The notes beneath the pieces were generated by a model. That model ran no database searches. It saw only the letters and a list, made by a program, of their open reading frames with translations, and was not told the origin of the DNA. A DNA stretch of 64,000 bases, from assembly GCF_009937975.1 (NCBI RefSeq), contig NZ_AP018441.1, forward strand, positions 5,394,001 to 5,458,000. The letters are read 5' to 3'. Each line of letters opens with the position of its first letter. The first letter of the stretch is position 1. This DNA comes from Undibacterium sp. YM2. Lineage in GTDB: Bacteria; Pseudomonadota; Gammaproteobacteria; Burkholderiales; Burkholderiaceae_D. Made by a program: the position numbers and the translations under genes. This document shows, in pieces, positions 1 through 64,000 of the stretch.

Positions 1-225
<225 letters not shown>

Positions 226-269
226 TTATCCGTTCTTTTCAACAAGACGCATGATGTCAAATGATGGCC

Positions 270-623
270 TCACGCATCCTTGCGTGCTGCCTTTTCTTCA
301 ATACCAGAAATACCTTCGCGCCTTGCCAGCTCGTCCAGCACCTGCTGAGGGCTGAGATCATACTGGGCTAACATGACAAGCGAATGAAACCACAAGTCGG
401 CGCATTCATATAAAAGCTTGCTGGCATCACCTGAGACTCGTGCATCCTTGGCAGCCATGACGGTTTCGGTTGCTTCTTCGCCTATCTTTTTCAAGATGGC
501 ATCGTCACCCTTGGAAAACAGGCGGGCGACATAGGATTTGTCCGGGTCACCGCCATTGGCCAGCTTACGGCTTTCTATGATCTCTGCCAGACGCTGCAAA
601 GTCTGCTCCTGGGACACACTCAT
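270..623 (-). CDS. hisE: Phosphoribosyl-ATP diphosphatase HisE
   Basis: A 117-residue cytoplasmic enzyme that hydrolyses phosphoribosyl-ATP to phosphoribosyl-AMP and pyrophosphate, the second step of histidine synthesis. The all-alpha MazG-like fold shows in the motif [15 protein letters not shown] (around residues 46-60), where the glutamates bind magnesium, and in [13 protein letters not shown] further on. The length is normal for a stand-alone HisE; here hisE and hisI are separate genes and not fused as in enterics. It lies 10 bp downstream of hisI in the same minus-strand operon. Confidence 0.96.
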
Positions 624-633
624 GACAATATAC

Positions 634-1035
634 TCATTTGTAAATACTTTCCGGGTCCTTCAAGACTGGATCAACTGCCTGCCAGTCGCCGTCATTGAGG
701 CTGCCCTCAAACTTCTGGAAGAAACAGGAATGGCGGCCAGTGTGACAGGCAATGCTGTCAATCTGCTCTATCTTCAGCAAAACCACGTCTTCGTCGCAAT
801 CGATGCGGATTTCCTTGACCTTCTGGATATGGCCCGACTCTTCGCCTTTGTGCCAGAGCTTCTTGCGTGAACGACTCCAGTAAACTGCTTCACCCAGCTC
901 TACCGTTTTGGAGAGGGCATCGCGGTTCATCCAGGCAAACATCAGAATATCGTTGCTGCTGGCCTCTTGTGCGATGACAGGTACCAGGCCGTTTTCGTCC
1001 CATTTGACCTTGTTCAACCATTTTGCCGCGCTCAT
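634..1035 (-). CDS. hisI: Phosphoribosyl-AMP cyclohydrolase HisI
   Basis: A 133-residue zinc enzyme that opens the purine ring of phosphoribosyl-AMP, step three of histidine synthesis. Recognisable blocks are [10 protein letters not shown], the [18 protein letters not shown] region and the metal-binding D-C-D ([11 protein letters not shown]) and C-H-T-G-R-H-S-C segments near the C terminus. It is a single-domain form. Its start overlaps the end of hisF by 4 bp (ATGA type), implying translational coupling. hisE follows 10 bp later. Confidence 0.96.
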
Positions 1036-1796
1036 GACAACCTCATCGGTATATGTTGTGCTGCCATAAATTGCTTTGCTTCACCGACCGTATGTTGCCC
1101 GTAATGGAAGATGCTGGCAGCCAGTACCGCATCGGCACCACCAACTTTGATGCCATCAGCCAGGTCTTGCAAGCCACCGACACCGCCGGAGGCAATGACG
1201 GGTATAGGCACCGCATCCGACACTGCACGGGTCAGACCGAGGTCAAAACCGGAACGCGTGCCATCCTTATCCATGCTGGTCAGCAAGATTTCACCTGCCC
1301 CCAGTTTTGCCATGTGCATGGCCCACTCAACAGCATCCAGGCCGGTGGCATTGCGGCCACCGTGGGTAAATACTTCCCATTTGCCTGGCCCCACATTCTT
1401 GGCATCAATCGCCACGACTATGCATTGCGAGCCATACTTGTGTGCAGCATCGGCCACCAGTTGCGGGTTGGTCACGGCAGAAGTGTTGATACCGACCTTG
1501 TCCGCACCGGCATTGAGCAGACGGCGTACATCAGCCACCGTGCGCACACCGCCACCGACAGTGAGCGGGATGAACACTTGCGAAGCCACGGCTTCAATGA
1601 TCGGCAAAATCAGGTCACGGCCATCGGAAGACGCAGTGATATCGAGAAAAGTAATCTCATCTGCGCCCTGCCCGTCATAACGGCGGGCGATTTCTACCGG
1701 GTCACCGGCATCGCGCAGTTCCTGGAAATTAATGCCCTTGACGACACGACCAGCGGTCACATCCAGACAAGGGATAATACGTTTGGCTAAGCTCAT
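1032..1796 (-). CDS. hisF: Imidazole glycerol phosphate synthase cyclase subunit HisF
   Basis: A 254-residue (beta/alpha)8 barrel that joins ammonia delivered by HisH to PRFAR, giving imidazole glycerol phosphate and AICAR. The two catalytic aspartates are visible: D12 in IIPCLDV and D131 in VVAIDAK. The phosphate-binding glycine loops TVGGGVR (around residue 80) and ASGGVG in the C-terminal half are intact. It overlaps hisA by 4 bp and hisI by 4 bp, so hisA-F-I is tightly coupled. Length is normal for the family. Confidence 0.97.
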
Positions 1797-2584
1797 TCAG
1801 TTTCTTCTTCATCGTCGAATTCACCGCTGAGTTCATCAGCACGGTCTTGTGCCGATGACAGGTCCAGCGTGCCTTCGTAAATCGAACGGCCACAGATGAC
1901 GCCTTCTATACCCTCGTCCTGTACAGCGCACAGGGCTTCGACGTCAGCCAGTACATGCACGCCACCAGAGGCGATGACGGGGATGCTGACGGCCTGCGCC
2001 AGCTTGACCGTGGCTTCAATATTGACGCCACCCATCATGCCGTCACGGCCTATGTCGGTATAGACAATGGCTTCGACGCCATAGTCTTCAAATTTCTTGG
2101 CGAGATCAATCACCTCATGACCAGATAATTTGCTCCAGCCATCAGTGGCGACCTTGCCATCCTTGGCATCGATGCCAACGATGATCTGGCCGGGAAAGGC
2201 GCTACAGGCATCTGCCAGGAAACCGGGGTTCTTGACCGCAGCGGTACCTATGATGATGTAGGACAGGCCATCGTCGAGATAGCGTTCTATGGTATCGAGA
2301 TCACGGATACCGCCGCCGAGCTGCACGGGGATTTCTTCGGTATCGGTTTCTTCTGCGTAATCGCGCACCGCCTGTATGATGGCTTTGACAGCCGCCTCGT
2401 TCTTGGGCTTGCCGGCAAAAGCACCGTTCAAATCCACCAGATGCAGACGACGCGCACCCTGGCGTAGCCAATGGCGCGCCATTTCGGCCGGGTCTTCAGA
2501 GAATACGGTAGCCTGGTCCATGTCACCTTGTTTAAGGCGTACGCAGTGGCCATCTTTCAGGTCTATAGCAGGAATGAGCAGCAT
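1793..2584 (-). CDS. hisA: ProFAR isomerase HisA
   Basis: A 263-residue barrel enzyme that isomerises ProFAR to PRFAR, the fourth step of the pathway. The catalytic aspartate D8 is in [11 protein letters not shown], the second one in [10 protein letters not shown], and the glycine loop GGGIRD is present. The C terminus carries an acidic tail (ending DDEEETE) beyond the barrel; similar short acidic extensions are not needed for activity in the family. It lies in the hisB-H-A-F-I-E block, 100 bp downstream of hisH; that gap contains no evident terminator. Confidence 0.96.
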
Positions 2585-2684
2585 GATATGAAAAAAAGTA
2601 GGAACGTCAATGTGGCAATAAGAAAAGACAATACCAGTAAAAAATCAGTGTAAAAAATTTACCTCAAACACCTGGTTCGTACGC

Positions 2685-3323
2685 TTACGGTTTCCAGTGT
2701 ACAAAATTCTTATACAGTTGCAAGCCAGCCGTTGCGCTCTTTTCAGGGTGGAACTGGGTGGCGAAAATATTGTCACGCGCTACGGCACAGGCAAACAGGC
2801 TGCCGTAATCCGTCATGCCGACTGCGTGTTGCGCATTTGCGGGCTTGGCATAATAGCTGTGCACAAAATAAAAATAGGCTTCATCAGCAATATCTTGCCA
2901 TAAAGCATGTGACTGCGATTGATGTACGCGGTTCCAGCCCATTTGTGGCACTTTGTAACGCGAGCCATCTGCCTGCAGTTGCCCATCCAGTGCAAAACGC
3001 ACTACCTTGCCGGGCAAGAGCCCCAGGCCAGGCGTATCACCTTCCTCACTGACATCGAACAACATTTGTTCACCGACACAGACACCAAAAAGGGGTTTGT
3101 TGCGGGCGGCTTCCAGCAAGGCATCTTGCAGGCCTGATTCACGCAGGCAGCTCATGCAGTCAGGCATGGCGCCCTGACCTGGCAAAACGATACGGTCTGC
3201 GCTGCGGATATCGGCAACTTCACCCGAGATCAGTACGTTGGCCTCTGGGGCGACGGCACGCAGGGCTTGCGCTACCGAGCGCAAATTACCCATGCCATAA
3301 TCTACTACTACAATTTTATTCAT
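2685..3323 (-). CDS. hisH: Imidazole glycerol phosphate synthase glutaminase subunit HisH
   Basis: A 212-residue class I glutamine amidotransferase that supplies ammonia to HisF. The start [17 protein letters not shown] is diagnostic. The nucleophile cysteine lies in [10 protein letters not shown] and the His-Glu pair in TQFHPEKS, so the triad is complete. The usual G-x-C-x-G-x-Q nucleophile elbow reads GVCVGEQ, a normal variant. Gaps of 100 bp to hisA and 49 bp to hisB set it apart from the overlapping neighbours. Confidence 0.96.
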
Positions 3324-3372
3324 AATGAATCACCAGCAAACTGGTATCTCTTGTCTGCAATCTGCATTGCGA

Positions 3373-3975
3373 TCAAAGGCTGCCTTTGGTCGAGGGTATG
3401 GTTCCTGCCGCGCGCACATCGAGCTCGGTTGCCATGCGCAGGGCGCGGCCAAAGGCCTTGAATACCGTTTCACATTGATGATGGGAATTATCGCCGCGCA
3501 AGTTGTCGATATGCAAGGTCACCAGTGCATGATTGACAAAGCCCTGGAAAAACTCACGGGTCAGATCAACATCAAAATTGCCTATCATGGCGCGGGTAAA
3601 GGGAATATGGTATTCCAGGCCTGGGCGGCCAGAAAAATCGATGACCACGCGTGACAATGCCTCATCCAGGGGCACATAGGCGTGACCATAACGGCGTATG
3701 CCTTTTTTATCGCCTATCGCCTTGGCAAATGCCTGGCCCAGGGTAATACCAACGTCTTCTACCGTGTGATGGGCATCAATATGCAGGTCGCCAACAGCTT
3801 CTATGTCGAGATCAATCAAGCCATGACGGGCAATCTGATCCAGCATGTGATCCAGGAAAGGGACGCCGGTATTGAGTTTTTGCTGGCCTGTGCCATCAAG
3901 ATTGATGGCAACACGGATTTGTGTTTCATTGGTATTGCGGGTAACCGCCGCAATGCGTTCTATGGGCTTATTCAT
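3373..3975 (-). CDS. hisB: Imidazoleglycerol-phosphate dehydratase HisB
   Basis: A 200-residue manganese enzyme that dehydrates imidazole glycerol phosphate to imidazole acetol phosphate. The metal-binding motif is present in both halves: [11 protein letters not shown] with DAHHTVED, and [15 protein letters not shown] near the end. It is the monofunctional dehydratase; the histidinol-phosphate phosphatase domain found in enteric HisB is absent, so that step must be done by a separate protein not seen here. It overlaps hisC by 4 bp. Confidence 0.96.
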
Positions 3976-5048
3976 TTTGATGATAAAGATGCTGCCAGGG
4001 CAGCAAGAAAAAGAGCATTTTCTTCCCGGGTACTGACTGTAATGCGCAGACAGTCACCCAGCAGATTATGCATTTTACCTACATTTTTGACTAAAATTTT
4101 TTGTTCGCGTAATTTCACAAAGACTTGTTCGGCATTCGCAACACGTATCAGCACAAAATTGGCAGCCGAGGGAAAGACTTGCACACCTGGCAAGCTTGCC
4201 ATGGCAGCCATTAATTCAGTACGTTGCTGGCGCAATTCTGCTGCTTGCGCATCCAGTATTTCTACCCTGCTCAGCACAAATTCTGCCGCTGCCTGCGTCA
4301 GTACATTGATGTTGTAAGGCGGGCGCACTTTTTCAAATTCATGCATCAGGGCATTATTGCCTGCCATATAACCAAGACGTATGCCTGCCAGGCCCAGCTT
4401 GGAGACGGTGCGCATGACGACCAGATTATCAAACTCTGCCAGACGTGACATGAAGCTGGTCTGAGCAAAGGGCTGATAGGCTTCATCGACGATGACGATG
4501 CCATCCTCGCCAACCGCCTGCAAAATGGCGACCATATCGTCAGCATCGTAGAGCGTGCCGGTAGGATTGTTGGGGTAAGCCAGATAAGTAATGGCTGGTT
4601 GATGCTCAGCAATAGCTGCCAGCATGGCTGCCTTGTTCAGCGTGAAATCCGGGTTCAGGTCGACACCAACAAATTCCAGCCCGGCAAACAGGGCGGACAT
4701 CGCATACATGACAAAGCCGGGTACGGGTGCGAGCACCTTGGCACCGGGTTTGGCGCAGGCGATGGACACCATGCTGATGAGTTCATCCGAGCCATTGCCC
4801 AATACGATGTCATGTCCAGCAGGCACGCCCAGCTTTTCGGCAATCAATTGCTTGAGGCTGGCATAGGCTGGTTGTGGATAGCGGTTCAGTGCCACGCCTG
4901 CCAGATGCTTGGCCAGTTCCTGCTGCATATCAGGCGGTAGCAGGTAAGGGTTTTCCATTGCATCCAGCTTCACAAAACCGCTGGCGTCCGGCACGTGATA
5001 GGCGGACAGGCTGGCGATTTCAGGGCGTATCAGTTTGGTGATGCTCAA
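3972..5048 (-). CDS. hisC: Histidinol-phosphate aminotransferase HisC
   Basis: A 358-residue PLP-dependent class II aminotransferase that converts imidazole acetol phosphate and glutamate to histidinol phosphate. Typical blocks are LGNGSDELI near residue 80, [19 protein letters not shown] and the PLP lysine in [15 protein letters not shown]. Length is typical. It follows the methyltransferase gene by 69 bp and overlaps hisB by 4 bp. Confidence 0.95.
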
Positions 5049-5117
5049 TTCTTTACTCCATGTTCAGGCTTGTGTACTGTAACAGTGAAAATCGCTCAGA
5101 CAACGGCTAGACACAAA

Positions 5118-5894
5118 TCAGGCAGGAAGTACTTCCGTGTCTATGGAGGCCAGGCGATTTTCTATCATTGCGCAATAGTCGGGATTTAATTCAAATCCGA
5201 CAAAATCACGCCCGCAACGTTTGGCAGCTACGGCAGTGGTGCCGCTGCCCATGAAGGGATCGAGTACCACGCCGCCGGGTGGGCAGGAAGCCTTGATCAT
5301 GCGCTCGATGATTTCGAGCGGTTTTTGGGTAGGATGTTCTTCGCGTTCGGCATGTTCTCTATGCAGGCGCGAGACACTCCAGACATCCTTGGGATTGAAT
5401 CCCAGTTCCAGCCACTTCGCACCCTCAAAAATCTTGCGGCTGCGGGCTTTCTTGGTGGCTGCATCATACGGGATACGTATTGCATCCAGGTCAAAATAAT
5501 AATCTTTGGCTTTGACGAAAAAGCCTATGGTGTCATGCACCGATGAATATTTTCTTACCGTACCGCCCATGGACGGCACGCGCCTGTCCCAGATGATTTC
5601 ATTCATCATGCTCATGCGCTGCTTGAGCATCACAAAGACTTCAGGCGAATAACGCCAGGTCAGGAAGATATACAGACTGCCATTGGCTTTCAGCTTGGGC
5701 AGGGCCAGGTCTATCCACTGCGCCATCCATTCCAGGTAGGCAGCCGACTCCATCTTGTCGGACTCATTGCCATAATCCTTGCCCAGACCATACGGTGGGT
5801 CGGCCAGCAATAAGTCTACGCTGGCATCAGGCAGCCGCGCCAGGCCTTGCAGCGCATCTTCACAAAAAACCTGGTTACGCCATTCGGCCATCAT
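5118..5894 (-). CDS. Solitary beta-class DNA methyltransferase (YhdJ/CcrM type)
   Basis: A SAM-dependent amino-methyltransferase of DNA. Motif IV DPPYGLG is near residue 32 and motif I (LDPFMGSGTT, then FVGFELNPDY) begins near residue 211, so the order is IV...I as in the beta class. A segment EEHPTQKPLEIIERMI precedes motif I, as in YhdJ-like adenine methyltransferases. The open frame reaches 6038 but the extra 48 residues lie inside hisD and are unlike the family, so I take the ATG at 5894 (258 residues); the next codon is also ATG. No restriction endonuclease or specificity subunit is adjacent. It sits between hisD and hisC in an otherwise purely biosynthetic operon. Target sequence and N4 versus N6 chemistry cannot be read here. 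Confidence 0.85.
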   Translation of the reverse strand: MMAEWRNQVFCEDALQGLARLPDASVDLLLADPPYGLGKDYGNESDKMESAAYLEWMAQWIDLALPKLKANGSLYIFLTWRYSPEVFVMLKQRMSMMNEIIWDRRVPSMGGTVRKYSSVHDTIGFFVKAKDYYFDLDAIRIPYDAATKKARSRKIFEGAKWLELGFNPKDVWSVSRLHREHAEREEHPTQKPLEIIERMIKASCPPGGVVLDPFMGSGTTAVAAKRCGRDFVGFELNPDYCAMIENRLASIDTEVLPA

Positions 5895-5934
5895 ATGCAG
5901 GTATAGGTATTCATGGCAGACAGCAATTTTGCTT

Positions 5935-7251
5935 TCATGACTTGAGCCGCAATTCTGCACTGCGTGCATGCGCCTGCAAGCCTTCGCCATAGGCCAGTTC
6001 AGCAGCAACTTTACCGAGTGTTTGCGCGCCCTGCTCACTGACGAAAATCATCGATGAACGTTTCTGGAAATCATACACACCCAGTGGTGAAGAAAAACGT
6101 GCCGTGCGTGAAGTTGGCAAGACATGGTTGGGCCCAGCGCAATAATCACCGAGGGATTCAGATGAATAGCGACCGAGGAACATGGCACCGGCATGACGTA
6201 TCTTGTCTGCCCATTGCTGAGGGTTTTCTGCGGAAATTTCCAGATGTTCAGCCGCGATGCTGTTGGCGATTTCGCAGGCTTCATCCATATCGCGCACCTT
6301 GATCAGTGCACCGCGATTGGCCAGTGAAGTGCGTATCACTTCATGCCTGGGCATGTCAGGCAACAGCTTGATGATGCTGGCTTGTACGGCTTCTATATAG
6401 GCTTCATCCGGGCACAATAAAATCGATTGCGCCAGCTCATCATGTTCAGCCTGCGAGAACAAATCCATCGCGACCCAGTCAGGATCAGTCGTGCCATCGC
6501 ACAACACCAGAATCTCAGAAGGACCGGCAATCATGTCTATGCCAACCACGCCAAACACACGGCGCTTGGCAGCAGCCACATAGGCATTGCCGGGGCCTAC
6601 GATTTTATCAACGGGCGGTATCGTTGCCGTACCATAGGCCAGGGCACCGACCGCCTGCGCGCCACCTATCGTAAACACGCGGTCAACACCAGCGATTGCT
6701 GCAGCCGCCAACACCAAAGGATTTTTTACGCCGTCTGGTGTAGGTACCACCATGATGATTTCTTTGACGCCCGCCACCTTGGCCGGTATCGCATTCATCA
6801 ATACCGACGATGGATAAGCTGCCTTGCCACCGGGTACATAAATACCAACGCGGTCCAGCGGCGTGACTTTTTGCCCTAGTACGGTGCCATCTGCCTCGGT
6901 ATAGCTAAAGCCAGCCGAACCACATTCGGTCTTTTGCACTTCATGATAGGCGCGTACGCGTGCTGCTGCCGTTTCCAGCGCAGTGCGGCGCTCAATATTC
7001 AATGACGCCAGTGCGGCCTGCATTTCTTCCTGCGTCAACTCCAGCGCGGCAACGCTGCTGGCATTGAGGCGGTCAAAACGATTGGTCGCTTCCAGCACGG
7101 CGGTGTCACCACTGGTTTTGACGCTGGCCAAAATCTGCGCAGCGGCGCGGTCTATCGCTTCATCTTCACTCGCTTCAAAAGCCAGTAGTGAAGTCAGTTT
7201 CCTGGAAAAATCTGCATCGGTCGTATCAAGCCGGGTAATCAGGGATGCCAT
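5935..7251 (-). CDS. hisD: Histidinol dehydrogenase HisD
   Basis: A 438-residue zinc enzyme that oxidises histidinol to histidine in two NAD-dependent steps, the end of the pathway. Diagnostic stretches are [17 protein letters not shown], the NAD/zinc region [19 protein letters not shown] (zinc ligands Q and H) and [11 protein letters not shown] (catalytic base and zinc ligand region). Full length. hisG is 17 bp upstream; the methyltransferase gene begins 40 bp after the hisD stop. Confidence 0.97.
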
Positions 7252-7268
7252 GCTGTTCTCTTGGTCAA

Positions 7269-7933
7269 TTATGCATTTGCCTTGGAGGCACGATCAAATG
7301 CTTCCAATATGGGTTGCAGACGTTCACGCTTCAATTTCAGTGCCGCCTGGTTAACTACCAAGCGCGAAGAAATTTCCATGATGTGCTCCACTTCCACCAG
7401 ATTATTCGCACGCAGGGTGCTACCGGTACTGACCAGATCGACAATCGCATCTGACAAACCAACCAGTGGCGCCAGCTCCATCGAGCCATACAGCTTGATC
7501 AGATCAACGTGTACACCTTTGCTGGCAAAATGCTGGCGCGCTGTTTCGGTATACTTGGTAGCGACGCGCAGGCGTGCGCCCTGGCGCACGGCGTTTTCAT
7601 AATCAAAACCCACGGACACCGCGACTGACATGCGGCATTTGGCAATGTTCAGATCGATAGGCTGGTACAGGCCAGCACCGCCATGCTCATGCAAGACATC
7701 CTTGCCCGCCACACCAAAATCGGCTGCACCATATTGCACATAAGTGGGTACGTCAGATGCACGGACGATAATGACGCGCACATCAGGGTCATTGGTCGCC
7801 AAAATCAGCTTGCGCGATTTCTCCGGATCTTCAGTGACGCGTATGCCAGCTGCTTCCAGCAAAGGCAGGGTTTCTTCAAAGATGCGGCCTTTGGACAAGG
7901 CCAGGGTCAGTTGCGAATTTACTGGGGCAGACA

Positions 7934-7934
<1 letters not shown>
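7269..7934 (-). CDS. hisG: ATP phosphoribosyltransferase, short form HisG
   Basis: A 221-residue enzyme catalysing the first committed step, condensation of ATP with PRPP. The fold markers [16 protein letters not shown] and [12 protein letters not shown] (PRPP loop) are clear. At 221 residues it is the short form that lacks the C-terminal histidine-binding regulatory domain; this class works with HisZ, which is not in this window and is expected elsewhere in the genome. Its start shares one base with the murA stop (TAATG). Confidence 0.95.
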
Positions 7935-9420
<1,486 letters not shown>

Positions 9421-9506
9421 GGCTAACTCTCTTGATCAAAATGGTGAAGCAATTGTTGTACTGCGTATTGTTTTTTTACTTGATGCTGACTTACTCAGTG
9501 TCTCAC

Positions 9507-10271
9507 TCAGTGCCTTAACTTGTATCCACGTTTCAACATCTGGATGGCAATCGTAGCCAGCAATAACGAGAACACGGTCACGATCATCAGGCTATGCAGG
9601 GGATCAACATCGGACTTGCCAAAGAAACCAAAGCGGAAGCCATCTATCATGTAGAAAAACGGATTGAAACGCGAAATACTTTGCCAGATGCCAGGCAGTG
9701 AATGGATGGAATAAAACACGCCTGACAGGAAAGTCGCAGGCATGATCAAAAAGTTTTGAAAAGCGGCGAGCTGGTCAAATTTCTCTGCCCAGATACCGGC
9801 AATCAAACCCATGGTACCCAGCATGGCAGCACCGAGGAAAGCAAAAATCGCTATCCACCAAGGCGCGACGAAATGCAGATCAGCAAACCAGGCCGTGACG
9901 ATGAAGACACCCGCACCGACGGCAACACCACGCAAAATCGCTGCCAGTACATAGGCACTGAAAATTTCCCAGTGTGACAGCGGGGGCAAAAGGATGAAGA
10001 CCAGGTTACCTGTAATCTTGGATTGGATCAGTGAAGAAGATGAATTCGCAAACGCATTTTGCAGGACACTCATCATGACCAGGCCAGGCACCAGGAAGGC
10101 CGTGTATTTGACGCCAGGATAAACCTGCACATGCTCTTCCAGCACATGGCCGAAAATCAGCAAGTACAGAATGGCTGTCATGATGGGCGCAGTGATGGTT
10201 TGCGTTGCCACTTTCCAGAAGCGCAAAACTTCTTTGTAGAACAGGGTATTAAAACCGGTCAAGCTACTCAT
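9507..10271 (-). CDS. ABC-2 type transporter permease
   Basis: A 254-residue inner-membrane protein with about six hydrophobic segments (e.g. TAFLVPGLVMMSVLQNAF, WWIAIFAFLGAAMLGTMGLIAGI, FLIMPATFLSGVFY, LMIVTVFSLLLATIAIQML). The ABC-2 signature region with SGVFYSIHSLPGIW and FNPFFYMIDGFRFGFFG matches the YadH-like permease group. Its start overlaps the ATPase gene by 4 bp, forming a two-gene exporter. It lies between the mla genes and bolA-murA; the substrate is not known, and a role at the envelope is only inferred from position. Confidence 0.92.
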   Translation of the reverse strand: MSSLTGFNTLFYKEVLRFWKVATQTITAPIMTAILYLLIFGHVLEEHVQVYPGVKYTAFLVPGLVMMSVLQNAFANSSSSLIQSKITGNLVFILLPPLSHWEIFSAYVLAAILRGVAVGAGVFIVTAWFADLHFVAPWWIAIFAFLGAAMLGTMGLIAGIWAEKFDQLAAFQNFLIMPATFLSGVFYSIHSLPGIWQSISRFNPFFYMIDGFRFGFFGKSDVDPLHSLMIVTVFSLLLATIAIQMLKRGYKLRH

Positions 10272-11188
10272 TTGCTGCCCTCCATAATTTGCAGGAAGAC
10301 ATCTTCCAGATCAGCTTGCAATAAATGCATATCTTCGATGACGCAACCGTCTGCGCGGAAGGCGGCCAGCATGCCCTCGACCTGGTTATAGTCTGTCACA
10401 CGCAGTGCGAACTGGCGCGGGTCTGCCTGGATTTCATGGCTGATGACTTTATCGCGCAAGCTGGCAGGCAAAGTCACTACACCACCGGCTGCCAGCGTAA
10501 TACGCAATTGCGAACCCGAGATGCGCTTGATCAGGTTGGCAGTGCTATCCAGCGCCACGACCTTACCGAGCTTCAGCATGGCGATGCGATTACAGAGTGC
10601 CTGGGCTTCTTCGAGGTAATGTGTGGTCAAAACCACAGTATGACCTTCACGATTCAGGCGGGCGATAAATTGCCACAAGGTCTGGCGCAATTCCACATCA
10701 ACACCGGCAGTCGGTTCATCGAGAACGATAACGGGTGGTTTATGCACGAGTGCTTGCGCGACCAGCACCCGGCGTTTCATGCCACCGGACAGGGCGCGCA
10801 TATTGGCGTCGGCCTTATTGGTCAGGTCGAGGTTTTCCATGACCTCGTCTATCCACTTGTCATTATTCTTCAGGCCAAAATAGCCAGACTGCATGCGCAG
10901 GGTTTCACGCACGGTGAAGAAAGGGTCGAATACCAGTTCCTGCGGCACCACGCCCAGCTTTTTGCGGGCATTGCGGTAATCGCTGACGACATCATGGCCT
11001 TGTACGGTGATATTACCGGCGTCAGCGCGGTTCAGGCCTGCCAGTATGGAAATCAAAGTAGTCTTGCCAGCACCATTTGGCCCCAGCAAACCGAAAAACT
11101 CACCCTCTTCTATCGTGAGTGACACGCCGCCCAGCGCCTGTAGCGACTGGTAGCGTTTTTGTATGTTGCTAATTTGTATGGCTGCCAT
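10268..11188 (-). CDS. ABC transporter ATP-binding protein (YadG-like)
   Basis: The ATPase partner of the adjacent permease, about 306 residues. Walker A is LLGPNGAGKTT, the signature is ALSGGMKRRVLVAQAL, Walker B is VIVLDEPTAGVD and the H-loop is in VLTTHYLEEAQAL. A C-terminal extension after about residue 220 is as in drug/antibiotic-type ABC-2 ATPases. A GTG at 11203 would add five residues; neither start has a strong ribosome site, so the start is uncertain. Expression is probably driven from the promoter-like and hairpin region at 11227-11277. Confidence 0.92.
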   Translation of the reverse strand: MAAIQISNIQKRYQSLQALGGVSLTIEEGEFFGLLGPNGAGKTTLISILAGLNRADAGNITVQGHDVVSDYRNARKKLGVVPQELVFDPFFTVRETLRMQSGYFGLKNNDKWIDEVMENLDLTNKADANMRALSGGMKRRVLVAQALVHKPPVIVLDEPTAGVDVELRQTLWQFIARLNREGHTVVLTTHYLEEAQALCNRIAMLKLGKVVALDSTANLIKRISGSQLRITLAAGGVVTLPASLRDKVISHEIQADPRQFALRVTDYNQVEGMLAAFRADGCVIEDMHLLQADLEDVFLQIMEGSK

Positions 11189-11226
11189 CTGGCGTGTTTG
11201 CACTAAGTGCTCATCAGGGAATTAAG

Positions 11227-11277
11227 AACCGGAAAACCCGGTTTCTGGCCACTTAAGTGGCGAAACCTTTGATTATA
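11227..11277 (-). promoter_or_regulatory. Leader of the ABC transporter with two mutually exclusive hairpins
   Basis: On the minus strand a perfect -10 hexamer TATAAT (11272-11277) is followed within 5 bases by an inverted repeat at 11240-11267: GGTTTC, then GCCACTTAAGTGGC, then GAAACC, with a two-base bulge. A second inverted repeat, AACCGG / CCGGTT at 11227-11243, reuses the AACC of the first, so the two stems cannot form together. No good -35 is seen. It could be an operator or an attenuator-like leader; no terminator T-run follows. Confidence 0.4.
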
Positions 11278-11359
11278 GGGGATTTTCGGGATTTGATCTG
11301 AAATGGCATGCCGGTATTCCTGGCATGCATGCCTTTCAGGAAATAGATTCAGGATGCGA

Positions 11360-11635
11360 TCAATGTCGCTCTGAAGGATGAAGCTGGAATTGCTCGTTGA
11401 GGCCGTACAGGGTGAGCAAGCTCAACAGGTTGGCAGAGTACCCACTGAATTGCAATTGCATGCCACGCTCTATAGCCTGGCGTTGCCAGGCTATCAAGAC
11501 GGCGACTGCGCTGGAATCGATTTTAGTCATTGCCGACAAATCGAATTCCGACTGACCTGCAGCTATGGCAGACAAGCCAGCAGCAGCAACTGCACTGGCA
11601 TTATCATGGCTAAGCTCACCTGTTACTGTATACAC
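11360..11635 (-). CDS. mlaB: STAS-domain protein MlaB
   Basis: A 91-residue cytoplasmic STAS-domain protein. In the Mla system MlaB binds the ATPase MlaF and is needed for assembly and activity of the inner-membrane complex. Family pattern: MYTVTGELSHDNA at the N terminus and the DLSAMTKIDSSAVAVLIAWQRQA loop, with the Ser-Ser pair at the position where anti-anti-sigma factors carry the phosphorylated serine. It is the last gene of the mla operon, 27 bp after mlaC. Confidence 0.85.
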   Translation of the reverse strand: MYTVTGELSHDNASAVAAAGLSAIAAGQSEFDLSAMTKIDSSAVAVLIAWQRQAIERGMQLQFSGYSANLLSLLTLYGLNEQFQLHPSERH

Positions 11636-11662
11636 AATACGTTCCCGGACTTATTTTACATT

Positions 11663-12316
11663 TTATTTTGCTGCACTCTTTGCTGCACTGGAGGCAGCCA
11701 GTTTTTTATTCTTTTCAGCCAAAGTCTGGATCAAGCCATCAATGCCGGATTTGCTGATTTCAGCAGAGAAGCTGCCTTTATAGGTTTCCACCAACCAGGC
11801 ACCGAGTACATTGATATCAAAAATCTTCCAGCCAGCTGGCAATTTTTCGAGGCGATAGTTCAAGACGATTGGTTCACCACGCGACTGTATCACCTGGGAG
11901 CGTACCTCAACTTCTGTATCCGTTGGATCAGCACGCATAGGCTTGAATTCAACACGCTGGTCCTTGATCTGTGAAATCGCACCAGAATAGGTGAATACCA
12001 GCAAAGTGCGGAATTCATTCGTTAATTGTTTTTGCTGAGCTGGTGTCGCTTCTTTCCAGCTTTTACCAGCAGCCAGGGATGTCATGCGTGGGAAGTCTAT
12101 GTATGGCAGGATTTTGTTTTCCACCATGTCATATACTTTCTTTTGATTCCCTGCCTGGATATCCTTGTCACTTTTTGCCAGATCCAGTATTTCCTGGCTC
12201 AGGCGTTTGATCAGCACGTCAGGTGCCTCTTGCGCCTGTGCCGCACCACTGGCCAGACCTGTAATAAGCAGGCTGGCGAATATCAAGTTAAAAAATTTCG
12301 TCAGAGTTCGTTTCAT
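11663..12316 (-). CDS. mlaC: Periplasmic phospholipid-binding protein MlaC
   Basis: A secreted lipid carrier that moves phospholipids between the MlaA outer-membrane complex and the MlaFEDB inner-membrane complex. The start is ATG at 12316 (217 residues), giving a classic signal peptide MKRTLTKFFNLIFASLLITG with cleavage near AQAQ; the open frame extends upstream without good sequence. The MlaC/Ttg2D pattern is seen in YVENKILPYIDFPRMTSLAAG-like sequence (here VENKILPYIDFPRM), FRTLLVFTYSGAI and VLGAWLVETYKGSFSAE. The C terminus is rich in Ala and Lys. Confidence 0.93.
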   Translation of the reverse strand: MKRTLTKFFNLIFASLLITGLASGAAQAQEAPDVLIKRLSQEILDLAKSDKDIQAGNQKKVYDMVENKILPYIDFPRMTSLAAGKSWKEATPAQQKQLTNEFRTLLVFTYSGAISQIKDQRVEFKPMRADPTDTEVEVRSQVIQSRGEPIVLNYRLEKLPAGWKIFDINVLGAWLVETYKGSFSAEISKSGIDGLIQTLAEKNKKLAASSAAKSAAK

Positions 12317-12438
12317 TTTATTGTTCCTGTTCCTGATTTTGCGGCAAATACCGCACATGAGCAGTTAACTTGTCAGCAGCCTCAGCGGTTGACCAAGCTC
12401 ACTACACCTTCACCAATTCTTACATGTGCAAACAACGA

Positions 12439-13215
12439 TCAATCTGCATCGTCTGGATTAACCTGCCCCGCACGACGCTGCAAATAGGCATCACGGAAGA
12501 AGACATATTTATCAAGCGCCGCTTCTTCCAGCAGGCTACCAGCATCCAGTACCGATGCACGCTTATCGACCAGACGCACTACCGAACCTATGTTCTTGAT
12601 ATACATGGGCCGTTTGTAATACCACAGATCACCGCGCATATCGACAGGTGTCGCCAGTGCATCACGCACCGTTGATGGCCCCAGTACCGGCAAGACCAGG
12701 TAGGGGCCGGACTTGACACCCCAGCGCCCCAGGGTTTGCCCAAAATCTTCATTATGCTTGGGCATGCCAGCCGCTGAACCTATGTCAATCAGACCACCTA
12801 TACCTATGGTGGTGTTCACGGCAAAACGCATGACGTCGGTGACACCATCATTGACACGTCCTTGCAGCAGATTATTCACTGCATTCCAGACATCACCAAT
12901 GTTGCTGAAAAAATTACCAATACCAGTCTGTACAAAACTGGGAGTTGCAGCACGATAAGCCTGTGCCACCGGTTTCACGACTGCTGTATCGACAGTATCG
13001 TTAAAGCTGAACATGGCGCGGTTAAAACCCTCCAGCGGATCGCGCGGGTTCTTACCTATATTGGTCTTGGTACTCAATACATCAAGAGTCTGGTCAGCCT
13101 TGTCCTTGATTTTTTCCACAGTGACTGTACTGCAGCCGGTCAGCAAAACACTGACCAATAAAAGGAACATGGTCAGCAACCTGCCGGTAGCAGGAAATTT
13201 ATCTGTTCGTGTCAT
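12439..13215 (-). CDS. mlaA: Outer-membrane lipoprotein MlaA (VacJ)
   Basis: A 258-residue lipoprotein. The signal peptide ends in a lipobox L-T-G-C with the lipidated cysteine at residue 28. The VacJ signature follows: DPLEGFNRAMFSFNDTVD, then FFSNIGDVWNAVNNLLQGR, DIGSAAGMPKHNEDFGQTLGRWG and GPYLVLPVLGPSTVRDA. MlaA removes phospholipids from the outer leaflet of the outer membrane and hands them to MlaC. In enterics mlaA is a separate locus; here it lies inside the operon, overlapping mlaD by 4 bp. Confidence 0.95.
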   Translation of the reverse strand: MTRTDKFPATGRLLTMFLLLVSVLLTGCSTVTVEKIKDKADQTLDVLSTKTNIGKNPRDPLEGFNRAMFSFNDTVDTAVVKPVAQAYRAATPSFVQTGIGNFFSNIGDVWNAVNNLLQGRVNDGVTDVMRFAVNTTIGIGGLIDIGSAAGMPKHNEDFGQTLGRWGVKSGPYLVLPVLGPSTVRDALATPVDMRGDLWYYKRPMYIKNIGSVVRLVDKRASVLDAGSLLEEAALDKYVFFRDAYLQRRAGQVNPDDAD

Positions 13216-13688
13216 TTTTTCTCTTCCGTATTACCGTCTGCTGCTTTGCTGAACAGGAACTGACTGATCAGGCTTTCGAGCACAATGGCATCCTGGGTAA
13301 ATTTAATTCTGTCACCTGCGGCCAGCAGTTTGTCATCGCTGCCTGCAGTCAAACCTATATATTGTTCACCAAGCAAACCTGCGGTCAGGATCTTGATGGA
13401 TGAATTTTGTGGAAATTTGTAACGTTTTTCTAACTCCATGACGACAGTCGCCTGGTAGGTTTTATCGTCAAACTTGATTTCACTGATGCGCCCTACCACT
13501 ACGCCTGCACTTTTGACTGCTGCCCTGGGTTTGAGGCCGCCTATATTGTCGAAGCGTGCAGTAACAGTATAGGTCTGCTCAAAGGACAAAGAACTTAAAT
13601 TGCCCGCCTTGAGTGCCAGAAACAACAGAGCAGCGGCACCCAGCAAGACAAACAGCCCTACCCAGAAGTCGAGAGATTTTTTTTGCAT
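13212..13688 (-). CDS. mlaD: MCE-domain protein MlaD
   Basis: A 158-residue membrane-anchored MCE protein that forms a hexameric ring on the periplasmic side of the MlaFEDB transporter. The start is ATG at 13688, preceded by a GGAAAAGA ribosome site; the frame extends further upstream but into repetitive sequence. The single transmembrane helix (residues about 8-27, FWVGLFVLLGAAALLFLAL) is followed by the MCE core with GGLKPRAAVKSAGVVVGRI and LTAGLLGEQYIGLTAG. It is followed by mlaA with a 4-bp overlap. Confidence 0.94.
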   Translation of the reverse strand: MQKKSLDFWVGLFVLLGAAALLFLALKAGNLSSLSFEQTYTVTARFDNIGGLKPRAAVKSAGVVVGRISEIKFDDKTYQATVVMELEKRYKFPQNSSIKILTAGLLGEQYIGLTAGSDDKLLAAGDRIKFTQDAIVLESLISQFLFSKAADGNTEEKK

Positions 13689-13700
13689 TTTTCTTTTCCA

Positions 13701-13731
13701 CCTATTTCTTGCGATTTCTTGCGATTTCTTA
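13701..13731 (-). repeat. Short direct repeat upstream of mlaD
   Basis: Three near-identical 10-bp units, the last two being gcgatttctt, lie in the 134-bp gap between mlaE and mlaD, 12 bp upstream of the mlaD start. It may be slippage-prone; an effect on mlaD translation is possible but not shown. Confidence 0.6.
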
Positions 13732-13822
13732 CGTTTTTGCCAGGTACACAGCCACTTTGCGGGCCAGGCAATTAATTTATTCTTCCCTACCCGCACAGTG
13801 AAATAGGCGGGTCAGGAAGCGA

Positions 13823-14590
13823 TTACTGGAACATCCAGGCCGTCAACAGGAAGTCCAGCCACAGCACCAGCAAAGAGGATATGACCACGGTCCTGGTGGT
13901 GGCGCGCGCTACCCCTTCGGGTGTAGGCTGCGCTTCATAGCCTTGGAACAATGCAACAAAGCTTACTGCAAAACCAAAGACGATGCTTTTGACAACACCA
14001 TTGCCTATGTCCTGGAATACTTCTACCCCTGCCTGCATCTGCGACCAGAAAGCGCCATTATCGACACCAATGAGCTTCACACCAACGACATAACCACCAA
14101 TAATTCCCATGGCATTAAAAATAGAGGTAAGTATGGGCATGGCGATGATGCCAGCCAGGAAACGCGGTGCCAGTACCCTTTGTATAGGATTGACTGCCAT
14201 CATTTCCATCGCAGCCAGTTGTTCACCGGCCTTCATCAAGCCTATCTCTGCAGTCAGCGAAGTACCTGCACGGCCCGCAAATAGCAAGGCCGTGACGACC
14301 GGGCCCAGTTCCCGTACCAGCGAGAGCGCAACCAGCAGGCCCAGCGCCTCCTCAGAGCCATAACGGTTCAGGGTGTAATAACCCTGGTAGGCCAGCACAA
14401 AGCCGACAAACAATCCCGACACCGCAATAATCACCATGGAATAATTGCCGATGAAATGGATCTGGTCCGTGATCAGTCGTGGCCTGCGCCATAAGCCCAG
14501 GCAATTTGCCAGTATGGAAAAAAAGCTGCGGGCCGCATAACCCAGGTCAGCCATGGTCGATCTGACAAAACCACCAATTTTTTCTATCAT
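13823..14590 (-). CDS. mlaE: ABC transporter permease MlaE
   Basis: A 255-residue permease of the MlaFEDB phospholipid transporter. It has an N-terminal amphipathic region and about five hydrophobic helices (MVIIAVSGLFVGFVLAYQG, LSLVRELGPVVTALLFAGRAG, FLAGIIAMPILTSIFNAMGII, VFGFAVSFVALFQGYEA). The ELGPV...AGRAGTSLTAEIGLMK block is the MlaE signature (PF02405). It overlaps mlaF by 4 bp. Confidence 0.95.
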   Translation of the reverse strand: MIEKIGGFVRSTMADLGYAARSFFSILANCLGLWRRPRLITDQIHFIGNYSMVIIAVSGLFVGFVLAYQGYYTLNRYGSEEALGLLVALSLVRELGPVVTALLFAGRAGTSLTAEIGLMKAGEQLAAMEMMAVNPIQRVLAPRFLAGIIAMPILTSIFNAMGIIGGYVVGVKLIGVDNGAFWSQMQAGVEVFQDIGNGVVKSIVFGFAVSFVALFQGYEAQPTPEGVARATTRTVVISSLLVLWLDFLLTAWMFQ

Positions 14591-15390
14591 GTGCGCTTCT
14601 CCAAACCCAGGTCCGCCTGCAGGGATGCGCCGGGATAATGGAAAGGCACGGGTCCATCTGCCTCTGCATGCACAAACTGTTTTACATACGGGTCTTGTGA
14701 CACCCGCATTTCTTCTGGTGTACCTTGCGCGACGATCTTGCCCTTGGACAGGAAATACACATAGTCAGCAATCGCAAAGGTTTCGTGCACATCGTGCGAC
14801 ACCAGGATGGAAGTAGACCCCAAAGCGTCGTTCAAGTTCCGTATCAGATTGGCAGCAACACCCATGGAAATAGGATCAAGCCCGGCAAAGGGCTCGTCAT
14901 ACATGATCAATTCAGGGTCCAGCGCTACTGCACGGGCCAACGCTACGCGCCTGGCCATGCCACCAGAGATTTCAGCAGGCATCAAACTGGCGGCATTACG
15001 CAAACCCACGGCCTGCAATTTCAGCAAGACCAGGTCACGTATCATGGTTTCGCTGAGACTGGTATGTTCGCGCATGGGGAAGGCGACGTTATCAAAAACA
15101 TTCAGGTCTGTGAACAAGGCACCATGCTGGAACAGCATGCCCATTTTGCGGCGGATTGCATACAAGCCCTGGGTATCGAGTTCGCTGATTTCCTGACCAT
15201 TGACCTTGATACTGCCACGCTGCGCGCGGATTTGCCCGCCTATCAGACGCAAGATCGTAGTCTTGCCCGAACCTGAACCACCCATGACGGCAATCAGTTT
15301 ACCGCGTGGGAAATCCATACGGAGTTCAGACAGGATAGTCCGGTCTCCATACCCAAACTGGATATCGCGAATTTCTACAAGATTTGGCAC
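14587..15390 (-). CDS. mlaF: ABC transporter ATPase MlaF
   Basis: A 267-residue ATPase driving the Mla phospholipid transporter. Walker A GGSGSGKTT is near residue 35, the signature is ISGGMARRVALARA, Walker B is LIMYDEPFAGLDP and the switch histidine is in LVSHDVHE. The C-terminal tail QFVHAEADGPVPFHYPG is typical of MlaF. It is the first gene of the mlaF-E-D-A-C-B operon; the AT-rich 340 bp upstream should hold its promoter. Confidence 0.95.
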   Translation of the reverse strand: MPNLVEIRDIQFGYGDRTILSELRMDFPRGKLIAVMGGSGSGKTTILRLIGGQIRAQRGSIKVNGQEISELDTQGLYAIRRKMGMLFQHGALFTDLNVFDNVAFPMREHTSLSETMIRDLVLLKLQAVGLRNAASLMPAEISGGMARRVALARAVALDPELIMYDEPFAGLDPISMGVAANLIRNLNDALGSTSILVSHDVHETFAIADYVYFLSKGKIVAQGTPEEMRVSQDPYVKQFVHAEADGPVPFHYPGASLQADLGLEKRT

Positions 15391-15732
15391 AACAATGGGA
15401 AGGTAGTTTTATAAAAACTAGATTGTAATGCAGAAAGGCAAAGAGGGTTGTACAGACAACTATATTAAAAAAACAACTAATTGATGAATATTCAGAATAA
15501 TGCGCTTATTTCAGTTAAAACACGAGAAATATGTATTTTTCCAAATTTAATTCAAATCAGGGGGATGAAAATAATTTTTATTAATGAACGGAAAGTCAGT
15601 TATTTACAAAATTCCTGCCAAATTTGACTTGCCGCCGCTGACTTACAACTGATTTCTGTGATGAAGGCAAATCAAGGCAACATGCCCGTCACCACTGAAA
15701 ATATGGGTGACGGACATGGATTTCAACCAGGA
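15391..15732. other. AT-rich intergenic region between mlaF and gltD
   Basis: 342 bp without a credible gene. The half next to mlaF is very AT-rich and presumably contains the mla promoter, but I could not pick a convincing -35/-10 pair. The half next to gltD holds the hairpin listed at 15682-15717. Confidence 0.6.
15682..15717 (-). terminator. Strong hairpin just downstream of gltD
   Basis: A 12-bp inverted repeat (arms 15682-15693 and 15706-15717, core CCGTCACC / GGTGACGG, one G-T pair) with a 12-base loop, starting 15 bases after the gltD stop. No T-run follows on the minus strand, so it may be a mRNA 3'-end stabiliser or a factor-dependent terminator and not a classical intrinsic one. 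Confidence 0.5.
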
Positions 15733-17196
15733 TTAGCGAGGCAAAACAGAATCACCCATCAAGAAGGCATCCACTTCGCGCGCGCATTGACGTCCTTCGC
15801 GTATCGCCCATACCACCAACGACTGACCACGGCGCATGTCACCTGCGGCATACACCTTGTCTACATTGGTCTTGTAGCAGCCAGCACCATCAGTCGTTGC
15901 CCTGGCATTGCCACGCGCATCCTTATCGACACCAAAAGCATCGAGCACCTGTTGTACCGGCGAGACAAAGCCCATGGCCAGCAAGACCAGGTCGGCTTTC
16001 ATCTCAAATTCTGAATCAGGCACTTCCTGCATCTTGCCATCTTTCCATTCGACGCGGCAGGCGATCAGTTTTTCGACCTTGCCTGCCTTGCCTTCCAGGC
16101 GCTTGGTAGCTACTGCCCAGTCGCGGTCGCAACCTTCTTCATGTGAAGAAGAGGTGCGCAACTTGGTTGGCCAGTAAGGCCAGACCAGGGGTTTGTTTTC
16201 TTGCTCTGGCGGTTGTGGCATCAGTTCAAACTGGGCAACTGATTTGGCACCATGACGGTTGGATGTGCCTACGCAGTCAGAGCCGGTATCGCCACCACCA
16301 ATGACGACGACATGCTTGCCACTGGCCATGATCTGGTCCTTGACCTTGTCACCAGCGTTGACCTTGTTTTGCAAGGGCAAAAAGTCCATGGCGAAATGCA
16401 CACCTTTGAGTTCGCGGCCAGGCACGGGCAAATCGCGCGGGGTTTCTGCACCACCGGCGATGATGACGGCATCGAAGTCTTTTTGCAGTTGCTCAGGCGA
16501 GATGGTTTCCTTGGCCCAGTTGGTCACTGTTGCCGGGAAGTCCTTGCCAACGAATACGCCAGTGCGGAAAGTCACCCCCTCTGCCACCATCTGATCGACA
16601 CGGCGGTCGATATGGGATTTTTCCATCTTGAAGTCAGGAATACCATAGCGCAGCAAGCCACCGACACGGTCATTCTTTTCAAATACAGTCACATCATGGC
16701 CAACACGCGCCAGTTGCTGTGCCGCTGCCAGGCCCGCAGGACCAGAGCCAACCACGGCAATTTTCTTGCCAGTCTTGATGGATGGCACTTGCGGTACGAC
16801 CCAGCCGTTTTCCCAGCCTTTGTCGATGATGAAATGTTCTATCGACTTGATGCCAACAGCGTCGCTATTGATACCCAGGGTGCAGGCTGATTCACAAGGT
16901 GCCGGACAAATACGGCCGGTGAATTCCGGGAAATTATTCGTCGAATGCAGGGTATCGAAGGCCAGTTTGTAATTGCCGTTGAACACCAGGTCATTCCAGT
17001 CAGGGATGATGTTGTTCACAGGGCAGCCGTTATTACAGAAAGGAATGCCGCAATCCATGCAGCGTGCGGCCTGCACCTTGGCCTGGCCATCATCGAGATG
17101 CACCAGAAATTCCTTGTAATGCTTTTTGCGTGACTGCGGCGCTTCGCTTGCTTCCTGCAAACGCTGGTATTCCATGAAGCCGGTAACTTTACCCAT
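15733..17196 (-). CDS. gltD: Glutamate synthase (NADPH) small subunit GltD
   Basis: A 487-residue flavoprotein that takes electrons from NADPH to the large subunit. The N-terminal cysteine-rich region ([20 protein letters not shown] and later [12 protein letters not shown]) binds two 4Fe-4S clusters. The FAD site is [20 protein letters not shown] and the NADPH site is [17 protein letters not shown]; the C-terminal FAD motif is [18 protein letters not shown]. It follows gltB by 113 bp on the same strand. Confidence 0.96.
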
Positions 17197-17309
17197 TTTC
17201 TAACCTCAATTTTGTTGCGGGCATCTGCCCTGTCCGAATCTAAAATAAGCTGAATAGTCTGGAGAACACAGGAAGGCGCTACCGCAGCATGGCGGCAGCA
17301 CTCACTCAA

Positions 17310-20300
17310 CTATGCCGTGACTTTTTCCTTTTTCGCTGCGAGCTGTTTGGCTGCATACATTTCACCCAGGGCGCGCTTGTATTCGGTAGGGAATACCTTG
17401 ACGAACTTGGCACGGCTGCGGGCCCAGTCGTCCAGCAAATTGCGGGCGCGGGTACTGCCTGTGTGTTTGAAATGACGCTCTATCAGATTGCGCAGGATGG
17501 CTTCATCCGTCTCGCCATCACCGCCACGCAGGCGGCTGTGCCAGATGGATTTATCCAGGGTCGCGATCTGTACATCGCCAGCCAATACCGGCTCCAGTGT
17601 CACCATGGACATATTGCACTTGGCTTCGAATTCAGCTTCCGGGTCATACACATAGGCGATACCACCTGACATACCGGCAGCAAAGTTACGGCCTGTGTTA
17701 CCGAGAACGATGACGGTGCCGCCTGTCATGTATTCGCAGCCATGATCGCCCGTACCTTCGATGACAGCCAAGGCACCGGAATTGCGTACGGCGAAACGTT
17801 CGCCAGCCACACCATTGATGAAGGCTTCGCCAGAAATCGCACCATACAGGACGGTGTTACCGCAGATGATGTTATCGACAGCCCAGCCACGGAATTCTGT
17901 ATTCGGGCGGATGATGATACGGCCACCGGACAAGCCTTTGCCTACATAGTCATTGCCTTCACCGACCAGGTCCAGCGTCACGCCATGGGCCAGGAAAGCA
18001 CCTGCAGACTGGCCAGCCGTACCTTGCAACTGTATGTGAATAGTGTCATCCGGCAAACCGGCGTGACCATATTTCTTCGCCACTTCGCCAGACAGCATCG
18101 TACCTACCGTGCGGTTCAGGTTTTTGATCGGTGAAATGAAGGATACTTTTTCACCAGTCTCCAAAGCGATTTTTGCTTGGGCAATCAGTTTATTATCGAG
18201 TGCTTTTTCCAGGCCATGATCTTGTACATCGACATGGCGTATCGCTGCACCCTCAGCCAGTTCTGGCTGATAGAAGATGCGGCTGAAATCCAGCCCCTTG
18301 GCTTTCCAGTGGGCGACTGCCTTGGATTTATCCAGCAGATCAACACGGCCTATCAAATCGTCGTAAGTGCGTATGCCCAGTTGCGCCATGATCTGACGCA
18401 ACTCTTCTGCGACGAAGAAGAAGTAATTGACGACATATTCAGGCTTGCCAGAGAACTTCGCACGCAAGACCGGGTCTTGTGTAGCCACACCTACTGGGCA
18501 GGTATTCAGATGGCATTTGCGCATCATGATGCAGCCTTCGACCACCAGCGGTGCTGTCGCAAAACCGATTTCATCGGCACCCAGCATCGCCGCAATCGCG
18601 ACGTCACGGCCAGTTTTCATCTGGCCGTCAGCCTGCACACGCACGCGGCCACGCAAACCATTCAAGACCAGGGTTTGCTGGGTTTCAGACAAGCCCAGCT
18701 CCCACGGTGTACCAGCATGCTTGATGGAGGACAAAGGTGAAGCACCCGTACCACCATCATGACCGGCGATGACGACATGGTCAGCCTTGGCTTTGGACAC
18801 ACCGGCAGCCACTGTACCAACACCCACTTCAGATACCAGCTTGACCGAGATCGAGGCTTTGGGATTGGCGTTTTTCAAGTCATGGATCAACTGCGCCAGA
18901 TCTTCAATCGAATAAATATCGTGATGCGGTGGCGGAGAAATCAAGCCCACACCAGGAACAGAGAAACGCAGCTTGGCGATGTATTCCGACACCTTATGGC
19001 CAGGCAACTGACCGCCCTCACCCGGCTTGGCACCTTGCGCCATCTTGATCTGTATCTGGTCGGCAGAACTCAGGTATTCCGTCGTGACACCAAAGCGGCC
19101 AGACGCGACTTGCTTGATTTTCGAGCGCAGCGAGTCACCGTCCTGCAAGGGAATATCGACTTCTATCTGGTCCTTGCCAACGACAGACGCCAGCGTCGCG
19201 CCCTGCTTGATAGGGATGCCTTTCAGTTCTTGCTGATAACGCGCAGGGTCTTCACCGCCCTCACCAGTATTTGATTTGCCGCCTATGCGGTTCATAGCAA
19301 TCGCCAGTGTCGCATGGGCTTCTGTGCTGATGGAACCCAGGGACATCGCGCCAGTCGCAAAGCGTTTGACGATTTCCTTGGCTGGCTCTACCTGATCCAA
19401 AGGTATTGCCTTGGCAGGATCGATCTTGAACTCAAACAAGCCGCGCAAGGTCATGTGGCGCTTGCTTTGATCATTGATGATCTGTGCGTATTCTTTATAC
19501 GAATTATAGTTGTTGGCACGTGTGGAATGCTGCAGCTTGGCGATTGCATCCGGTGTCCACATGTGGTCTTCACCACGCACACGGAAAGCATATTCGCCAC
19601 CGGCATCCAGGGCGTTTTCCAGTACCGGGTCGGCACCAAAAGCAGCCTTGTGCAAACGCAGGGCTTCTTCTGCAACTTCAAATACGCCTATGCCTTCTAC
19701 ATTCGATGCCGTGCCCTTGAAGTATTTATCGACCAGGGATTTGTTCAGACCCACAGCCTCAAAAATCTGCGCGCCGCAATAAGACATATAAGTAGAGATA
19801 CCCATCTTGGACATGACTTTCATCAAGCCCTTGCCGATTGCCTTGGTGTAGTTGTAAACCGCTTTTTCTGCCGACAATTCACCCGACAAATCCTTGGCCA
19901 TGTCGGCCAGTGTCTGCATTGCCAGGTAAGGATGAACTGCTTCTGCGCCATAACCTGCCAGCAGGGCAAAGTGATGGGTTTCACGGGCAGAGCCAGTCTC
20001 GACTACCAGGCCTGTGGTGGTACGCAAACCCTTGCTGACCAGGTGCTGATGCACAGTCGATGTTGCCAGCAAAGCCGGGATGGCGACATAGTTGGCATCC
20101 ATCTTGCGGTCAGTGATGATCATGATGTTGTGGCCAGACTTGACCGCATCAACGACTTCAGCACAGATGGAGGCCAGGCGCGCTTCGATACCATCCTTGC
20201 CCCAGGCGATGGGGTAGCAGATATCCAGTTCGTAGGACTTGAACTTGCCACCAGTATTGGCGCTGATATTGCGCAGCTTCGCGATGTCAGCAAAATCCAG

Positions 20301-21998
20301 TATCGGTTGCGCGACTTCAAGACGCATCGGCGGGTTGATGTTATTGGTGTCGAGCAGATTAGGTTTTGGACCTATGAAAGACACCAGCGACATCACCATC
20401 GCTTCGCGGATAGGGTCGATAGGCGGATTGGTTACCTGCGCAAACAATTGCTTGAAGTAGTTGTACAGAGGCTTGAGCTTGTTCGACATGACAGCCAGCG
20501 AAGAATCATTGCCCATGGAGCCTATGGCTTCTTCACCACCTATCGCCATCGGTGCCATCAGGAACTTGAGGTCTTCCTGGGTGTAACCAAAGGCCTGCTG
20601 CCTGTCCAGCAAAGTCGCCGAGTATTCTGTTTTGTCTTCTGCTGCCTTCAATTCATTGAGCTTGATACGTACCGATTGTATCCACTGCTTGTAAGGCTTG
20701 GCATTGGCATAGGTATCCTTGATTTCCTTATCGTCGATGATGCGGCCAGCTTCCAGGTCGATGAGGAACATCTTGCCTGGTTGCAGACGCCATTTCTTGA
20801 TGATCTTGGATTCTGGAATAGGCAGAACACCGGATTCAGACGCCATGACGACCAGGTCATCATCAGTAACGATATAACGTGCAGGGCGCAGGCCATTACG
20901 GTCCAGCGTACCACCAATCTGGCGGCCATCGGTAAAGGCCATGGCGGCTGGTCCGTCCCATGGTTCCATCATGGCAGCGTGGTATTCATAGAAGGCACGG
21001 CGGTTGTCGTCCATCATGGTGTGGTTTTCCCAGGCTTCCGGGATCATCATCATCATGGCTTGCGCGATTGGATAACCAGCCATGACCAGCAATTCCAGCG
21101 CATTGTCGAAACTTGCAGTGTCAGACTGGCCTTCAAATATCAGCGGATACAGTTTTTGCAGATCGTCGCCAAGTACGGCGGATTTCATGACGCCTTCACG
21201 GGCGCGCATCCAGTTGAAGTTACCTTTAACGGTATTGATCTCACCATTGTGCGCAATCATGCGATAAGGGTGGGCCAGCGGCCATTCAGGGAAGGTATTG
21301 GTCGAGAAACGCTGATGCACCAGGGCCAGCGCAGACACGCAGCGATCATCCTGCAAATCTTTATAGTAGACACCAACCTGGTCAGCCAGCAGCAAACCTT
21401 TGTAGACGATGGTGCGGGCAGACATGGATGGTACGAAATATTCCTTGCCATGCAAGAGCTTCAGGGCCTCAATCGCATGTACAGCCGATTTGCGTATCAC
21501 ATACAGTTTGCGTTCCAGTGCATCGGTGACCATGATGTCAGGGCCGCGACCGATGAAAATCTGGCGTATGACAGGTTCTTTTTCACGCACAGTAGGCGAC
21601 ATGGGCATATCGCGGTCTACCGGCACATCACGCCAGCCCAGTACTACCTGGCCTTCTGCGCGCACGGCACGTTCTATTTCCTGTTCGCAAGCCAGGCGGG
21701 ATGCATGTTCCTTAGGCAGGAAGATCATGCCTACGCCATATTCACCGGGTGGAGGCAGGTTGATGCCCTGCTTGGCCATCTCTTCGCGGTAATACTGGTC
21801 AGGAATCTGGATCAGGATACCGGCACCGTCACCCATCAGGGCATCGGCACCAACCGCGCCCCTGTGGTCAAGATTTTTCAAAATCAATAAGCCCTGATCG
21901 ACGATGGCATGTGTCTTCTTGCCTTTGATATGGGCAACAAAACCTACGCCACAGGCGTCATGTTCATTGGATGGGTCGTATAAACCTTGAGCGTGCAT
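17310..21998 (-). CDS. gltB: Glutamate synthase (NADPH) large subunit GltB
   Basis: A 1562-residue enzyme that makes two glutamates from glutamine and 2-oxoglutarate. I use the ATG at 21998, preceded by a GGAG-type ribosome site, and not the earlier start at 22091: the propeptide then reads [16 protein letters not shown] and C16 is the expected mature N-terminal nucleophile. The glutaminase domain comes first, then the central domain, the FMN-binding synthase domain with [18 protein letters not shown], the 3Fe-4S cysteines in [15 protein letters not shown], and the C-terminal right-handed beta-helix GXXGXXXG domain. Length is normal. Its upstream region carries an inverted-repeat structure (22028-22240). 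Confidence 0.97.
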
Positions 21999-22445
21999 AG
22001 TGGATCTCCGGAGGACAATTTCAATATCAGGACTTACGTGAAACAGCTGTCGGCATGAATAGCTGGCTTGCTTATCTTGGCTATTCAGCAATTTTGCTGG
22101 CTGCGGATGGCAGCTTGATGACGTTAGCTTGAAGGGTGATCAAACTGTGGGCCATGCTTCCGGGTAAGGGCACGGCGCTACGCTGGACAAATGTGCCAAG
22201 TATTTTTTAATACCGGCACGACAGTTTGGCGTAAATCCTGTCAGGACAAGACAGAGAATAGTGCAGTGCAAAATATTACGCAACTGCTTTAATTAGGGTC
22301 AGTGTCAATTTAAAATAATCATATTCTCATGAATATTTAAATAGGGACATAGTAAAAGAAGCCGTGTTGACTGAGTTTCCGGTGCTCATATCAGGATTTT
22401 TCGGTATGAAAGTAGCCCGCAGGCAAGCTTATGTGAAAGAAGAGC
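21999..22445. other. Gene-free region between gltB and the RAYT transposase
   Basis: About 447 bp with no credible gene. It holds the inverted-repeat structure at 22028-22240, which probably also contains the gltB promoter, and an AT-rich stretch near 22290-22350 of the kind (agggtcagtgtcaatt, then agggacat) I associate with surroundings of tyrosine transposase genes; that association is from memory. Confidence 0.5.
22028..22240. repeat. Possible degenerate inverted-repeat element upstream of gltB
   Basis: The left end starts CAGGACTTACG (22028-22038). Read on the opposite strand, the right end starts CAGGATTTACG (22230-22240). Both continue with similar sequence (…AAAC, TGTCG) if a 3-base gap is allowed. 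The left 11 bases are identical to the outer end of the element at 42911-43100. It may be an old, decayed member of the same MITE family; the interior is not similar by eye. Confidence 0.35.
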
Positions 22446-23144
22446 TCAGGCGCTTTCCAGGGCCTTGCGGGGGCGGCCACGCTTGACTGGCTCTACCCGC
22501 CTCTCAGTCAGCTTGCTCATTTCTATCTTGAATTTAGCCGAGCCCAGCATCCAGGCCTTGGTGGTAGCCTGGCTAATTTCACTGATTTGCGTATTTGACA
22601 AGCCATGCTCCAGGCTTTGCTTATAGGCAGCCTCGCGCTGGAAAGGCGTATTGCCCAATGCCCAGTAACAACTATGATCAGTGATCAGGGGGTCAATATG
22701 CAAACCTACATGATGCCTGTAACTGGACCAGGTGTAATCGAGCAAATCCTGCACCAGACCGGCACGCAGAGGATTGCTTTCCATATAAATACTGCAAGGG
22801 ATGAAGTAATTGGCAGATTCAATGACAGTCGCACGGTAGCGTCCCTGCCACAGGGTGCCGGTGCGCTGATATTTGCGATTGAAATAAGGGACATAGTGAC
22901 GGCCCAGCCACTGCATCATCTTGCCCAGACCTGGTTCATCACCGGGTGTCAGCAGCAGATGCAGGTGATCTGGCATCAATACATAGGCATGGATGGCAAC
23001 ATCAAACAGCTTGGCCGCTTGCTTGAGCCAGTCCAGAAAGCTGCTGTAATCCTCGGCATCCTGAAAAATCACGGCACCGGCATTGCCACGCTGGATAACA
23101 TGATGTTGCTGATGCGGAATAACGAGTCGGGCTAATCTGGCCAT
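22446..23144 (-). CDS. REP-associated tyrosine transposase (RAYT, Y1_Tnp)
   Basis: A 232-residue single-strand-specific HUH-type transposase relative. The metal-binding H-L-H pair is at residues 60-62 (MPDHLHLL), and the candidate catalytic tyrosine is Y120 in IYMESNPLRAGLV. LWQGRYRATVIES and YTWSSYRHH are other family blocks; the tail KRGRPRKALE is a basic AT-hook-like motif. RAYTs are usually single-copy domesticated genes linked to dispersed REP hairpins. Two strong hairpins lie 150-240 bp upstream of the start (23293-23383). The gene looks intact. Confidence 0.92.
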   Translation of the reverse strand: MARLARLVIPHQQHHVIQRGNAGAVIFQDAEDYSSFLDWLKQAAKLFDVAIHAYVLMPDHLHLLLTPGDEPGLGKMMQWLGRHYVPYFNRKYQRTGTLWQGRYRATVIESANYFIPCSIYMESNPLRAGLVQDLLDYTWSSYRHHVGLHIDPLITDHSCYWALGNTPFQREAAYKQSLEHGLSNTQISEISQATTKAWMLGSAKFKIEMSKLTERRVEPVKRGRPRKALESA

Positions 23145-23292
23145 GGGTGTGCGGGCAGTCCAAAAGAGTCTGGATTGTGCTTGGCATCAGTCTGTCTTGT
23201 CAAAACTTATCTGCCAGCACATGCACGACAGTACCGCAACATCCTGGCGACAGCGAACTGATGCATGCATAAGCTCGCCATGAGCGTAATCA

Positions 23293-23317
23293 CCATGCCC
23301 GCCTTGCGGGAGCATGG
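23293..23317. repeat. REP-like hairpin 1
   Basis: Inverted repeat CCATG-CCCGC / GCGGG-AG-CATGG with a 3-base loop CTT and a 2-base bulge, ten base pairs in all. Together with the hairpin at 23353-23383 it gives two GC-rich stems 35 bp apart, as in REP doublets near RAYT genes. No other copies were found by eye in this window, so the REP label is an inference. Confidence 0.4.
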
Positions 23318-23352
23318 ATCAGCTAAGGACTTTCAAGGATGCTTTTGCCGCC

Positions 23353-23383
23353 GCCAGCAATCCGGCCTGGCCGGAACGCTGGC
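23353..23383. repeat. Very stable hairpin (REP-like or terminator)
   Basis: Inverted repeat GCCAGC-aa-TCCGGCC-t-GGCCGGA-ac-GCTGGC: 13 paired bases per arm with one symmetrical 2-base internal loop. It begins 13 bases after the stop of the gene at 23397-23738, so it could end that transcript, but no T-run follows on the minus strand. Confidence 0.55.
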
Positions 23384-23396
23384 AATCATACGGCGC

Positions 23397-23738
23397 TCAG
23401 GCTGCGATGAGTTCTTGAGCCGGGCTTTTCAAGCGGAAAGCTTTGAGTGCACGGGATGCATCCGGCACTGCGACGATTTCTGGAGTACCAGTCATCAATT
23501 CAGAAATACGGCTTTTCAGGGCTTTTGCCTGTGTCGCCAGATTGAAATGTGCAGGACGCTGAGTCTGCACTATGCTCCAGCGCGCTACAGGCGCATGGCC
23601 GCTACCATCCAGCAAGGATTTTTCACGCAGCCAGTTCTCGAAAGAACGGGTCGTCATGTTGCTTTCTATCCAGATCAAATGATCGGAAGTCATTTTCTTG
23701 CTGTTGTCCGAAGGGCGAACCAGTATTTCGTAAATCAT
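23397..23738 (-). CDS. Hypothetical protein, 113 residues
   Basis: I do not recognise this family. The start at 23738 has a good ribosome site (AAGGAGTCAGAAAATG), which supports it as a real gene over the longer open frame. The product opens MIYEILVRPSDNSKK, has a WIESNMTTRSFENWLREKSL segment, no membrane helix, no cysteine and a basic C-terminal half (ALKAFRLKSPAQEL). It stands alone between a RAYT gene and an AT-rich upstream region (23800-23940). Function unknown. Confidence 0.7.
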   Translation of the reverse strand: MIYEILVRPSDNSKKMTSDHLIWIESNMTTRSFENWLREKSLLDGSGHAPVARWSIVQTQRPAHFNLATQAKALKSRISELMTGTPEIVAVPDASRALKAFRLKSPAQELIAA

Positions 23739-23966
23739 TTTCTGACTCCTTAAAGGGAAACTTTGCTTAAAGGAAGGTGTCAGCAAAGATTCTTTAGTCC
23801 GAAAACGCACCGGTTCGCGATTCAGTTGACATGATAAGTTACAAAACTCGAAAATTTTTTTATATATTTTATAAAAAAACAATAAATTGGGCAAAATTTG
23901 AGCAAAATGCCCTATTTATTGCATTTATTTCAGCTTTTGTTACAAATTAGCTGGAACTTTTCAGGC

Positions 23967-24944
23967 TTATTTGATGCGTGAGGCTTCAAGAACGAAGCTC
24001 AGCTTGCCAAAACGTGCACTAACTTCATCAAATTTCTTTTGTTTTTGCGCATCAGTGAGGCTGGTGTTATTCAAATTGTCGCGCAAAAGGCTAAACAATG
24101 TTAAATCGGCGATAGGTTTCAACTGTGCATCGGTAGAACGCTGGAAACCGGACAAATTCAAAATGTCTTTCAACACAGCCTGCGCCTGTTTTTGCTTGCC
24201 ATAATTGACAAAGAAATCTTCTACGCGGGTTTTCAGGGCTGGCGACATGTCCTTGCGGTACAGGATAGGGTCATTGGGTATCAAAGGCGAAGTCCAAATG
24301 ACGCGCACCTTGCTGAGCTGATCTGGTGCTTCTTTCTTCAGCCTGTCCATCTCTTCACTATTAAAGGTGGCGACATCGGCTTCACCGCGCAAAATAGAAG
24401 AAAAATTCGCCTGATGATTACCAACGATGACCTTCTTGAACAGTTTTGCCGGATCTATCTTGTTCTTGGAAAACAGGTAATAAGCAGGAACCAGATAACC
24501 AGACGTCGATTTTTTATCGCCATCAGCAAAGATATACACGCCAGGTTTGGAAGAGACCTGGTCAAAGCTGGTCAGTGCGCTTTTGCTGGATGCAATGATG
24601 ACGGAGTTATAACCGCGTGAACCATCACTTTTGACCATTTGAGCAAACACGGTCGCCTTGCCATCTTCCACCGCATCCAGTGCGACCTTGCTGCTCAGCC
24701 AGGCGATTTGTATTTTGTTTTCTTTCAAACCAGCAACGATGTCGCTGTAATTCGAAGAAATGGCGGCAGTCACTTCTGTGCCTGTGCTTTTTGCCAGGTC
24801 ATCCAGCAAAGGCTGCCAGCGTTTGCGGGTGTCCTCTATGCTTGTTGTAGCGATCAGACCTACGGTGATTTTTTCTGCTGCGTGGGCAAGGGACATGAAC
24901 ATACTGCTGAGCAGCAGTATCAGGGCGAAACTTTTTTTCAACAT
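23967..24944 (-). CDS. PhnD-like periplasmic substrate-binding protein (orphan)
   Basis: A 325-residue protein of the phosphate/phosphite/phosphonate binding-protein family (PhnD, PF12974). The signal peptide is MLKKSFALILLLSSMFMSLAHA. The family pattern appears in VGLIATTSIEDTRKRWQPLLDDL, the SSNYSDIVAGLKENKIQIAWLSSKVALDA segment, and VIVGNHQANFSSILRGEADVATFNSEEMDRL, where PhnD members contact the ligand. No permease or ATPase gene is adjacent, so it either serves a transporter encoded elsewhere or acts as a sensor partner. The ligand is unknown. Confidence 0.86.
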   Translation of the reverse strand: MLKKSFALILLLSSMFMSLAHAAEKITVGLIATTSIEDTRKRWQPLLDDLAKSTGTEVTAAISSNYSDIVAGLKENKIQIAWLSSKVALDAVEDGKATVFAQMVKSDGSRGYNSVIIASSKSALTSFDQVSSKPGVYIFADGDKKSTSGYLVPAYYLFSKNKIDPAKLFKKVIVGNHQANFSSILRGEADVATFNSEEMDRLKKEAPDQLSKVRVIWTSPLIPNDPILYRKDMSPALKTRVEDFFVNYGKQKQAQAVLKDILNLSGFQRSTDAQLKPIADLTLFSLLRDNLNNTSLTDAQKQKKFDEVSARFGKLSFVLEASRIK

Positions 24945-25210
24945 AAGACCTCAATAGAAAAAGCAAATACCCAAAGCACGACAGTGCCTGTGACCGGTCA
25001 AACATGTATGCGGTAGCAAACAAACAAGTGACGTCAACGACGTACTCTGGGACAGGAATGGGGGATGGTGATTGGATACACACTGATTATTTTTTGTGCA
25101 TCAATTGCCTGCCATTATAGCATTAGATGAATTTGAGCAATCAATTCCCCTAAAGCAAGAAATGTTTTAAAGTTAATTCACCAGACACTTGACCATGGAA
25201 TTCGGTTAGT

Positions 25211-25235
25211 GAGCCCTGTGTTTTACTCAGGGCTC
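25211..25235 (-). terminator. Hairpin overlapping the galM stop codon
   Basis: Arms GAGCCCTG (25211-25218) and CAGGGCTC (25228-25235), loop of nine bases. The galM stop codon (25227-25229) lies in the upstream arm. No T-run follows, so it may be a processing or stability element for the end of the udh operon mRNA. Confidence 0.45.
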
Positions 25236-26390
25236 TTGGTCTGACAGCACCTGCTTGCTCTTCGGCAGAGGCGTGACAGAAAAGCGCAAACTGGTCACAG
25301 ACTTAAACACTTGCCCTGGATTAAGCACCGTCGAAGGAAAATTCGCGTGATTCGGGCTGTCGGGCAAGTGCTCGGTTTCTAAGGCAAAGCCGTCATGACG
25401 CTGGTAGGCTGAGGCTTCGCTGCCATCAAAGCCATTACCGCTATTGAACTGCACAGAGGGCTCTGTGGTGTAGATGTCCATTTGCCGGCCAGATACAGTT
25501 TCAGAGATGCGTGCAACGGCCCGCAGGGACTGATCCCAGTTTGCGAACAGCAGACTGTGATCATAGCCAGGTGGCTGCCCCAGCAAGGCGTCAACTTGTT
25601 CAAGATGGCGTGTGATGACGGTGGGCTTACGCAAATCCAGCACGCTATCATCTACCGACAAAATACGTCCCGTAGGTATGCGTTTATTGTCGGTCTCGGT
25701 GTAACGGTCGGCATGGATTTGAAACAGGTGGGTACTCAAACCTCTGCTGCCTGCACCCGCCAGGTTGAAATAGCCATGATTGGTCAGGTTGATGACTGTC
25801 ACTTTATCACTGACGGCACGATATTCAATATTGAATGCATTGCGCGCCTTGTACAGGCGGTAAGTGACTGTTACCCGCACTTCACCCGGGAGGCCCTGAT
25901 CACCGTCAGGGCTGAGCAAATTGAAATGCGAGCCCAGACTGTCGTTCTTATCAAAGTCCTGGCGTGACCACACCCGTTTGTCAAAACCTTGCGGGTCACC
26001 ATGCAGGGCGACGCCTTTTTCATTGGCAGGCAGATGATAAGTTTGTCCATTCAATGCAAATTCCGCTTTGCCTATGCGCCCAGCATAGCGCCCTATGATG
26101 GACGCATGCCTGTGCCGAGTAGTTAAATAAGCTGGCAAATCAGGTAGCCTGAGCACTATATTGGCCAGTCTGCCATCGCGGTCTGGCACTTCGACAGTAG
26201 TGATTGTCGCGCCATAATCTATATAGCAAACCCGCATCTGCGTGTCGTTTTGGAGGCAGTGTTCCTGCACCGCCTGACCATTAGCTGTCTTGCCCCAGTC
26301 GCTATCCTGACTGTGGGCGGCGAGCGCCACAGTGCTAATACACGCCATACACGCCAGAATGACGAGCATTACTATGCGAACTAGCGACAA
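25227..26390 (-). CDS. Secreted aldose 1-epimerase (GalM type)
   Basis: A 387-residue mutarotase interconverting alpha and beta anomers of free sugars. The core has VINLTNHGYFNLAG (catalytic histidine), EVRVTVTYRL, GYDHSLLF and the catalytic-glutamate region ALETEHLPDSPNHANFPSTVLNPGQVF. Unusually for GalM there is an N-terminal signal peptide (LVILACMACISTVALAAHS), predicting a periplasmic enzyme. It is the last gene of udh - lyase-like - galM and overlaps the previous gene by 10 bp. In this setting it probably acts on uronic acids or oligosaccharides released by the locus. Confidence 0.9.
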   Translation of the reverse strand: MSLVRIVMLVILACMACISTVALAAHSQDSDWGKTANGQAVQEHCLQNDTQMRVCYIDYGATITTVEVPDRDGRLANIVLRLPDLPAYLTTRHRHASIIGRYAGRIGKAEFALNGQTYHLPANEKGVALHGDPQGFDKRVWSRQDFDKNDSLGSHFNLLSPDGDQGLPGEVRVTVTYRLYKARNAFNIEYRAVSDKVTVINLTNHGYFNLAGAGSRGLSTHLFQIHADRYTETDNKRIPTGRILSVDDSVLDLRKPTVITRHLEQVDALLGQPPGYDHSLLFANWDQSLRAVARISETVSGRQMDIYTTEPSVQFNSGNGFDGSEASAYQRHDGFALETEHLPDSPNHANFPSTVLNPGQVFKSVTSLRFSVTPLPKSKQVLSDQEP

Positions 26391-27271
26391 CTGGAATCCG
26401 GCTGGCTGCCACGCGTGATGCCAAGATTGGCAAAATAGACGTAATCATCCTTGTCCTGATTCAGCATCCCATGATGCTTGCGGTAGATGCCCCATTTCGG
26501 GCGCATGTGGTCTGCCCCTGTACGCCATAATTGCAGGCCTGCGCTGTCGATTTCCAATACGGGCTTGTCGTCCTGTCCGCGCATGCTCAACTGATAACGT
26601 CCGGCAGAATTTGAGAATGTGATCTGCTCGCGCACGTCTATCCATTGTCCCTGTATCTGCGACAAAGCCACCGTGCCGAGCACATGATAAACACCGCCCT
26701 CATTTTTCAGATCATCAATTTGCCGCACTTCCATACGGCCACTCGCCAATGGCGTAAAAGTGATCAGTGGCGGTTCCGCATAGCGGCCACCATAGGCCTT
26801 GATCTGATGGATATGCGTAAACGAGGGTAAAAACTTCATGCCAGCATCAATCTTGAAACGCCAGCTATACACAAAGCTGTTATTTTCACGCGCCTTGAAG
26901 GCCTGATGCATGCCCATCAGACTGGGGGCAATCTTGATCTCGGTGCGAGAACGGTCACTACCCTCAGCCATGGTCTTGCCATCCAGGTTGACATCTGTCG
27001 GGTCTATCGCCAGCACAGCAAAATAGGCGGGCACTACATCATCACCCGCCTCAATAATATGCGGCCTGGCTGGTGCGTAGCGCGTATCACTCGGGGCTTC
27101 CACTGCTCCCTTGCCAAAGACATTTTCTATCCTGGCATAGGTATCTGTGCCACCCGGCTTTTGTGCATTCAGGCACAAGGTATTGCCGGTTATGCCGGAA
27201 GTCGCATCAGCGGCAAAAGCAGGCAAAGCACTGGCAGCCAGCAAGATACTGGATAAAATGGTTAAGCGCAT
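26381..27271 (-). CDS. Secreted jelly-roll protein, putative polysaccharide lyase
   Basis: A 296-residue protein with a signal peptide (MRLTILSSILLAASALPAFA). I see three motif blocks in the order R-T-E-I-K (around residue 108), H-I-H-Q-I-K-A-Y-G-G (middle) and R-P-K-W-G-I-Y-R (near 255). They parallel the RxE, QIH and KxGxY motifs of beta-jelly-roll polysaccharide lyases (PL7/PL20 clan; heparin-lyase-I-like PF14099). This assignment is by eye and the substrate is not proven. It lies 9 bp after udh and overlaps galM, in an operon under a LacI-type operator, which fits cleavage of a uronic-acid polymer in the periplasm or outside. Confidence 0.7.
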   Translation of the reverse strand: MRLTILSSILLAASALPAFAADATSGITGNTLCLNAQKPGGTDTYARIENVFGKGAVEAPSDTRYAPARPHIIEAGDDVVPAYFAVLAIDPTDVNLDGKTMAEGSDRSRTEIKIAPSLMGMHQAFKARENNSFVYSWRFKIDAGMKFLPSFTHIHQIKAYGGRYAEPPLITFTPLASGRMEVRQIDDLKNEGGVYHVLGTVALSQIQGQWIDVREQITFSNSAGRYQLSMRGQDDKPVLEIDSAGLQLWRTGADHMRPKWGIYRKHHGMLNQDKDDYVYFANLGITRGSQPDSSCR

Positions 27272-27280
27272 GAACTTGCC

Positions 27281-28123
27281 TCAGTCCTGATATTGCGGCC
27301 CAGCGACGACGAATGGCCCACCCTGATAGGTGCTGGTCATGTCGTCAGCAGCAGGCCAGTTCGCAGTCAGCGGGAAACGTCCGGCGAACTCGCTGGAACT
27401 ATCCTTGGGCACAAACCCCAGATGTGCTGCCTTGCTGTTATCCCACCATTTCGCCGGATTGTCCGATACGCCAAAGACGATGCTGTGACCAACTTTTGGC
27501 GTGAACAGCGCCGCCCTGATCAATTCCAGCAAATCATCGTAACTGAGATAAGTCACCATCATGCGGGTATTACGGGGCTCAGGAAAGGACGAGCCTATGC
27601 GCAGGCATACCGTCTCTATGCTAAAACGGTCATAGTAATAACGTGACAGCGCTTCGCCATAAGATTTGCTGAGACCATAAAAACCATCTGGCCGCAGCGG
27701 GCTGTCCGCATTCACTTTTTCTGTCGTCGGATAAAAACCAACGACATGGCTGGAACTGGCATAAATAACGCGTTTGATACCCAGCTTGTGTACCGCTTCA
27801 TACAAATGATACATGCCCAGGATATTGGCCTGCATGATGGGCTCAAACTTGTCTTCGACAGAGATGCCGCCAAAGTGCAGCACGGCATCGACATCTTTCA
27901 GTAATTCAAATACCCCTGCCCTGTCAGCCAGGTCGCAGGTCTGCGCCTCTTCGCCAGGCACCAGGTTTTCTATATCGACGATATCACTGAGTCTGAGTAT
28001 TTTTGTCCAGGGCTTCAGGCGTTCACGCAAAACCCGGCCCAGGCCACCGGCTGCACCCGTCAAGAGCAGGCGATTAAAAGGCTTTTCACTGGATTGCTCA
28101 CTAAATTGTTCAGTCATCATCAT
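27281..28123 (-). CDS. udh: Uronate dehydrogenase (NAD-dependent)
   Basis: A 280-residue short-chain dehydrogenase/epimerase-fold enzyme. The nucleotide-binding motif is TGAAGGLGRVL and the catalytic Y-x-x-x-K is YGLSKSYGEAL. The pattern LRIGSSFPEPRNTRMMVTYLSYDDL and GVSDNPAKWWDNSKAAHLGFVPKDSS is characteristic of uronate dehydrogenases, which oxidise D-galacturonate or D-glucuronate to the aldarolactone. Three ATG codons stand in a row at 28115-28123, so the exact start is ambiguous by two residues. It is first in a three-gene operon, behind a promoter whose start point carries a 20-bp palindrome. Entry into the oxidative (glucarate/galactarate) pathway is implied. Confidence 0.9.
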   Translation of the reverse strand: MMMTEQFSEQSSEKPFNRLLLTGAAGGLGRVLRERLKPWTKILRLSDIVDIENLVPGEEAQTCDLADRAGVFELLKDVDAVLHFGGISVEDKFEPIMQANILGMYHLYEAVHKLGIKRVIYASSSHVVGFYPTTEKVNADSPLRPDGFYGLSKSYGEALSRYYYDRFSIETVCLRIGSSFPEPRNTRMMVTYLSYDDLLELIRAALFTPKVGHSIVFGVSDNPAKWWDNSKAAHLGFVPKDSSSEFAGRFPLTANWPAADDMTSTYQGGPFVVAGPQYQD

Positions 28124-28189
28124 TTTTGATTTCAGGTTGGTGTAGGCCCTGATTTGCCCTGTTGTAGCAAATCAAGGCAAATCGGGCTG

Positions 28190-28236
28190 TTAGTTAAACG
28201 TTTAACTAAGTATATAGAAATTTCTGCCGTGGTCAA
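28190..28236 (-). promoter_or_regulatory. udh promoter with LacI-type operator
   Basis: On the minus strand: -35 TTGACC (28231-28236), 16-bp spacer, -10 TATACT (28209-28214). Immediately downstream, over the expected transcription start, is the perfect 20-bp palindrome TTAGTTAAACGTTTAACTAA (28190-28209) with the central CG typical of LacI-family operators. The LacI-type gene at 28418 is adjacent and divergent. Confidence 0.75.
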
Positions 28237-28370
28237 ATATTTCCTTGCCACCCTACGCAAATCTATTCCCTGCTCTCGAAGAGTGTCGCCTTCCGAGGTG
28301 CGCCTGGGAGATGACATTGATGCATGTCTGGTAGTTTGTACGGTAAGATGCATCCTGAATCAGCCTGGCG

Positions 28371-28386
28371 GTTAAACGCTTACAAC
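28371..28386 (+). promoter_or_regulatory. Possible weak operator in front of the lacI-type gene
   Basis: GTTAAACGCTTACAAC shares the left half and central CG of the udh operator but is only a partial palindrome. If the regulator starts at 28418 it lies in the 5' untranslated region and could give autoregulation. Confidence 0.35.
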
Positions 28387-28417
28387 CATGGCTTGTCTGG
28401 AATACTTTTTATACGCG

Positions 28418-29410
28418 ATGAAGAAAAAACCACCGACCATACGTGATGTCGCCGCAGAAGCAGGCGTCTCTACTGCCACCATTTCCAAATTCATCAATGG
28501 CACGCAACGTTTTTCTTCTACCGTAGAAGCCAGGATCACCGCTGTCATTGACAGCCTGGGCTACCGCTCCAACCCGCTGGCGCAATCCATGATCACCGGG
28601 CGCACCAAGTCCATAGGCCTGTCGATACTCGATGTCAGCAATCCCCATTTCACCAGCATCGTCAAAGGGGCCAACCGCATCGCCATAGAACATGGCTACA
28701 CCTTGTTGCTGGTCGATACCGAAGAAAACCTGGGTCGCGAAAAACCCCTGATAGAAGCATTGAGCCGCCGTGTCGATGGCATGATACTTTTTTCACGCAT
28801 GAGTGAAGCCGACCTGAGCTGGACCGAGCAATTGGAAAAACCCCTGGTATTCTTTGGCCGCCTGAGCCAGCTCAGTTCGCCCTGTGTCAGCAGTGATGAT
28901 CACAAGGGTGCCTATATGCTGGCGCAACACTTGCTGACCCTGGGCCACAAGCATATTGCCTATATGGGCTTCAATAAATCCCGCCGTGATGAAGAACGAT
29001 TTGGCGGCCTGCAGGAATGCCTGAACGAGCATCAACTGACAGCAGAAATCTACAACGTCAATTCACCGTCTGCACAAGAAGGCGAACGCCTGTGCTCCTC
29101 CATCATGCTCGGCAAACAGCATCCTGATGCCGTGGTTTGCTATAACGATCTGATGGCGCTGGGCTTCATGAAAGAAGCGCAAAACCTCGGTTTTGATATT
29201 CCCCGCGATGTTTCTGTGGCTGGCTTCGACAATATCCAGTATGGCCGTTACACCTCGCCAGCATTGACTTCTGTCGATCTGCAAAGTGAAGAAATGGGAG
29301 TGGCCGCCATGCGCACGCTGATAGGCATCATCAATGGTGAAGCCGCACAGGGCCTGACAACGATAGCGCCACAACTGGTCTTGCGCTCATCCGTCATGAA
29401 TAGAAAATAA
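28418..29410 (+). CDS. LacI-family transcriptional regulator of the uronate locus
   Basis: About 330 residues. The N-terminal helix-turn-helix and hinge are standard (TIRDVAAEAGVSTATISKFING, then GYRSNPLAQSM), followed by a periplasmic-binding-protein-like effector domain (SIGLSILDVSNPHFTSIVKGA, GFNKSRRDEERFGGL, DVSVAGFDNIQYGRYTSPALTSVD). I prefer ATG 28418, giving MKKKPPTIRDV, over ATG 28388; neither has a clear ribosome site. It lies between two transcription units that both carry matching palindromes at their start points, so it most likely represses both, with a uronate or oligo-uronide as inducer. Confidence 0.9.
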   Translation: MKKKPPTIRDVAAEAGVSTATISKFINGTQRFSSTVEARITAVIDSLGYRSNPLAQSMITGRTKSIGLSILDVSNPHFTSIVKGANRIAIEHGYTLLLVDTEENLGREKPLIEALSRRVDGMILFSRMSEADLSWTEQLEKPLVFFGRLSQLSSPCVSSDDHKGAYMLAQHLLTLGHKHIAYMGFNKSRRDEERFGGLQECLNEHQLTAEIYNVNSPSAQEGERLCSSIMLGKQHPDAVVCYNDLMALGFMKEAQNLGFDIPRDVSVAGFDNIQYGRYTSPALTSVDLQSEEMGVAAMRTLIGIINGEAAQGLTTIAPQLVLRSSVMNRK

Positions 29411-29471
29411 GCCTTCCCCGGCAAACAGCAAGACCGGCAAAGCAAATCCCATTTGTGCAAAAAAGCAACAA

Positions 29472-29493
29472 TTTAAGAAAACGTTTTCTTTAA
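29472..29493 (+). promoter_or_regulatory. Auxiliary LacI-type operator
   Basis: A 16-bp perfect palindrome AAGAAAACGTTTTCTT (29475-29490) inside a 22-bp imperfect one, again centred on CG. Its centre is 156 bp, close to 15 DNA turns, upstream of the centre of the operator at 29627-29650, a spacing compatible with looping. Confidence 0.55.
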
Positions 29494-29599
29494 TACGATG
29501 TACAGGCCTATCTCTGCTTAAAGAAATTCCCGTTCTTGTCATTTGATCTCTATTCAAAGACAGCAAATTGAATAGCGATCAAAAAATTTTAAATTCAGG

Positions 29600-29650
29600 T
29601 TTACCTTCAATTTGAATTCATCTACTATTTAGTTAAACGTTTTCCTAAAT
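29600..29650 (+). promoter_or_regulatory. Promoter and operator of the secreted enzyme / TonB receptor unit
   Basis: -35 TTTACC (29600-29605), 17-bp spacer, -10 TACTAT (29623-29628). A 24-bp palindrome at 29627-29650 (core AGTTAAACGTTTTCCT, two mismatched pairs, central CG) covers the expected start point, the same geometry as at udh. The start codon follows at 29711 after an AGGAG ribosome site. Confidence 0.7.
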
Positions 29651-29710
29651 GCTTTGAAGCACAAGCGCGAAGCTGCATATACAGGGAGACATAACAAAAT
29701 CAGGAGATGT

Positions 29711-31609
29711 ATGTCTTACCGCAATCCCATACTCAACAATCTGTACAAGCTTTGCATCACAGCATCTGCACTTGCCTGGAATCTGACAGCCTCAGCCAAC
29801 GCCAACCTGCCTTCGCAAGCGGCACAAGCGCAACTACTGCCCATGAACACCATGGTGCAGGAATCGCTGTATCCCCAGCTTGACTACCTGTCGCAAAAAC
29901 TGCTGACCGAGAGATTGCAAACCACACTGGCGGGTTACCCTGCTTTCAATGGCAAGGACAAATTCCTGTCAGGGAAAATCGCCACCGGCCTCGCCCATTT
30001 AATGCTGAACCCTGCCCTGACACCAGAAGCCAGGCGCAAGGCTGCAGAAAATTTCCGTACCAGTGCCGACATGACCGTTGATATGGAAAACCATACCTGG
30101 GGCATTTACTATTATTTGCTGGCACTGCAACAGATACAGCAAGCGGGCTTGCTGGAGCAGGCAGTCAGTCCGGCCACCCTGACCAAACTCAAGAAACAAC
30201 TGGACTGGCGCAGCTTTGTCAATGAAGCTGACCTGAAACTCATCAACTTGCCGACCAATTATTATGGCGTGGCATTTGGCGTGGCACGTCTGCGCATGTT
30301 GCTCGGTTGGGAAGATGCCAGTGGCAGTGAAAAACTTTTGAACACCCTGCTGGCGCATTACGATGCCCACTCTGGCGAATATGGTTTTTCTGATGAAACC
30401 GATGGTGAAGGCCGCTTTGACCGCTACAGTATTTTATTGATTGCCGAGATTTGCCACAGGCTCATAGAAACCGGCAAGGAAGTCCGGCCTGACTTGAAAC
30501 TGAAACTCAGGAAAGCCGCAGACATCGCCCTGAATATGGCAAATGACAAGGGCGATGGCTTCAGCTTTGGCCGCAGCATAGGCGCTTATGGTGATACGGC
30601 GATACTCGAAATTCTGTCGGCATCTGCTTATCTGGATGTCTTGACGCCCACGGAAAAAGATTACGCCTATGCCTACTCCACCCGCGTATTCAGCAAGTTT
30701 TTAAGCGTCTGGTATGACCCACAATTGCACTCCGTCGATTTGTGGGGCAAGGGCAGGAAAACCGATGCCTACCGTGGTGCGCACAGGGTGCTGGGTGAAA
30801 ATTTTTCGCTCCTGCATCAATTGCTGACGACGAATGCCATCTGGCACAAACTCGGTTATGACCAGCGTATACCGCTGGCTGACCTGCAAGCATGGGCAGA
30901 TAAAACCCAGCCACGGTTCAGCTTCAACTGGTTTGCGCGCGGTGAGTATGACAGGGCATTGGCTATCTATCGCGACCGCCAGCATGTGTTCAGCCTGTTA
31001 CTGGCCAATGGCGGTGCAGGCCAGCATGCGAACAGCCCCTACTACCCGCTACCGTTTTCAAATGATCTCATCGTCGGCATACCGGACAGTGGCTTTGCCC
31101 ATCCCCAGCTTATCCCTAGTCTGACGCTGACAGATGGCAGCAAGCTGCTGGCGACCGCCTTCATCAGCAATATCCAGACTGGCAAGACAGCGAAGGGTGA
31201 ATTTCTCAGCTATCAGCAAAGCGGGCTGACACGCATGACAGGTGAAGGCAAACCGCCTCAAAAAGATGAGAGGGTAAAGCTCAATAGCCGCTATCAGTTT
31301 GAACCCGGCAGCATCAACAGGACAGATGAATTTGCAGCGACCGACAACACACAGATACAGCAAGCCAGCCTGGAGTTCAGCAGCTTTTCTGATGCTGTCA
31401 GACAGGATGGTAATCACATTTATTTCAGCAAAGGTGGTGTCACTGAATTCATCGTCGAAGGCCTGGAGAAATGCATGGTTAAACGGGTAGTTGGCGACGC
31501 TTACTTCCAGACCCCGGCTGGACCCTTCATCAACCATATCAGTTGCAGCACGCAACAGTTAAAGCCTGGGCAGCCACTGAAAATCAAATGGACGATACGG
31601 TACCAATAA
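29711..31609 (+). CDS. Secreted alpha/alpha-toroid protein, putative polysaccharide lyase or hydrolase
   Basis: A 632-residue exported protein of uncertain family. ATG 29711 is preceded by AGGAG and gives a signal peptide (residues about 1-29, ending near ASANA); the frame runs further upstream without a ribosome site. Residues about 70-420 are helical with aromatic-rich repeats (HTWGIYYYLLALQQI, NYYGVAFGVARLRMLLGWED, GFSFGRSIGAYGDTAILEIL), suggesting an alpha/alpha toroid; the C-terminal third looks beta-rich (SLEFSSFSDAVRQDGNHIYF). This two-part plan resembles heparinase II/III- and PL8-type lyases, but I cannot assign a family or catalytic residues. First gene of the plus-strand unit, followed by the TonB receptor. 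Confidence 0.6.
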   Translation: MSYRNPILNNLYKLCITASALAWNLTASANANLPSQAAQAQLLPMNTMVQESLYPQLDYLSQKLLTERLQTTLAGYPAFNGKDKFLSGKIATGLAHLMLNPALTPEARRKAAENFRTSADMTVDMENHTWGIYYYLLALQQIQQAGLLEQAVSPATLTKLKKQLDWRSFVNEADLKLINLPTNYYGVAFGVARLRMLLGWEDASGSEKLLNTLLAHYDAHSGEYGFSDETDGEGRFDRYSILLIAEICHRLIETGKEVRPDLKLKLRKAADIALNMANDKGDGFSFGRSIGAYGDTAILEILSASAYLDVLTPTEKDYAYAYSTRVFSKFLSVWYDPQLHSVDLWGKGRKTDAYRGAHRVLGENFSLLHQLLTTNAIWHKLGYDQRIPLADLQAWADKTQPRFSFNWFARGEYDRALAIYRDRQHVFSLLLANGGAGQHANSPYYPLPFSNDLIVGIPDSGFAHPQLIPSLTLTDGSKLLATAFISNIQTGKTAKGEFLSYQQSGLTRMTGEGKPPQKDERVKLNSRYQFEPGSINRTDEFAATDNTQIQQASLEFSSFSDAVRQDGNHIYFSKGGVTEFIVEGLEKCMVKRVVGDAYFQTPAGPFINHISCSTQQLKPGQPLKIKWTIRYQ

Positions 31610-31684
31610 AATTTAGCAACAAGAATTTAGCAAAAAAAATCAGCAGTAAAAAATAGTACAAAACTACAATATCCGGAGACAAGA

Positions 31685-34105
31685 ATGTCAGCACAATTCA
31701 GCAACAAGCAACATCCCATGCAACTCAAACCTCTGAGCTTTGCCATCAGCCTGGCCATGCTGGCCCTGACTCAGGCAGCACAGGCGCAACATGCAACTAC
31801 TGCAGAAACATCCGACGGCAAACTCAATGAAGTCGTGGTGTCGGCCAACAAGCGCATAGAAAAACTTGACCATGTGCCGATGGCGATTTCTGTCCTCGGT
31901 GATGCCACCTTACAGCGTAATAATGTCAGGGAAATCGCTGACGTCATCAACCTGTCACCCGCATTGTCGATTACCTATGGTTCGACACCTGCCAATAATG
32001 GCATCAATATGCGCGGTATAGGTACCACATCAATAGGCATAGGTGTAGAAGCTGACGTGGCAGTCATCATTGATGATATCCCAATGGGCATGCAGGTCAA
32101 GGCCTTCCAGGATTTGACCGACATCTCACGCATAGAAATCTTGAAAGGCCCGCAGAGCACACTGTTTGGTAAAAGCGCGATTGCCGGTGCGGTCAATATC
32201 GTCACCAAGCCTATCTCCGGCCCGCTGGCAGGTAGCGCCAGCACCTTATATACCAGTGATGGCGAATGGCGCTTTGGCCTGACTTACGGTGGGGAAGTAT
32301 CCGAGAAATTCGGCTTCAGGCTCAGTGCCAGCGATAACCGCTTCCCCGGCAATGTGAATAACCTGACTGATGGCAGCAAGGTCAATGGTTCTGGCGGCAA
32401 GACCTTCATGGCCAAACTCAGCTGGCATCCTACCGACAATATCGATGTCGATTTTTCGCCACGCTATAACAGCACCGTCACATCCTGCTGCGTGCTGGCA
32501 CTGACCAGCCTGACACCGGCACAAGGCGGTCTGTTGTCGAATATCGCGCAACTGCCAGCCACGACTTTATTGAATGGCATACGCATAGGCGCGGACAACA
32601 CCGATGTGCGCAATGACACCATGACAGGCCAGACTTCCACCAGCCGTGGCGCAGGCTTGAAATTCACTTACAACTTTGCCGATGGTTCTGCGCTGACCTC
32701 GATCTCTTCCGTCGACCGTTATTATGCAAACGACTCTCGCGACCAGGACTTTGTCGATGTACCTACCCTGCTGTACTACCCGCTGGCGAATGGCAAACCT
32801 GCCGGCATCAATGCTGGCTATACACAGTACGGCACATTTGATGTGAAATCGCAAACCCAGGAATTGCGCTATACCTCGAATGACAAGAATTCGCTGCGTT
32901 ATGTGATCGGTTACTGGTATGGAAAAAATTCCATAGAACGCCATTTCATACGCGGCTACAACGGCATTGCACTGACCACGCCCATCCAGTATTTCACTGA
33001 CACGTATAACGTCAACAGCGCGGTGTTTGGTCAGGCGACCTGGGACTTTGCCAAGAACTTCAGCCTGCTCGCAGGTTTGCGTTATAACCGTGAAACCTCG
33101 GGTTACCGTTTCTCCGTCGGCGCACCACCACCTGGCGCATATGTACAGACTGATTATTTTTCCAGCCTCGACAATACCGAGAATTCCACCACCGGCAAAC
33201 TCAGCCTGCAGCATCAGGTCAATAACAACCTGATGGTGTATGCCATGGGCTCCACCGGCTATAAAGGCCTGGCCTATGACTTGACCAGCGGCTTGAATGC
33301 AGCCACTGCGGCCCAGCAACCAGTCAAATCAGAAACTGCCAAGACCTTTGAAATTGGCCTTAAAGGCAATTTTCTCGACAACCGCCTGACGCTGAATGTC
33401 GCCGCCTTTAATAGCCGGTTCAGCGACTACCAGCAGAATTCTGGTGGTTATCTGCCTGGCACGACAACTTATGTGACGCGCCTCAACAGCGTAGGTGGCG
33501 TGCAGACACGCGGCGTGGAAATGGATGTCTCGGCATTGGTCACCAGGGACTTGATACTGAACGGCAGCATAGCCTACACCGATGCGACGATTACAGAGTT
33601 CCCAAATGCCCCTTGCTATAACGTTGCCGGCAGCCCTAACGGTGGCTTCAATGCCGAATGCCAGTTGAAGTCTGCCCAGTATGGTGGACAGAACGTGCAA
33701 GACCTGGCGGGAGCCAGAATGCCGAATGCGCCCAAGATCAAAGCCAACATAGGCGGACAATACGACCTGCGCTTCAGCAACCTGCCTTTCGACGCTTTCA
33801 TTACAGGCAGTGTGCGTTATCAAAGCGATGTCATCACCAACCTGAACCAGGACCCTACACTGGCGGTATCTGCGATCAGCGTGACGAATATCGGTTTTGG
33901 CATCAGGGACAAGATGAACAAGTACAAACTGAGCTTCTTCATCAACAACCTGTTTGACCGCCACTATGCCAATACCGGTTTCACCGGTGTCGGTAGCTGG
34001 AGCTCCAAAGCACCGAACCCTGTGCTGACAGTGACCAACACCACCTGGACACCGGCCCGTGATGCCTTCCGTTATTTCGGTGTCAGGCTGGACGCCAAGT
34101 TCTAG
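31685..34105 (+). CDS. TonB-dependent outer-membrane receptor
   Basis: An 806-residue receptor with a signal peptide ending near TQAAQAQ, a TonB-box-like N terminus (LNEVVVSANKR), a plug domain (VPMAISVLGDATLQRNN, ISRIEILKGPQSTLFGKSAIAGAVNIVTKP) and a 22-strand-type barrel ending in phenylalanine (GVRLDAKF). A ribosome site CCGGAG precedes ATG 31685. No SusD partner is present, as expected in proteobacteria. Placed between two putative secreted polysaccharide-active proteins, it most likely imports the oligosaccharides they release. Iron or vitamin uptake is less likely from the context. Confidence 0.93.
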   Translation: MSAQFSNKQHPMQLKPLSFAISLAMLALTQAAQAQHATTAETSDGKLNEVVVSANKRIEKLDHVPMAISVLGDATLQRNNVREIADVINLSPALSITYGSTPANNGINMRGIGTTSIGIGVEADVAVIIDDIPMGMQVKAFQDLTDISRIEILKGPQSTLFGKSAIAGAVNIVTKPISGPLAGSASTLYTSDGEWRFGLTYGGEVSEKFGFRLSASDNRFPGNVNNLTDGSKVNGSGGKTFMAKLSWHPTDNIDVDFSPRYNSTVTSCCVLALTSLTPAQGGLLSNIAQLPATTLLNGIRIGADNTDVRNDTMTGQTSTSRGAGLKFTYNFADGSALTSISSVDRYYANDSRDQDFVDVPTLLYYPLANGKPAGINAGYTQYGTFDVKSQTQELRYTSNDKNSLRYVIGYWYGKNSIERHFIRGYNGIALTTPIQYFTDTYNVNSAVFGQATWDFAKNFSLLAGLRYNRETSGYRFSVGAPPPGAYVQTDYFSSLDNTENSTTGKLSLQHQVNNNLMVYAMGSTGYKGLAYDLTSGLNAATAAQQPVKSETAKTFEIGLKGNFLDNRLTLNVAAFNSRFSDYQQNSGGYLPGTTTYVTRLNSVGGVQTRGVEMDVSALVTRDLILNGSIAYTDATITEFPNAPCYNVAGSPNGGFNAECQLKSAQYGGQNVQDLAGARMPNAPKIKANIGGQYDLRFSNLPFDAFITGSVRYQSDVITNLNQDPTLAVSAISVTNIGFGIRDKMNKYKLSFFINNLFDRHYANTGFTGVGSWSSKAPNPVLTVTNTTWTPARDAFRYFGVRLDAKF

Positions 34106-34204
34106 ACCTCTTCACAAATTCAGGCAGCGTCATAAGTGACGTGATAAGCAGCCAGCACCATTCATCACGCTCCTGATGCTCATACGTTTTTCATCCTTTC
34201 AAAT

Positions 34205-34222
34205 TCCGGCATTCCTGCCGGA
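34205..34222 (+). terminator. Possible terminator after the TonB receptor gene
   Basis: Seven-base stem TCCGGCA / TGCCGGA with a TTCC loop, 100 bp after the receptor stop, followed by a T-rich but interrupted stretch. It may separate or attenuate expression of the beta-helix gene. Confidence 0.45.
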
Positions 34223-34287
34223 TGGTTTTCTGCTGTCTGTTTTTATAACGAGAAATTAATCCCATCCAAACAAGCAAGGAGTACATC

Positions 34288-35298
34288 ATGTTATCGGCAA
34301 CATCAAATAGCAAAACAATGAGCTTGAAACCGGCTGTGGCATTCATCACGCTACTAGCCATTGCACTGCCTGCAATGGCAACGACTTACAAGGTCACAAC
34401 AGCCAAGGAATTGCAGGACGCCATCGGCAAGGTAAAGGCAGGTGATGTAATACAACTGGCAGCAGGCACCTACAAGGACAAGTTCGTCATCAAGAACAAA
34501 AGCGGCAAGGCTGACTCCCCCATACAACTGACCGGCCCAGCCGGCTCATCTGCCGCCGTGCTGGTGAACAGCGGCGGTTATGGCCTGTATCTCGATCACG
34601 CGAATTACTGGATCATTGATGGCATCACGGTCAATAATTCAGGCAAGGGCATCATTCTCGACACCTCCACCAACAACGTACTGCAAAACCTGACCGTGCA
34701 TGATGTCGATGATGAGGGCATACATTTTCGCGCCTTCAGCACCGACAATGTATTGAAAAACAGCCACATCTATAACACCGGCAAGAAACAGGCTGGCTTT
34801 GGTGAAGGCGTATATATAGGATCAGCCAATTCCAACTGGTGCACTTACACTTCATGCAACCCGGACAAGAGTGACCGCAACAAGGTGCTGACCAACAGCA
34901 TAGGGCCGAATGTGAATGCCGAGGGCATAGACATCAAGGAAGGTTCATCCGATGGTCTGATACAGGGCAATACCTTCGATGGCAGCGGCATCAGTGGTGA
35001 AAATTATGCCGACAGTGTGATTGATGTCAAAGGTAATAATTACGCCATCACCGGCAATACCGTCAATAACCATCCCACTTCCAGCGACAAGAACCTGCTG
35101 GACGGCTTTCAGGTGCACCAGGCTTATACTGGCTGGGGCAAGAATAATAAATTCAGCAGCAACCGTTTTAACCTCAATACCAAGGGTTATGGCATCAATG
35201 TACAGCCAGGCCTGACCGGCAATATCGTCTGTGACAATAACTCGGTAACGAATACAACAGGCGGTGTCGCCAATGTGGCACTGAGCCATTGCCAGTAA
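34288..35298 (+). CDS. Secreted right-handed parallel beta-helix protein, putative polysaccharide lyase
   Basis: A 336-residue exported protein; the signal peptide ends near PAMATT and an AGGAG ribosome site precedes ATG 34288. The body is a series of short beta-helix coils (YWIIDGITVNNSGKGIIL, NNVLQNLTVHDVDDEGIHF, NNYAITGNTVNNH, NNKFSSNRFNLN) with asparagine ladders. The region ELQDAIGKVKAGDVIQLAAGTYKDKFVI is the usual N-terminal cap of chondroitinase B/pectate-lyase-like proteins (PL6/PL9-like). Four cysteines may form two disulphides (NWCTYTSCNPDK; VCDNN; HCQ end). Substrate not determined; last gene of the uronate unit. Confidence 0.75.
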   Translation: MLSATSNSKTMSLKPAVAFITLLAIALPAMATTYKVTTAKELQDAIGKVKAGDVIQLAAGTYKDKFVIKNKSGKADSPIQLTGPAGSSAAVLVNSGGYGLYLDHANYWIIDGITVNNSGKGIILDTSTNNVLQNLTVHDVDDEGIHFRAFSTDNVLKNSHIYNTGKKQAGFGEGVYIGSANSNWCTYTSCNPDKSDRNKVLTNSIGPNVNAEGIDIKEGSSDGLIQGNTFDGSGISGENYADSVIDVKGNNYAITGNTVNNHPTSSDKNLLDGFQVHQAYTGWGKNNKFSSNRFNLNTKGYGINVQPGLTGNIVCDNNSVTNTTGGVANVALSHCQ

Positions 35299-35316
35299 TG
35301 AGTATGCGCCCGGGCT

Positions 35317-36588
35317 TTAGCTGATCTGCCCGTCTTTTGTTGCCTGTTCACGCAGCTTGTCTTTCTTGCTTTTACGCTTGCCCTTGATGCCGCCAGTCGG
35401 CGCATCAGGGCTGGCATCAGACTCTGCTTTGTGTGTTGCAATTGCCACAGGCTCAAAACCGGGCAAGGTCTCGCGAGGCACACGCTTTCCCTGGCGTTTT
35501 TCTATGAGGCGGAAATGCATTTCATGTTCAGCCAGGATAAAGCTGATTGCCGTGCCACTCGCACCGGCACGGCCAGTGCGGCCTATGCGGTGGATATAAT
35601 CATCTGCCGAACGCGGCAAATCATAATTGACGACCGCAGGCAGGCCAGCAACGTCAATACCTCGTGCCGCCAGGTCAGTCGCAACCAGTACCTGTATGCG
35701 GTTCGCCTTGAAGTCAGTCAGCATGTGCTGGCGCGCACCCTGGCTGGCATCGCCATTAAATGCCTTTGCCTTGATACCTGCTTTTTTCAATTTATTGCTG
35801 ACGGTGTCGCTCGCATATTTGGTGGCAACAAACACCAGCACGCGCTCCCATTGCTGCTCTTTGATCAGGTGCACCAGCAGGCGGGTACGCTTGTCAGCAT
35901 CCACTGATATCGCCCTTTGCGCGATATCAGGCAGGTTCTCAGTCAGGTCGGCAATCGCGATGCGCACAGGCTCATGCAACATGCCTAGCGCCAGCTTTTT
36001 GACTGCGGGTGAGAAAGTGGCCGAGAAAAACAGGTTTTGACGCTTGGCAGGTAATTGCTCAAGTATGCGTTTGATTTCATCGGCAAAACCCAGGTCCAGC
36101 AAGCGGTCTGCCTCATCCAGCACCAGTGTCGCCACGTCTTTTAAAGACAGGGCATTGTTATCCAGCAAATCGAGCAAGCGACCCGGCGTACTGATGACGA
36201 TATCAGCCCCACCACGCAAATGCATCATTTGCGGGTTGATGGACGCGCCACCATAAATCACCGCCACCTTCAACTTCTTTGGTAAATGCTCTGCCAAAGC
36301 CTCGATTGTTTGGCCTACCTGCCCGGATAATTCACGGGTAGGTACCAGTATCAGGATTTTGACTTTACGCTGTTTGCTGCTTTCTTCCATGCCTTGCTGC
36401 AAGCGCTGTAACAGTGGCAAGGCAAAGGCAGCTGTCTTGCCAGAACCGGTCTGTGCCAGCGCCATGACATCCTCGCCAGCCAATACCGCCGGAATAGCCT
36501 CAGCCTGCACCGCAGTTGGTGTTTCATACTGGCGTGTGGCGACCGCTTGCAAGAGTTCCGGGATCAGGCCTAGGGATTCAAAAGTCAT
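35317..36588 (-). CDS. DEAD-box RNA helicase (RhlE-like)
   Basis: A 423-residue ATP-dependent RNA helicase. All core motifs are present in order: Q motif region (TPTAVQAEAIP), I AQTGSGKT, Ia PTRELSGQ, Ib TPGRLLDL, II DEAD, III SAT, IV VLVFVATK, V ATDLAARGID and VI HRIGRTGR. The C-terminal tail after about residue 375 is basic and unstructured (GIKGKRKSKKDKLREQ), as in RhlE. It converges on the beta-helix gene with only 18 bp between stops. Confidence 0.93.
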   Translation of the reverse strand: MTFESLGLIPELLQAVATRQYETPTAVQAEAIPAVLAGEDVMALAQTGSGKTAAFALPLLQRLQQGMEESSKQRKVKILILVPTRELSGQVGQTIEALAEHLPKKLKVAVIYGGASINPQMMHLRGGADIVISTPGRLLDLLDNNALSLKDVATLVLDEADRLLDLGFADEIKRILEQLPAKRQNLFFSATFSPAVKKLALGMLHEPVRIAIADLTENLPDIAQRAISVDADKRTRLLVHLIKEQQWERVLVFVATKYASDTVSNKLKKAGIKAKAFNGDASQGARQHMLTDFKANRIQVLVATDLAARGIDVAGLPAVVNYDLPRSADDYIHRIGRTGRAGASGTAISFILAEHEMHFRLIEKRQGKRVPRETLPGFEPVAIATHKAESDASPDAPTGGIKGKRKSKKDKLREQATKDGQIS

Positions 36589-36773
36589 GGGTAAATTGGA
36601 GAAGGGAAAAAGAAATTCTGTATTGAGCGTTACACTATAAAATCAAGCTGCGCCACAAGCTTCATCGCGCGGAGATGTCGCTCCATCAATGCGCATTGTA
36701 GTGCAAAACCGCCCTGTATCTGCAGATACCTGTCCCTGCAATACATGTGCTTACTCATCAGGGAGTCGGTGTT

Positions 36774-37301
36774 TTGACAACAATTACTTTCATCCAAGCG
36801 GACTTTGCCCGCCACAAAGATGTGCTCCTGGCCATGAATCTTGAATACATGGGCTGGGTCGCCGCACACATCAAACAGGATTTTGGTATTACCAGCGAAG
36901 ACTTGCTCGGCATGCCACTGACAGATTATGTAGCTGGTGCACTGGACAAAATCTGTGGCACAGATACACTGGACAGCATGTTTTATCTGGTGGAGACAGA
37001 CGGCCAGATAGCCGCCATGGGTGGCAGACGCGGCACACAGCCAGGCGTGGCCGAGATCAAGCGCCTGTATGTATTGCCAGGTTTTCGTGGCCTGCATCTG
37101 GGCGATGCGCTTTTACAACGCCTGCTCAGCGACGTACGCCAGCAGGGCTATGAGCGCGTGCGCCTCGACAGTGCACCCTTCATGCATGCAGCCCACAAAC
37201 TTTACGAAGCAGCAGGATTCAAGGATTGCCAGCCCTATGAAGGCGCAGAAGTACCGGCGGTCCTGCATCCCCGCTGGCGGTTTATGGAATTGATACTGTA
37301 A
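36774..37301 (+). CDS. GNAT family N-acetyltransferase
   Basis: About 175 residues. The acetyl-CoA-binding motif A is EIKRLYVLPGFRGLHLGDALLQRLL (R-G-x-x-L-G), followed by YERVRLDSAPFMHAAHKLYEAAGFKDC, the usual motif B. The likely start is TTG 36774, which has GGAG eight bases upstream; a GTG at 36747 would add nine residues. The substrate is unknown. It may be cotranscribed with the VOC protein 24 bp downstream. Confidence 0.88.
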   Translation: MTTITFIQADFARHKDVLLAMNLEYMGWVAAHIKQDFGITSEDLLGMPLTDYVAGALDKICGTDTLDSMFYLVETDGQIAAMGGRRGTQPGVAEIKRLYVLPGFRGLHLGDALLQRLLSDVRQQGYERVRLDSAPFMHAAHKLYEAAGFKDCQPYEGAEVPAVLHPRWRFMELIL

Positions 37302-37325
37302 GCAACACTCACTTTGAGGCAACCC

Positions 37326-37745
37326 ATGCAAATCCAGACCATCCTGGCCTTTGGCGGCCATAGCGAAGCAGCGATACAGTTCTACAAACAAGCCATAGGT
37401 GCAGAAGTGCAAGTCATGCTGCGCTGGAAAGACAGCCCAGACCCGGCCATGCGCAGCGTATCATCCGATCCGGATAAAATCATGCATGCCTCATTCCGCG
37501 TAGGTGACACCATACTGATGGCAACTGACGGCATACAAACCCTGGCCCAGCCTGACATCAAAGGCCTCCCACTGAACCTCGAAGCCAGGGACGACAGCGA
37601 AGCCAGGCAGCTATTCGCGGCCCTCAGCAATGGTGGAACAGTACAGATGCCCCTGAGCAAAACCTTCTGGACCTCACTGTCAGGCATGCTGACAGATCGA
37701 TTTGGTGTCTCGTGGATGGTGAATGTGGCCTCGCCCGAGGAATAA
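37326..37745 (+). CDS. PhnB-like VOC (glyoxalase/dioxygenase fold) protein
   Basis: A 139-residue protein starting at ATG 37326 behind a TTGAGGC ribosome site. The pattern LAFGGHSEAAIQFYKQAIGAEV at the N terminus, then HASFRVGDTILMATDG and MLTDRFGVSWMVNV at the C terminus, is typical of the PhnB/3-demethylubiquinone-like group of the vicinal oxygen chelate fold. Several of these lack a known activity; no phosphonate genes are nearby. Confidence 0.88.
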   Translation: MQIQTILAFGGHSEAAIQFYKQAIGAEVQVMLRWKDSPDPAMRSVSSDPDKIMHASFRVGDTILMATDGIQTLAQPDIKGLPLNLEARDDSEARQLFAALSNGGTVQMPLSKTFWTSLSGMLTDRFGVSWMVNVASPEE

Positions 37746-37838
37746 TGCAACATTTACTTTGGTCTTGACTCAAAGAGAATTGGCACAACACTGGAAAGCA
37801 AGGCTTCATTCATCACGCCTGTTTCAATCATATAAAAG

Positions 37839-37874
37839 AAAAAACCCACTCCTGTGTAGAAGTGGGCTTTTGTT
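37839..37874 (-). terminator. Bidirectional intrinsic terminator downstream of ssb
   Basis: Stem CCCACT (37845-37850) / AGTGGG (37861-37866), extended by A-T pairs, with an A-run on the left and TTTTGTTT on the right. It works for ssb on the minus strand (T-run read leftward) and may also stop the VOC transcript. Confidence 0.75.
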
Positions 37875-37896
37875 TACGTACTAAACAAGCTCGGGG

Positions 37897-38394
37897 TTAG
37901 AACGGAATATCATCATCCATATCCGAGAAATTCGGTGCCGGGCGTGAGGCTGGGGCCTGGCGTTGTTGTGGGGCTGCCTGTGGGCGTGGGGCTGGTGCAC
38001 CGCCGCCGCCACCACCGTAGCCACCACCATCATCCATACCTGCGCCGCCGCCCATGCCCTGGCGGCTGCCCAGCATTTGCATGCTGTCGGCCTTGATGTC
38101 GGTTGCGTATTTTTCTACGCCGTCTTTGTCGGTGTATTTGCGGGTACGCAGGCTGCCTTCAACGTAGACTTGCGAACCTTTTTTCAGGTATTGACCGGCG
38201 ATTTCTGCCAGTTTGCCGAAGAAGGTAATGCGGTGCCATTCTGTCTGTTCTTTCTTTTCACCGCTGGACTTGTCTTTCCAGCTATCGGTGGTCGCCACGG
38301 TGATGCTGGTCATTGCATCGCCTGATGGCATGTAACGGGTTTCCGGGTCTCTCCCAAGGTTGCCAACGATAATGACCTTGTTCACTGATGCCAT
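37897..38394 (-). CDS. ssb: Single-stranded DNA-binding protein
   Basis: A 165-residue SSB. The N-terminal OB fold is typical ([56 protein letters not shown]). It is followed by a glycine-rich linker ([14 protein letters not shown]) and the conserved acidic tip DMDDDIPF that recruits repair proteins. Located next to an MFS gene and uvrA, a conserved Burkholderiales order. No LexA box was recognised upstream. Confidence 0.97.
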
Positions 38395-38428
38395 ATGATT
38401 CTCCTGATTTTTCCTGATACAAATTAAT

Positions 38429-39669
38429 TTAAGCCTTTGCCCCAGCGACAGTTTTGCTGCGTTTGGGTATATTCGGCATATTGACAGCGATAAGCAGCCA
38501 TATCGCTGTCAGGACTGCACTTACAACAAAAACGGATGAAGCTGCCATATGCTGCTTTATCCAGCCCCCAGTGCACCACCACAGAACAGGCCTATCGCCT
38601 GCAAGGTGTTGTACACGCCGAGAGCCGCCCCCTTGGCTGCTGGCGGGGCAATACGTGATACCAGCGAGGGCTGGCATGCCTCCAGAATATTGAAGGCAAT
38701 GAAAAAAGCAAACAATAAAATTACCAGCATGACCGGGGACTGCAGGTATTGCCACAAACCCAGTTCAACCAATAATAATAAAGCAATTGCCGCAACAAAT
38801 ACTTGTTTCATCTTGCCAAATTTTTCACCAATGAAGATTGCTGGCAACATGGCAACAAATGAAGCAAACATGACAGGCAGATAGACTTTCCAGTGCGCGG
38901 TCACCGGCAGGTCAGCATATTGCACCAGTGCGGCTGGCACGACGACGAACATGGCCATTTGCGTCAGGTGCAGGGCAAACACGCCGTAATTGAGGCGCAT
39001 GAGTTCTGTATTCTTCAAGACCACGGAGAGGGGCACGGGCGCATGGCGTATCGCCGGTGCTTCTGGCGTGATGAACAAGACAACGGCGATACCTACCAGT
39101 GACAAGACACCCGTCATGGCAAAGATGCCGCTCATGCCTATGCTTTGATACAGCAAGGGTGCGGCCACCAGTGAAAATGCAAAGGTCAGGCCTATGGAGC
39201 CACCTACCATGGCCATGGCCTTGGTGCGGTGTTCTTCTCTGGTGGTATCGGCAATCAGGGCGGTGATGGCGGCGGAGATCGCACCTGCGCCCTGTATGCC
39301 ACGACCGACGATGACACCAATCACTGTGGTTGCAGATGCTGCAACAAAAGCGCCAATCGCGAACAACAACAGGCCAATGACGATGATGCGCTTGCGGCCA
39401 AACTTGTCAGAAGCTATCCCGAACGGGATTTGCCCGAAGGCCTGGCTCAGGCCATACATGCCCATGGCGAGGCCAACCAGGCTGGCATTGTCACCATCAG
39501 GCAGGGTCTTGGCATGAATCGCAAATACCGGCAGGATGAGGAACAGACCCAGCATGCGCAAGGCAAAGATGGAAGCAAGGGAGGCACTGGAGCTGATCTC
39601 CTCACGGCTCATGCCGGCAGGCTCTTGCTCACTCAGGGCGGATGCATCGGAAGATGTTGCAATAGTCAT
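38429..39669 (-). pseudogene. MFS transporter (YajR-like core), frameshifted
   Basis: A major-facilitator exporter of about 415 residues when read through. The first frame (ATG 39669) encodes helices 1-11 with motif A as GIASDKFGRKR and GRGIQGAGAISAAITALIAD (motif C-like), but ends abruptly at GGALGAG (38557). The natural C terminus ([20 protein letters not shown]... to 38429) is in the next frame. Adding one G to the G5 run at 38565-38569 (C5 on the plus strand) restores CTG GGG GGC TGG and joins the two perfectly. Either a sequencing error or a recent single-base loss. It lies between ssb and uvrA. Confidence 0.88.
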
Positions 39670-39802
39670 ATTCAAAAAAGCTCGTCCAGTGTATTTAGTT
39701 TGCGCAAAGCAAAGGCGAGCCCGCAGTGATTTTCAAAACCCGTTATAGTATCAGGTTGCACGCCTACTTCCTCCAATTCGGCCCAAATTCAGCACAGAGA
39801 TT

Positions 39803-42742
39803 ATGACGACACGCACAAAAGCAGCAAAAGCGCCCAAACCGGCAGAAATCGACTTTGATGCCAGTGATGTTCAATTGGCACAAAAACGCGAATTGATACG
39901 TGTACGCGGCGCACGTACCCACAACCTGAAAAATATCAGCATAGACTTGCCGCGCAATAAACTGGTGGTCATCACCGGCCTGTCTGGTTCGGGCAAGTCT
40001 TCACTGGCTTTTGATACCCTTTATGCAGAAGGCCAGCGCCGCTATGTAGAATCACTGTCTGCCTATGCGCGCCAGTTTTTGCAATTGATGGAAAAACCGG
40101 ACGTGGACTTGATCGAGGGCTTGTCACCGGCCATCTCCATTGAGCAAAAAGCCACTTCGCATAATCCACGTTCTACTGTTGGCACGGTCACCGAGATACA
40201 TGATTACCTGCGTCTGCTGTATGCACGCGTGGGTACGCCATATTGCCCGGATCACCCGGAGAACCCGCTGGCTGCGCAATCTGTCTCGCAAATGGTGGAT
40301 GCCGTGCTGGCCATGCCTGACGATACCAAACTCATGATACTCGCGCCTGTGGTTGCCAACCGCAAGGGCGAGCACATGGATTTGTTTGAGCAGATGCAGG
40401 CACAGGGCTTTATACGTTTTCGCGTACAGAGCGGCACGCATGAAGCGAAAATTTATGAAGTCGATAACCTGCCGAAGCTGAAGAAGACCGAGAAGCATTC
40501 TATTGATGTCGTCATCGACCGCGTCAAGGTAAAAGCGGACATCAAACAGCGTCTGGCCGAATCATTTGAAACCTGTTTGCGCCTGGCAAATGGCCGTGCC
40601 CTGATTGTGGATATGGACAGCAATCATGAGCAATTATTCTCGAACAAATTTGCCTGCCCTATTTGCGGTTATTCATTGCAGGAGCTGGAACCGCGTTTGT
40701 TCTCTTTCAATAATCCCATGGGTGCCTGCCCTGAATGTGATGGTCTTGGGCATATAGAATTTTTTGATCCCAAGCGCATCGTCGCATTCCCTAACTTGTC
40801 GCTGGCCAGTGGTGCGGTCAAGGGTTGGGACAGGCGCAACCAATTCTACTTCCAGATGCTGTCCAACCTGGCGGCATACTATGAATTTGATATTGATACG
40901 CCTTATGAACAATTGCCGGAATCTGCTCAGCAAATCATTTTGTATGGCTCAGGCAAACAGCAGATACCGTTTACCTATATCAATGAAAAAGGCCGTACTG
41001 TCATCAAGGAACATAGTTTTGAAGGTGTGGTGACGAATCTGCAACGCCGTTATCGCGAAACTGATTCCATGGCCGTCAAAGAAGAGCTGGCCAAGTTCAT
41101 CAATGAAAAACAATGCCCATCTTGCGATGGCGCACGCCTGCGTATAGAAGCGCGTTATGTCAAGGTGGGTACAGGCAAGCAGGAGAAGGCAATTTACGAT
41201 ATCAGCGCCATGCCTTTGCGCGAAACCCTGCATTTCTTTGAACACTTGAAATTGACTGGCTCCAAGCGCGATATCGCTGACCGCATCATCAAGGAAATCA
41301 CGGCACGCCTGACTTTCCTGAATAATGTCGGTCTCGATTATCTGTCGCTGGAACGCAGTGCCGATACCCTGTCTGGTGGTGAAGCACAGCGCATACGCCT
41401 GGCATCGCAAATTGGTTCTGGCCTGACTGGCGTCATGTATGTGCTGGATGAACCTTCTATTGGCTTGCATCAGCGCGACAATGACAGGCTTATCGATACG
41501 CTCAAGCACCTACGCGATATCGGCAATAGCGTGCTGGTGGTTGAGCATGACGAAGATGCGATACGTTGCGCCGACTTTGTGGTCGATATGGGTCTCGGTG
41601 CGGGCGTGCATGGCGGTGAAATTATCGCCCAGGGCACCCTGGCAGATATCATGGGCAACAAGCGTTCGCTGACAGCGCAATACCTCAGTGGTGCGCTGGA
41701 AATTGCCGTACCAAAGAAACGTACGAAAGCAGACCCGGCCAAGCAATTGCTGATTGCCGGTGCGCGCGGCAATAACCTCAAAAAAGTATCGATGAAATTG
41801 CCAGTTGGTTTGCTGACTTGCGTGACCGGTGTTTCTGGTTCAGGCAAATCGACGCTGGTGAATGACACGCTGTACCACGTCGCTGCGCGTCACTTGTATG
41901 GTTCTCAAACTGAACCGGCAACATTTGACCACGTCAGCGGCCTTGAGCATTTTGATAAAGTCATTTCTGTCGACCAGGCACCTATTGGTCGTACCCCACG
42001 TTCCAACCCTGCCACTTATACTGGCTTGTTCACACCTATACGTGATTTGTTCGCCACCGTGCCAACCGCAAAAGAACGTGGCTATAGCGCTGGCCGTTTC
42101 TCCTTCAACGTCAAGGGTGGCCGTTGCGAAGCCTGCCAGGGTGATGGCGTCATCAAGGTCGAGATGCATTTCCTGCCTGACGTGTATGTGCCTTGCGATG
42201 TCTGTCACGGCAAGCGCTATAACCGCGAAACTCTGGAAGTGCATTACAAGGGCAAGAATATCAATGAAGTGCTGGGTATGACGGTGGAAGATGCCCATGA
42301 ATTCTTCAAGGTTGTGCCTATCATAGCGCGCAAATTGCAAACCCTGCTGGATGTGGGCCTGGGTTATATACGCCTGGGGCAAAGTGCTACGACCCTGTCG
42401 GGTGGTGAGGCGCAACGCGTGAAGCTGTCGCTGGAATTATCCAAGCGCGATACTGGCCGCACCCTGTACATCCTTGATGAACCGACCACTGGTTTGCACT
42501 TCCATGATATCGCGCTGCTGTTGAAGGTCATACACAGATTGCGTGACCAGGGTAATACAGTCGTCATCATTGAGCATAATCTTGATGTCATCAAAACCGC
42601 TGACTGGCTCATTGATCTTGGCCCTGAAGGCGGCGCTGGTGGTGGCAAGATCATTGCGACAGGTACACCGGAAGAAGTGGCGGATAATCCTGAGAGTGTG
42701 ACTGGCAAGTACTTGCTGCCACTGTTGAAGAAATCAAAATAA
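39803..42742 (+). CDS. uvrA: Excinuclease ABC subunit A
   Basis: A 979-residue nucleotide-excision-repair damage sensor. Two ABC ATPase halves: Walker [16 protein letters not shown] near residue 62 and [15 protein letters not shown] near 680, each with a signature ([34 protein letters not shown]). Zinc sites are CPICGY...CPEC near residue 285 and CEACQG...CDVC near 775. The protein is about 40 residues longer than E. coli UvrA, mainly from a Lys/Ala-rich N-terminal extension. It diverges from the MFS gene; a clear LexA box was not found in the 133-bp gap. Confidence 0.97.
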
Positions 42743-42759
42743 GGTAATGCCTTGATGTG

Positions 42760-42796
42760 AGGCGCTGTTCCTGCAAAGGAAACAGCGCCTTTTTTA
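42760..42796 (+). terminator. Intrinsic terminator of uvrA
   Basis: Stem AGGCGCTGTTCCT / AGGAAACAGCGCCT with a short GCAA loop, followed by TTTTTTATT. A textbook intrinsic terminator, 18 bases after the uvrA stop. Confidence 0.9.
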
Positions 42797-42910
42797 TTGA
42801 TGTTGCGTTGTGATGTTGCGTTGAGCGATGTGCATTTTCATGAGCGTACTTTAGGCTTGGTTATAATAGCTTTCAATCCGCAGCACATCAGTTCTGCAAT
42901 AACTAAAAAC

Positions 42911-43100
42911 AGGACTTACGCAAAATTGTCCCAGCAAGGCTATCGCTAAGGTAGCCTCCCTTGCAAGGGAGGCTCGTTACGTTGGCAGACAACATGTTGT
43001 CTGAAACCCCAACTACACCGTAGCGACGAAGTCAGTACTGTAGTACGCGGCTCCTAGGAGAGTCGCTGCAACGCAGCTGGGGCGGTTTTGCGTAAGTCCT
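42911..43100. mobile_element. MITE-like palindrome-rich element, 190 bp
   Basis: Bounded by 25-bp terminal inverted repeats (left AGGACTTACGCAAAATTG…CCAGC, 42911-42935; right 43076-43100) matching at 22 of 25 positions. The interior contains perfect palindromes: a 22-bp one at about 42950-42972 (core CCTCCCTTGCAAGGGAGG), an 18-bp one (CAGACAACATGTTGTCTG), GTACTGTAGTAC, and a GTAGCGAC…GTCGCTGC pair around CTCCTAGGAG. No coding capacity and no clear target duplication by eye. The element sits just upstream of pth. Confidence 0.75.
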
Positions 43101-43121
43101 ATACAAGATACCTGCTTAGCA

Positions 43122-43694
43122 ATGACCATACGCCTGATCGTTGGCCTGGGTAACCCCGGCCCTGAATATGAACAAACCCGTCACAATGCCGGTTTCTGGC
43201 TGGTAGATCAATTGCCAGCCAGCCTGCAAAGGGACAAGAATTTCAATGCCCTGGTAGGCAAGACGCGCATCGCCAACCAGGAAGTGTGGCTGCTGGAGCC
43301 ACAGACCTTCATGAACCGCTCGGGGCAATCGGTAGGCGCGATCTGCCGCTTCTACAAGATCACGCCAGACCAGGTACTGGTGGTGCATGATGAACTGGAT
43401 ATCATGCCTGGCATTGCCAAGCTCAAGCTCGGCGGCTCATCCGGCGGACATAATGGCCTCAAGGATATTACTGCGGCCCTGGGCACCCAGGATTACTGGC
43501 GTTTGCGCATAGGCATAGGCCACCCGCGCAGCCTGAATCTAACCCAGGGTGTAGCAGACTTTGTCTTGCACAGGCCACGCAAGGAAGAGCAGGGGCCGAT
43601 AGACGAAGCGATCGCCAATAGCCTGGCTGTGCTACCCTTGCTGGTTGAAGGCAAATTTCCTGAAGCGATGATGCAACTGCATACGACAAAATGA
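43122..43694 (+). CDS. pth: Peptidyl-tRNA hydrolase
   Basis: A 190-residue enzyme that releases peptidyl groups from tRNA. The catalytic residues are in [24 protein letters not shown] (Asn and His), [10 protein letters not shown] and [13 protein letters not shown]; the [13 protein letters not shown] segment is also diagnostic. Length is normal. Its stop overlaps the next start (ATGA). The MITE-like element ends 21 bp upstream of the start codon, so the pth promoter may lie within it. Confidence 0.97.
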
Positions 43695-44794
43695 GTTCAG
43701 CGATACAAATCCATGCCGGTCGCAAAGCATACGCCCACTTGCGCGAGCATGGCTTGCGTGCGCAAGATATTGCCATCATCCCGGCAGCGGCGGGCGGCCC
43801 CAAGGGTTTGATCTTGCAGGCTCTGGATCAATGGATATTTGGTGAGTGGTTGCCAACTGCACCGCGTGAACGCACGCTGATCGGTGCATCTATCGGTGCC
43901 TGGCGCATGGCGGCAGCCAGCCATGCTGACCCTGTGGCAGCTTTCCAGCGTCTCGGTGATTTGTATTGTGAACAGCGTTACCCTGAAAAGCCCTCCGCCC
44001 AATATGTGACGCGCGAAATCCAGAATCTCTTGCACGACTTTATTGGCGGCCATGAGGCAGAAGTCGTCAACCAGCCCTTGCACAGGCTGCATTTGCTGGC
44101 AGTGCGTGGTCGTGGTTTGTTGACGGCACCACAATCGGTGAGCAAGGCCAAGGCTGGTTTTGTGGCCGCCACTTTTGCCAACCTGACTTCACGCTCGCGC
44201 CTGGCCAGGCATATGGACCGCGTTATCGTGGGTGACGAGCGTGACCCGCTGTTCTGGCTGAAAGCCAGGTTCGATGGTTTTGACACTCACTTCTGCCCGC
44301 TAAAGACTGATAACCTCGGCTGGTCGTTGCTGGCATCTGGCACCCTGCCGCTGATCATGGAGCCGGTAAGGAATATCCCGCATACGCCAGCAGGTACTTA
44401 CTGGGATGGCGGCATCATTGATTACCATCTGGCCTTGCCCTATTCGCGTGTGTCTGGCAGCAAGGATGGCGACCTGGTGCTCTACCCGCACTTTACCGAC
44501 CATATCGTACCCGGCTGGCTGGACAAGCCCTTGCCATGGCGCAGGGCAGGCATGGGCGCTAACCGCCAGTGGCTGGACAATGTGATCATGGTGTCACCGT
44601 CGCCGTCTTTCCTGAAGACGCTGACACGCGGCAAGCTGCCTGACCGTAAAGACTTTTTTTACTACGGCACGAATCATGATTTCCGTATCCAGAACTGGAA
44701 GCTGGCAATCAGCGAGAGTGCACGCATGCGCGACGACTTTGCAGCATTTGTTGAGAAACCAAATCTTGATCTGGTACAGGCTTTGAATTTTTAA
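43691..44794 (+). CDS. Patatin-like phospholipase
   Basis: A 367-residue Ser-Asp dyad hydrolase. The oxyanion-hole motif is AAAGGPKG (around residue 34), the nucleophile elbow is G-A-S-I-G ([11 protein letters not shown], serine near residue 65) and the catalytic aspartate is in [10 protein letters not shown], so the dyad is complete. No signal peptide or membrane helix is seen; cytoplasmic. It overlaps pth by 4 bp and ends on a TTAA shared with the stop of acpH on the other strand. The lipid substrate is not known. Confidence 0.9.
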
Positions 44795-45396
44795 GCTGGC
44801 AAAGATAATTTTTGTTCGCGCTGCTCGGCCACGTACTGAACAAGTTCAGGAAAAAATTCCAGGAAACCTTTGCTCAATGCATCGTAATTGCTGAGCAAAT
44901 CACCCAGGCCCGCACGCAGCAAATCACCATTCTTTGACAGCCTTTGCGAAGTGCGCGCTACGGCAATTCTGACGCCGTCAAATTCATGATAAGAGCCCAG
45001 CCAGTCCTGGCTCAGCATGCGCGGCAAGGCTGCCTGCAGATTATCAGGTAAGACTATTTTGGATTGTTCTTGCAGGGCACCATAAAACCGCTGTATCAAT
45101 TCGTGACGTGCAACAGGGCTAGCTTGTGGCCAATGCTGGCTCAACACATGGTCATAAAAGATATCCAGCAAGATGCCGGCATAGCGGCGGTGCTGGTCCT
45201 GGAACAAGGCTTTGGCCTGCAAGACGATGGGATGGCTGTCGGTATAGCTATCAACTTGCCTGTGGATTTGTATATCAGCCTGGATTTCAGGATGATAGAG
45301 CGCAGTGTCCTTGAGTTTGACAAAGTCACCGAGCAAGGCTCCCAGCATGGCTTTATCGCTATGCTGGGCCAGGTAGATGTGGGCAAGGTAATTCAT
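44791..45396 (-). CDS. acpH: Acyl carrier protein phosphodiesterase (AcpH/DUF479)
   Basis: A 201-residue HD-like protein that removes the phosphopantetheine group from ACP. The start MNYLAHIYLAQHSDKAMLGALLGDFVK is diagnostic of AcpH; other blocks are DSYTDSHPIV, YAGILLDIFYDHVLSQHW (metal-binding D and H). Its stop overlaps that of the patatin gene in convergent orientation. Confidence in the reaction rests on similarity to E. coli AcpH. Confidence 0.88.
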   Translation of the reverse strand: MNYLAHIYLAQHSDKAMLGALLGDFVKLKDTALYHPEIQADIQIHRQVDSYTDSHPIVLQAKALFQDQHRRYAGILLDIFYDHVLSQHWPQASPVARHELIQRFYGALQEQSKIVLPDNLQAALPRMLSQDWLGSYHEFDGVRIAVARTSQRLSKNGDLLRAGLGDLLSNYDALSKGFLEFFPELVQYVAEQREQKLSLPA

Positions 45397-45457
45397 ATTC
45401 GCTACAAGTATAGCTGGCTTTGTATTTACCTGCTTCTGCGTCCAGATTACCTTATCC

Positions 45458-45670
45458 CTATTCCTCTATTTGCTCGCCATCTTTATCGGCACCGTCAGAC
45501 GCTGTCTTGGCGGTGGGCACATGCCGCCCCTGTTGCTTCAATGCCTGCCTGAGCAGATACTCAACCTGGGCATTGGCACTGCGCAGCTCTTGCGCCGCCA
45601 TGCGTTCGATCTCGTTCCACAACAGGGGATCGATACGCAGGGGGAAGGATTTTTTTCCTGGGCTGGCCAT
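45458..45670 (-). CDS. Arc-like ribbon-helix-helix protein
   Basis: A 70-residue protein with an Arc-type DNA-binding fold: beta strand KKSFPLRIDPLLWNEIERMA, then helix ELRSANAQVEYLLRQALKQQG, followed by an acidic disordered tail (DGADKDGEQIEE). Its start shares one base with the stop of the membrane-protein gene upstream, so it belongs to the SPFH operon. It may regulate that operon; no toxin partner is evident, although similar proteins occur as antitoxins. Confidence 0.82.
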   Translation of the reverse strand: MASPGKKSFPLRIDPLLWNEIERMAAQELRSANAQVEYLLRQALKQQGRHVPTAKTASDGADKDGEQIEE

Positions 45671-46125
45671 TATCTGGCATTCAAACGTGGAGTGATATAA
45701 CTGAGCAGGCGCTGCGGATCTTGTGTACCCAGGCGCAGTGCCTTGCCATTGCGCAAAACCACCAGTATGGCGGTATTACCAGTGGCGTTATATAACATGC
45801 CTTTGCTTGTGAATCTGATGCCATACCCTTCCATCATGCTGGTAGTGGTGGCTTCTGCATAAGCAATATCCGACAGGGCAATTTTCCAGGAAGGAAAACC
45901 AATCAGACCAAAATGCCAGCGCAGATAACTTGCATCAACACTTATGGTCAAGGCTCCAAGTAAAGCCAGCAACAGCAGGCTCACCAGCGGCAAGGCCAGT
46001 TTGATGCCTGTCATTCCTGGCCCCAGGTATATCATTTGCACCGCGAGTAAGAGCACGGTACTGACAGGCAGGATAATCCACAGCAACTTCATCCACTGTT
46101 TTTCCACATAGACTGGATGTTCCAT
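45670..46125 (-). CDS. Small membrane protein with PH-like C-terminal domain
   Basis: A 151-residue protein with two transmembrane helices (LLWIILPVSTVLLLAVQMIYL and LALPLVSLLLLALLGALTISV), then a beta-rich soluble part (YLRWHFGLIGFPSWKIALSDIAYAEA, GYGIRFTSKGMLYNATG, AILVVLRNGKALRLGTQDPQRLLSYI), which looks like a bacterial PH domain. It lies between the SPFH gene (19 bp) and the RHH gene (1-base overlap). I do not know its function; partnership with the SPFH protein is inferred from the operon. Confidence 0.8.
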   Translation of the reverse strand: MEHPVYVEKQWMKLLWIILPVSTVLLLAVQMIYLGPGMTGIKLALPLVSLLLLALLGALTISVDASYLRWHFGLIGFPSWKIALSDIAYAEATTTSMMEGYGIRFTSKGMLYNATGNTAILVVLRNGKALRLGTQDPQRLLSYITPRLNAR

Positions 46126-46144
46126 TTTCTTGTCTCGCTACAAA

Positions 46145-47065
46145 TTAATTGTATAAAGTGCCGGTGTTGATGACGGGCTGGGTCTCTTTATCCGAGCACA
46201 GCACCACCAGCAAATTGCTGACCATGGCCGCTTTTCTTTCATCATCGAGTTCGCATATCTTGCGTTCTGACAGACCTTGCAAAGCGGCCTCCACCATGCT
46301 GACCGCACCATGCACGATTTTCTTGCGGGCGCTGATGATCGCTTCTGCCTGCTGGCGGCGCAACATGACCTGGGCAATTTCTGCGGCATAGGCCAGGTGT
46401 GTGAGCTTGGCGTCTTCTACATCAATGCCGGCTGCAGTAAAGCGCTTGTGCAATTCATCACGCATGGCACCGGCGACGACGTCCATGCCTGCGCGCAATG
46501 TGGTTTCGCCTTCAGCCAGGTCTTCGCCATCATCATAGGCATACTGGGTTGCCAGGTGGCGTATCGCTGCTTCAGACTGAATATTCACAAACCGCTCAAA
46601 ATCATCGACATTGTAAATCGCCAAGGCTGTGTCCTGCACCCGCCAGATAATGGCTGCACCAATTTCCACAGGATTGCCGCGCTTGTCATTCACCTTCAGC
46701 GGCGCAGTGTTCAAAGTACGGGCGCGCAGGCTGAGCTTGCGTTTGGAATAGAAAGGATTGACCCAGCGCAGGCCTTCGCTGCGGTCTGTGCCCTTGTATT
46801 GACCAAACAAGGACAACAAGGCCGCTTCATTCGGTTGCAGCATGTACAGGCCGGTGAGGATGAAAAGACCCAGCACCACAGCAGCCAGCCGCATCAGCAC
46901 GCCAGACAGGCTGGGCTGCCCAGCACTAAGCAGATCGATAAAACTATAGGCACCGCCTGCGACAAACAGCAAGCCCACGACAATCATGAAATAACCGTCC
47001 AGCGACGTAAGTGGGCGCTCTTGTATTAATTTTTTACCAGTCGCCGACACTGAGGTAGTACTCAT
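46145..47065 (-). CDS. SPFH/band 7 membrane protein
   Basis: About 306 residues, starting at ATG 47065 behind CAGGAG. Two N-terminal membrane helices (GYFMIVVGLLFVAGGAYSFIDLL; LAAVVLGLFILTGLYML) are followed by the SPFH domain (NEAALLSLFGQYKGTDRSEGLRWVNPFYSKRKLSLRARTLNT, AAIIWRVQDTALAIYNVDDFERFV) and a helical region (IAQVMLRRQQAEAIISARKKIVHG). Such proteins form oligomeric membrane microdomain scaffolds. First of three genes with a PH-like membrane protein and an RHH protein. Confidence 0.9.
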   Translation of the reverse strand: MSTTSVSATGKKLIQERPLTSLDGYFMIVVGLLFVAGGAYSFIDLLSAGQPSLSGVLMRLAAVVLGLFILTGLYMLQPNEAALLSLFGQYKGTDRSEGLRWVNPFYSKRKLSLRARTLNTAPLKVNDKRGNPVEIGAAIIWRVQDTALAIYNVDDFERFVNIQSEAAIRHLATQYAYDDGEDLAEGETTLRAGMDVVAGAMRDELHKRFTAAGIDVEDAKLTHLAYAAEIAQVMLRRQQAEAIISARKKIVHGAVSMVEAALQGLSERKICELDDERKAAMVSNLLVVLCSDKETQPVINTGTLYN

Positions 47066-47184
47066 ACTTTCTCCTGATAGATGGCACTTTGAAATCAAAG
47101 TGATATCACTTTAGTGCGCAGACATGGAATTGTCAAGGACGTTTATAAAATGAATGAAGTTACAGTTCAGCAGGCGAAAAATGA

Positions 47185-47219
47185 CAAAAAGGCTACTCTT
47201 TACGAATAGCCTTTCAGGT
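47185..47219 (-). terminator. Intrinsic terminator downstream of the second MFS gene
   Basis: Stem AAAGGCTA (47188-47195) / TAGCCTTT (47207-47214); on the minus strand the hairpin is followed by TTTTTGTCATT. It lies 37 bp after the MFS stop. Confidence 0.75.
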
Positions 47220-47250
47220 TGACGGACTTACGGTAAATATCTGCCGGTGT

Positions 47251-48560
47251 TCAGGATAGCGGGAACAAATTCTTCACGCGGTTACCGGCAAGCTGCTTGC
47301 TCGCCGCCAGCACAGACAGGCAAGTCCTGGGCTTGCAAGTGACGGCGGCAGGTTCGGCTGCCGTCTCGTTCTCGGGCACCTGCTCTTCAACTGGTTTGCT
47401 GCGGGTACCGGCAAAATACATAAGCACGCCCAGCATGGCAGCCGATATCAATACCCAGAACATGACATCACTGTGGAAATGCGCGAGCAGGAAACCGCAA
47501 ATCACAGGATTGAGTGCCGCGCCAAACATGGCCAGGCTCTGCGCCCCGTAATAACTGCCGCGCTTGTCGGCAGGGGCGATCATGTCGATGAACATATATT
47601 CACAGGGAATGACGATGACCTCACCTACGGTAAAGACCAGGGTTGCCAGCACCCAGCTCATGGCGCTGCCGGCATGCATAAAACCCAGCAAACCCACGGC
47701 ATACAAAGTGGCACCCAGACTGACCCAGCGGAACAGGTATTTTTGCTGCATCAGCTTACCTACCGGATATTGCAGAGTCACCACAGTCACTGCATTGGTG
47801 ATGAGGATAAATGGCAGCAATTGTGCCGTTGCCTGCGTGCCCTGGCTGACGATCAGGTATTGCGACAGATAACCCGAGACAAAACGGCCAAACACAAAGG
47901 ACGTGAGCACACTGCCCATGGAAAACAGGATAAGGCGGCGGTCACTTCTCAGCACGCGCATGGTTGCCCTGAAACCGGCAGGGCTGGATCTGCTTGCTTC
48001 TCCTGTCCTGGGTGCAGTGCCAGGCTTGCCCAGCACCTGCGACGCCAGCAGCGAAAATGCAGCCGCCATCCACAGGGGTCCGGACACCTTGATGGCAAAC
48101 AGCCAGGCACCCAGTACCGGCCCCAGGGCAAACGCCACATTGATCAGGGTGTAGTTCAGGGAAAATGCCTTTGGTCTTTGCTCAGGCGGCAACAGATCAG
48201 CCAGTGTGGCTTTCAGGGAAATACCGCGCAGGGTCAGTGCCGACTCTATGCACATCAGGACGAACAGTGCAGTCCATGCATTCGGCACTATCGTCAGCGT
48301 GGCCGTGCTGACAGCAACGACGATGCCAGCCAGTTTCATCAACAAATTCTTGCTGAGCCGGTCTGCCAGATAACCGGCATACAGGCTGAACAGGGTAGAA
48401 GAAAAAATACTCCCCCCAGGACCCAGCCTATGGTTTGCTGGTCAATACCGAGGTGCTCATAGAGGTACAGTGCCATGAAAGGCAGGGCAACGGCGCGCCC
48501 CATGACAAACACAAAAGAACTGAATAAAAGCCGGATTACGGCGGCGGGAAAGCGGGACAT
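47251..48560 (-). pseudogene. MFS transporter divergent from an SgrR-like gene, frameshifted
   Basis: A 436-residue exporter when read through. ATG 48560 (ribosome site AAGGA) encodes SRFPAAVIRLLFSSFVFVMGRAV and the first helices up to GWVLGGVFF; then the frame is lost and the rest, from LYAGYLADRLSKNLLMKLAG to the end at 47251, lies in another frame. One extra T in the T6 run (A6 at 48402-48407 on the plus strand) restores VFFFSTLFSLYAGYLADR (motif A-like), so a single base is missing. Divergent SgrR-like regulators are often paired with MFS exporters (sgrR-setA in E. coli). Sequencing error is possible. Confidence 0.87.
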
Positions 48561-48701
48561 CATCTTCCTTTTCTGTACATTCAACAACAGATGGGTACTG
48601 ATGTCAGACAGTATGATAAAAAAAGCTGAAAGGAAAAATGGATATAATTTAAAAAAATTTTTCCCCTTTTATGGGCCAGGCCAGCGCTTACACTATCCCG
48701 C

Positions 48702-50387
48702 ATGAAACTGCTCGATCATTACCGCAAGCTGCATGCTTTTCTGCAGCATCAGGAACAACAACCTGGCCTGCCCGCACTGGCACTGGCCATGCATTGCAGT
48801 GAGCGCAATATGCGCAACCTGCTGGCAAAAATGCAGCAACGCGGCTGGCTGGACTGGCAGGCCGGGCGTGGGCGTGGCAATCACTCGCAATTGCAGCTTT
48901 TGCAAACCCCAGATAACCTGGCGCTTGATCATTTGTCGCAATACCTGGCACGTGGTGATCTGGAGCAGGCTTTTGCCAGTCTCGACGATCACCAGCGACA
49001 GCAACTTGCAAGCCGCCTGCCGGATTACCTGGGCATGCCAGACAGTGCCTGCCGCAGCTTGCGCATGCCCCTGTTCCGCAGCGTAGAAAGCCTGGATCCT
49101 TTAAAAGTCTATGGCCGTCTCGAAGCACATCTGGTGCGGCAGATTTTTTCGCGCCTGACAACCTTTGATCATGAACAGAATGCCTTGCGCCCGGCAATTG
49201 CCCATCACTGGGAAAGCGAAAAAAATGGCAGCATCTGGCATTTCTGGTTGCGCTCTGGACTAAGTTTTCATGACGGCACTGAACTGAGCACAGAAGATGT
49301 CAAGGCCAGCTTCTTGCGACTGCGTGATGAATCAGCGATTTACCAACGCTTATATCGTCACCTGCAATATGTGGAGACTGGCCCCAGCCAACGTGTGAGT
49401 TTTTATCTCGATCACCCTGACCAGTTGTGGCCAAATTGCTTGGCCACGGCCAACTCCTCCATCGTGCCACGTCACCGTGCAGCTGACTTTGCACGCTTCC
49501 CGGTTGGCAGCGGTGCATTTCGCGTAATACGCAACAACACCTACCAACTGACCTTGCAGGCTTTCAAGGATTATTACCGTGAACGCCCTTTGCTTGATGA
49601 AATAGATTTGTGGATGCTGCCACCACCGTCTGGCCCATCAGGCTTTGATTTGCAGTTTGGCTATGCGAACCAGGATTGTTCAAAAAAACAAACGATTGCC
49701 GGTGCAGAGTCCGGTTGCACTTACATCATCTGTAATTCTTCGCGCAGCTTTTTTAAAACTGCAGAACAAAGGCTGGCACTGGCAGACTGGCTGGCACCCG
49801 AAACCCTGTTTGATCCAGAAGAACGTAGCAGGAAACCGGCCTCAGGCTTGCTCGCCATCTGGAAGCACCGCGTCGCCAAAAAACCCAGGTGCAGCAGCTT
49901 CAAGGCTGGCAGTAAATTACGCATGGTCAGTGGCCAAACGCCTGAAATGCTGAGTCTGGCGCAAGCGGTAAAGCAAAGGCTGGAAGCAGGTGGCATCACG
50001 GTTCACTGGACCAGCCTGCCGTATGATCAACTGCTGGCACGTGAATGGATGAAAGACGCTGACCTCGTCGTCACCCGCGAAGTCATGCATGACGACCAGG
50101 ATTTTGGTTGCTATGAATGGTTCCTGGCCGACAGTGTTTTCCGCCGCTGGATGCCCGCCAGCGCCCTGAAACCTCTGGATGCTGACTTGATGAAGGTCAG
50201 GGAACTGGCAGACAGCAAGCGCCGCATGCTGGCCTATGCACGCATAGGAAGGCGACTCGTCAAAGAAGGCTGGATGATCCCCATCTCGCATGAAAACCAG
50301 CAAGTCAGTATCGCCCCGCATGTGGCGGGCGTCAGGATGACGCCGTTTGGTTTTGTGTCTTTCAATGAACTGTGGCTGCGGCACTAA
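48702..50387 (+). CDS. SgrR-family transcriptional regulator
   Basis: A 561-residue regulator: N-terminal winged-helix domain (residues about 1-100, HYRKLHAFLQHQ...CSERNMRNLLAKMQQRGWLDWQAGRGRG) fused to a solute-binding-protein domain of the oligopeptide type (SBP_bac_5; LFRSVESLDPLKVYGRLEAHL, WHFWLRSGLSFHDGTELSTEDV, SGAFRVIRNNTYQLTLQAF). There is no signal peptide, so it senses a cytoplasmic ligand. Transcribed away from the MFS gene; E. coli SgrR controls setA and the sRNA SgrS under sugar-phosphate stress, but no SgrS-like RNA was recognised here. Ligand unknown. Confidence 0.9.
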   Translation: MKLLDHYRKLHAFLQHQEQQPGLPALALAMHCSERNMRNLLAKMQQRGWLDWQAGRGRGNHSQLQLLQTPDNLALDHLSQYLARGDLEQAFASLDDHQRQQLASRLPDYLGMPDSACRSLRMPLFRSVESLDPLKVYGRLEAHLVRQIFSRLTTFDHEQNALRPAIAHHWESEKNGSIWHFWLRSGLSFHDGTELSTEDVKASFLRLRDESAIYQRLYRHLQYVETGPSQRVSFYLDHPDQLWPNCLATANSSIVPRHRAADFARFPVGSGAFRVIRNNTYQLTLQAFKDYYRERPLLDEIDLWMLPPPSGPSGFDLQFGYANQDCSKKQTIAGAESGCTYIICNSSRSFFKTAEQRLALADWLAPETLFDPEERSRKPASGLLAIWKHRVAKKPRCSSFKAGSKLRMVSGQTPEMLSLAQAVKQRLEAGGITVHWTSLPYDQLLAREWMKDADLVVTREVMHDDQDFGCYEWFLADSVFRRWMPASALKPLDADLMKVRELADSKRRMLAYARIGRRLVKEGWMIPISHENQQVSIAPHVAGVRMTPFGFVSFNELWLRH

Positions 50388-50500
50388 GCTGGCTTTTGAG
50401 AGTGTCTATCGTGCTTATAGTGCATATGAAAATCCGGCCATAGCGGGGTAATTGCTTTCTACGGTAAGATGCTGATCCAGCTATCCTTTGTTTGTACAGC

Positions 50501-51886
50501 ATGAAAACCCGCATCCGCACTGAAGCCGCCGCCCTCTGGACCATTGCCTGGCCTGTCCTGATAGGACAACTGGCCACGGTAGGCATGAGCGTGGCCGACG
50601 TCGCCATGACCGGCCACCTCAGTGCAAACGACCTTGCTGCGGTGTCACTGGGTGCGAATGTCTGGGTGATTATCCTGGTCAGCGTGATGGGCATCATGAT
50701 GGCGGTGAATACCGTGATCGCCCATGAAGTAGGCGCAGAAAATCATGAACGTGTACCGCACATGGTGCGCCAGGCTTTGTGGCTGGGCCTGGGTGTTGGC
50801 CTGGTTGGCTGTGTGTTGCTGAATGTCGCTACCCTGATCTTCAATTACCTGCAACTGGAGCCAGCCATCAATGCCAAGGCTTCAGAGTTTGTCCATGTCA
50901 TCAGTCTGGGCATGCCTGCCTTTGCCATGTACCGCGCCCTGTATGGTTACACCACCAGCCTGAACCAGACCAAGCCGGTCATGGTGATTGCACTCGGCGG
51001 CCTGGCTTTCAATATCATCATCAACTGGCTGTTTATTTACGGCCATTTGGGTTTCCCCAAGCTCGGCTCTACCGGCTGTGCCATGGCTACCGGCATGGGC
51101 TTATGGCTGATGCTGGGTGCCATGATATTCTGGATGCGACGTGCCGCAGTCTATAAAGAGACTTTTCCCTTCAGCCATTATGAGGGACCGAATTGGGCAG
51201 AGATACGTTCTACCCTGCGCCTGGGCCTGCCTATAGGTGTTACTTATTTTGCTGAAGTCTCAGCCTTTGGTGCCGTCGGTTTGCTGATCGCCCGCTTTGG
51301 TGTGGTGCCAGTTTCGGCCAACCAGATCGCCCTGAATTTTTCCTCGCTGGTGTTCATGGTACCCATGAGCCTGGGTATCGCCCTGACTACGCGGGTAGGG
51401 CAAACTCTGGGTGAAGGTGACCCTGAGCGTGCGCGCTTTGTCTCCTGGATAGGCTATGCCTTATCGATGAGTTTTGCCGTCATATCGGCACTGGGCATCA
51501 TGATCTTCCGCGACCTGGTGGCGGCGGCTTACACCTCTGACCCGGCGGTTCAGGCACTGGCATCAGAGTTGTTGCTGTATGCGGCGATCTTCCAGTTGTC
51601 TGATGCAGCGCAGGTCACGGCATCCTGTGCCATACGCGGCTACAAAGTCACGCGCACACCGATGCTGATACACCTGATGGCATTCTATGGTTTTGCCCTG
51701 CCCATAGGTTGCGTGCTGGGCCTGGCACCATCGTGGATGCCATGGCATCCAGAAGAACCGATGGCAGCACGTGGGTTCTGGACAGGTCTGGTACTCGGCC
51801 TGACTATTGCCGGTATCATGCTGACAGGCTTGCTGCATCAACTCAGCCAGCGCAGGATCAGGCAAGCTGCTGGTACAAGCCAGTAA
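50501..51886 (+). CDS. MATE family efflux transporter (NorM-like)
   Basis: A 461-residue inner-membrane multidrug/cation antiporter with about 12 helices in two similar halves. Starts at ATG 50501. The N-terminal half shows WTIAWPVLIGQLATVGMSVADVAMTGHLSANDLAAVSLG (the NorM-type substrate helix with aspartate), the C-terminal half LGLPIGVTYFAEVSAFGAVGLLIARFG. Its last 29 bp overlap the convergent PilJ-domain gene. Substrate range not determinable. Confidence 0.93.
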   Translation: MKTRIRTEAAALWTIAWPVLIGQLATVGMSVADVAMTGHLSANDLAAVSLGANVWVIILVSVMGIMMAVNTVIAHEVGAENHERVPHMVRQALWLGLGVGLVGCVLLNVATLIFNYLQLEPAINAKASEFVHVISLGMPAFAMYRALYGYTTSLNQTKPVMVIALGGLAFNIIINWLFIYGHLGFPKLGSTGCAMATGMGLWLMLGAMIFWMRRAAVYKETFPFSHYEGPNWAEIRSTLRLGLPIGVTYFAEVSAFGAVGLLIARFGVVPVSANQIALNFSSLVFMVPMSLGIALTTRVGQTLGEGDPERARFVSWIGYALSMSFAVISALGIMIFRDLVAAAYTSDPAVQALASELLLYAAIFQLSDAAQVTASCAIRGYKVTRTPMLIHLMAFYGFALPIGCVLGLAPSWMPWHPEEPMAARGFWTGLVLGLTIAGIMLTGLLHQLSQRRIRQAAGTSQ

Positions 51887-52652
51887 TGCCATCCATGGTG
51901 CTGAGTATGCGTTCACTGGTGGTGGCAACATTGATCGCATATTGACGCGCATTTTTGGGTTCGCTGATCTTGCGCAGGGCATCGTCAAAAAACATCCATT
52001 GTTGCTGTGCCAGCGCCAGTTCTTCGCGTATGCGTGCTGTGTTCGATGGCGCTGCCTGCAGGGTTGCCATGCCGGCGACAAAATCCTTGCGCGCAAGCTC
52101 GAGCTTGGCCATCACATCCGGCGGCGCAACTCCCCATTGCTGGGCCTGGTAAAACTTGGCCATTCTTTGCGAGAGCATGCGCTGGCGGCCTGCGATGTTC
52201 ACTAACTGGCCCATGGCCGTGCCAGAATAGGTTTCCAGTTGTACCGTGGCCTTGTGGGCAATGCTGAGGACATCTTCATTGAGCACCATGATGAGGCGGG
52301 CATCTTGCTGATTGGGCTGCTTCTCCAGCAAGACTGTTTTATAGGCCAGCCAGTTCTTTTCCATTTCAGACAGCAATTGCTTGTTGTCACTGGTGGGTGC
52401 AAAAGTTTTGAGTTCGGCCAGTTGTTTGTCAAAACTTGCCAACGAGCTATCAAGTATCTTGCGCGACTGCTCAAGCTCTATACCCTGCCCCAACTGCAGA
52501 TAAGCCTTGGCCAGACGCTGCGACAACATGCGTTGGCGACCGGATTTATTGATCGCCTCATTCAGGCTGATGACCTGCGCGATTGCATAAGAAAGCACGG
52601 CAAGATTGCCCACTGTTAACACTGCCTTGCTTATAAATCCGCGTCTGTTCAT
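51858..52652 (-). CDS. Protein with two PilJ-type sensor domains and no output domain
   Basis: About 264 residues, starting at ATG 52652 (GGAG upstream). The N terminus MNRRGFISKAVLTVGNLAVL has a twin arginine and a hydrophobic stretch, so export (possibly Tat) or anchoring is likely. Two copies of the PilJ/NarX-type motif GRQRMLSQR occur at residues 38-46 and 155-163, each followed by a helical segment (PF13675). There is no kinase, methyl-accepting or cyclase domain. It may be a ligand-binding partner for a sensor encoded elsewhere; NIT/nitrate-type ligands are only a guess. Confidence 0.82.
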   Translation of the reverse strand: MNRRGFISKAVLTVGNLAVLSYAIAQVISLNEAINKSGRQRMLSQRLAKAYLQLGQGIELEQSRKILDSSLASFDKQLAELKTFAPTSDNKQLLSEMEKNWLAYKTVLLEKQPNQQDARLIMVLNEDVLSIAHKATVQLETYSGTAMGQLVNIAGRQRMLSQRMAKFYQAQQWGVAPPDVMAKLELARKDFVAGMATLQAAPSNTARIREELALAQQQWMFFDDALRKISEPKNARQYAINVATTSERILSTMDGITGLYQQLA

Positions 52653-52895
52653 TGCTTGCTCCTGAATAATTATTGGAATTAGCATTCACAAAGCAAACTT
52701 CATACCTGTATTTTTAAGTAAAACCGCCCCAAAATAAGGCAAACATCATTTTGTTGATCATTTTGCTCTTGCGTTTTTGTGCTGCTGCCATTGCATCATT
52801 CAGGCGTTTTCCAGGTATTGTTGCCAGAATCGGTCTGGAGGGCGGGCTTTCCGGTAAAATAGCGGGTTAATTAAATCTCCAACTGGCAAAACATC

Positions 52896-53987
52896 ATGAG
52901 TCTCAAATGCGGCATCGTCGGCCTGCCTAACGTCGGCAAATCCACACTGTTCAATGCGCTGACCAAAGCGGGCATACCGGCAGAAAATTATCCTTTCTGC
53001 ACTATCGAGCCTAATGTCGGTGTTGTTGAGGTACCTGATCCACGTCTGAAGCAATTGTCTGACATCGTCAAGCCTGAGCGCATCCAGAACGCCATCGTTG
53101 AATTTGTCGATATCGCTGGCCTGGTGGCCGGTGCCTCCAAAGGTGAAGGTCTGGGCAACCAGTTCCTCGCGCACATCCGCGAAACTGACGCCATCGTCAA
53201 CGTGGTGCGCTGCTTTGAAGATGACAACGTCATCCACGTTGCTGGCAAAGTCAGCCCGCTCGACGATATCGAGGTTATCCAGACTGAGCTGGCCCTGGCT
53301 GACATGGGCACGGTAGAAAAAGCCATCCACCGCGAAAACAAGAAAGCCCGCTCTGGCGACAAAGATGCGCTGAAACTGGTGACCGTGTTGGAACGCATCA
53401 TGCCCGCCCTGAACGACGCCAAACCAGTGCGCGCCCTGGGCCTGGATGCAGAAGAATTGCTGCTGATCAAACCACTGTGCCTGATCACAGCCAAACCGGC
53501 GATGTATGTCGCCAACGTTTCTGACAGCGGCTTCACCAACAACCCATTGCTGGACCAGTTGACTGCCTACGCAGCATCCCAGAATGCCCCTATCGTCGCC
53601 ATCTGCGCTTCGATAGAATCTGAAATCGCTGACCTCGACGATGCCGACAAGGCCGACTTCCTGGCTGACATGGGCATGGAAGAACCAGGTCTCGACCGCC
53701 TGATACGCGCTGCATTCAAACTGCTGGGCCTGCAAACCTACTTCACCGCCGGCGTCAAGGAAGTACGCGCCTGGACCATACACGTAGGTGACACCGCCCC
53801 GCAAGCAGCAGGCGTGATCCACACCGACTTCGAACGCGGCTTCATCCGCGCCCAGACGATTGCATTTGATGATTACATCACTTACAAGGGCGAAACCGGT
53901 GCCAAGGAAGCAGGCAAGATGCGCGCTGAGGGCAAGGAATATGTGGTCAAGGATGGCGATGTGCTGAACTTCCTGTTCAACGTCTGA
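52896..53987 (+). CDS. ychF: Redox-regulated ATPase YchF
   Basis: A 363-residue Obg-type P-loop protein. G1 [15 protein letters not shown], the switch region [19 protein letters not shown]3 [17 protein letters not shown] and the C-terminal TGS domain ([42 protein letters not shown]) are all present. NxxE replaces NKxD (YVANVSDSG), which explains ATP preference in the family. Length is standard. In many genomes ychF lies next to pth; here it is about 9 kb away. Confidence 0.97.
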
Positions 53988-54016
53988 AGAAATCTGACCA
54001 ACATCAGAAACCCCAC

Positions 54017-54045
54017 AAAAAGCCGCGACATTCGCGGCTTTTTTG
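54017..54045 (+). terminator. Intrinsic terminator of ychF
   Basis: Stem GCCGCGA (54022-54028) / TCGCGGC (54032-54038), loop CAT, extended by A-T pairs and followed by six T. A second copy of the T-run and flank (tttttttgcttcc-like) follows, a short direct repeat. Confidence 0.9.
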
Positions 54046-54184
54046 CTTCCTTTTTTGCTTCCTTTATTGCCCTTGTGTCCGAGATGTAATATTTTAAGTG
54101 CTTCACTGTCCAGCAGCGTCCATTATCTCGCGGAGAAAATTTGTCTGATAAATATCCATGCATTACCACTTATGAAAGCCAGAC

Positions 54185-55351
54185 ATGAATCTTGATGTAC
54201 GCACCATCATGCTGATGTGGAGTGGCATTAATCTGCTGGGTGCGGGAATGATGGCACTCATCAGTTTTCATGCGGACAATGTCAGGGGCGCACGTCAGTG
54301 GGCGCTGGGACATTGCTGTATGAGTATAGGTATTTTTACCAGCACACAGATGTCCCCCGAATGGCCTTCGTTGATTATTGCCAGCGTCCCTTTCATCGCG
54401 GGTTGTGGTTTTGGTCTACTCTTTAACGGAATTGAAGCTTTCAAGGGAAAATGCTGCCACTACTGGGTTCCAGCATGGATAGGCGGACAAATGATGCTGC
54501 AAAGCCTGTGGCTGGGCATCGTGCATGACAATGTGCGCATGGTAGTCACCGCCAACTCTCTGCTGGTCAGTGCCATATTCGCTGCCTGTGCGCTGAGTCT
54601 GAACGTCAAAGCCACGCAGCCATTAAAAACCGCTTACAACCTGGCCGCAGTGTCCTTTTCATTTATTGCCTTAGTGAGTTTTCTCAGGGCTTTGAATATC
54701 CTGCTTAAACCGGCTGAAGAGATTTCCTTGTTTGCACAGGGTAATGTCAATCCGGTGCTCATTGTGCTCGGTGGCTTGTCGCAACTATCCATCTCGCTGG
54801 CACTAGTTCTACTAATCACTTTCCGCCTGGTCAGTGATTTACGCGAGCAAGCCTCGCATGACAGCCTGACAGGACTGTTGAACCGTCGTAGTTTCGAAGA
54901 TGAGTCAAAGCGCTTGCTGGCGCGTGCCACCCGGACTGGTGAGACTTTGTCTGTCATCATGATTGATGTTGATTACTTCAAACGTATCAATGATGTACAT
55001 GGTCACCAGGCGGGTGATGAAGTATTGCGCCGTCTGGCAGCGCTGTTGCAGTCTGTGGTTCGCAGTGAAGATTGCATGGCCCGTTATGGCGGGGAAGAGT
55101 TTTGTGTTTTACTCACTGGTACTGGCGAACAAGGCGCCGCGCAATTGGCTGAGCGTGTGCGTTCGCTGTATGCTGAATTACAGATAAGCTGGAAAAACGA
55201 GGCACTGCAAAGCACTCTGAGTGCTGGCATTGCCGATTCTTTAGGTATTGGCATGGATTTGGCTGCACTGGTAGAGGCCGCAGACCAGGCATTATACCGG
55301 GCAAAAAATGCTGGTCGTAACTGCATAGCCTTGTATTCGACAGGCAGTTAA
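54185..55351 (+). CDS. Membrane-bound diguanylate cyclase (GGDEF)
   Basis: A 388-residue c-di-GMP synthase. Residues 1-215 contain about six or seven membrane helices without a known sensor signature; the GGDEF domain follows from about residue 225 (HDSLTGLLNRRSFEDE). The catalytic motif is intact as GGEEF (ARYGGEEFCVLL) and the allosteric I-site RSED lies five residues ahead of it, so product inhibition is expected. No EAL domain. It is a monocistronic gene with its own upstream region after the ychF terminator. Confidence 0.93.
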   Translation: MNLDVRTIMLMWSGINLLGAGMMALISFHADNVRGARQWALGHCCMSIGIFTSTQMSPEWPSLIIASVPFIAGCGFGLLFNGIEAFKGKCCHYWVPAWIGGQMMLQSLWLGIVHDNVRMVVTANSLLVSAIFAACALSLNVKATQPLKTAYNLAAVSFSFIALVSFLRALNILLKPAEEISLFAQGNVNPVLIVLGGLSQLSISLALVLLITFRLVSDLREQASHDSLTGLLNRRSFEDESKRLLARATRTGETLSVIMIDVDYFKRINDVHGHQAGDEVLRRLAALLQSVVRSEDCMARYGGEEFCVLLTGTGEQGAAQLAERVRSLYAELQISWKNEALQSTLSAGIADSLGIGMDLAALVEAADQALYRAKNAGRNCIALYSTGS

Positions 55352-55585
55352 ATGCCCTTGTTTAAGGCAAGAGTTCGCTGGTTGTTTGAACGGAGAGACA
55401 GATTATCCCGGGCATGAAATTCAAGTTGAATGTGCTGCAACTGAATGCGGGCGAAATCCTGATGAGTCGCTTGTGGCAATCCCGGTATATTGCCGGATTA
55501 ATGAATTTAATTGATATCAGACTATCGATCTGGCGCTAAGTCAGGCGCAAACAATTGAAAATCGGTCGCGAGTAAAAAAACAATT

Positions 55586-56698
55586 TTATGTGCTGTCGCG
55601 TTCGACGATAGAAAAACCTATATCCCTGACCTTGTCTGTTACAGGAATACCATTGACGCGGTCAATGATGAAGCGTGCCGCCAAATTGCCTATAGTCGTA
55701 CCGTCTATGCGTACACTGGTCAGTGGTGGATCAAGGTCTTTTGAAAATTCCTGGTCACCCAAGCCGATCACTGCCAGTTGTTCAGGTATGGCAATGCCCA
55801 TCGCGTGGGCTTCTATGATGACACCCAGGGCCATCATGTCCGAACTGCAAAAAATCGCATCGATAGCGGGATCATTCTCCAGCAGGCTACGCAGGCCACT
55901 GCGCCCACACCCTAAGGTAGTCGGGGCTTTAACGATGCATGTAGCAACTTCAGTCGCACCTACCCGCCCCATCCCCATCCCCAAAGCCGCATCAGAAAAC
56001 GCCTTGTTGCGACGCGCTGCGCGTTCATCATTGGCACTGATGGTGGCCACGCGCTGACGCCCGCGGCTATGCAGATATTTCGCCACTGCCTCACCAATTT
56101 TTTCGTGTGAAAAACCAACCAGCATATCTATTGGAGTAGGTGTCAAATCCCAGGTCTCCACTACCGGGATACCGCTGGCAAGCAAACGTTTACGGCCCAA
56201 TTCTGAACGCATGATGCCGGTCAGGATGACACCATCTGGACGACGTCCTATGATGGCCTCAAGCAAAACATCTTCCCTTGAATTTTCATATCCTGCCTGG
56301 CCCAGCATCAATTGATAGCCTTCGTCTGCCAGTGATTTGGTGAGCGACTGCACCATCTCCAAAAATACTGAGCCAGTTATGGTCGGCACAACAGCCGCAA
56401 CGAGTCGGCTTTTTTTTGACGCCAGGCCACCTGCCAGCAAATTGGGAACATAGCCAGTACGCTCAACCGCTTCACGTACACGTGCCAGAACTGCTGGAGA
56501 TACAGCATCAGGGGTATTCAAAGCCCGTGAAGCAGTAATCGGCGCAACATTGGCAAGTTTTGCCACATCGCGCAAAGTAAAGCCACCGCTGGAGCGACGA
56601 CTACGACGCACTGTGTCAGCCGGAAGCAGGTCCGTTACAAGCTCTTCAGTTGCAGTATCAAGTTTGGCTGTCGTGGTCTTGGATTGCTTGTTTTTCAT
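55586..56698 (-). CDS. LacI-family regulator (GntR/gluconate-type)
   Basis: A 370-residue repressor with a 38-residue Lys/Thr-rich extension ahead of the helix-turn-helix (GGFTLRDVAKLANVAPITASRALNTPDAVSP). The ligand domain (LVAAVVPTITGSVFLEMVQSL, GVILTGIMRSELGRKRLLASGIPVVETWDL, RQRVATISANDERAARRN) resembles gluconate-type GntR proteins. No sugar-utilisation genes are adjacent, so its targets must be elsewhere. It is distinct from the LacI regulator at 28418. Confidence 0.88.
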   Translation of the reverse strand: MKNKQSKTTTAKLDTATEELVTDLLPADTVRRSRRSSGGFTLRDVAKLANVAPITASRALNTPDAVSPAVLARVREAVERTGYVPNLLAGGLASKKSRLVAAVVPTITGSVFLEMVQSLTKSLADEGYQLMLGQAGYENSREDVLLEAIIGRRPDGVILTGIMRSELGRKRLLASGIPVVETWDLTPTPIDMLVGFSHEKIGEAVAKYLHSRGRQRVATISANDERAARRNKAFSDAALGMGMGRVGATEVATCIVKAPTTLGCGRSGLRSLLENDPAIDAIFCSSDMMALGVIIEAHAMGIAIPEQLAVIGLGDQEFSKDLDPPLTSVRIDGTTIGNLAARFIIDRVNGIPVTDKVRDIGFSIVERDST

Positions 56699-56784
56699 TC
56701 ATAAATTATAGCATTGCACATTCAGTCAACCATATGCCAACTGCGACGCCCTTGTTGTCGTTGTTACTGAATTTGCCCGGTTTA

Positions 56785-56822
56785 AATCAAAAAACCCGAA
56801 TGCAATGCAATCCGGGTTTTGT
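56785..56822 (-). terminator. Intrinsic terminator after the cysteine hydrolase gene
   Basis: Stem AAAACCCG (56791-56798) / CGGGTTTT (56813-56820), symmetrical with A/T runs on both sides, 26 bp beyond the stop at 56847. It separates the hydrolase gene from the LacI gene. Confidence 0.75.
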
Positions 56823-56846
56823 CATACAAGACTAGAAATTCTGAAT

Positions 56847-57485
56847 TTATCCAACTGCGCGTTGGCGCCCAGCCATATGTGAACTGTAGACATCGCCTTT
56901 GCTTAAGAGCGTACCTGCTTCAACTGCAACTATCCAACTGTCTGTACTGGCAACCGCAGCAAAATTGGAATGAAAGACGACACTGAAGGCACGGTGAATT
57001 TCTTCCGCAGTCGCATAACCAGCCGCATTTTCATAAGGCAAAGAGCCTGTGGCATCACTCAGCATTTCGACCTGATAACCCAGGTGTGCCGCTTCAAGTA
57101 TGCTGCTGGCATTGCAGTTGTGCGTCATGTAGCCAACTATGCTCAGGGTATTGATCTCATTCTTTTTGAGCCAGGCTGCCACATCAGTGCCAGTAAAAAC
57201 ACTGGCCATGTTTTTTTCTATGCGGTGATCAGCGTGACGGCTGGCAACCACTTCATGCAACTCCCAGGTTTTGGAACCACGCGCAAAGATAGGTGAAGTT
57301 TCTGGCGCAGAGTGCTGCACCACCAATACAGGAATACCCGCAGCCTTGGCCACATCCATCGCCCGGCCTATGTTTTGCAGGGATACTTGTGGATCAGGGT
57401 AGCTGATTTGCATATTGCCAGTGAAATATTCATTTTGTACATCAATAACGATCAGAGCGCGTTTTACAGGGTTGCTGGCAGTCAT
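56847..57485 (-). CDS. Isochorismatase-family cysteine hydrolase
   Basis: A 212-residue alpha/beta hydrolase-like amidase. The catalytic triad residues are Asp in ALIVIDVQNEYF, Lys in HRIEKNMASVF and Cys in VGYMTHNCNASSILEA (consensus MTxxCxxx). The cap is short and no ArCP domain is fused, so isochorismate itself is an unlikely substrate; nicotinamidase-, maleamate- or ureidoacrylate-type amide hydrolysis is more likely. Divergent from a GlxA-type regulator, a frequent pairing. Confidence 0.88.
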   Translation of the reverse strand: MTASNPVKRALIVIDVQNEYFTGNMQISYPDPQVSLQNIGRAMDVAKAAGIPVLVVQHSAPETSPIFARGSKTWELHEVVASRHADHRIEKNMASVFTGTDVAAWLKKNEINTLSIVGYMTHNCNASSILEAAHLGYQVEMLSDATGSLPYENAAGYATAEEIHRAFSVVFHSNFAAVASTDSWIVAVEAGTLLSKGDVYSSHMAGRQRAVG

Positions 57486-57560
57486 GGCATTTCCTTTTGA
57501 GGTAAATTCAAGGTGGATTGAATAAAACAGCAGCGCTGTTCATGGGATGTATTTTCAGCC

Positions 57561-58607
57561 ATGCAGGCTCAGAATATAAGTGACCCGATTGCCAATATTC
57601 GATACAATCAGGCCATGCTCACATCTCCCCCTGACAACAAGATCAATATCGCGGTGCTGGCCTTTGATGGCATCAGCCCTTTCCATTTGTCTGTCCCCTG
57701 CATGGTATTTGGTGAGCATCATGGCGGGCTGGACATGCCCTTGTTCGATCTCAAGGTCTGTCTGGCCCTGCCCGGCAGGGCACAGGCTGAAGTGCGCACC
57801 AGCGCTGGCTTTGGTATTCACGTGCGGCATGGTCTGCCTGCACTGGGTAAGGCCGACATGGTAGTCATCCCCTCCTGGCATGATGACTTGCGCCCTGCCC
57901 CGCCTGCACTGCTGCAGACACTGCGCCAGGCACATGCACGGGGTGCGCGCATCATAGGTTTGTGTCTGGGTGCCTTTGTGCTGGCCGAAGCTGGCTTGCT
58001 CGACAAGCGCAGCGCCACCACGCATTGGGCTTTGAGCAAGGCTTTTACTGAACGCTATCCCCAAATCAGCCTGGACCCGAATGTGCTGTATGTCGATCAT
58101 GGTGATGTCATTACTTCAGCGGGCACTGCCGCGGGCATAGATTGCTGCCTGCATGTGCTGCGCAGCACCTATGGTGCCGATGTGGCGGCCCATGTTGCCC
58201 GGCGTCTTGTGGTTGCACCGCACAGGCAGGGTGGGCAGGCACAATACATAGAACAGCCCGTGCCTGTGCTGGCCACTGATGACCGCCTGGCCAAAGTACT
58301 GGAATGGATGCTGGCTCATCTGGCAGAACCGCAGCAACTCGATCAACTGGCGCAGAGAGCCTTGATGAGCAGGCGCAGCTTTACCCGTCACTTCCAGCAG
58401 CAGACTGGCACGACCGTGGGTAAATGGTTATTGAACCAAAGACTGGCGCTAGCCCAGCGTCAACTCGAAACCAGCAAGCGGGCAATTGATGACATCGCTG
58501 CTGATACCGGTTTTGGCACAGGACTATTGCTGCGCCGTTATTTCGCCCGTGAATTTGGCCTTTCCCCTTCAGCCTACCGGCATGCTTTCCAAGGGAATGA
58601 ACGGTAG
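57561..58607 (+). CDS. GlxA-family (DJ-1/PfpI + AraC) transcriptional regulator
   Basis: A 348-residue regulator. The N-terminal DJ-1/PfpI amidase-like domain has IIGLCLGAFVLAEAGLLDKRSATTHW with the elbow cysteine. The C terminus is an AraC double helix-turn-helix (QLAQRALMSRRSFTRHFQQQTGTTVGKWLLNQRL, DIAADTGFGTGLLLRRYFAREFGLSPSAYR). ATG 57615 is an alternative start that removes 18 residues without family similarity. It faces the cysteine hydrolase at 57485 and probably controls it. Confidence 0.9.
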   Translation: MQAQNISDPIANIRYNQAMLTSPPDNKINIAVLAFDGISPFHLSVPCMVFGEHHGGLDMPLFDLKVCLALPGRAQAEVRTSAGFGIHVRHGLPALGKADMVVIPSWHDDLRPAPPALLQTLRQAHARGARIIGLCLGAFVLAEAGLLDKRSATTHWALSKAFTERYPQISLDPNVLYVDHGDVITSAGTAAGIDCCLHVLRSTYGADVAAHVARRLVVAPHRQGGQAQYIEQPVPVLATDDRLAKVLEWMLAHLAEPQQLDQLAQRALMSRRSFTRHFQQQTGTTVGKWLLNQRLALAQRQLETSKRAIDDIAADTGFGTGLLLRRYFAREFGLSPSAYRHAFQGNER

Positions 58608-58770
58608 CCAGACGTCATCAAAAGCATGGGCTTGCGAAGCAACTGGCATGGAATATGCCTGAAACATCAGCATGAATAGAGCTTAGCCATTAAAATAGCC
58701 AGAACTCATTTCATAATCAGGGGAGATGCATTCCAGCATATTTCCCGGCTAACTTAATTGCATCAAGACC

Positions 58771-59612
58771 ATGCCCAGCATATTGTCCCTTAGCATTTAC
58801 CCCATCAAGTCCTGCGCCGGTATCGCGCTGGAGGCGGCCACGCTGACTGAAACCGGCCTCAGTTTTGAAGGCATACATGACAGGGAATGGATGCTGGTCA
58901 ACCAGCAAGGACAATTCCTGACGCAAAGGGAATTCCCGAAGATGGCTTTGATACGGCCAGAAATCCGCAGTGACGGGCTCTACATCCACGCACCCGGCAT
59001 GCCTGCGCTCTCCCTGAACCCGCAAGAAGATACCAGTACTACTTCAGTCACGATCTGGGAAGAAAATTTTCCCGCCCTCGATTGCGGGCAAGCCATGGCT
59101 GACTGGTTCAGCAAGGCGCTGGATACGCCCTGCCGACTGGTGCGTAGCACGCCACAGACGCAGCGCTATGCGAGTCAGAAATGGACAGGCGACAAACTGG
59201 TCGCTACCCGCTTCTCTGATGGCTATCCCATCTTGCTGACGGCAACTGCTTCTCTGGATGACCTTAATCAGAAACTTGAAAAACAGGGTCGCAGTGCGCT
59301 GCCCATGAATCGCTTTCGCGCGAATATCGTGCTGGATGGCATAGAAGCTTTTGAAGAAGACTATGCAGAGAATTTTGAGATCGGCAGCCTGATACAACTG
59401 CGCCCGGTAAAGCCGTGCCCGCGCTGCCCCATGCCATCAATAGACCAGAGTACAGGTGAGTTTGGTCCTGACCCTATGGATATCCTGCAGACCTACCGCG
59501 CCAACCCCTGGTTGATGGCGGCATCACCTTTGGCATGAACGTCATTGTCGAACGGGGCGTAGGGCAATTGCTGCGTGTTGGTGATGCCATCAATATGAAT
59601 ATCGCATTCTAA
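58771..59612 (+). pseudogene. MOSC-domain protein (YcbX-like), frameshifted near the 3' end
   Basis: A MOSC N-terminal barrel (ILSLSIYPIKSCAGIALE, HDREWMLVNQQGQFLTQRE) plus MOSC domain with the molybdenum-type cysteine region RPVKPCPRCPMPSIDQSTGEFGPDPMD. The open frame ends at 59538 with a changed tail (NPWLMAASPLA). Adding one C to the C4 run at 59505-59508 restores NPLVDGGITFGMNVIVERGVGQLLRVGD-type sequence to a stop at 59612 (280 residues). The family binds a sulphur-carrier or molybdenum centre to reduce N-hydroxylated compounds. Same lesion type as the two MFS genes. Confidence 0.85.
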
Positions 59613-59624
59613 TTACAGACCAAC

Positions 59625-60770
59625 ATGGAAAGCATGATGCCAGCGCATACCGATGCAGAGCCAGATGAAGCCCCGTCTGCGCTACTGGAATTGCAGCATG
59701 AAAATCAGGCGCTGCGTGCACGGCTGGACAGCTTGCTTGAACTTGCGCACCGCAATCAAAGCATCATGGCGCGGCACCAGAGTTTTGATCTGAAGATTAT
59801 TGGCGCCAACAGTTTTCGTGAACTCATCACAAATATTTTCAGCGCACTGGCGATCACTTCAGAGCTTGATGTAGTGTCTCTGGTCTTGTTCGATAAAATG
59901 GGCGACTTGCAGCAAATGCTGTGCGACCTGAAGATAGACCTGAATGAATTCCCGCACCTGGTTTTCTTGCGGCATGAAGTAGAACTGAGCCAGCCAGAAA
60001 CTGCGCTGCACAAACCCCAGTTAGGCCTGTACCAGAGCCTCGCTTACTCATCTTACTTCAGCAGCTTCAATAAAAAACCGGCAAGTATTGCCATCATCCC
60101 CATGCGCAGGCAAGGCCGCCTGATTGGCTGCCTGAACCTCGGCAGTTTCAAGGCTGACCGTTTCCAGCCGAACATGGCAACAGATTTTATCGAGCGCCTG
60201 GGTTCCATCATTGCGATCTGCCTGGAAAACGTCATCAACAATGAGCGCCTGACTTATATAGGCCTGACCGACCCTTTGACGAATGTCAGCAACCGCCGTT
60301 ATGTCGAACAACGCATGCTGGAAGAAATTGCCCGTGCGCGTCGGCAAAGATACAGTATTGCCTGCATGTATCTGGACATCGATTTCTTCAAACAGATCAA
60401 TGACCGCTACGGGCATCAGGGTGGTGATGATGTGTTGAAAGAGGTTGCAAAAAGGATCAAGAATGAATTGCGTCTCAGTGACACCCTGGGCCGCTTTGGC
60501 GGCGAAGAATTTGTCGTGGTGCTGGTCAACACCAATCTGCATGATGCGATACAGGTGGCAGAACGCATACGCAAAAGCATTGCTGGCCAGGATTTTGTCC
60601 TGAGTGAAGCGGGCACTTGCCAGGCCACGATATCCATAGGCCTAACCACCATTGATGAAAATACCAATTACGACAATGCCACCAGCATCGCGCGCGACCT
60701 GGTGTTGCGTGCCGACCGTGCCCTATATCAGGCTAAAAACGGCGGGCGTAATCAGGTGAGGTGTTTTTAA
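59625..60770 (+). CDS. Diguanylate cyclase with GAF/DUF484-like sensor
   Basis: A 381-residue cytosolic enzyme. After a coiled-coil start (LLELQHENQALRARLDSLLEL), residues about 60-200 form a GAF-like DUF484 domain (LVLFDKMGDLQQM, ASIAIIPMRRQGRLIGCLNLGS), followed by GGDEF (DPLTNVSNRRYVEQRML). The active site is GGEEF (RFGGEEFVVVL) and the I-site RLSD precedes it by five residues, so both catalysis and feedback look intact. It follows the MOSC gene by 12 bp. Confidence 0.93.
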   Translation: MESMMPAHTDAEPDEAPSALLELQHENQALRARLDSLLELAHRNQSIMARHQSFDLKIIGANSFRELITNIFSALAITSELDVVSLVLFDKMGDLQQMLCDLKIDLNEFPHLVFLRHEVELSQPETALHKPQLGLYQSLAYSSYFSSFNKKPASIAIIPMRRQGRLIGCLNLGSFKADRFQPNMATDFIERLGSIIAICLENVINNERLTYIGLTDPLTNVSNRRYVEQRMLEEIARARRQRYSIACMYLDIDFFKQINDRYGHQGGDDVLKEVAKRIKNELRLSDTLGRFGGEEFVVVLVNTNLHDAIQVAERIRKSIAGQDFVLSEAGTCQATISIGLTTIDENTNYDNATSIARDLVLRADRALYQAKNGGRNQVRCF

Positions 60771-60776
60771 GCAGAC

Positions 60777-61064
<288 letters not shown>

Positions 61065-61082
61065 TTATTCAGCACGTACTAA

Positions 61083-62334
<1,252 letters not shown>

Positions 62335-62442
62335 TGCATGCTTGCTACGGCTAAATCAGTTTATCTTGCGCTGTCTGTTAAAATGGCAGCATTCTAATAT
62401 CAGGGCTGGCTATTTTGCCGCCCGCACTCCCAAAATATCCCG

Positions 62443-63537
62443 ATGTTTAGTTTTTTCAAAAAGAAGCCCAAAGAAGAGGCGCCAGTTGTTGTGGCTGATC
62501 CGGCACCGCTAGTCACTGCGCCAGGCAGTCATGAGGCTGTTGTTCCTGCGCCAGCGGCTGAAGTTACGTCACTTGTTACGTCACTTCAGACTCCTGCGCA
62601 GGCAGAAGTACTTGCCGCCAAGCCACAAGAACCTGAGCAAAAACGCTCATGGTTAAGCCGCCTGAAAGCCGGGCTGGCCAAAACATCCTCGAATCTTACC
62701 ACCCTCTTCATCGGTGCCCGCATTGATGATGATTTGTATGAAGAACTTGAAGCTGCCCTGCTGACCTCGGATGCAGGTGTCGAAGCTACCCAGTTCCTGC
62801 TCGATGGCCTGAAGAAAAAGGTCAAGGAAGAAAAGCTGACTGATGCAGAGCAAGTCAAGGCGGCCCTCAAAGCCCTGTTGCTGGAATTGCTGACCCCCTT
62901 GCAAAAACCGCTGGAACTGGGTCGTTACCAACCCCTGGTCATGATGATCACCGGTGTCAATGGTGCGGGCAAGACCACCACCATAGGCAAGCTGGCCAAA
63001 CATATGCAAAGCCACCATCAGTCAGTATTGCTGGCTGCGGGCGACACCTTCCGTGCGGCAGCGCGTGAGCAATTGACCATCTGGGGCGAGCGCAATAATG
63101 TCACTGTCATCGCGCAAGAATCCGGCGACCCGGCGGCGGTGGCGTTTGATGCAGTGGCATCTGCCCGCGCCCGTGGTACTGATGTAGTGATGGTGGATAC
63201 AGCAGGCCGCCTGCCTACCCAGTTGCATCTGATGGAAGAACTCAAAAAAATCAAACGCGTCATCGCCAAGGGTATGGATGGTGCACCACAAGAAGTATTG
63301 CTGATCATCGACGGCAACACTGGCCAGAATGCCCTGGCCCAGGTCAAGGCCTTTGACGATGCGCTGCAACTGACTGGCCTGGTCATCACCAAACTTGATG
63401 GCACAGCCAAAGGTGGCGTGCTGGCAGCAATCGCCAAGAACCGCCCTGTGCCCGTGTATTTCATCGGCATAGGCGAGCAGATTGAAGATTTGCAGCCGTT
63501 TAACGCCCAGGAATTTGTTGACGCCCTGCTCAGTTAA
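62443..63537 (+). CDS. ftsY: Signal recognition particle receptor FtsY
   Basis: A 364-residue SRP GTPase that docks ribosome-SRP complexes at the membrane. A short Pro/Ala-rich A domain (MFSFFKKKPKEEAPVVV) is followed by the N domain (residues about 70-150) and G domain with MITGVNGAGKTTTIGKLA, VDTAGRLPTQ and ITKLDGTAKGG; the C-terminal GIGEQIEDLQPFNAQEFV is normal. The A domain is shorter than in E. coli. Promoter of ftsE-X is probably shared: ftsE starts 26 bp later. Confidence 0.96.
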   Translation: MFSFFKKKPKEEAPVVVADPAPLVTAPGSHEAVVPAPAAEVTSLVTSLQTPAQAEVLAAKPQEPEQKRSWLSRLKAGLAKTSSNLTTLFIGARIDDDLYEELEAALLTSDAGVEATQFLLDGLKKKVKEEKLTDAEQVKAALKALLLELLTPLQKPLELGRYQPLVMMITGVNGAGKTTTIGKLAKHMQSHHQSVLLAAGDTFRAAAREQLTIWGERNNVTVIAQESGDPAAVAFDAVASARARGTDVVMVDTAGRLPTQLHLMEELKKIKRVIAKGMDGAPQEVLLIIDGNTGQNALAQVKAFDDALQLTGLVITKLDGTAKGGVLAAIAKNRPVPVYFIGIGEQIEDLQPFNAQEFVDALLS

Positions 63538-63563
63538 TTGCTCATAAAAGGTCTAACGCGATC

Positions 63564-64000
63564 ATGATTGAATTTGAACACGTCAGCAAACAGTATTCGC
63601 AAGATGTGTATGCACTCAAAGATGTTTCATTGTCAATTGCCGCCGGTGAATTGATCTTCCTGGCTGGTCCATCTGGTGCAGGTAAATCGACCTTGCTGAA
63701 GATGATTGCAGGCATAGAGAAACCGACGGCGGGGCATGTCAGGGTCAATGGCCAGGACATAGGCAAGCTCAAAACCAGCAGCCTGCCTTATCTGCGCCGC
63801 AAGCTGGGCCTGATTTTGCAAGACCAAAAATTACTGACTGACCGCCATGTGCTGGCGAATGTCATGTTGCCCATCATCGTCACTGGTGCCTCCCATGCTG
63901 AAGCCGAAACTCGCGCCCGCATTGCGCTGGAAAAAGTCGGCCTGCCGGACAAGGCTTATTCCCTGCCGCTGGCATTATCTGGTGGTGAGCAGCAGCGGGT
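63564..64000 (+). CDS. ftsE: Cell-division ATP-binding protein FtsE, 3' end outside window
   Basis: First 145 codons of the ATPase of FtsEX, which activates septal murein hydrolases. MIEFEHVSKQYSQDVYALKDVS starts the ABC domain; Walker A is LAGPSGAGKSTLLKM, the Q-loop is GLILQDQKLL and the signature LALSGGEQQRV has just begun at the window edge. The position after ftsY is the standard order. ftsX is expected next. Confidence 0.94.
   Translation, partial: MIEFEHVSKQYSQDVYALKDVSLSIAAGELIFLAGPSGAGKSTLLKMIAGIEKPTAGHVRVNGQDIGKLKTSSLPYLRRKLGLILQDQKLLTDRHVLANVMLPIIVTGASHAEAETRARIALEKVGLPDKAYSLPLALSGGEQQR

What the first reader, a model, noticed from the sequence alone, without database searches (positions are those of the whole stretch)
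25227..35298. Two-unit uronic-acid polysaccharide utilisation locus with several unassigned secreted enzymes
The block combines uronate dehydrogenase, a signal-peptide-bearing mutarotase, three secreted proteins with lyase-like folds (jelly roll, alpha/alpha toroid, parallel beta helix), a TonB receptor and a LacI regulator. Uronate dehydrogenase implies that saturated D-glucuronate or D-galacturonate is an end product. No glycoside hydrolase of the unsaturated-uronide type (GH88/GH105), no SusD and no KDG-pathway gene is present, so the chemistry differs from standard pectin or alginate loci. A glucuronan-like or mixed polymer is possible. This is the best candidate here for an undescribed system.
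Basis: partly seen in the sequence, partly recalled or inferred. Interest (0 to 1): 0.72.

Follow-up and report, generated by a model that had tools for sequence, protein, structure and literature searches.

The report
Probable glucuronic-acid polymer degradation genes
A bacterium carries a co-regulated set of genes for eating a sugar-acid polymer, probably made of glucuronic acid, and at its core is a secreted enzyme that matches no named family in the libraries searched and looks like a new kind of lyase.

Summary
In detail: an Undibacterium-type genome has a LacI-controlled locus with uronate dehydrogenase (UDH), a mutarotase, a TonB receptor and three secreted lyase-type proteins. Two can be assigned: the beta-helix protein is PL31 with all seven reported active-site residues, and the jelly roll belongs to the heparinase I (PL13)/glucuronan lyase (PL20) fold group. 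The third (29711-31609), an (alpha/alpha)6 toroid plus beta-sandwich, matches no Pfam, NCBIfam or PDB sequence. Its predicted fold is that of PL8/15/17/33/35 lyases; Asn202, Tyr203, Tyr258 and Tyr463 are invariant, but their beta-domain catalytic His is not. It is the core of a conserved regulon: 42 of 392 family genomes carry it, with UDH near it in 40 of 42; an operator, GTTAAACGTTTAAC, precedes UDH in 39 of those 40 and, in some loci, PL38-type, GH88 and KdgD genes. Best reading: utilisation of a beta-1,4-polyglucuronate (glucuronan)-like polymer, the toroid being a new-family, probably exolytic lyase and UDH feeding the glucarate/KdgD route. In Asticcacaulis a similar gene set has KduI and no UDH match, so UDH may oxidise the unsaturated monomer (DEH) directly. 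Substrate and activity are inferred, not shown.

The parts
25227..26390 (-). aldose-1-epimerase (mutarotase), signal peptide by inspection
   Evidence: PF01263 E 3.7e-73; translation; a GalM homologue in 9 of 42 related loci
26381..27271 (-). secreted jelly-roll polysaccharide lyase of the PL13/PL20 fold group
27281..28123 (-). uronate dehydrogenase (NAD-dependent SDR)
   Evidence: 6mfh E 1.6e-83, 3ay3 6.6e-81, 3rft 1e-78; YGLSK motif aligned; near the toroid in 40 of 42 loci
28190..28209 (.). perfect 20-bp palindrome TTAGTTAAACGTTTAACTAA between UDH and lacI, LacI-type operator
   Evidence: core: 2 matches in the window, 0.07 expected; upstream of UDH in 39 of 40 loci that have UDH
28388..29410 (+). 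LacI-family regulator
   Evidence: PF00356, PF13377; homologue in 33 of 42 loci
29473..29492 (.). second palindrome TTAAGAAAACGTTTTCTTTA, possible LacI-family site
   Evidence: not compared in relatives
29628..29649 (.). operator-like TTTAGTTAAACGTTTTCCTAAA upstream of the toroid gene
   Evidence: core with 2 mismatches; similar site upstream of the toroid in L001, L016, L017, L018, L020, L134
29711..31609 (+). core enzyme: secreted (alpha/alpha)6 toroid + beta-sandwich protein, no Pfam, NCBIfam or PDB sequence match (TTG at 29654 also possible)
31685..34105 (+). TonB-dependent outer-membrane receptor, not SusC-like
   Evidence: PF00593, PF07715; SusC/RagA model 67.6 bits, cut-off 368; homologue in 37 of 42 loci
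34205..34222 (.). hairpin between receptor and PL31 gene, possible terminator
   Evidence: inspection only
34288..35298 (+). PL31 beta-helix lyase (alginate/glucuronan-type)
   Evidence: 6kfn PsAly E 6.7e-58; K120, H146, R148, Y176, K217, D246, K248 align with PsAly K128, H154, R156, Y184, K221, D250, K252; 3 of 42 loci

Best explanation
A LacI-family repressor controls a secreted and outer-membrane system that eats a polyuronide whose repeating acid is most likely beta-1,4-D-glucuronate. Endo-lyases (here PL31 and the PL13/PL20-type jelly roll; PL38- or PL6-type in relatives) cut the polymer by beta-elimination, and the TonB receptor takes oligosaccharides into the periplasm. There the toroid protein, the core of the system and a new sequence family, cleaves the oligosaccharides, most likely as an exolytic lyase with Asn202 (and Tyr203) on the carboxylate and Tyr258 plus a second tyrosine (Tyr463 or Tyr312) as acid and base. 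Monomers enter the cytoplasm, UDH oxidises C1, and a lactonase, GudD, KdgD and KGSADH encoded elsewhere in the genome lead to 2-oxoglutarate. Shown by computation: gene identities, PL31 active-site residues, predicted folds, conserved linkage and operator sites, presence of GudD and KdgD, no KduI found. Inferred: substrate, exo mode, elimination chemistry, which monomer UDH receives, that LacI binds the palindrome.
For: Linkage: toroid in 42 of 392 family genomes; near it UDH in 40 of 42 loci, TonB receptor 37, LacI 33, in several gene orders. Operator core upstream of UDH in 39 of 40 loci at 0-3 mismatches, 19 of them exact, and before PL38-type (L019, L024, L028), GH88-DUF4861 (L028) and KdgD (L020) genes. 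Partners act on polyuronides: PL31, PL38 (8bdq, 3nfv), PL6 (5gkd), GH88 (3wiw); the GH2 is closest to beta-glucuronidase models, below their cut-offs. Downstream: KdgD over cut-off in 14 of 15 carriers, GudD in 12 of 15 and just below in a 13th, KduI in 1 of 15, KduD over cut-off in 1 of 15; GudD near the toroid in 4 of 42 loci and about 10 kb away in G065. Fold: Foldseek rows 1-41 of 50 shown are uronide lyases of this two-domain type or human dermatan sulfate epimerase, PL33 first. Asn202 to Tyr258 is 56 residues, against 53-63 in known toroid lyases with Asn as neutraliser. In the PL17 lyase Smlt2602 changing the His after the catalytic Asn to Phe created exolytic poly-GlcA activity; the toroid has Tyr there in 47 of 47 sequences.
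Confidence: 0.5

Rival explanations
1. The toroid is a beta-D-glucuronate dehydratase like BcGDH (former GH154): it turns saturated non-reducing ends into unsaturated ones that a GH88 hydrolase then removes.
Against: No GH88/GH105 (PF07470) match in carriers G027, G060 and G417, which are 93, 96 and 99% complete, nor near 11 of 42 toroids including the window's own. BcGDH lacks the C-terminal beta domain, which here carries invariant R440, D441 and Y463.
Confidence: 0.17
2. An alginate utilisation locus: PL31, PL38 and PL6 relatives with the toroid as a PL15/PL17 substitute making DEH from mannuronate and guluronate.
For: PL31 PsAly and the closest PL6 relatives are alginate lyases; PL38 includes alginate lyases.
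Against: UDH, GudD and beta-glucuronidase-like GH2 fit D-glucuronate (that UDH does not use mannuronate or guluronate is recalled knowledge). Tyr after the Asn fits poly-GlcA better than the His of PL17. CUL-I and TpPL38A (PL38) and a PL31-containing enzyme also cut glucuronan.
Confidence: 0.15
3. The toroid is a hydrolase (exo-beta-glucuronidase or unsaturated glucuronyl hydrolase) that releases glucuronate directly for UDH.
Against: Two-domain fold and Asn/Tyr spacing are those of lyases; Asticcacaulis pairs the toroid with KduI, an enzyme of unsaturated monomers.
Confidence: 0.13
4. The target is a heteropolymer (bacterial exopolysaccharide or glycosaminoglycan-like) rather than a homopolyuronide.
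For: Closest fold is the hyaluronan lyase PL33. GH3 in 16 and GH2 in 15 of 42 loci; sulfatases in L017.
Against: Known PL38, PL31 and PL6 substrates named in the papers read are mostly homopolyuronides. No hexosaminidase among the flanking genes that were run through Pfam or NCBIfam, but that was only a part of them.
Confidence: 0.12

Closest known systems
PL33 / PL35 / PL17 / PL15 toroid lyases
   Same: (alpha/alpha)6 toroid plus C-terminal beta domain, Asn and Tyr at matching spacing
   Different: No detectable sequence similarity; no invariant beta-domain His; Tyr after the Asn; many invariant arginines (R254, R257, R307, R368, R374, R378, R440)
BcGDH (former GH154) beta-D-glucuronate dehydratase
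   Same: Best match of the toroid domain alone; similar order of Asn, Arg and Tyr along the chain; often near GH88
   Different: No beta domain in BcGDH; three carrier genomes here have no GH88/GH105 match
PL31 PsAly (6KFN) and the PL31 module of CelAly
   Same: P0003: same family by sequence, all seven active-site residues kept
   Different: Single-domain, betaproteobacterial, in a glucuronate-type locus
Alginate utilisation systems (endo-lyases + PL15/17 + DEH reductase + KDG kinase) and the oxidative DEHU pathway of Flavobacterium UMI-01
   Same: Endo-lyase plus presumed exo-enzyme plus monomer oxidoreductase; DEHU oxidation to 2-keto-3-deoxy-glucarate is already published (PMC8563752, abstract and passages)
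   Different: New-family core enzyme; UDH and KdgD instead of FlRed and the RraA-type FlDet
PL38 glucuronan lyase CUL-I of Brevundimonas sp. SH203
   Same: PL38-type (PF05426) proteins stand near the toroid in 16 of 42 family loci, in G417 and in Asticcacaulis
   Different: CUL-I is an endo-lyase. An exo-type cellouronate lyase from the same strain is recalled from memory, not seen in any call; the toroid could be its counterpart

Membership tests
PL31 (P0003, 34288-35298) | sequence match to PsAly and the seven conserved active-site residues | tested here: met
[quoted passage not shown]
PL20 / PL13 (P0002, 26381-27271) | assignment to PL20 rather than PL13 or a separate family | tested here: inconclusive
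uronate dehydrogenase (P0004) | homology to structurally solved UDHs with SDR YxxxK motif | tested here: met
uronate dehydrogenase (P0004) | oxidises D-glucuronate/D-galacturonate with NAD+ | not testable with these tools
   needs assay
PL33, PL35, PL17 (toroid P0001) | two-domain toroid + beta-sheet fold | tested here: met
PL33, PL35, PL17 (toroid P0001) | sequence similarity to family members | tested here: not met
   no such PDB sequence match for the single sequence or the profile up to E 10, although structures of all three families are in the PDB; no Pfam hit for P0001 at E up to 10
PL33, PL35, PL17 (toroid P0001) | catalytic Asn and Tyr in the toroid | tested here: inconclusive
   N202 and Y258 invariant in 47 of 47 at matching spacing; no superposition possible
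PL33, PL35, PL17 (toroid P0001) | invariant catalytic His in the beta domain | tested here: not met
   no invariant His in the beta domain; His458 in 41 of 47
GH154 / beta-D-glucuronate dehydratase (toroid P0001) | fold of the toroid domain | tested here: met
GH154 / beta-D-glucuronate dehydratase (toroid P0001) | works with a GH88/GH105 hydrolase in the same genome | tested here: not met
   no PF07470 match in 3 of 15 carrier genomes
SusC/SusD-type PUL | SusC-type receptor with SusD partner | tested here: not met
   SusC model 67.6 bits against 368; no SusD family among the block's genes
any CAZy family for the toroid | CAZy/dbCAN HMM match | not testable with these tools
   library not available

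The most novel reading that the evidence does not exclude
The toroid founds a new polysaccharide lyase family, a native exolytic glucuronan (oligoglucuronide) lyase, and the linked 'uronate dehydrogenase' oxidises its product DEH directly to 5-keto-4-deoxy-glucarate, the substrate of KdgD. This would skip both the KduI/KduD/KDG-kinase route and the aldarate dehydratases. Hints: of 15 carriers 14 have no KduI match and 14 no KduD over its cut-off, while 14 have KdgD; in G065 the operator precedes KdgD but none lies in the GudD stretch; L129 holds lactonase, KdgD and KGSADH next to toroid and UDH with no GudD match (not every gene there was identified); in Asticcacaulis a gene set like the Duganella-type loci (PF05426, GH88-DUF4861, GH2, GH3, toroid) has KduI and no UDH match in 24 kb. 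The 4-deoxy-L-threo form from GlcA has the carbon skeleton and, by my reasoning, the stereochemistry of the KdgD substrate.
Probability: 0.25. Interest if true: 0.75.

Novelty: new variant of a known kind. Interest (0 to 1): 0.58.

Why it matters
If right, a secreted protein family now mostly labelled hypothetical (1497 proteins at E up to 0.001 among 7993 candidates scored) becomes a lyase family with a regulon and a likely substrate, and would supply an exo-step for glucuronan. PMC4765187 (abstract and passages) presented in 2016 an engineered variant as the first lyase known to its authors to act exolytically on glucuronan. It also makes a pathway question directly testable: whether UDH is a DEH dehydrogenase in lyase-based loci.

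Tried and rejected
Sequence searches of the toroid against Pfam, NCBIfam and PDB, alone and (PDB) as a profile, found nothing usable. The genome-contig scan with the single protein gave one locus only. The idea that absence of KduI proves direct DEH oxidation was weakened: GudD or a GarD-type gene is present in 14 of 15 carriers, and G060, which lacks GudD, has a true galactarate dehydratase. No operator at up to 2 mismatches was found in the own-genome KdgD, GudD or GarD stretches (L053, L142, L143), in L054, L055 and L144, or in L052 and L076, nor in L150 and L151, so in this genome the downstream genes are not visibly in the regulon. The first gene caller chose wrong strands in GC-rich loci and was replaced. 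Automatic upstream windows found the operator before the toroid in only 18 of 42 loci, an undercount because starts were extrapolated (L024 has one at 11138). PL7, PL15 and PL17 were not searched genome-wide, and only part of the flanking genes went through Pfam or NCBIfam. L140 was dropped before counting because it is the contig of L001.

Papers: PMC12269599 (passages; sections 5, 9, 10), PMC12088678 (passages; section 8), PMC11848413, PMC6796002, PMC4765187, PMC9227215, PMC13235733, PMC8618178 (passages), PMC8563752 (abstract, outline, passages). The listings (titles and abstract starts) of searches showed no description of the toroid family; they cover open-licence PMC only and long lists were cut.
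Full report
What is there. The window lies in a 6.66-Mb genome whose nearest named homologues are Undibacterium. Between 25227 and 35298 two units diverge around a LacI gene. The minus-strand unit is UDH, a jelly-roll lyase and a mutarotase. The plus-strand unit is lacI, the toroid, a TonB receptor and a beta-helix lyase.

Chemistry, inferred. In toroid lyases an Asn usually neutralises the carboxylate and a Tyr 53-63 residues later is acid or acid/base, with a beta-domain His or Tyr (PMC11848413, PMC12088678). N202 and Y258 are 56 apart. PL17 Alg17c was proposed to use Asn201, His202, Tyr258 and Tyr450; in its relative Smlt2602 changing that His to Phe raised exolytic poly-GlcA activity 28-fold, while Ala did nothing and Trp little, and there His418 rather than the second Tyr was judged the base (PMC4765187). 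The toroid has Tyr after the Asn throughout and a beta-domain Tyr463, but no invariant His there. This suits a two-tyrosine elimination on glucuronate; the residue equivalences rest on order and spacing only.

Linkage. Of 392 family genomes 42 carry the toroid, in 7 of 44 genera. In their 42 loci, mostly within about 10 kb (some cut by contig ends), UDH is found in 40, a TonB receptor in 37, LacI in 33, a GH88-type hydrolase in 31 (GH88-DUF4861 in 23, heparin-type GH88 in 14), a PF05426/PL38-type lyase in 16, GH3 in 16, GH2 in 15, GalM in 9, lactonase in 5, PL20-like in 4, GudD in 4, PL31 in 3, KdgD in 3, PL6 in 2 (the unions 31 and 16 were counted by hand from its rows). Three loci (L021, L127, L129) have none of the lyases or GH88 searched for; L028 and L127 have no UDH match. 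Gene order differs between types. PL38 is supported by matches to 3nfv and 8bdq for the L019 protein, PL6 by AlyGC 5gkd, GH88 by 3wiw; the GH2 is closest to beta-glucuronidase models but below their cut-offs. Outside the family the toroid is rare in samples: 2 of 369 genomes of the class search and 3 of 398 of the phylum search, the own genome counted in both, and 5 of 72,556 plasmid records.

Regulation. A perfect palindrome, TTAGTTAAACGTTTAACTAA, lies between UDH and lacI and a close copy before the toroid. With up to 2 mismatches the core has 2 matches in the window, 0.07 expected. Upstream of UDH it is present in 39 of 40 loci (19 exact, 17 with one mismatch, 3 with two or three; shuffled regions gave 0-3 of 50), also where no LacI gene is near. 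Sites lie before PL38-type genes in L019, L024 and L028, before GH88-DUF4861 in L028 and before KdgD in L020. So UDH, toroid, lyases and in one case KdgD look like one regulon. In the own genome no site was found at the KdgD, GudD and GarD stretches, and none in Asticcacaulis.

Downstream route. Among 15 carriers examined (14 of the family plus G417), KdgD is over its cut-off in 14, GudD in 12 and just below in G027, a GarD-type gene is present in 13, KduI in 1 and KduD over cut-off in 1. L020 (G065) holds PL38-type lyase, toroid, receptor, GalM, UDH, GarL, GarR, KdgD, a KGSADH-like enzyme, a transporter and a lactonase together, with GudD on the same contig just outside. This fits D-glucuronate to D-glucarate to 2-oxoglutarate. 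No GH88/GH105 match was found in G027, G060 and G417 (93, 96 and 99% complete), so in those genomes the toroid is unlikely to be merely a dehydratase that primes GH88.

A puzzle. Lyase chemistry yields DEH, not glucuronate. GH88 and the GH2 could supply glucuronate in many loci, but not visibly in all. In Asticcacaulis sp. AND118 the toroid (43% identity) follows a TonB receptor and a PF05426 protein and precedes GH88-DUF4861, GH3 and KduI, with a second PF05426 protein (45% to the L019 PL38) and a GH2 opposite, and no UDH or LacI match in 24 kb. KduI there and UDH here may fill the same slot, which would make UDH a DEH dehydrogenase. An oxidative DEHU route is already known in Flavobacterium UMI-01 with another enzyme set (PMC8563752).

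Verdict. A real, conserved, apparently singly regulated polyuronide locus whose core enzyme is a new sequence family with a lyase fold; glucuronan-type substrate and exolytic action are the best guess. It is a new variant of a known kind of system, not a new kind.

Noticed in passing
window 22446-23144 (-): REP-associated tyrosine transposase-like gene (64.9 bits, below the cut-off of 80).
   Followed up: no
window 23967-24944 (-): PhnD-like phosphonate/phosphate binding protein just outside the locus; also beside the locus in L001.
   Followed up: no
window 15733-22091 (-) and 39803-42742 (+): Farther flanks hold housekeeping genes: glutamate synthase small and large subunits and uvrA.
   Followed up: no
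L059 9412-11592 (G862), with a similar homologue in L058 (G864): Toroid homologues at about 32% identity; in L059 beside a TonB receptor with a carboxypeptidase-regulatory domain; no UDH match in 20 kb. Function may differ.
   Followed up: partly
L052 (G417): Toroid flanked by three large PF05426 proteins of 795-1028 aa in a genome without a GH88 or GudD match and without KdgD over cut-off.
   Followed up: partly
L053 5900-7201 (-): 433-aa predicted protein near the own-genome KdgD operon with no Pfam or NCBIfam hit.
   Followed up: no
window 29542-29583: 16-nt inverted repeat (94% complementary, 10-nt loop) upstream of the toroid gene, beside the operators.
   Followed up: no
L017 (G027): Two sulfatases beside toroid, UDH and a PL6 lyase, suggesting a sulfated polymer in that branch.
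   Followed up: no
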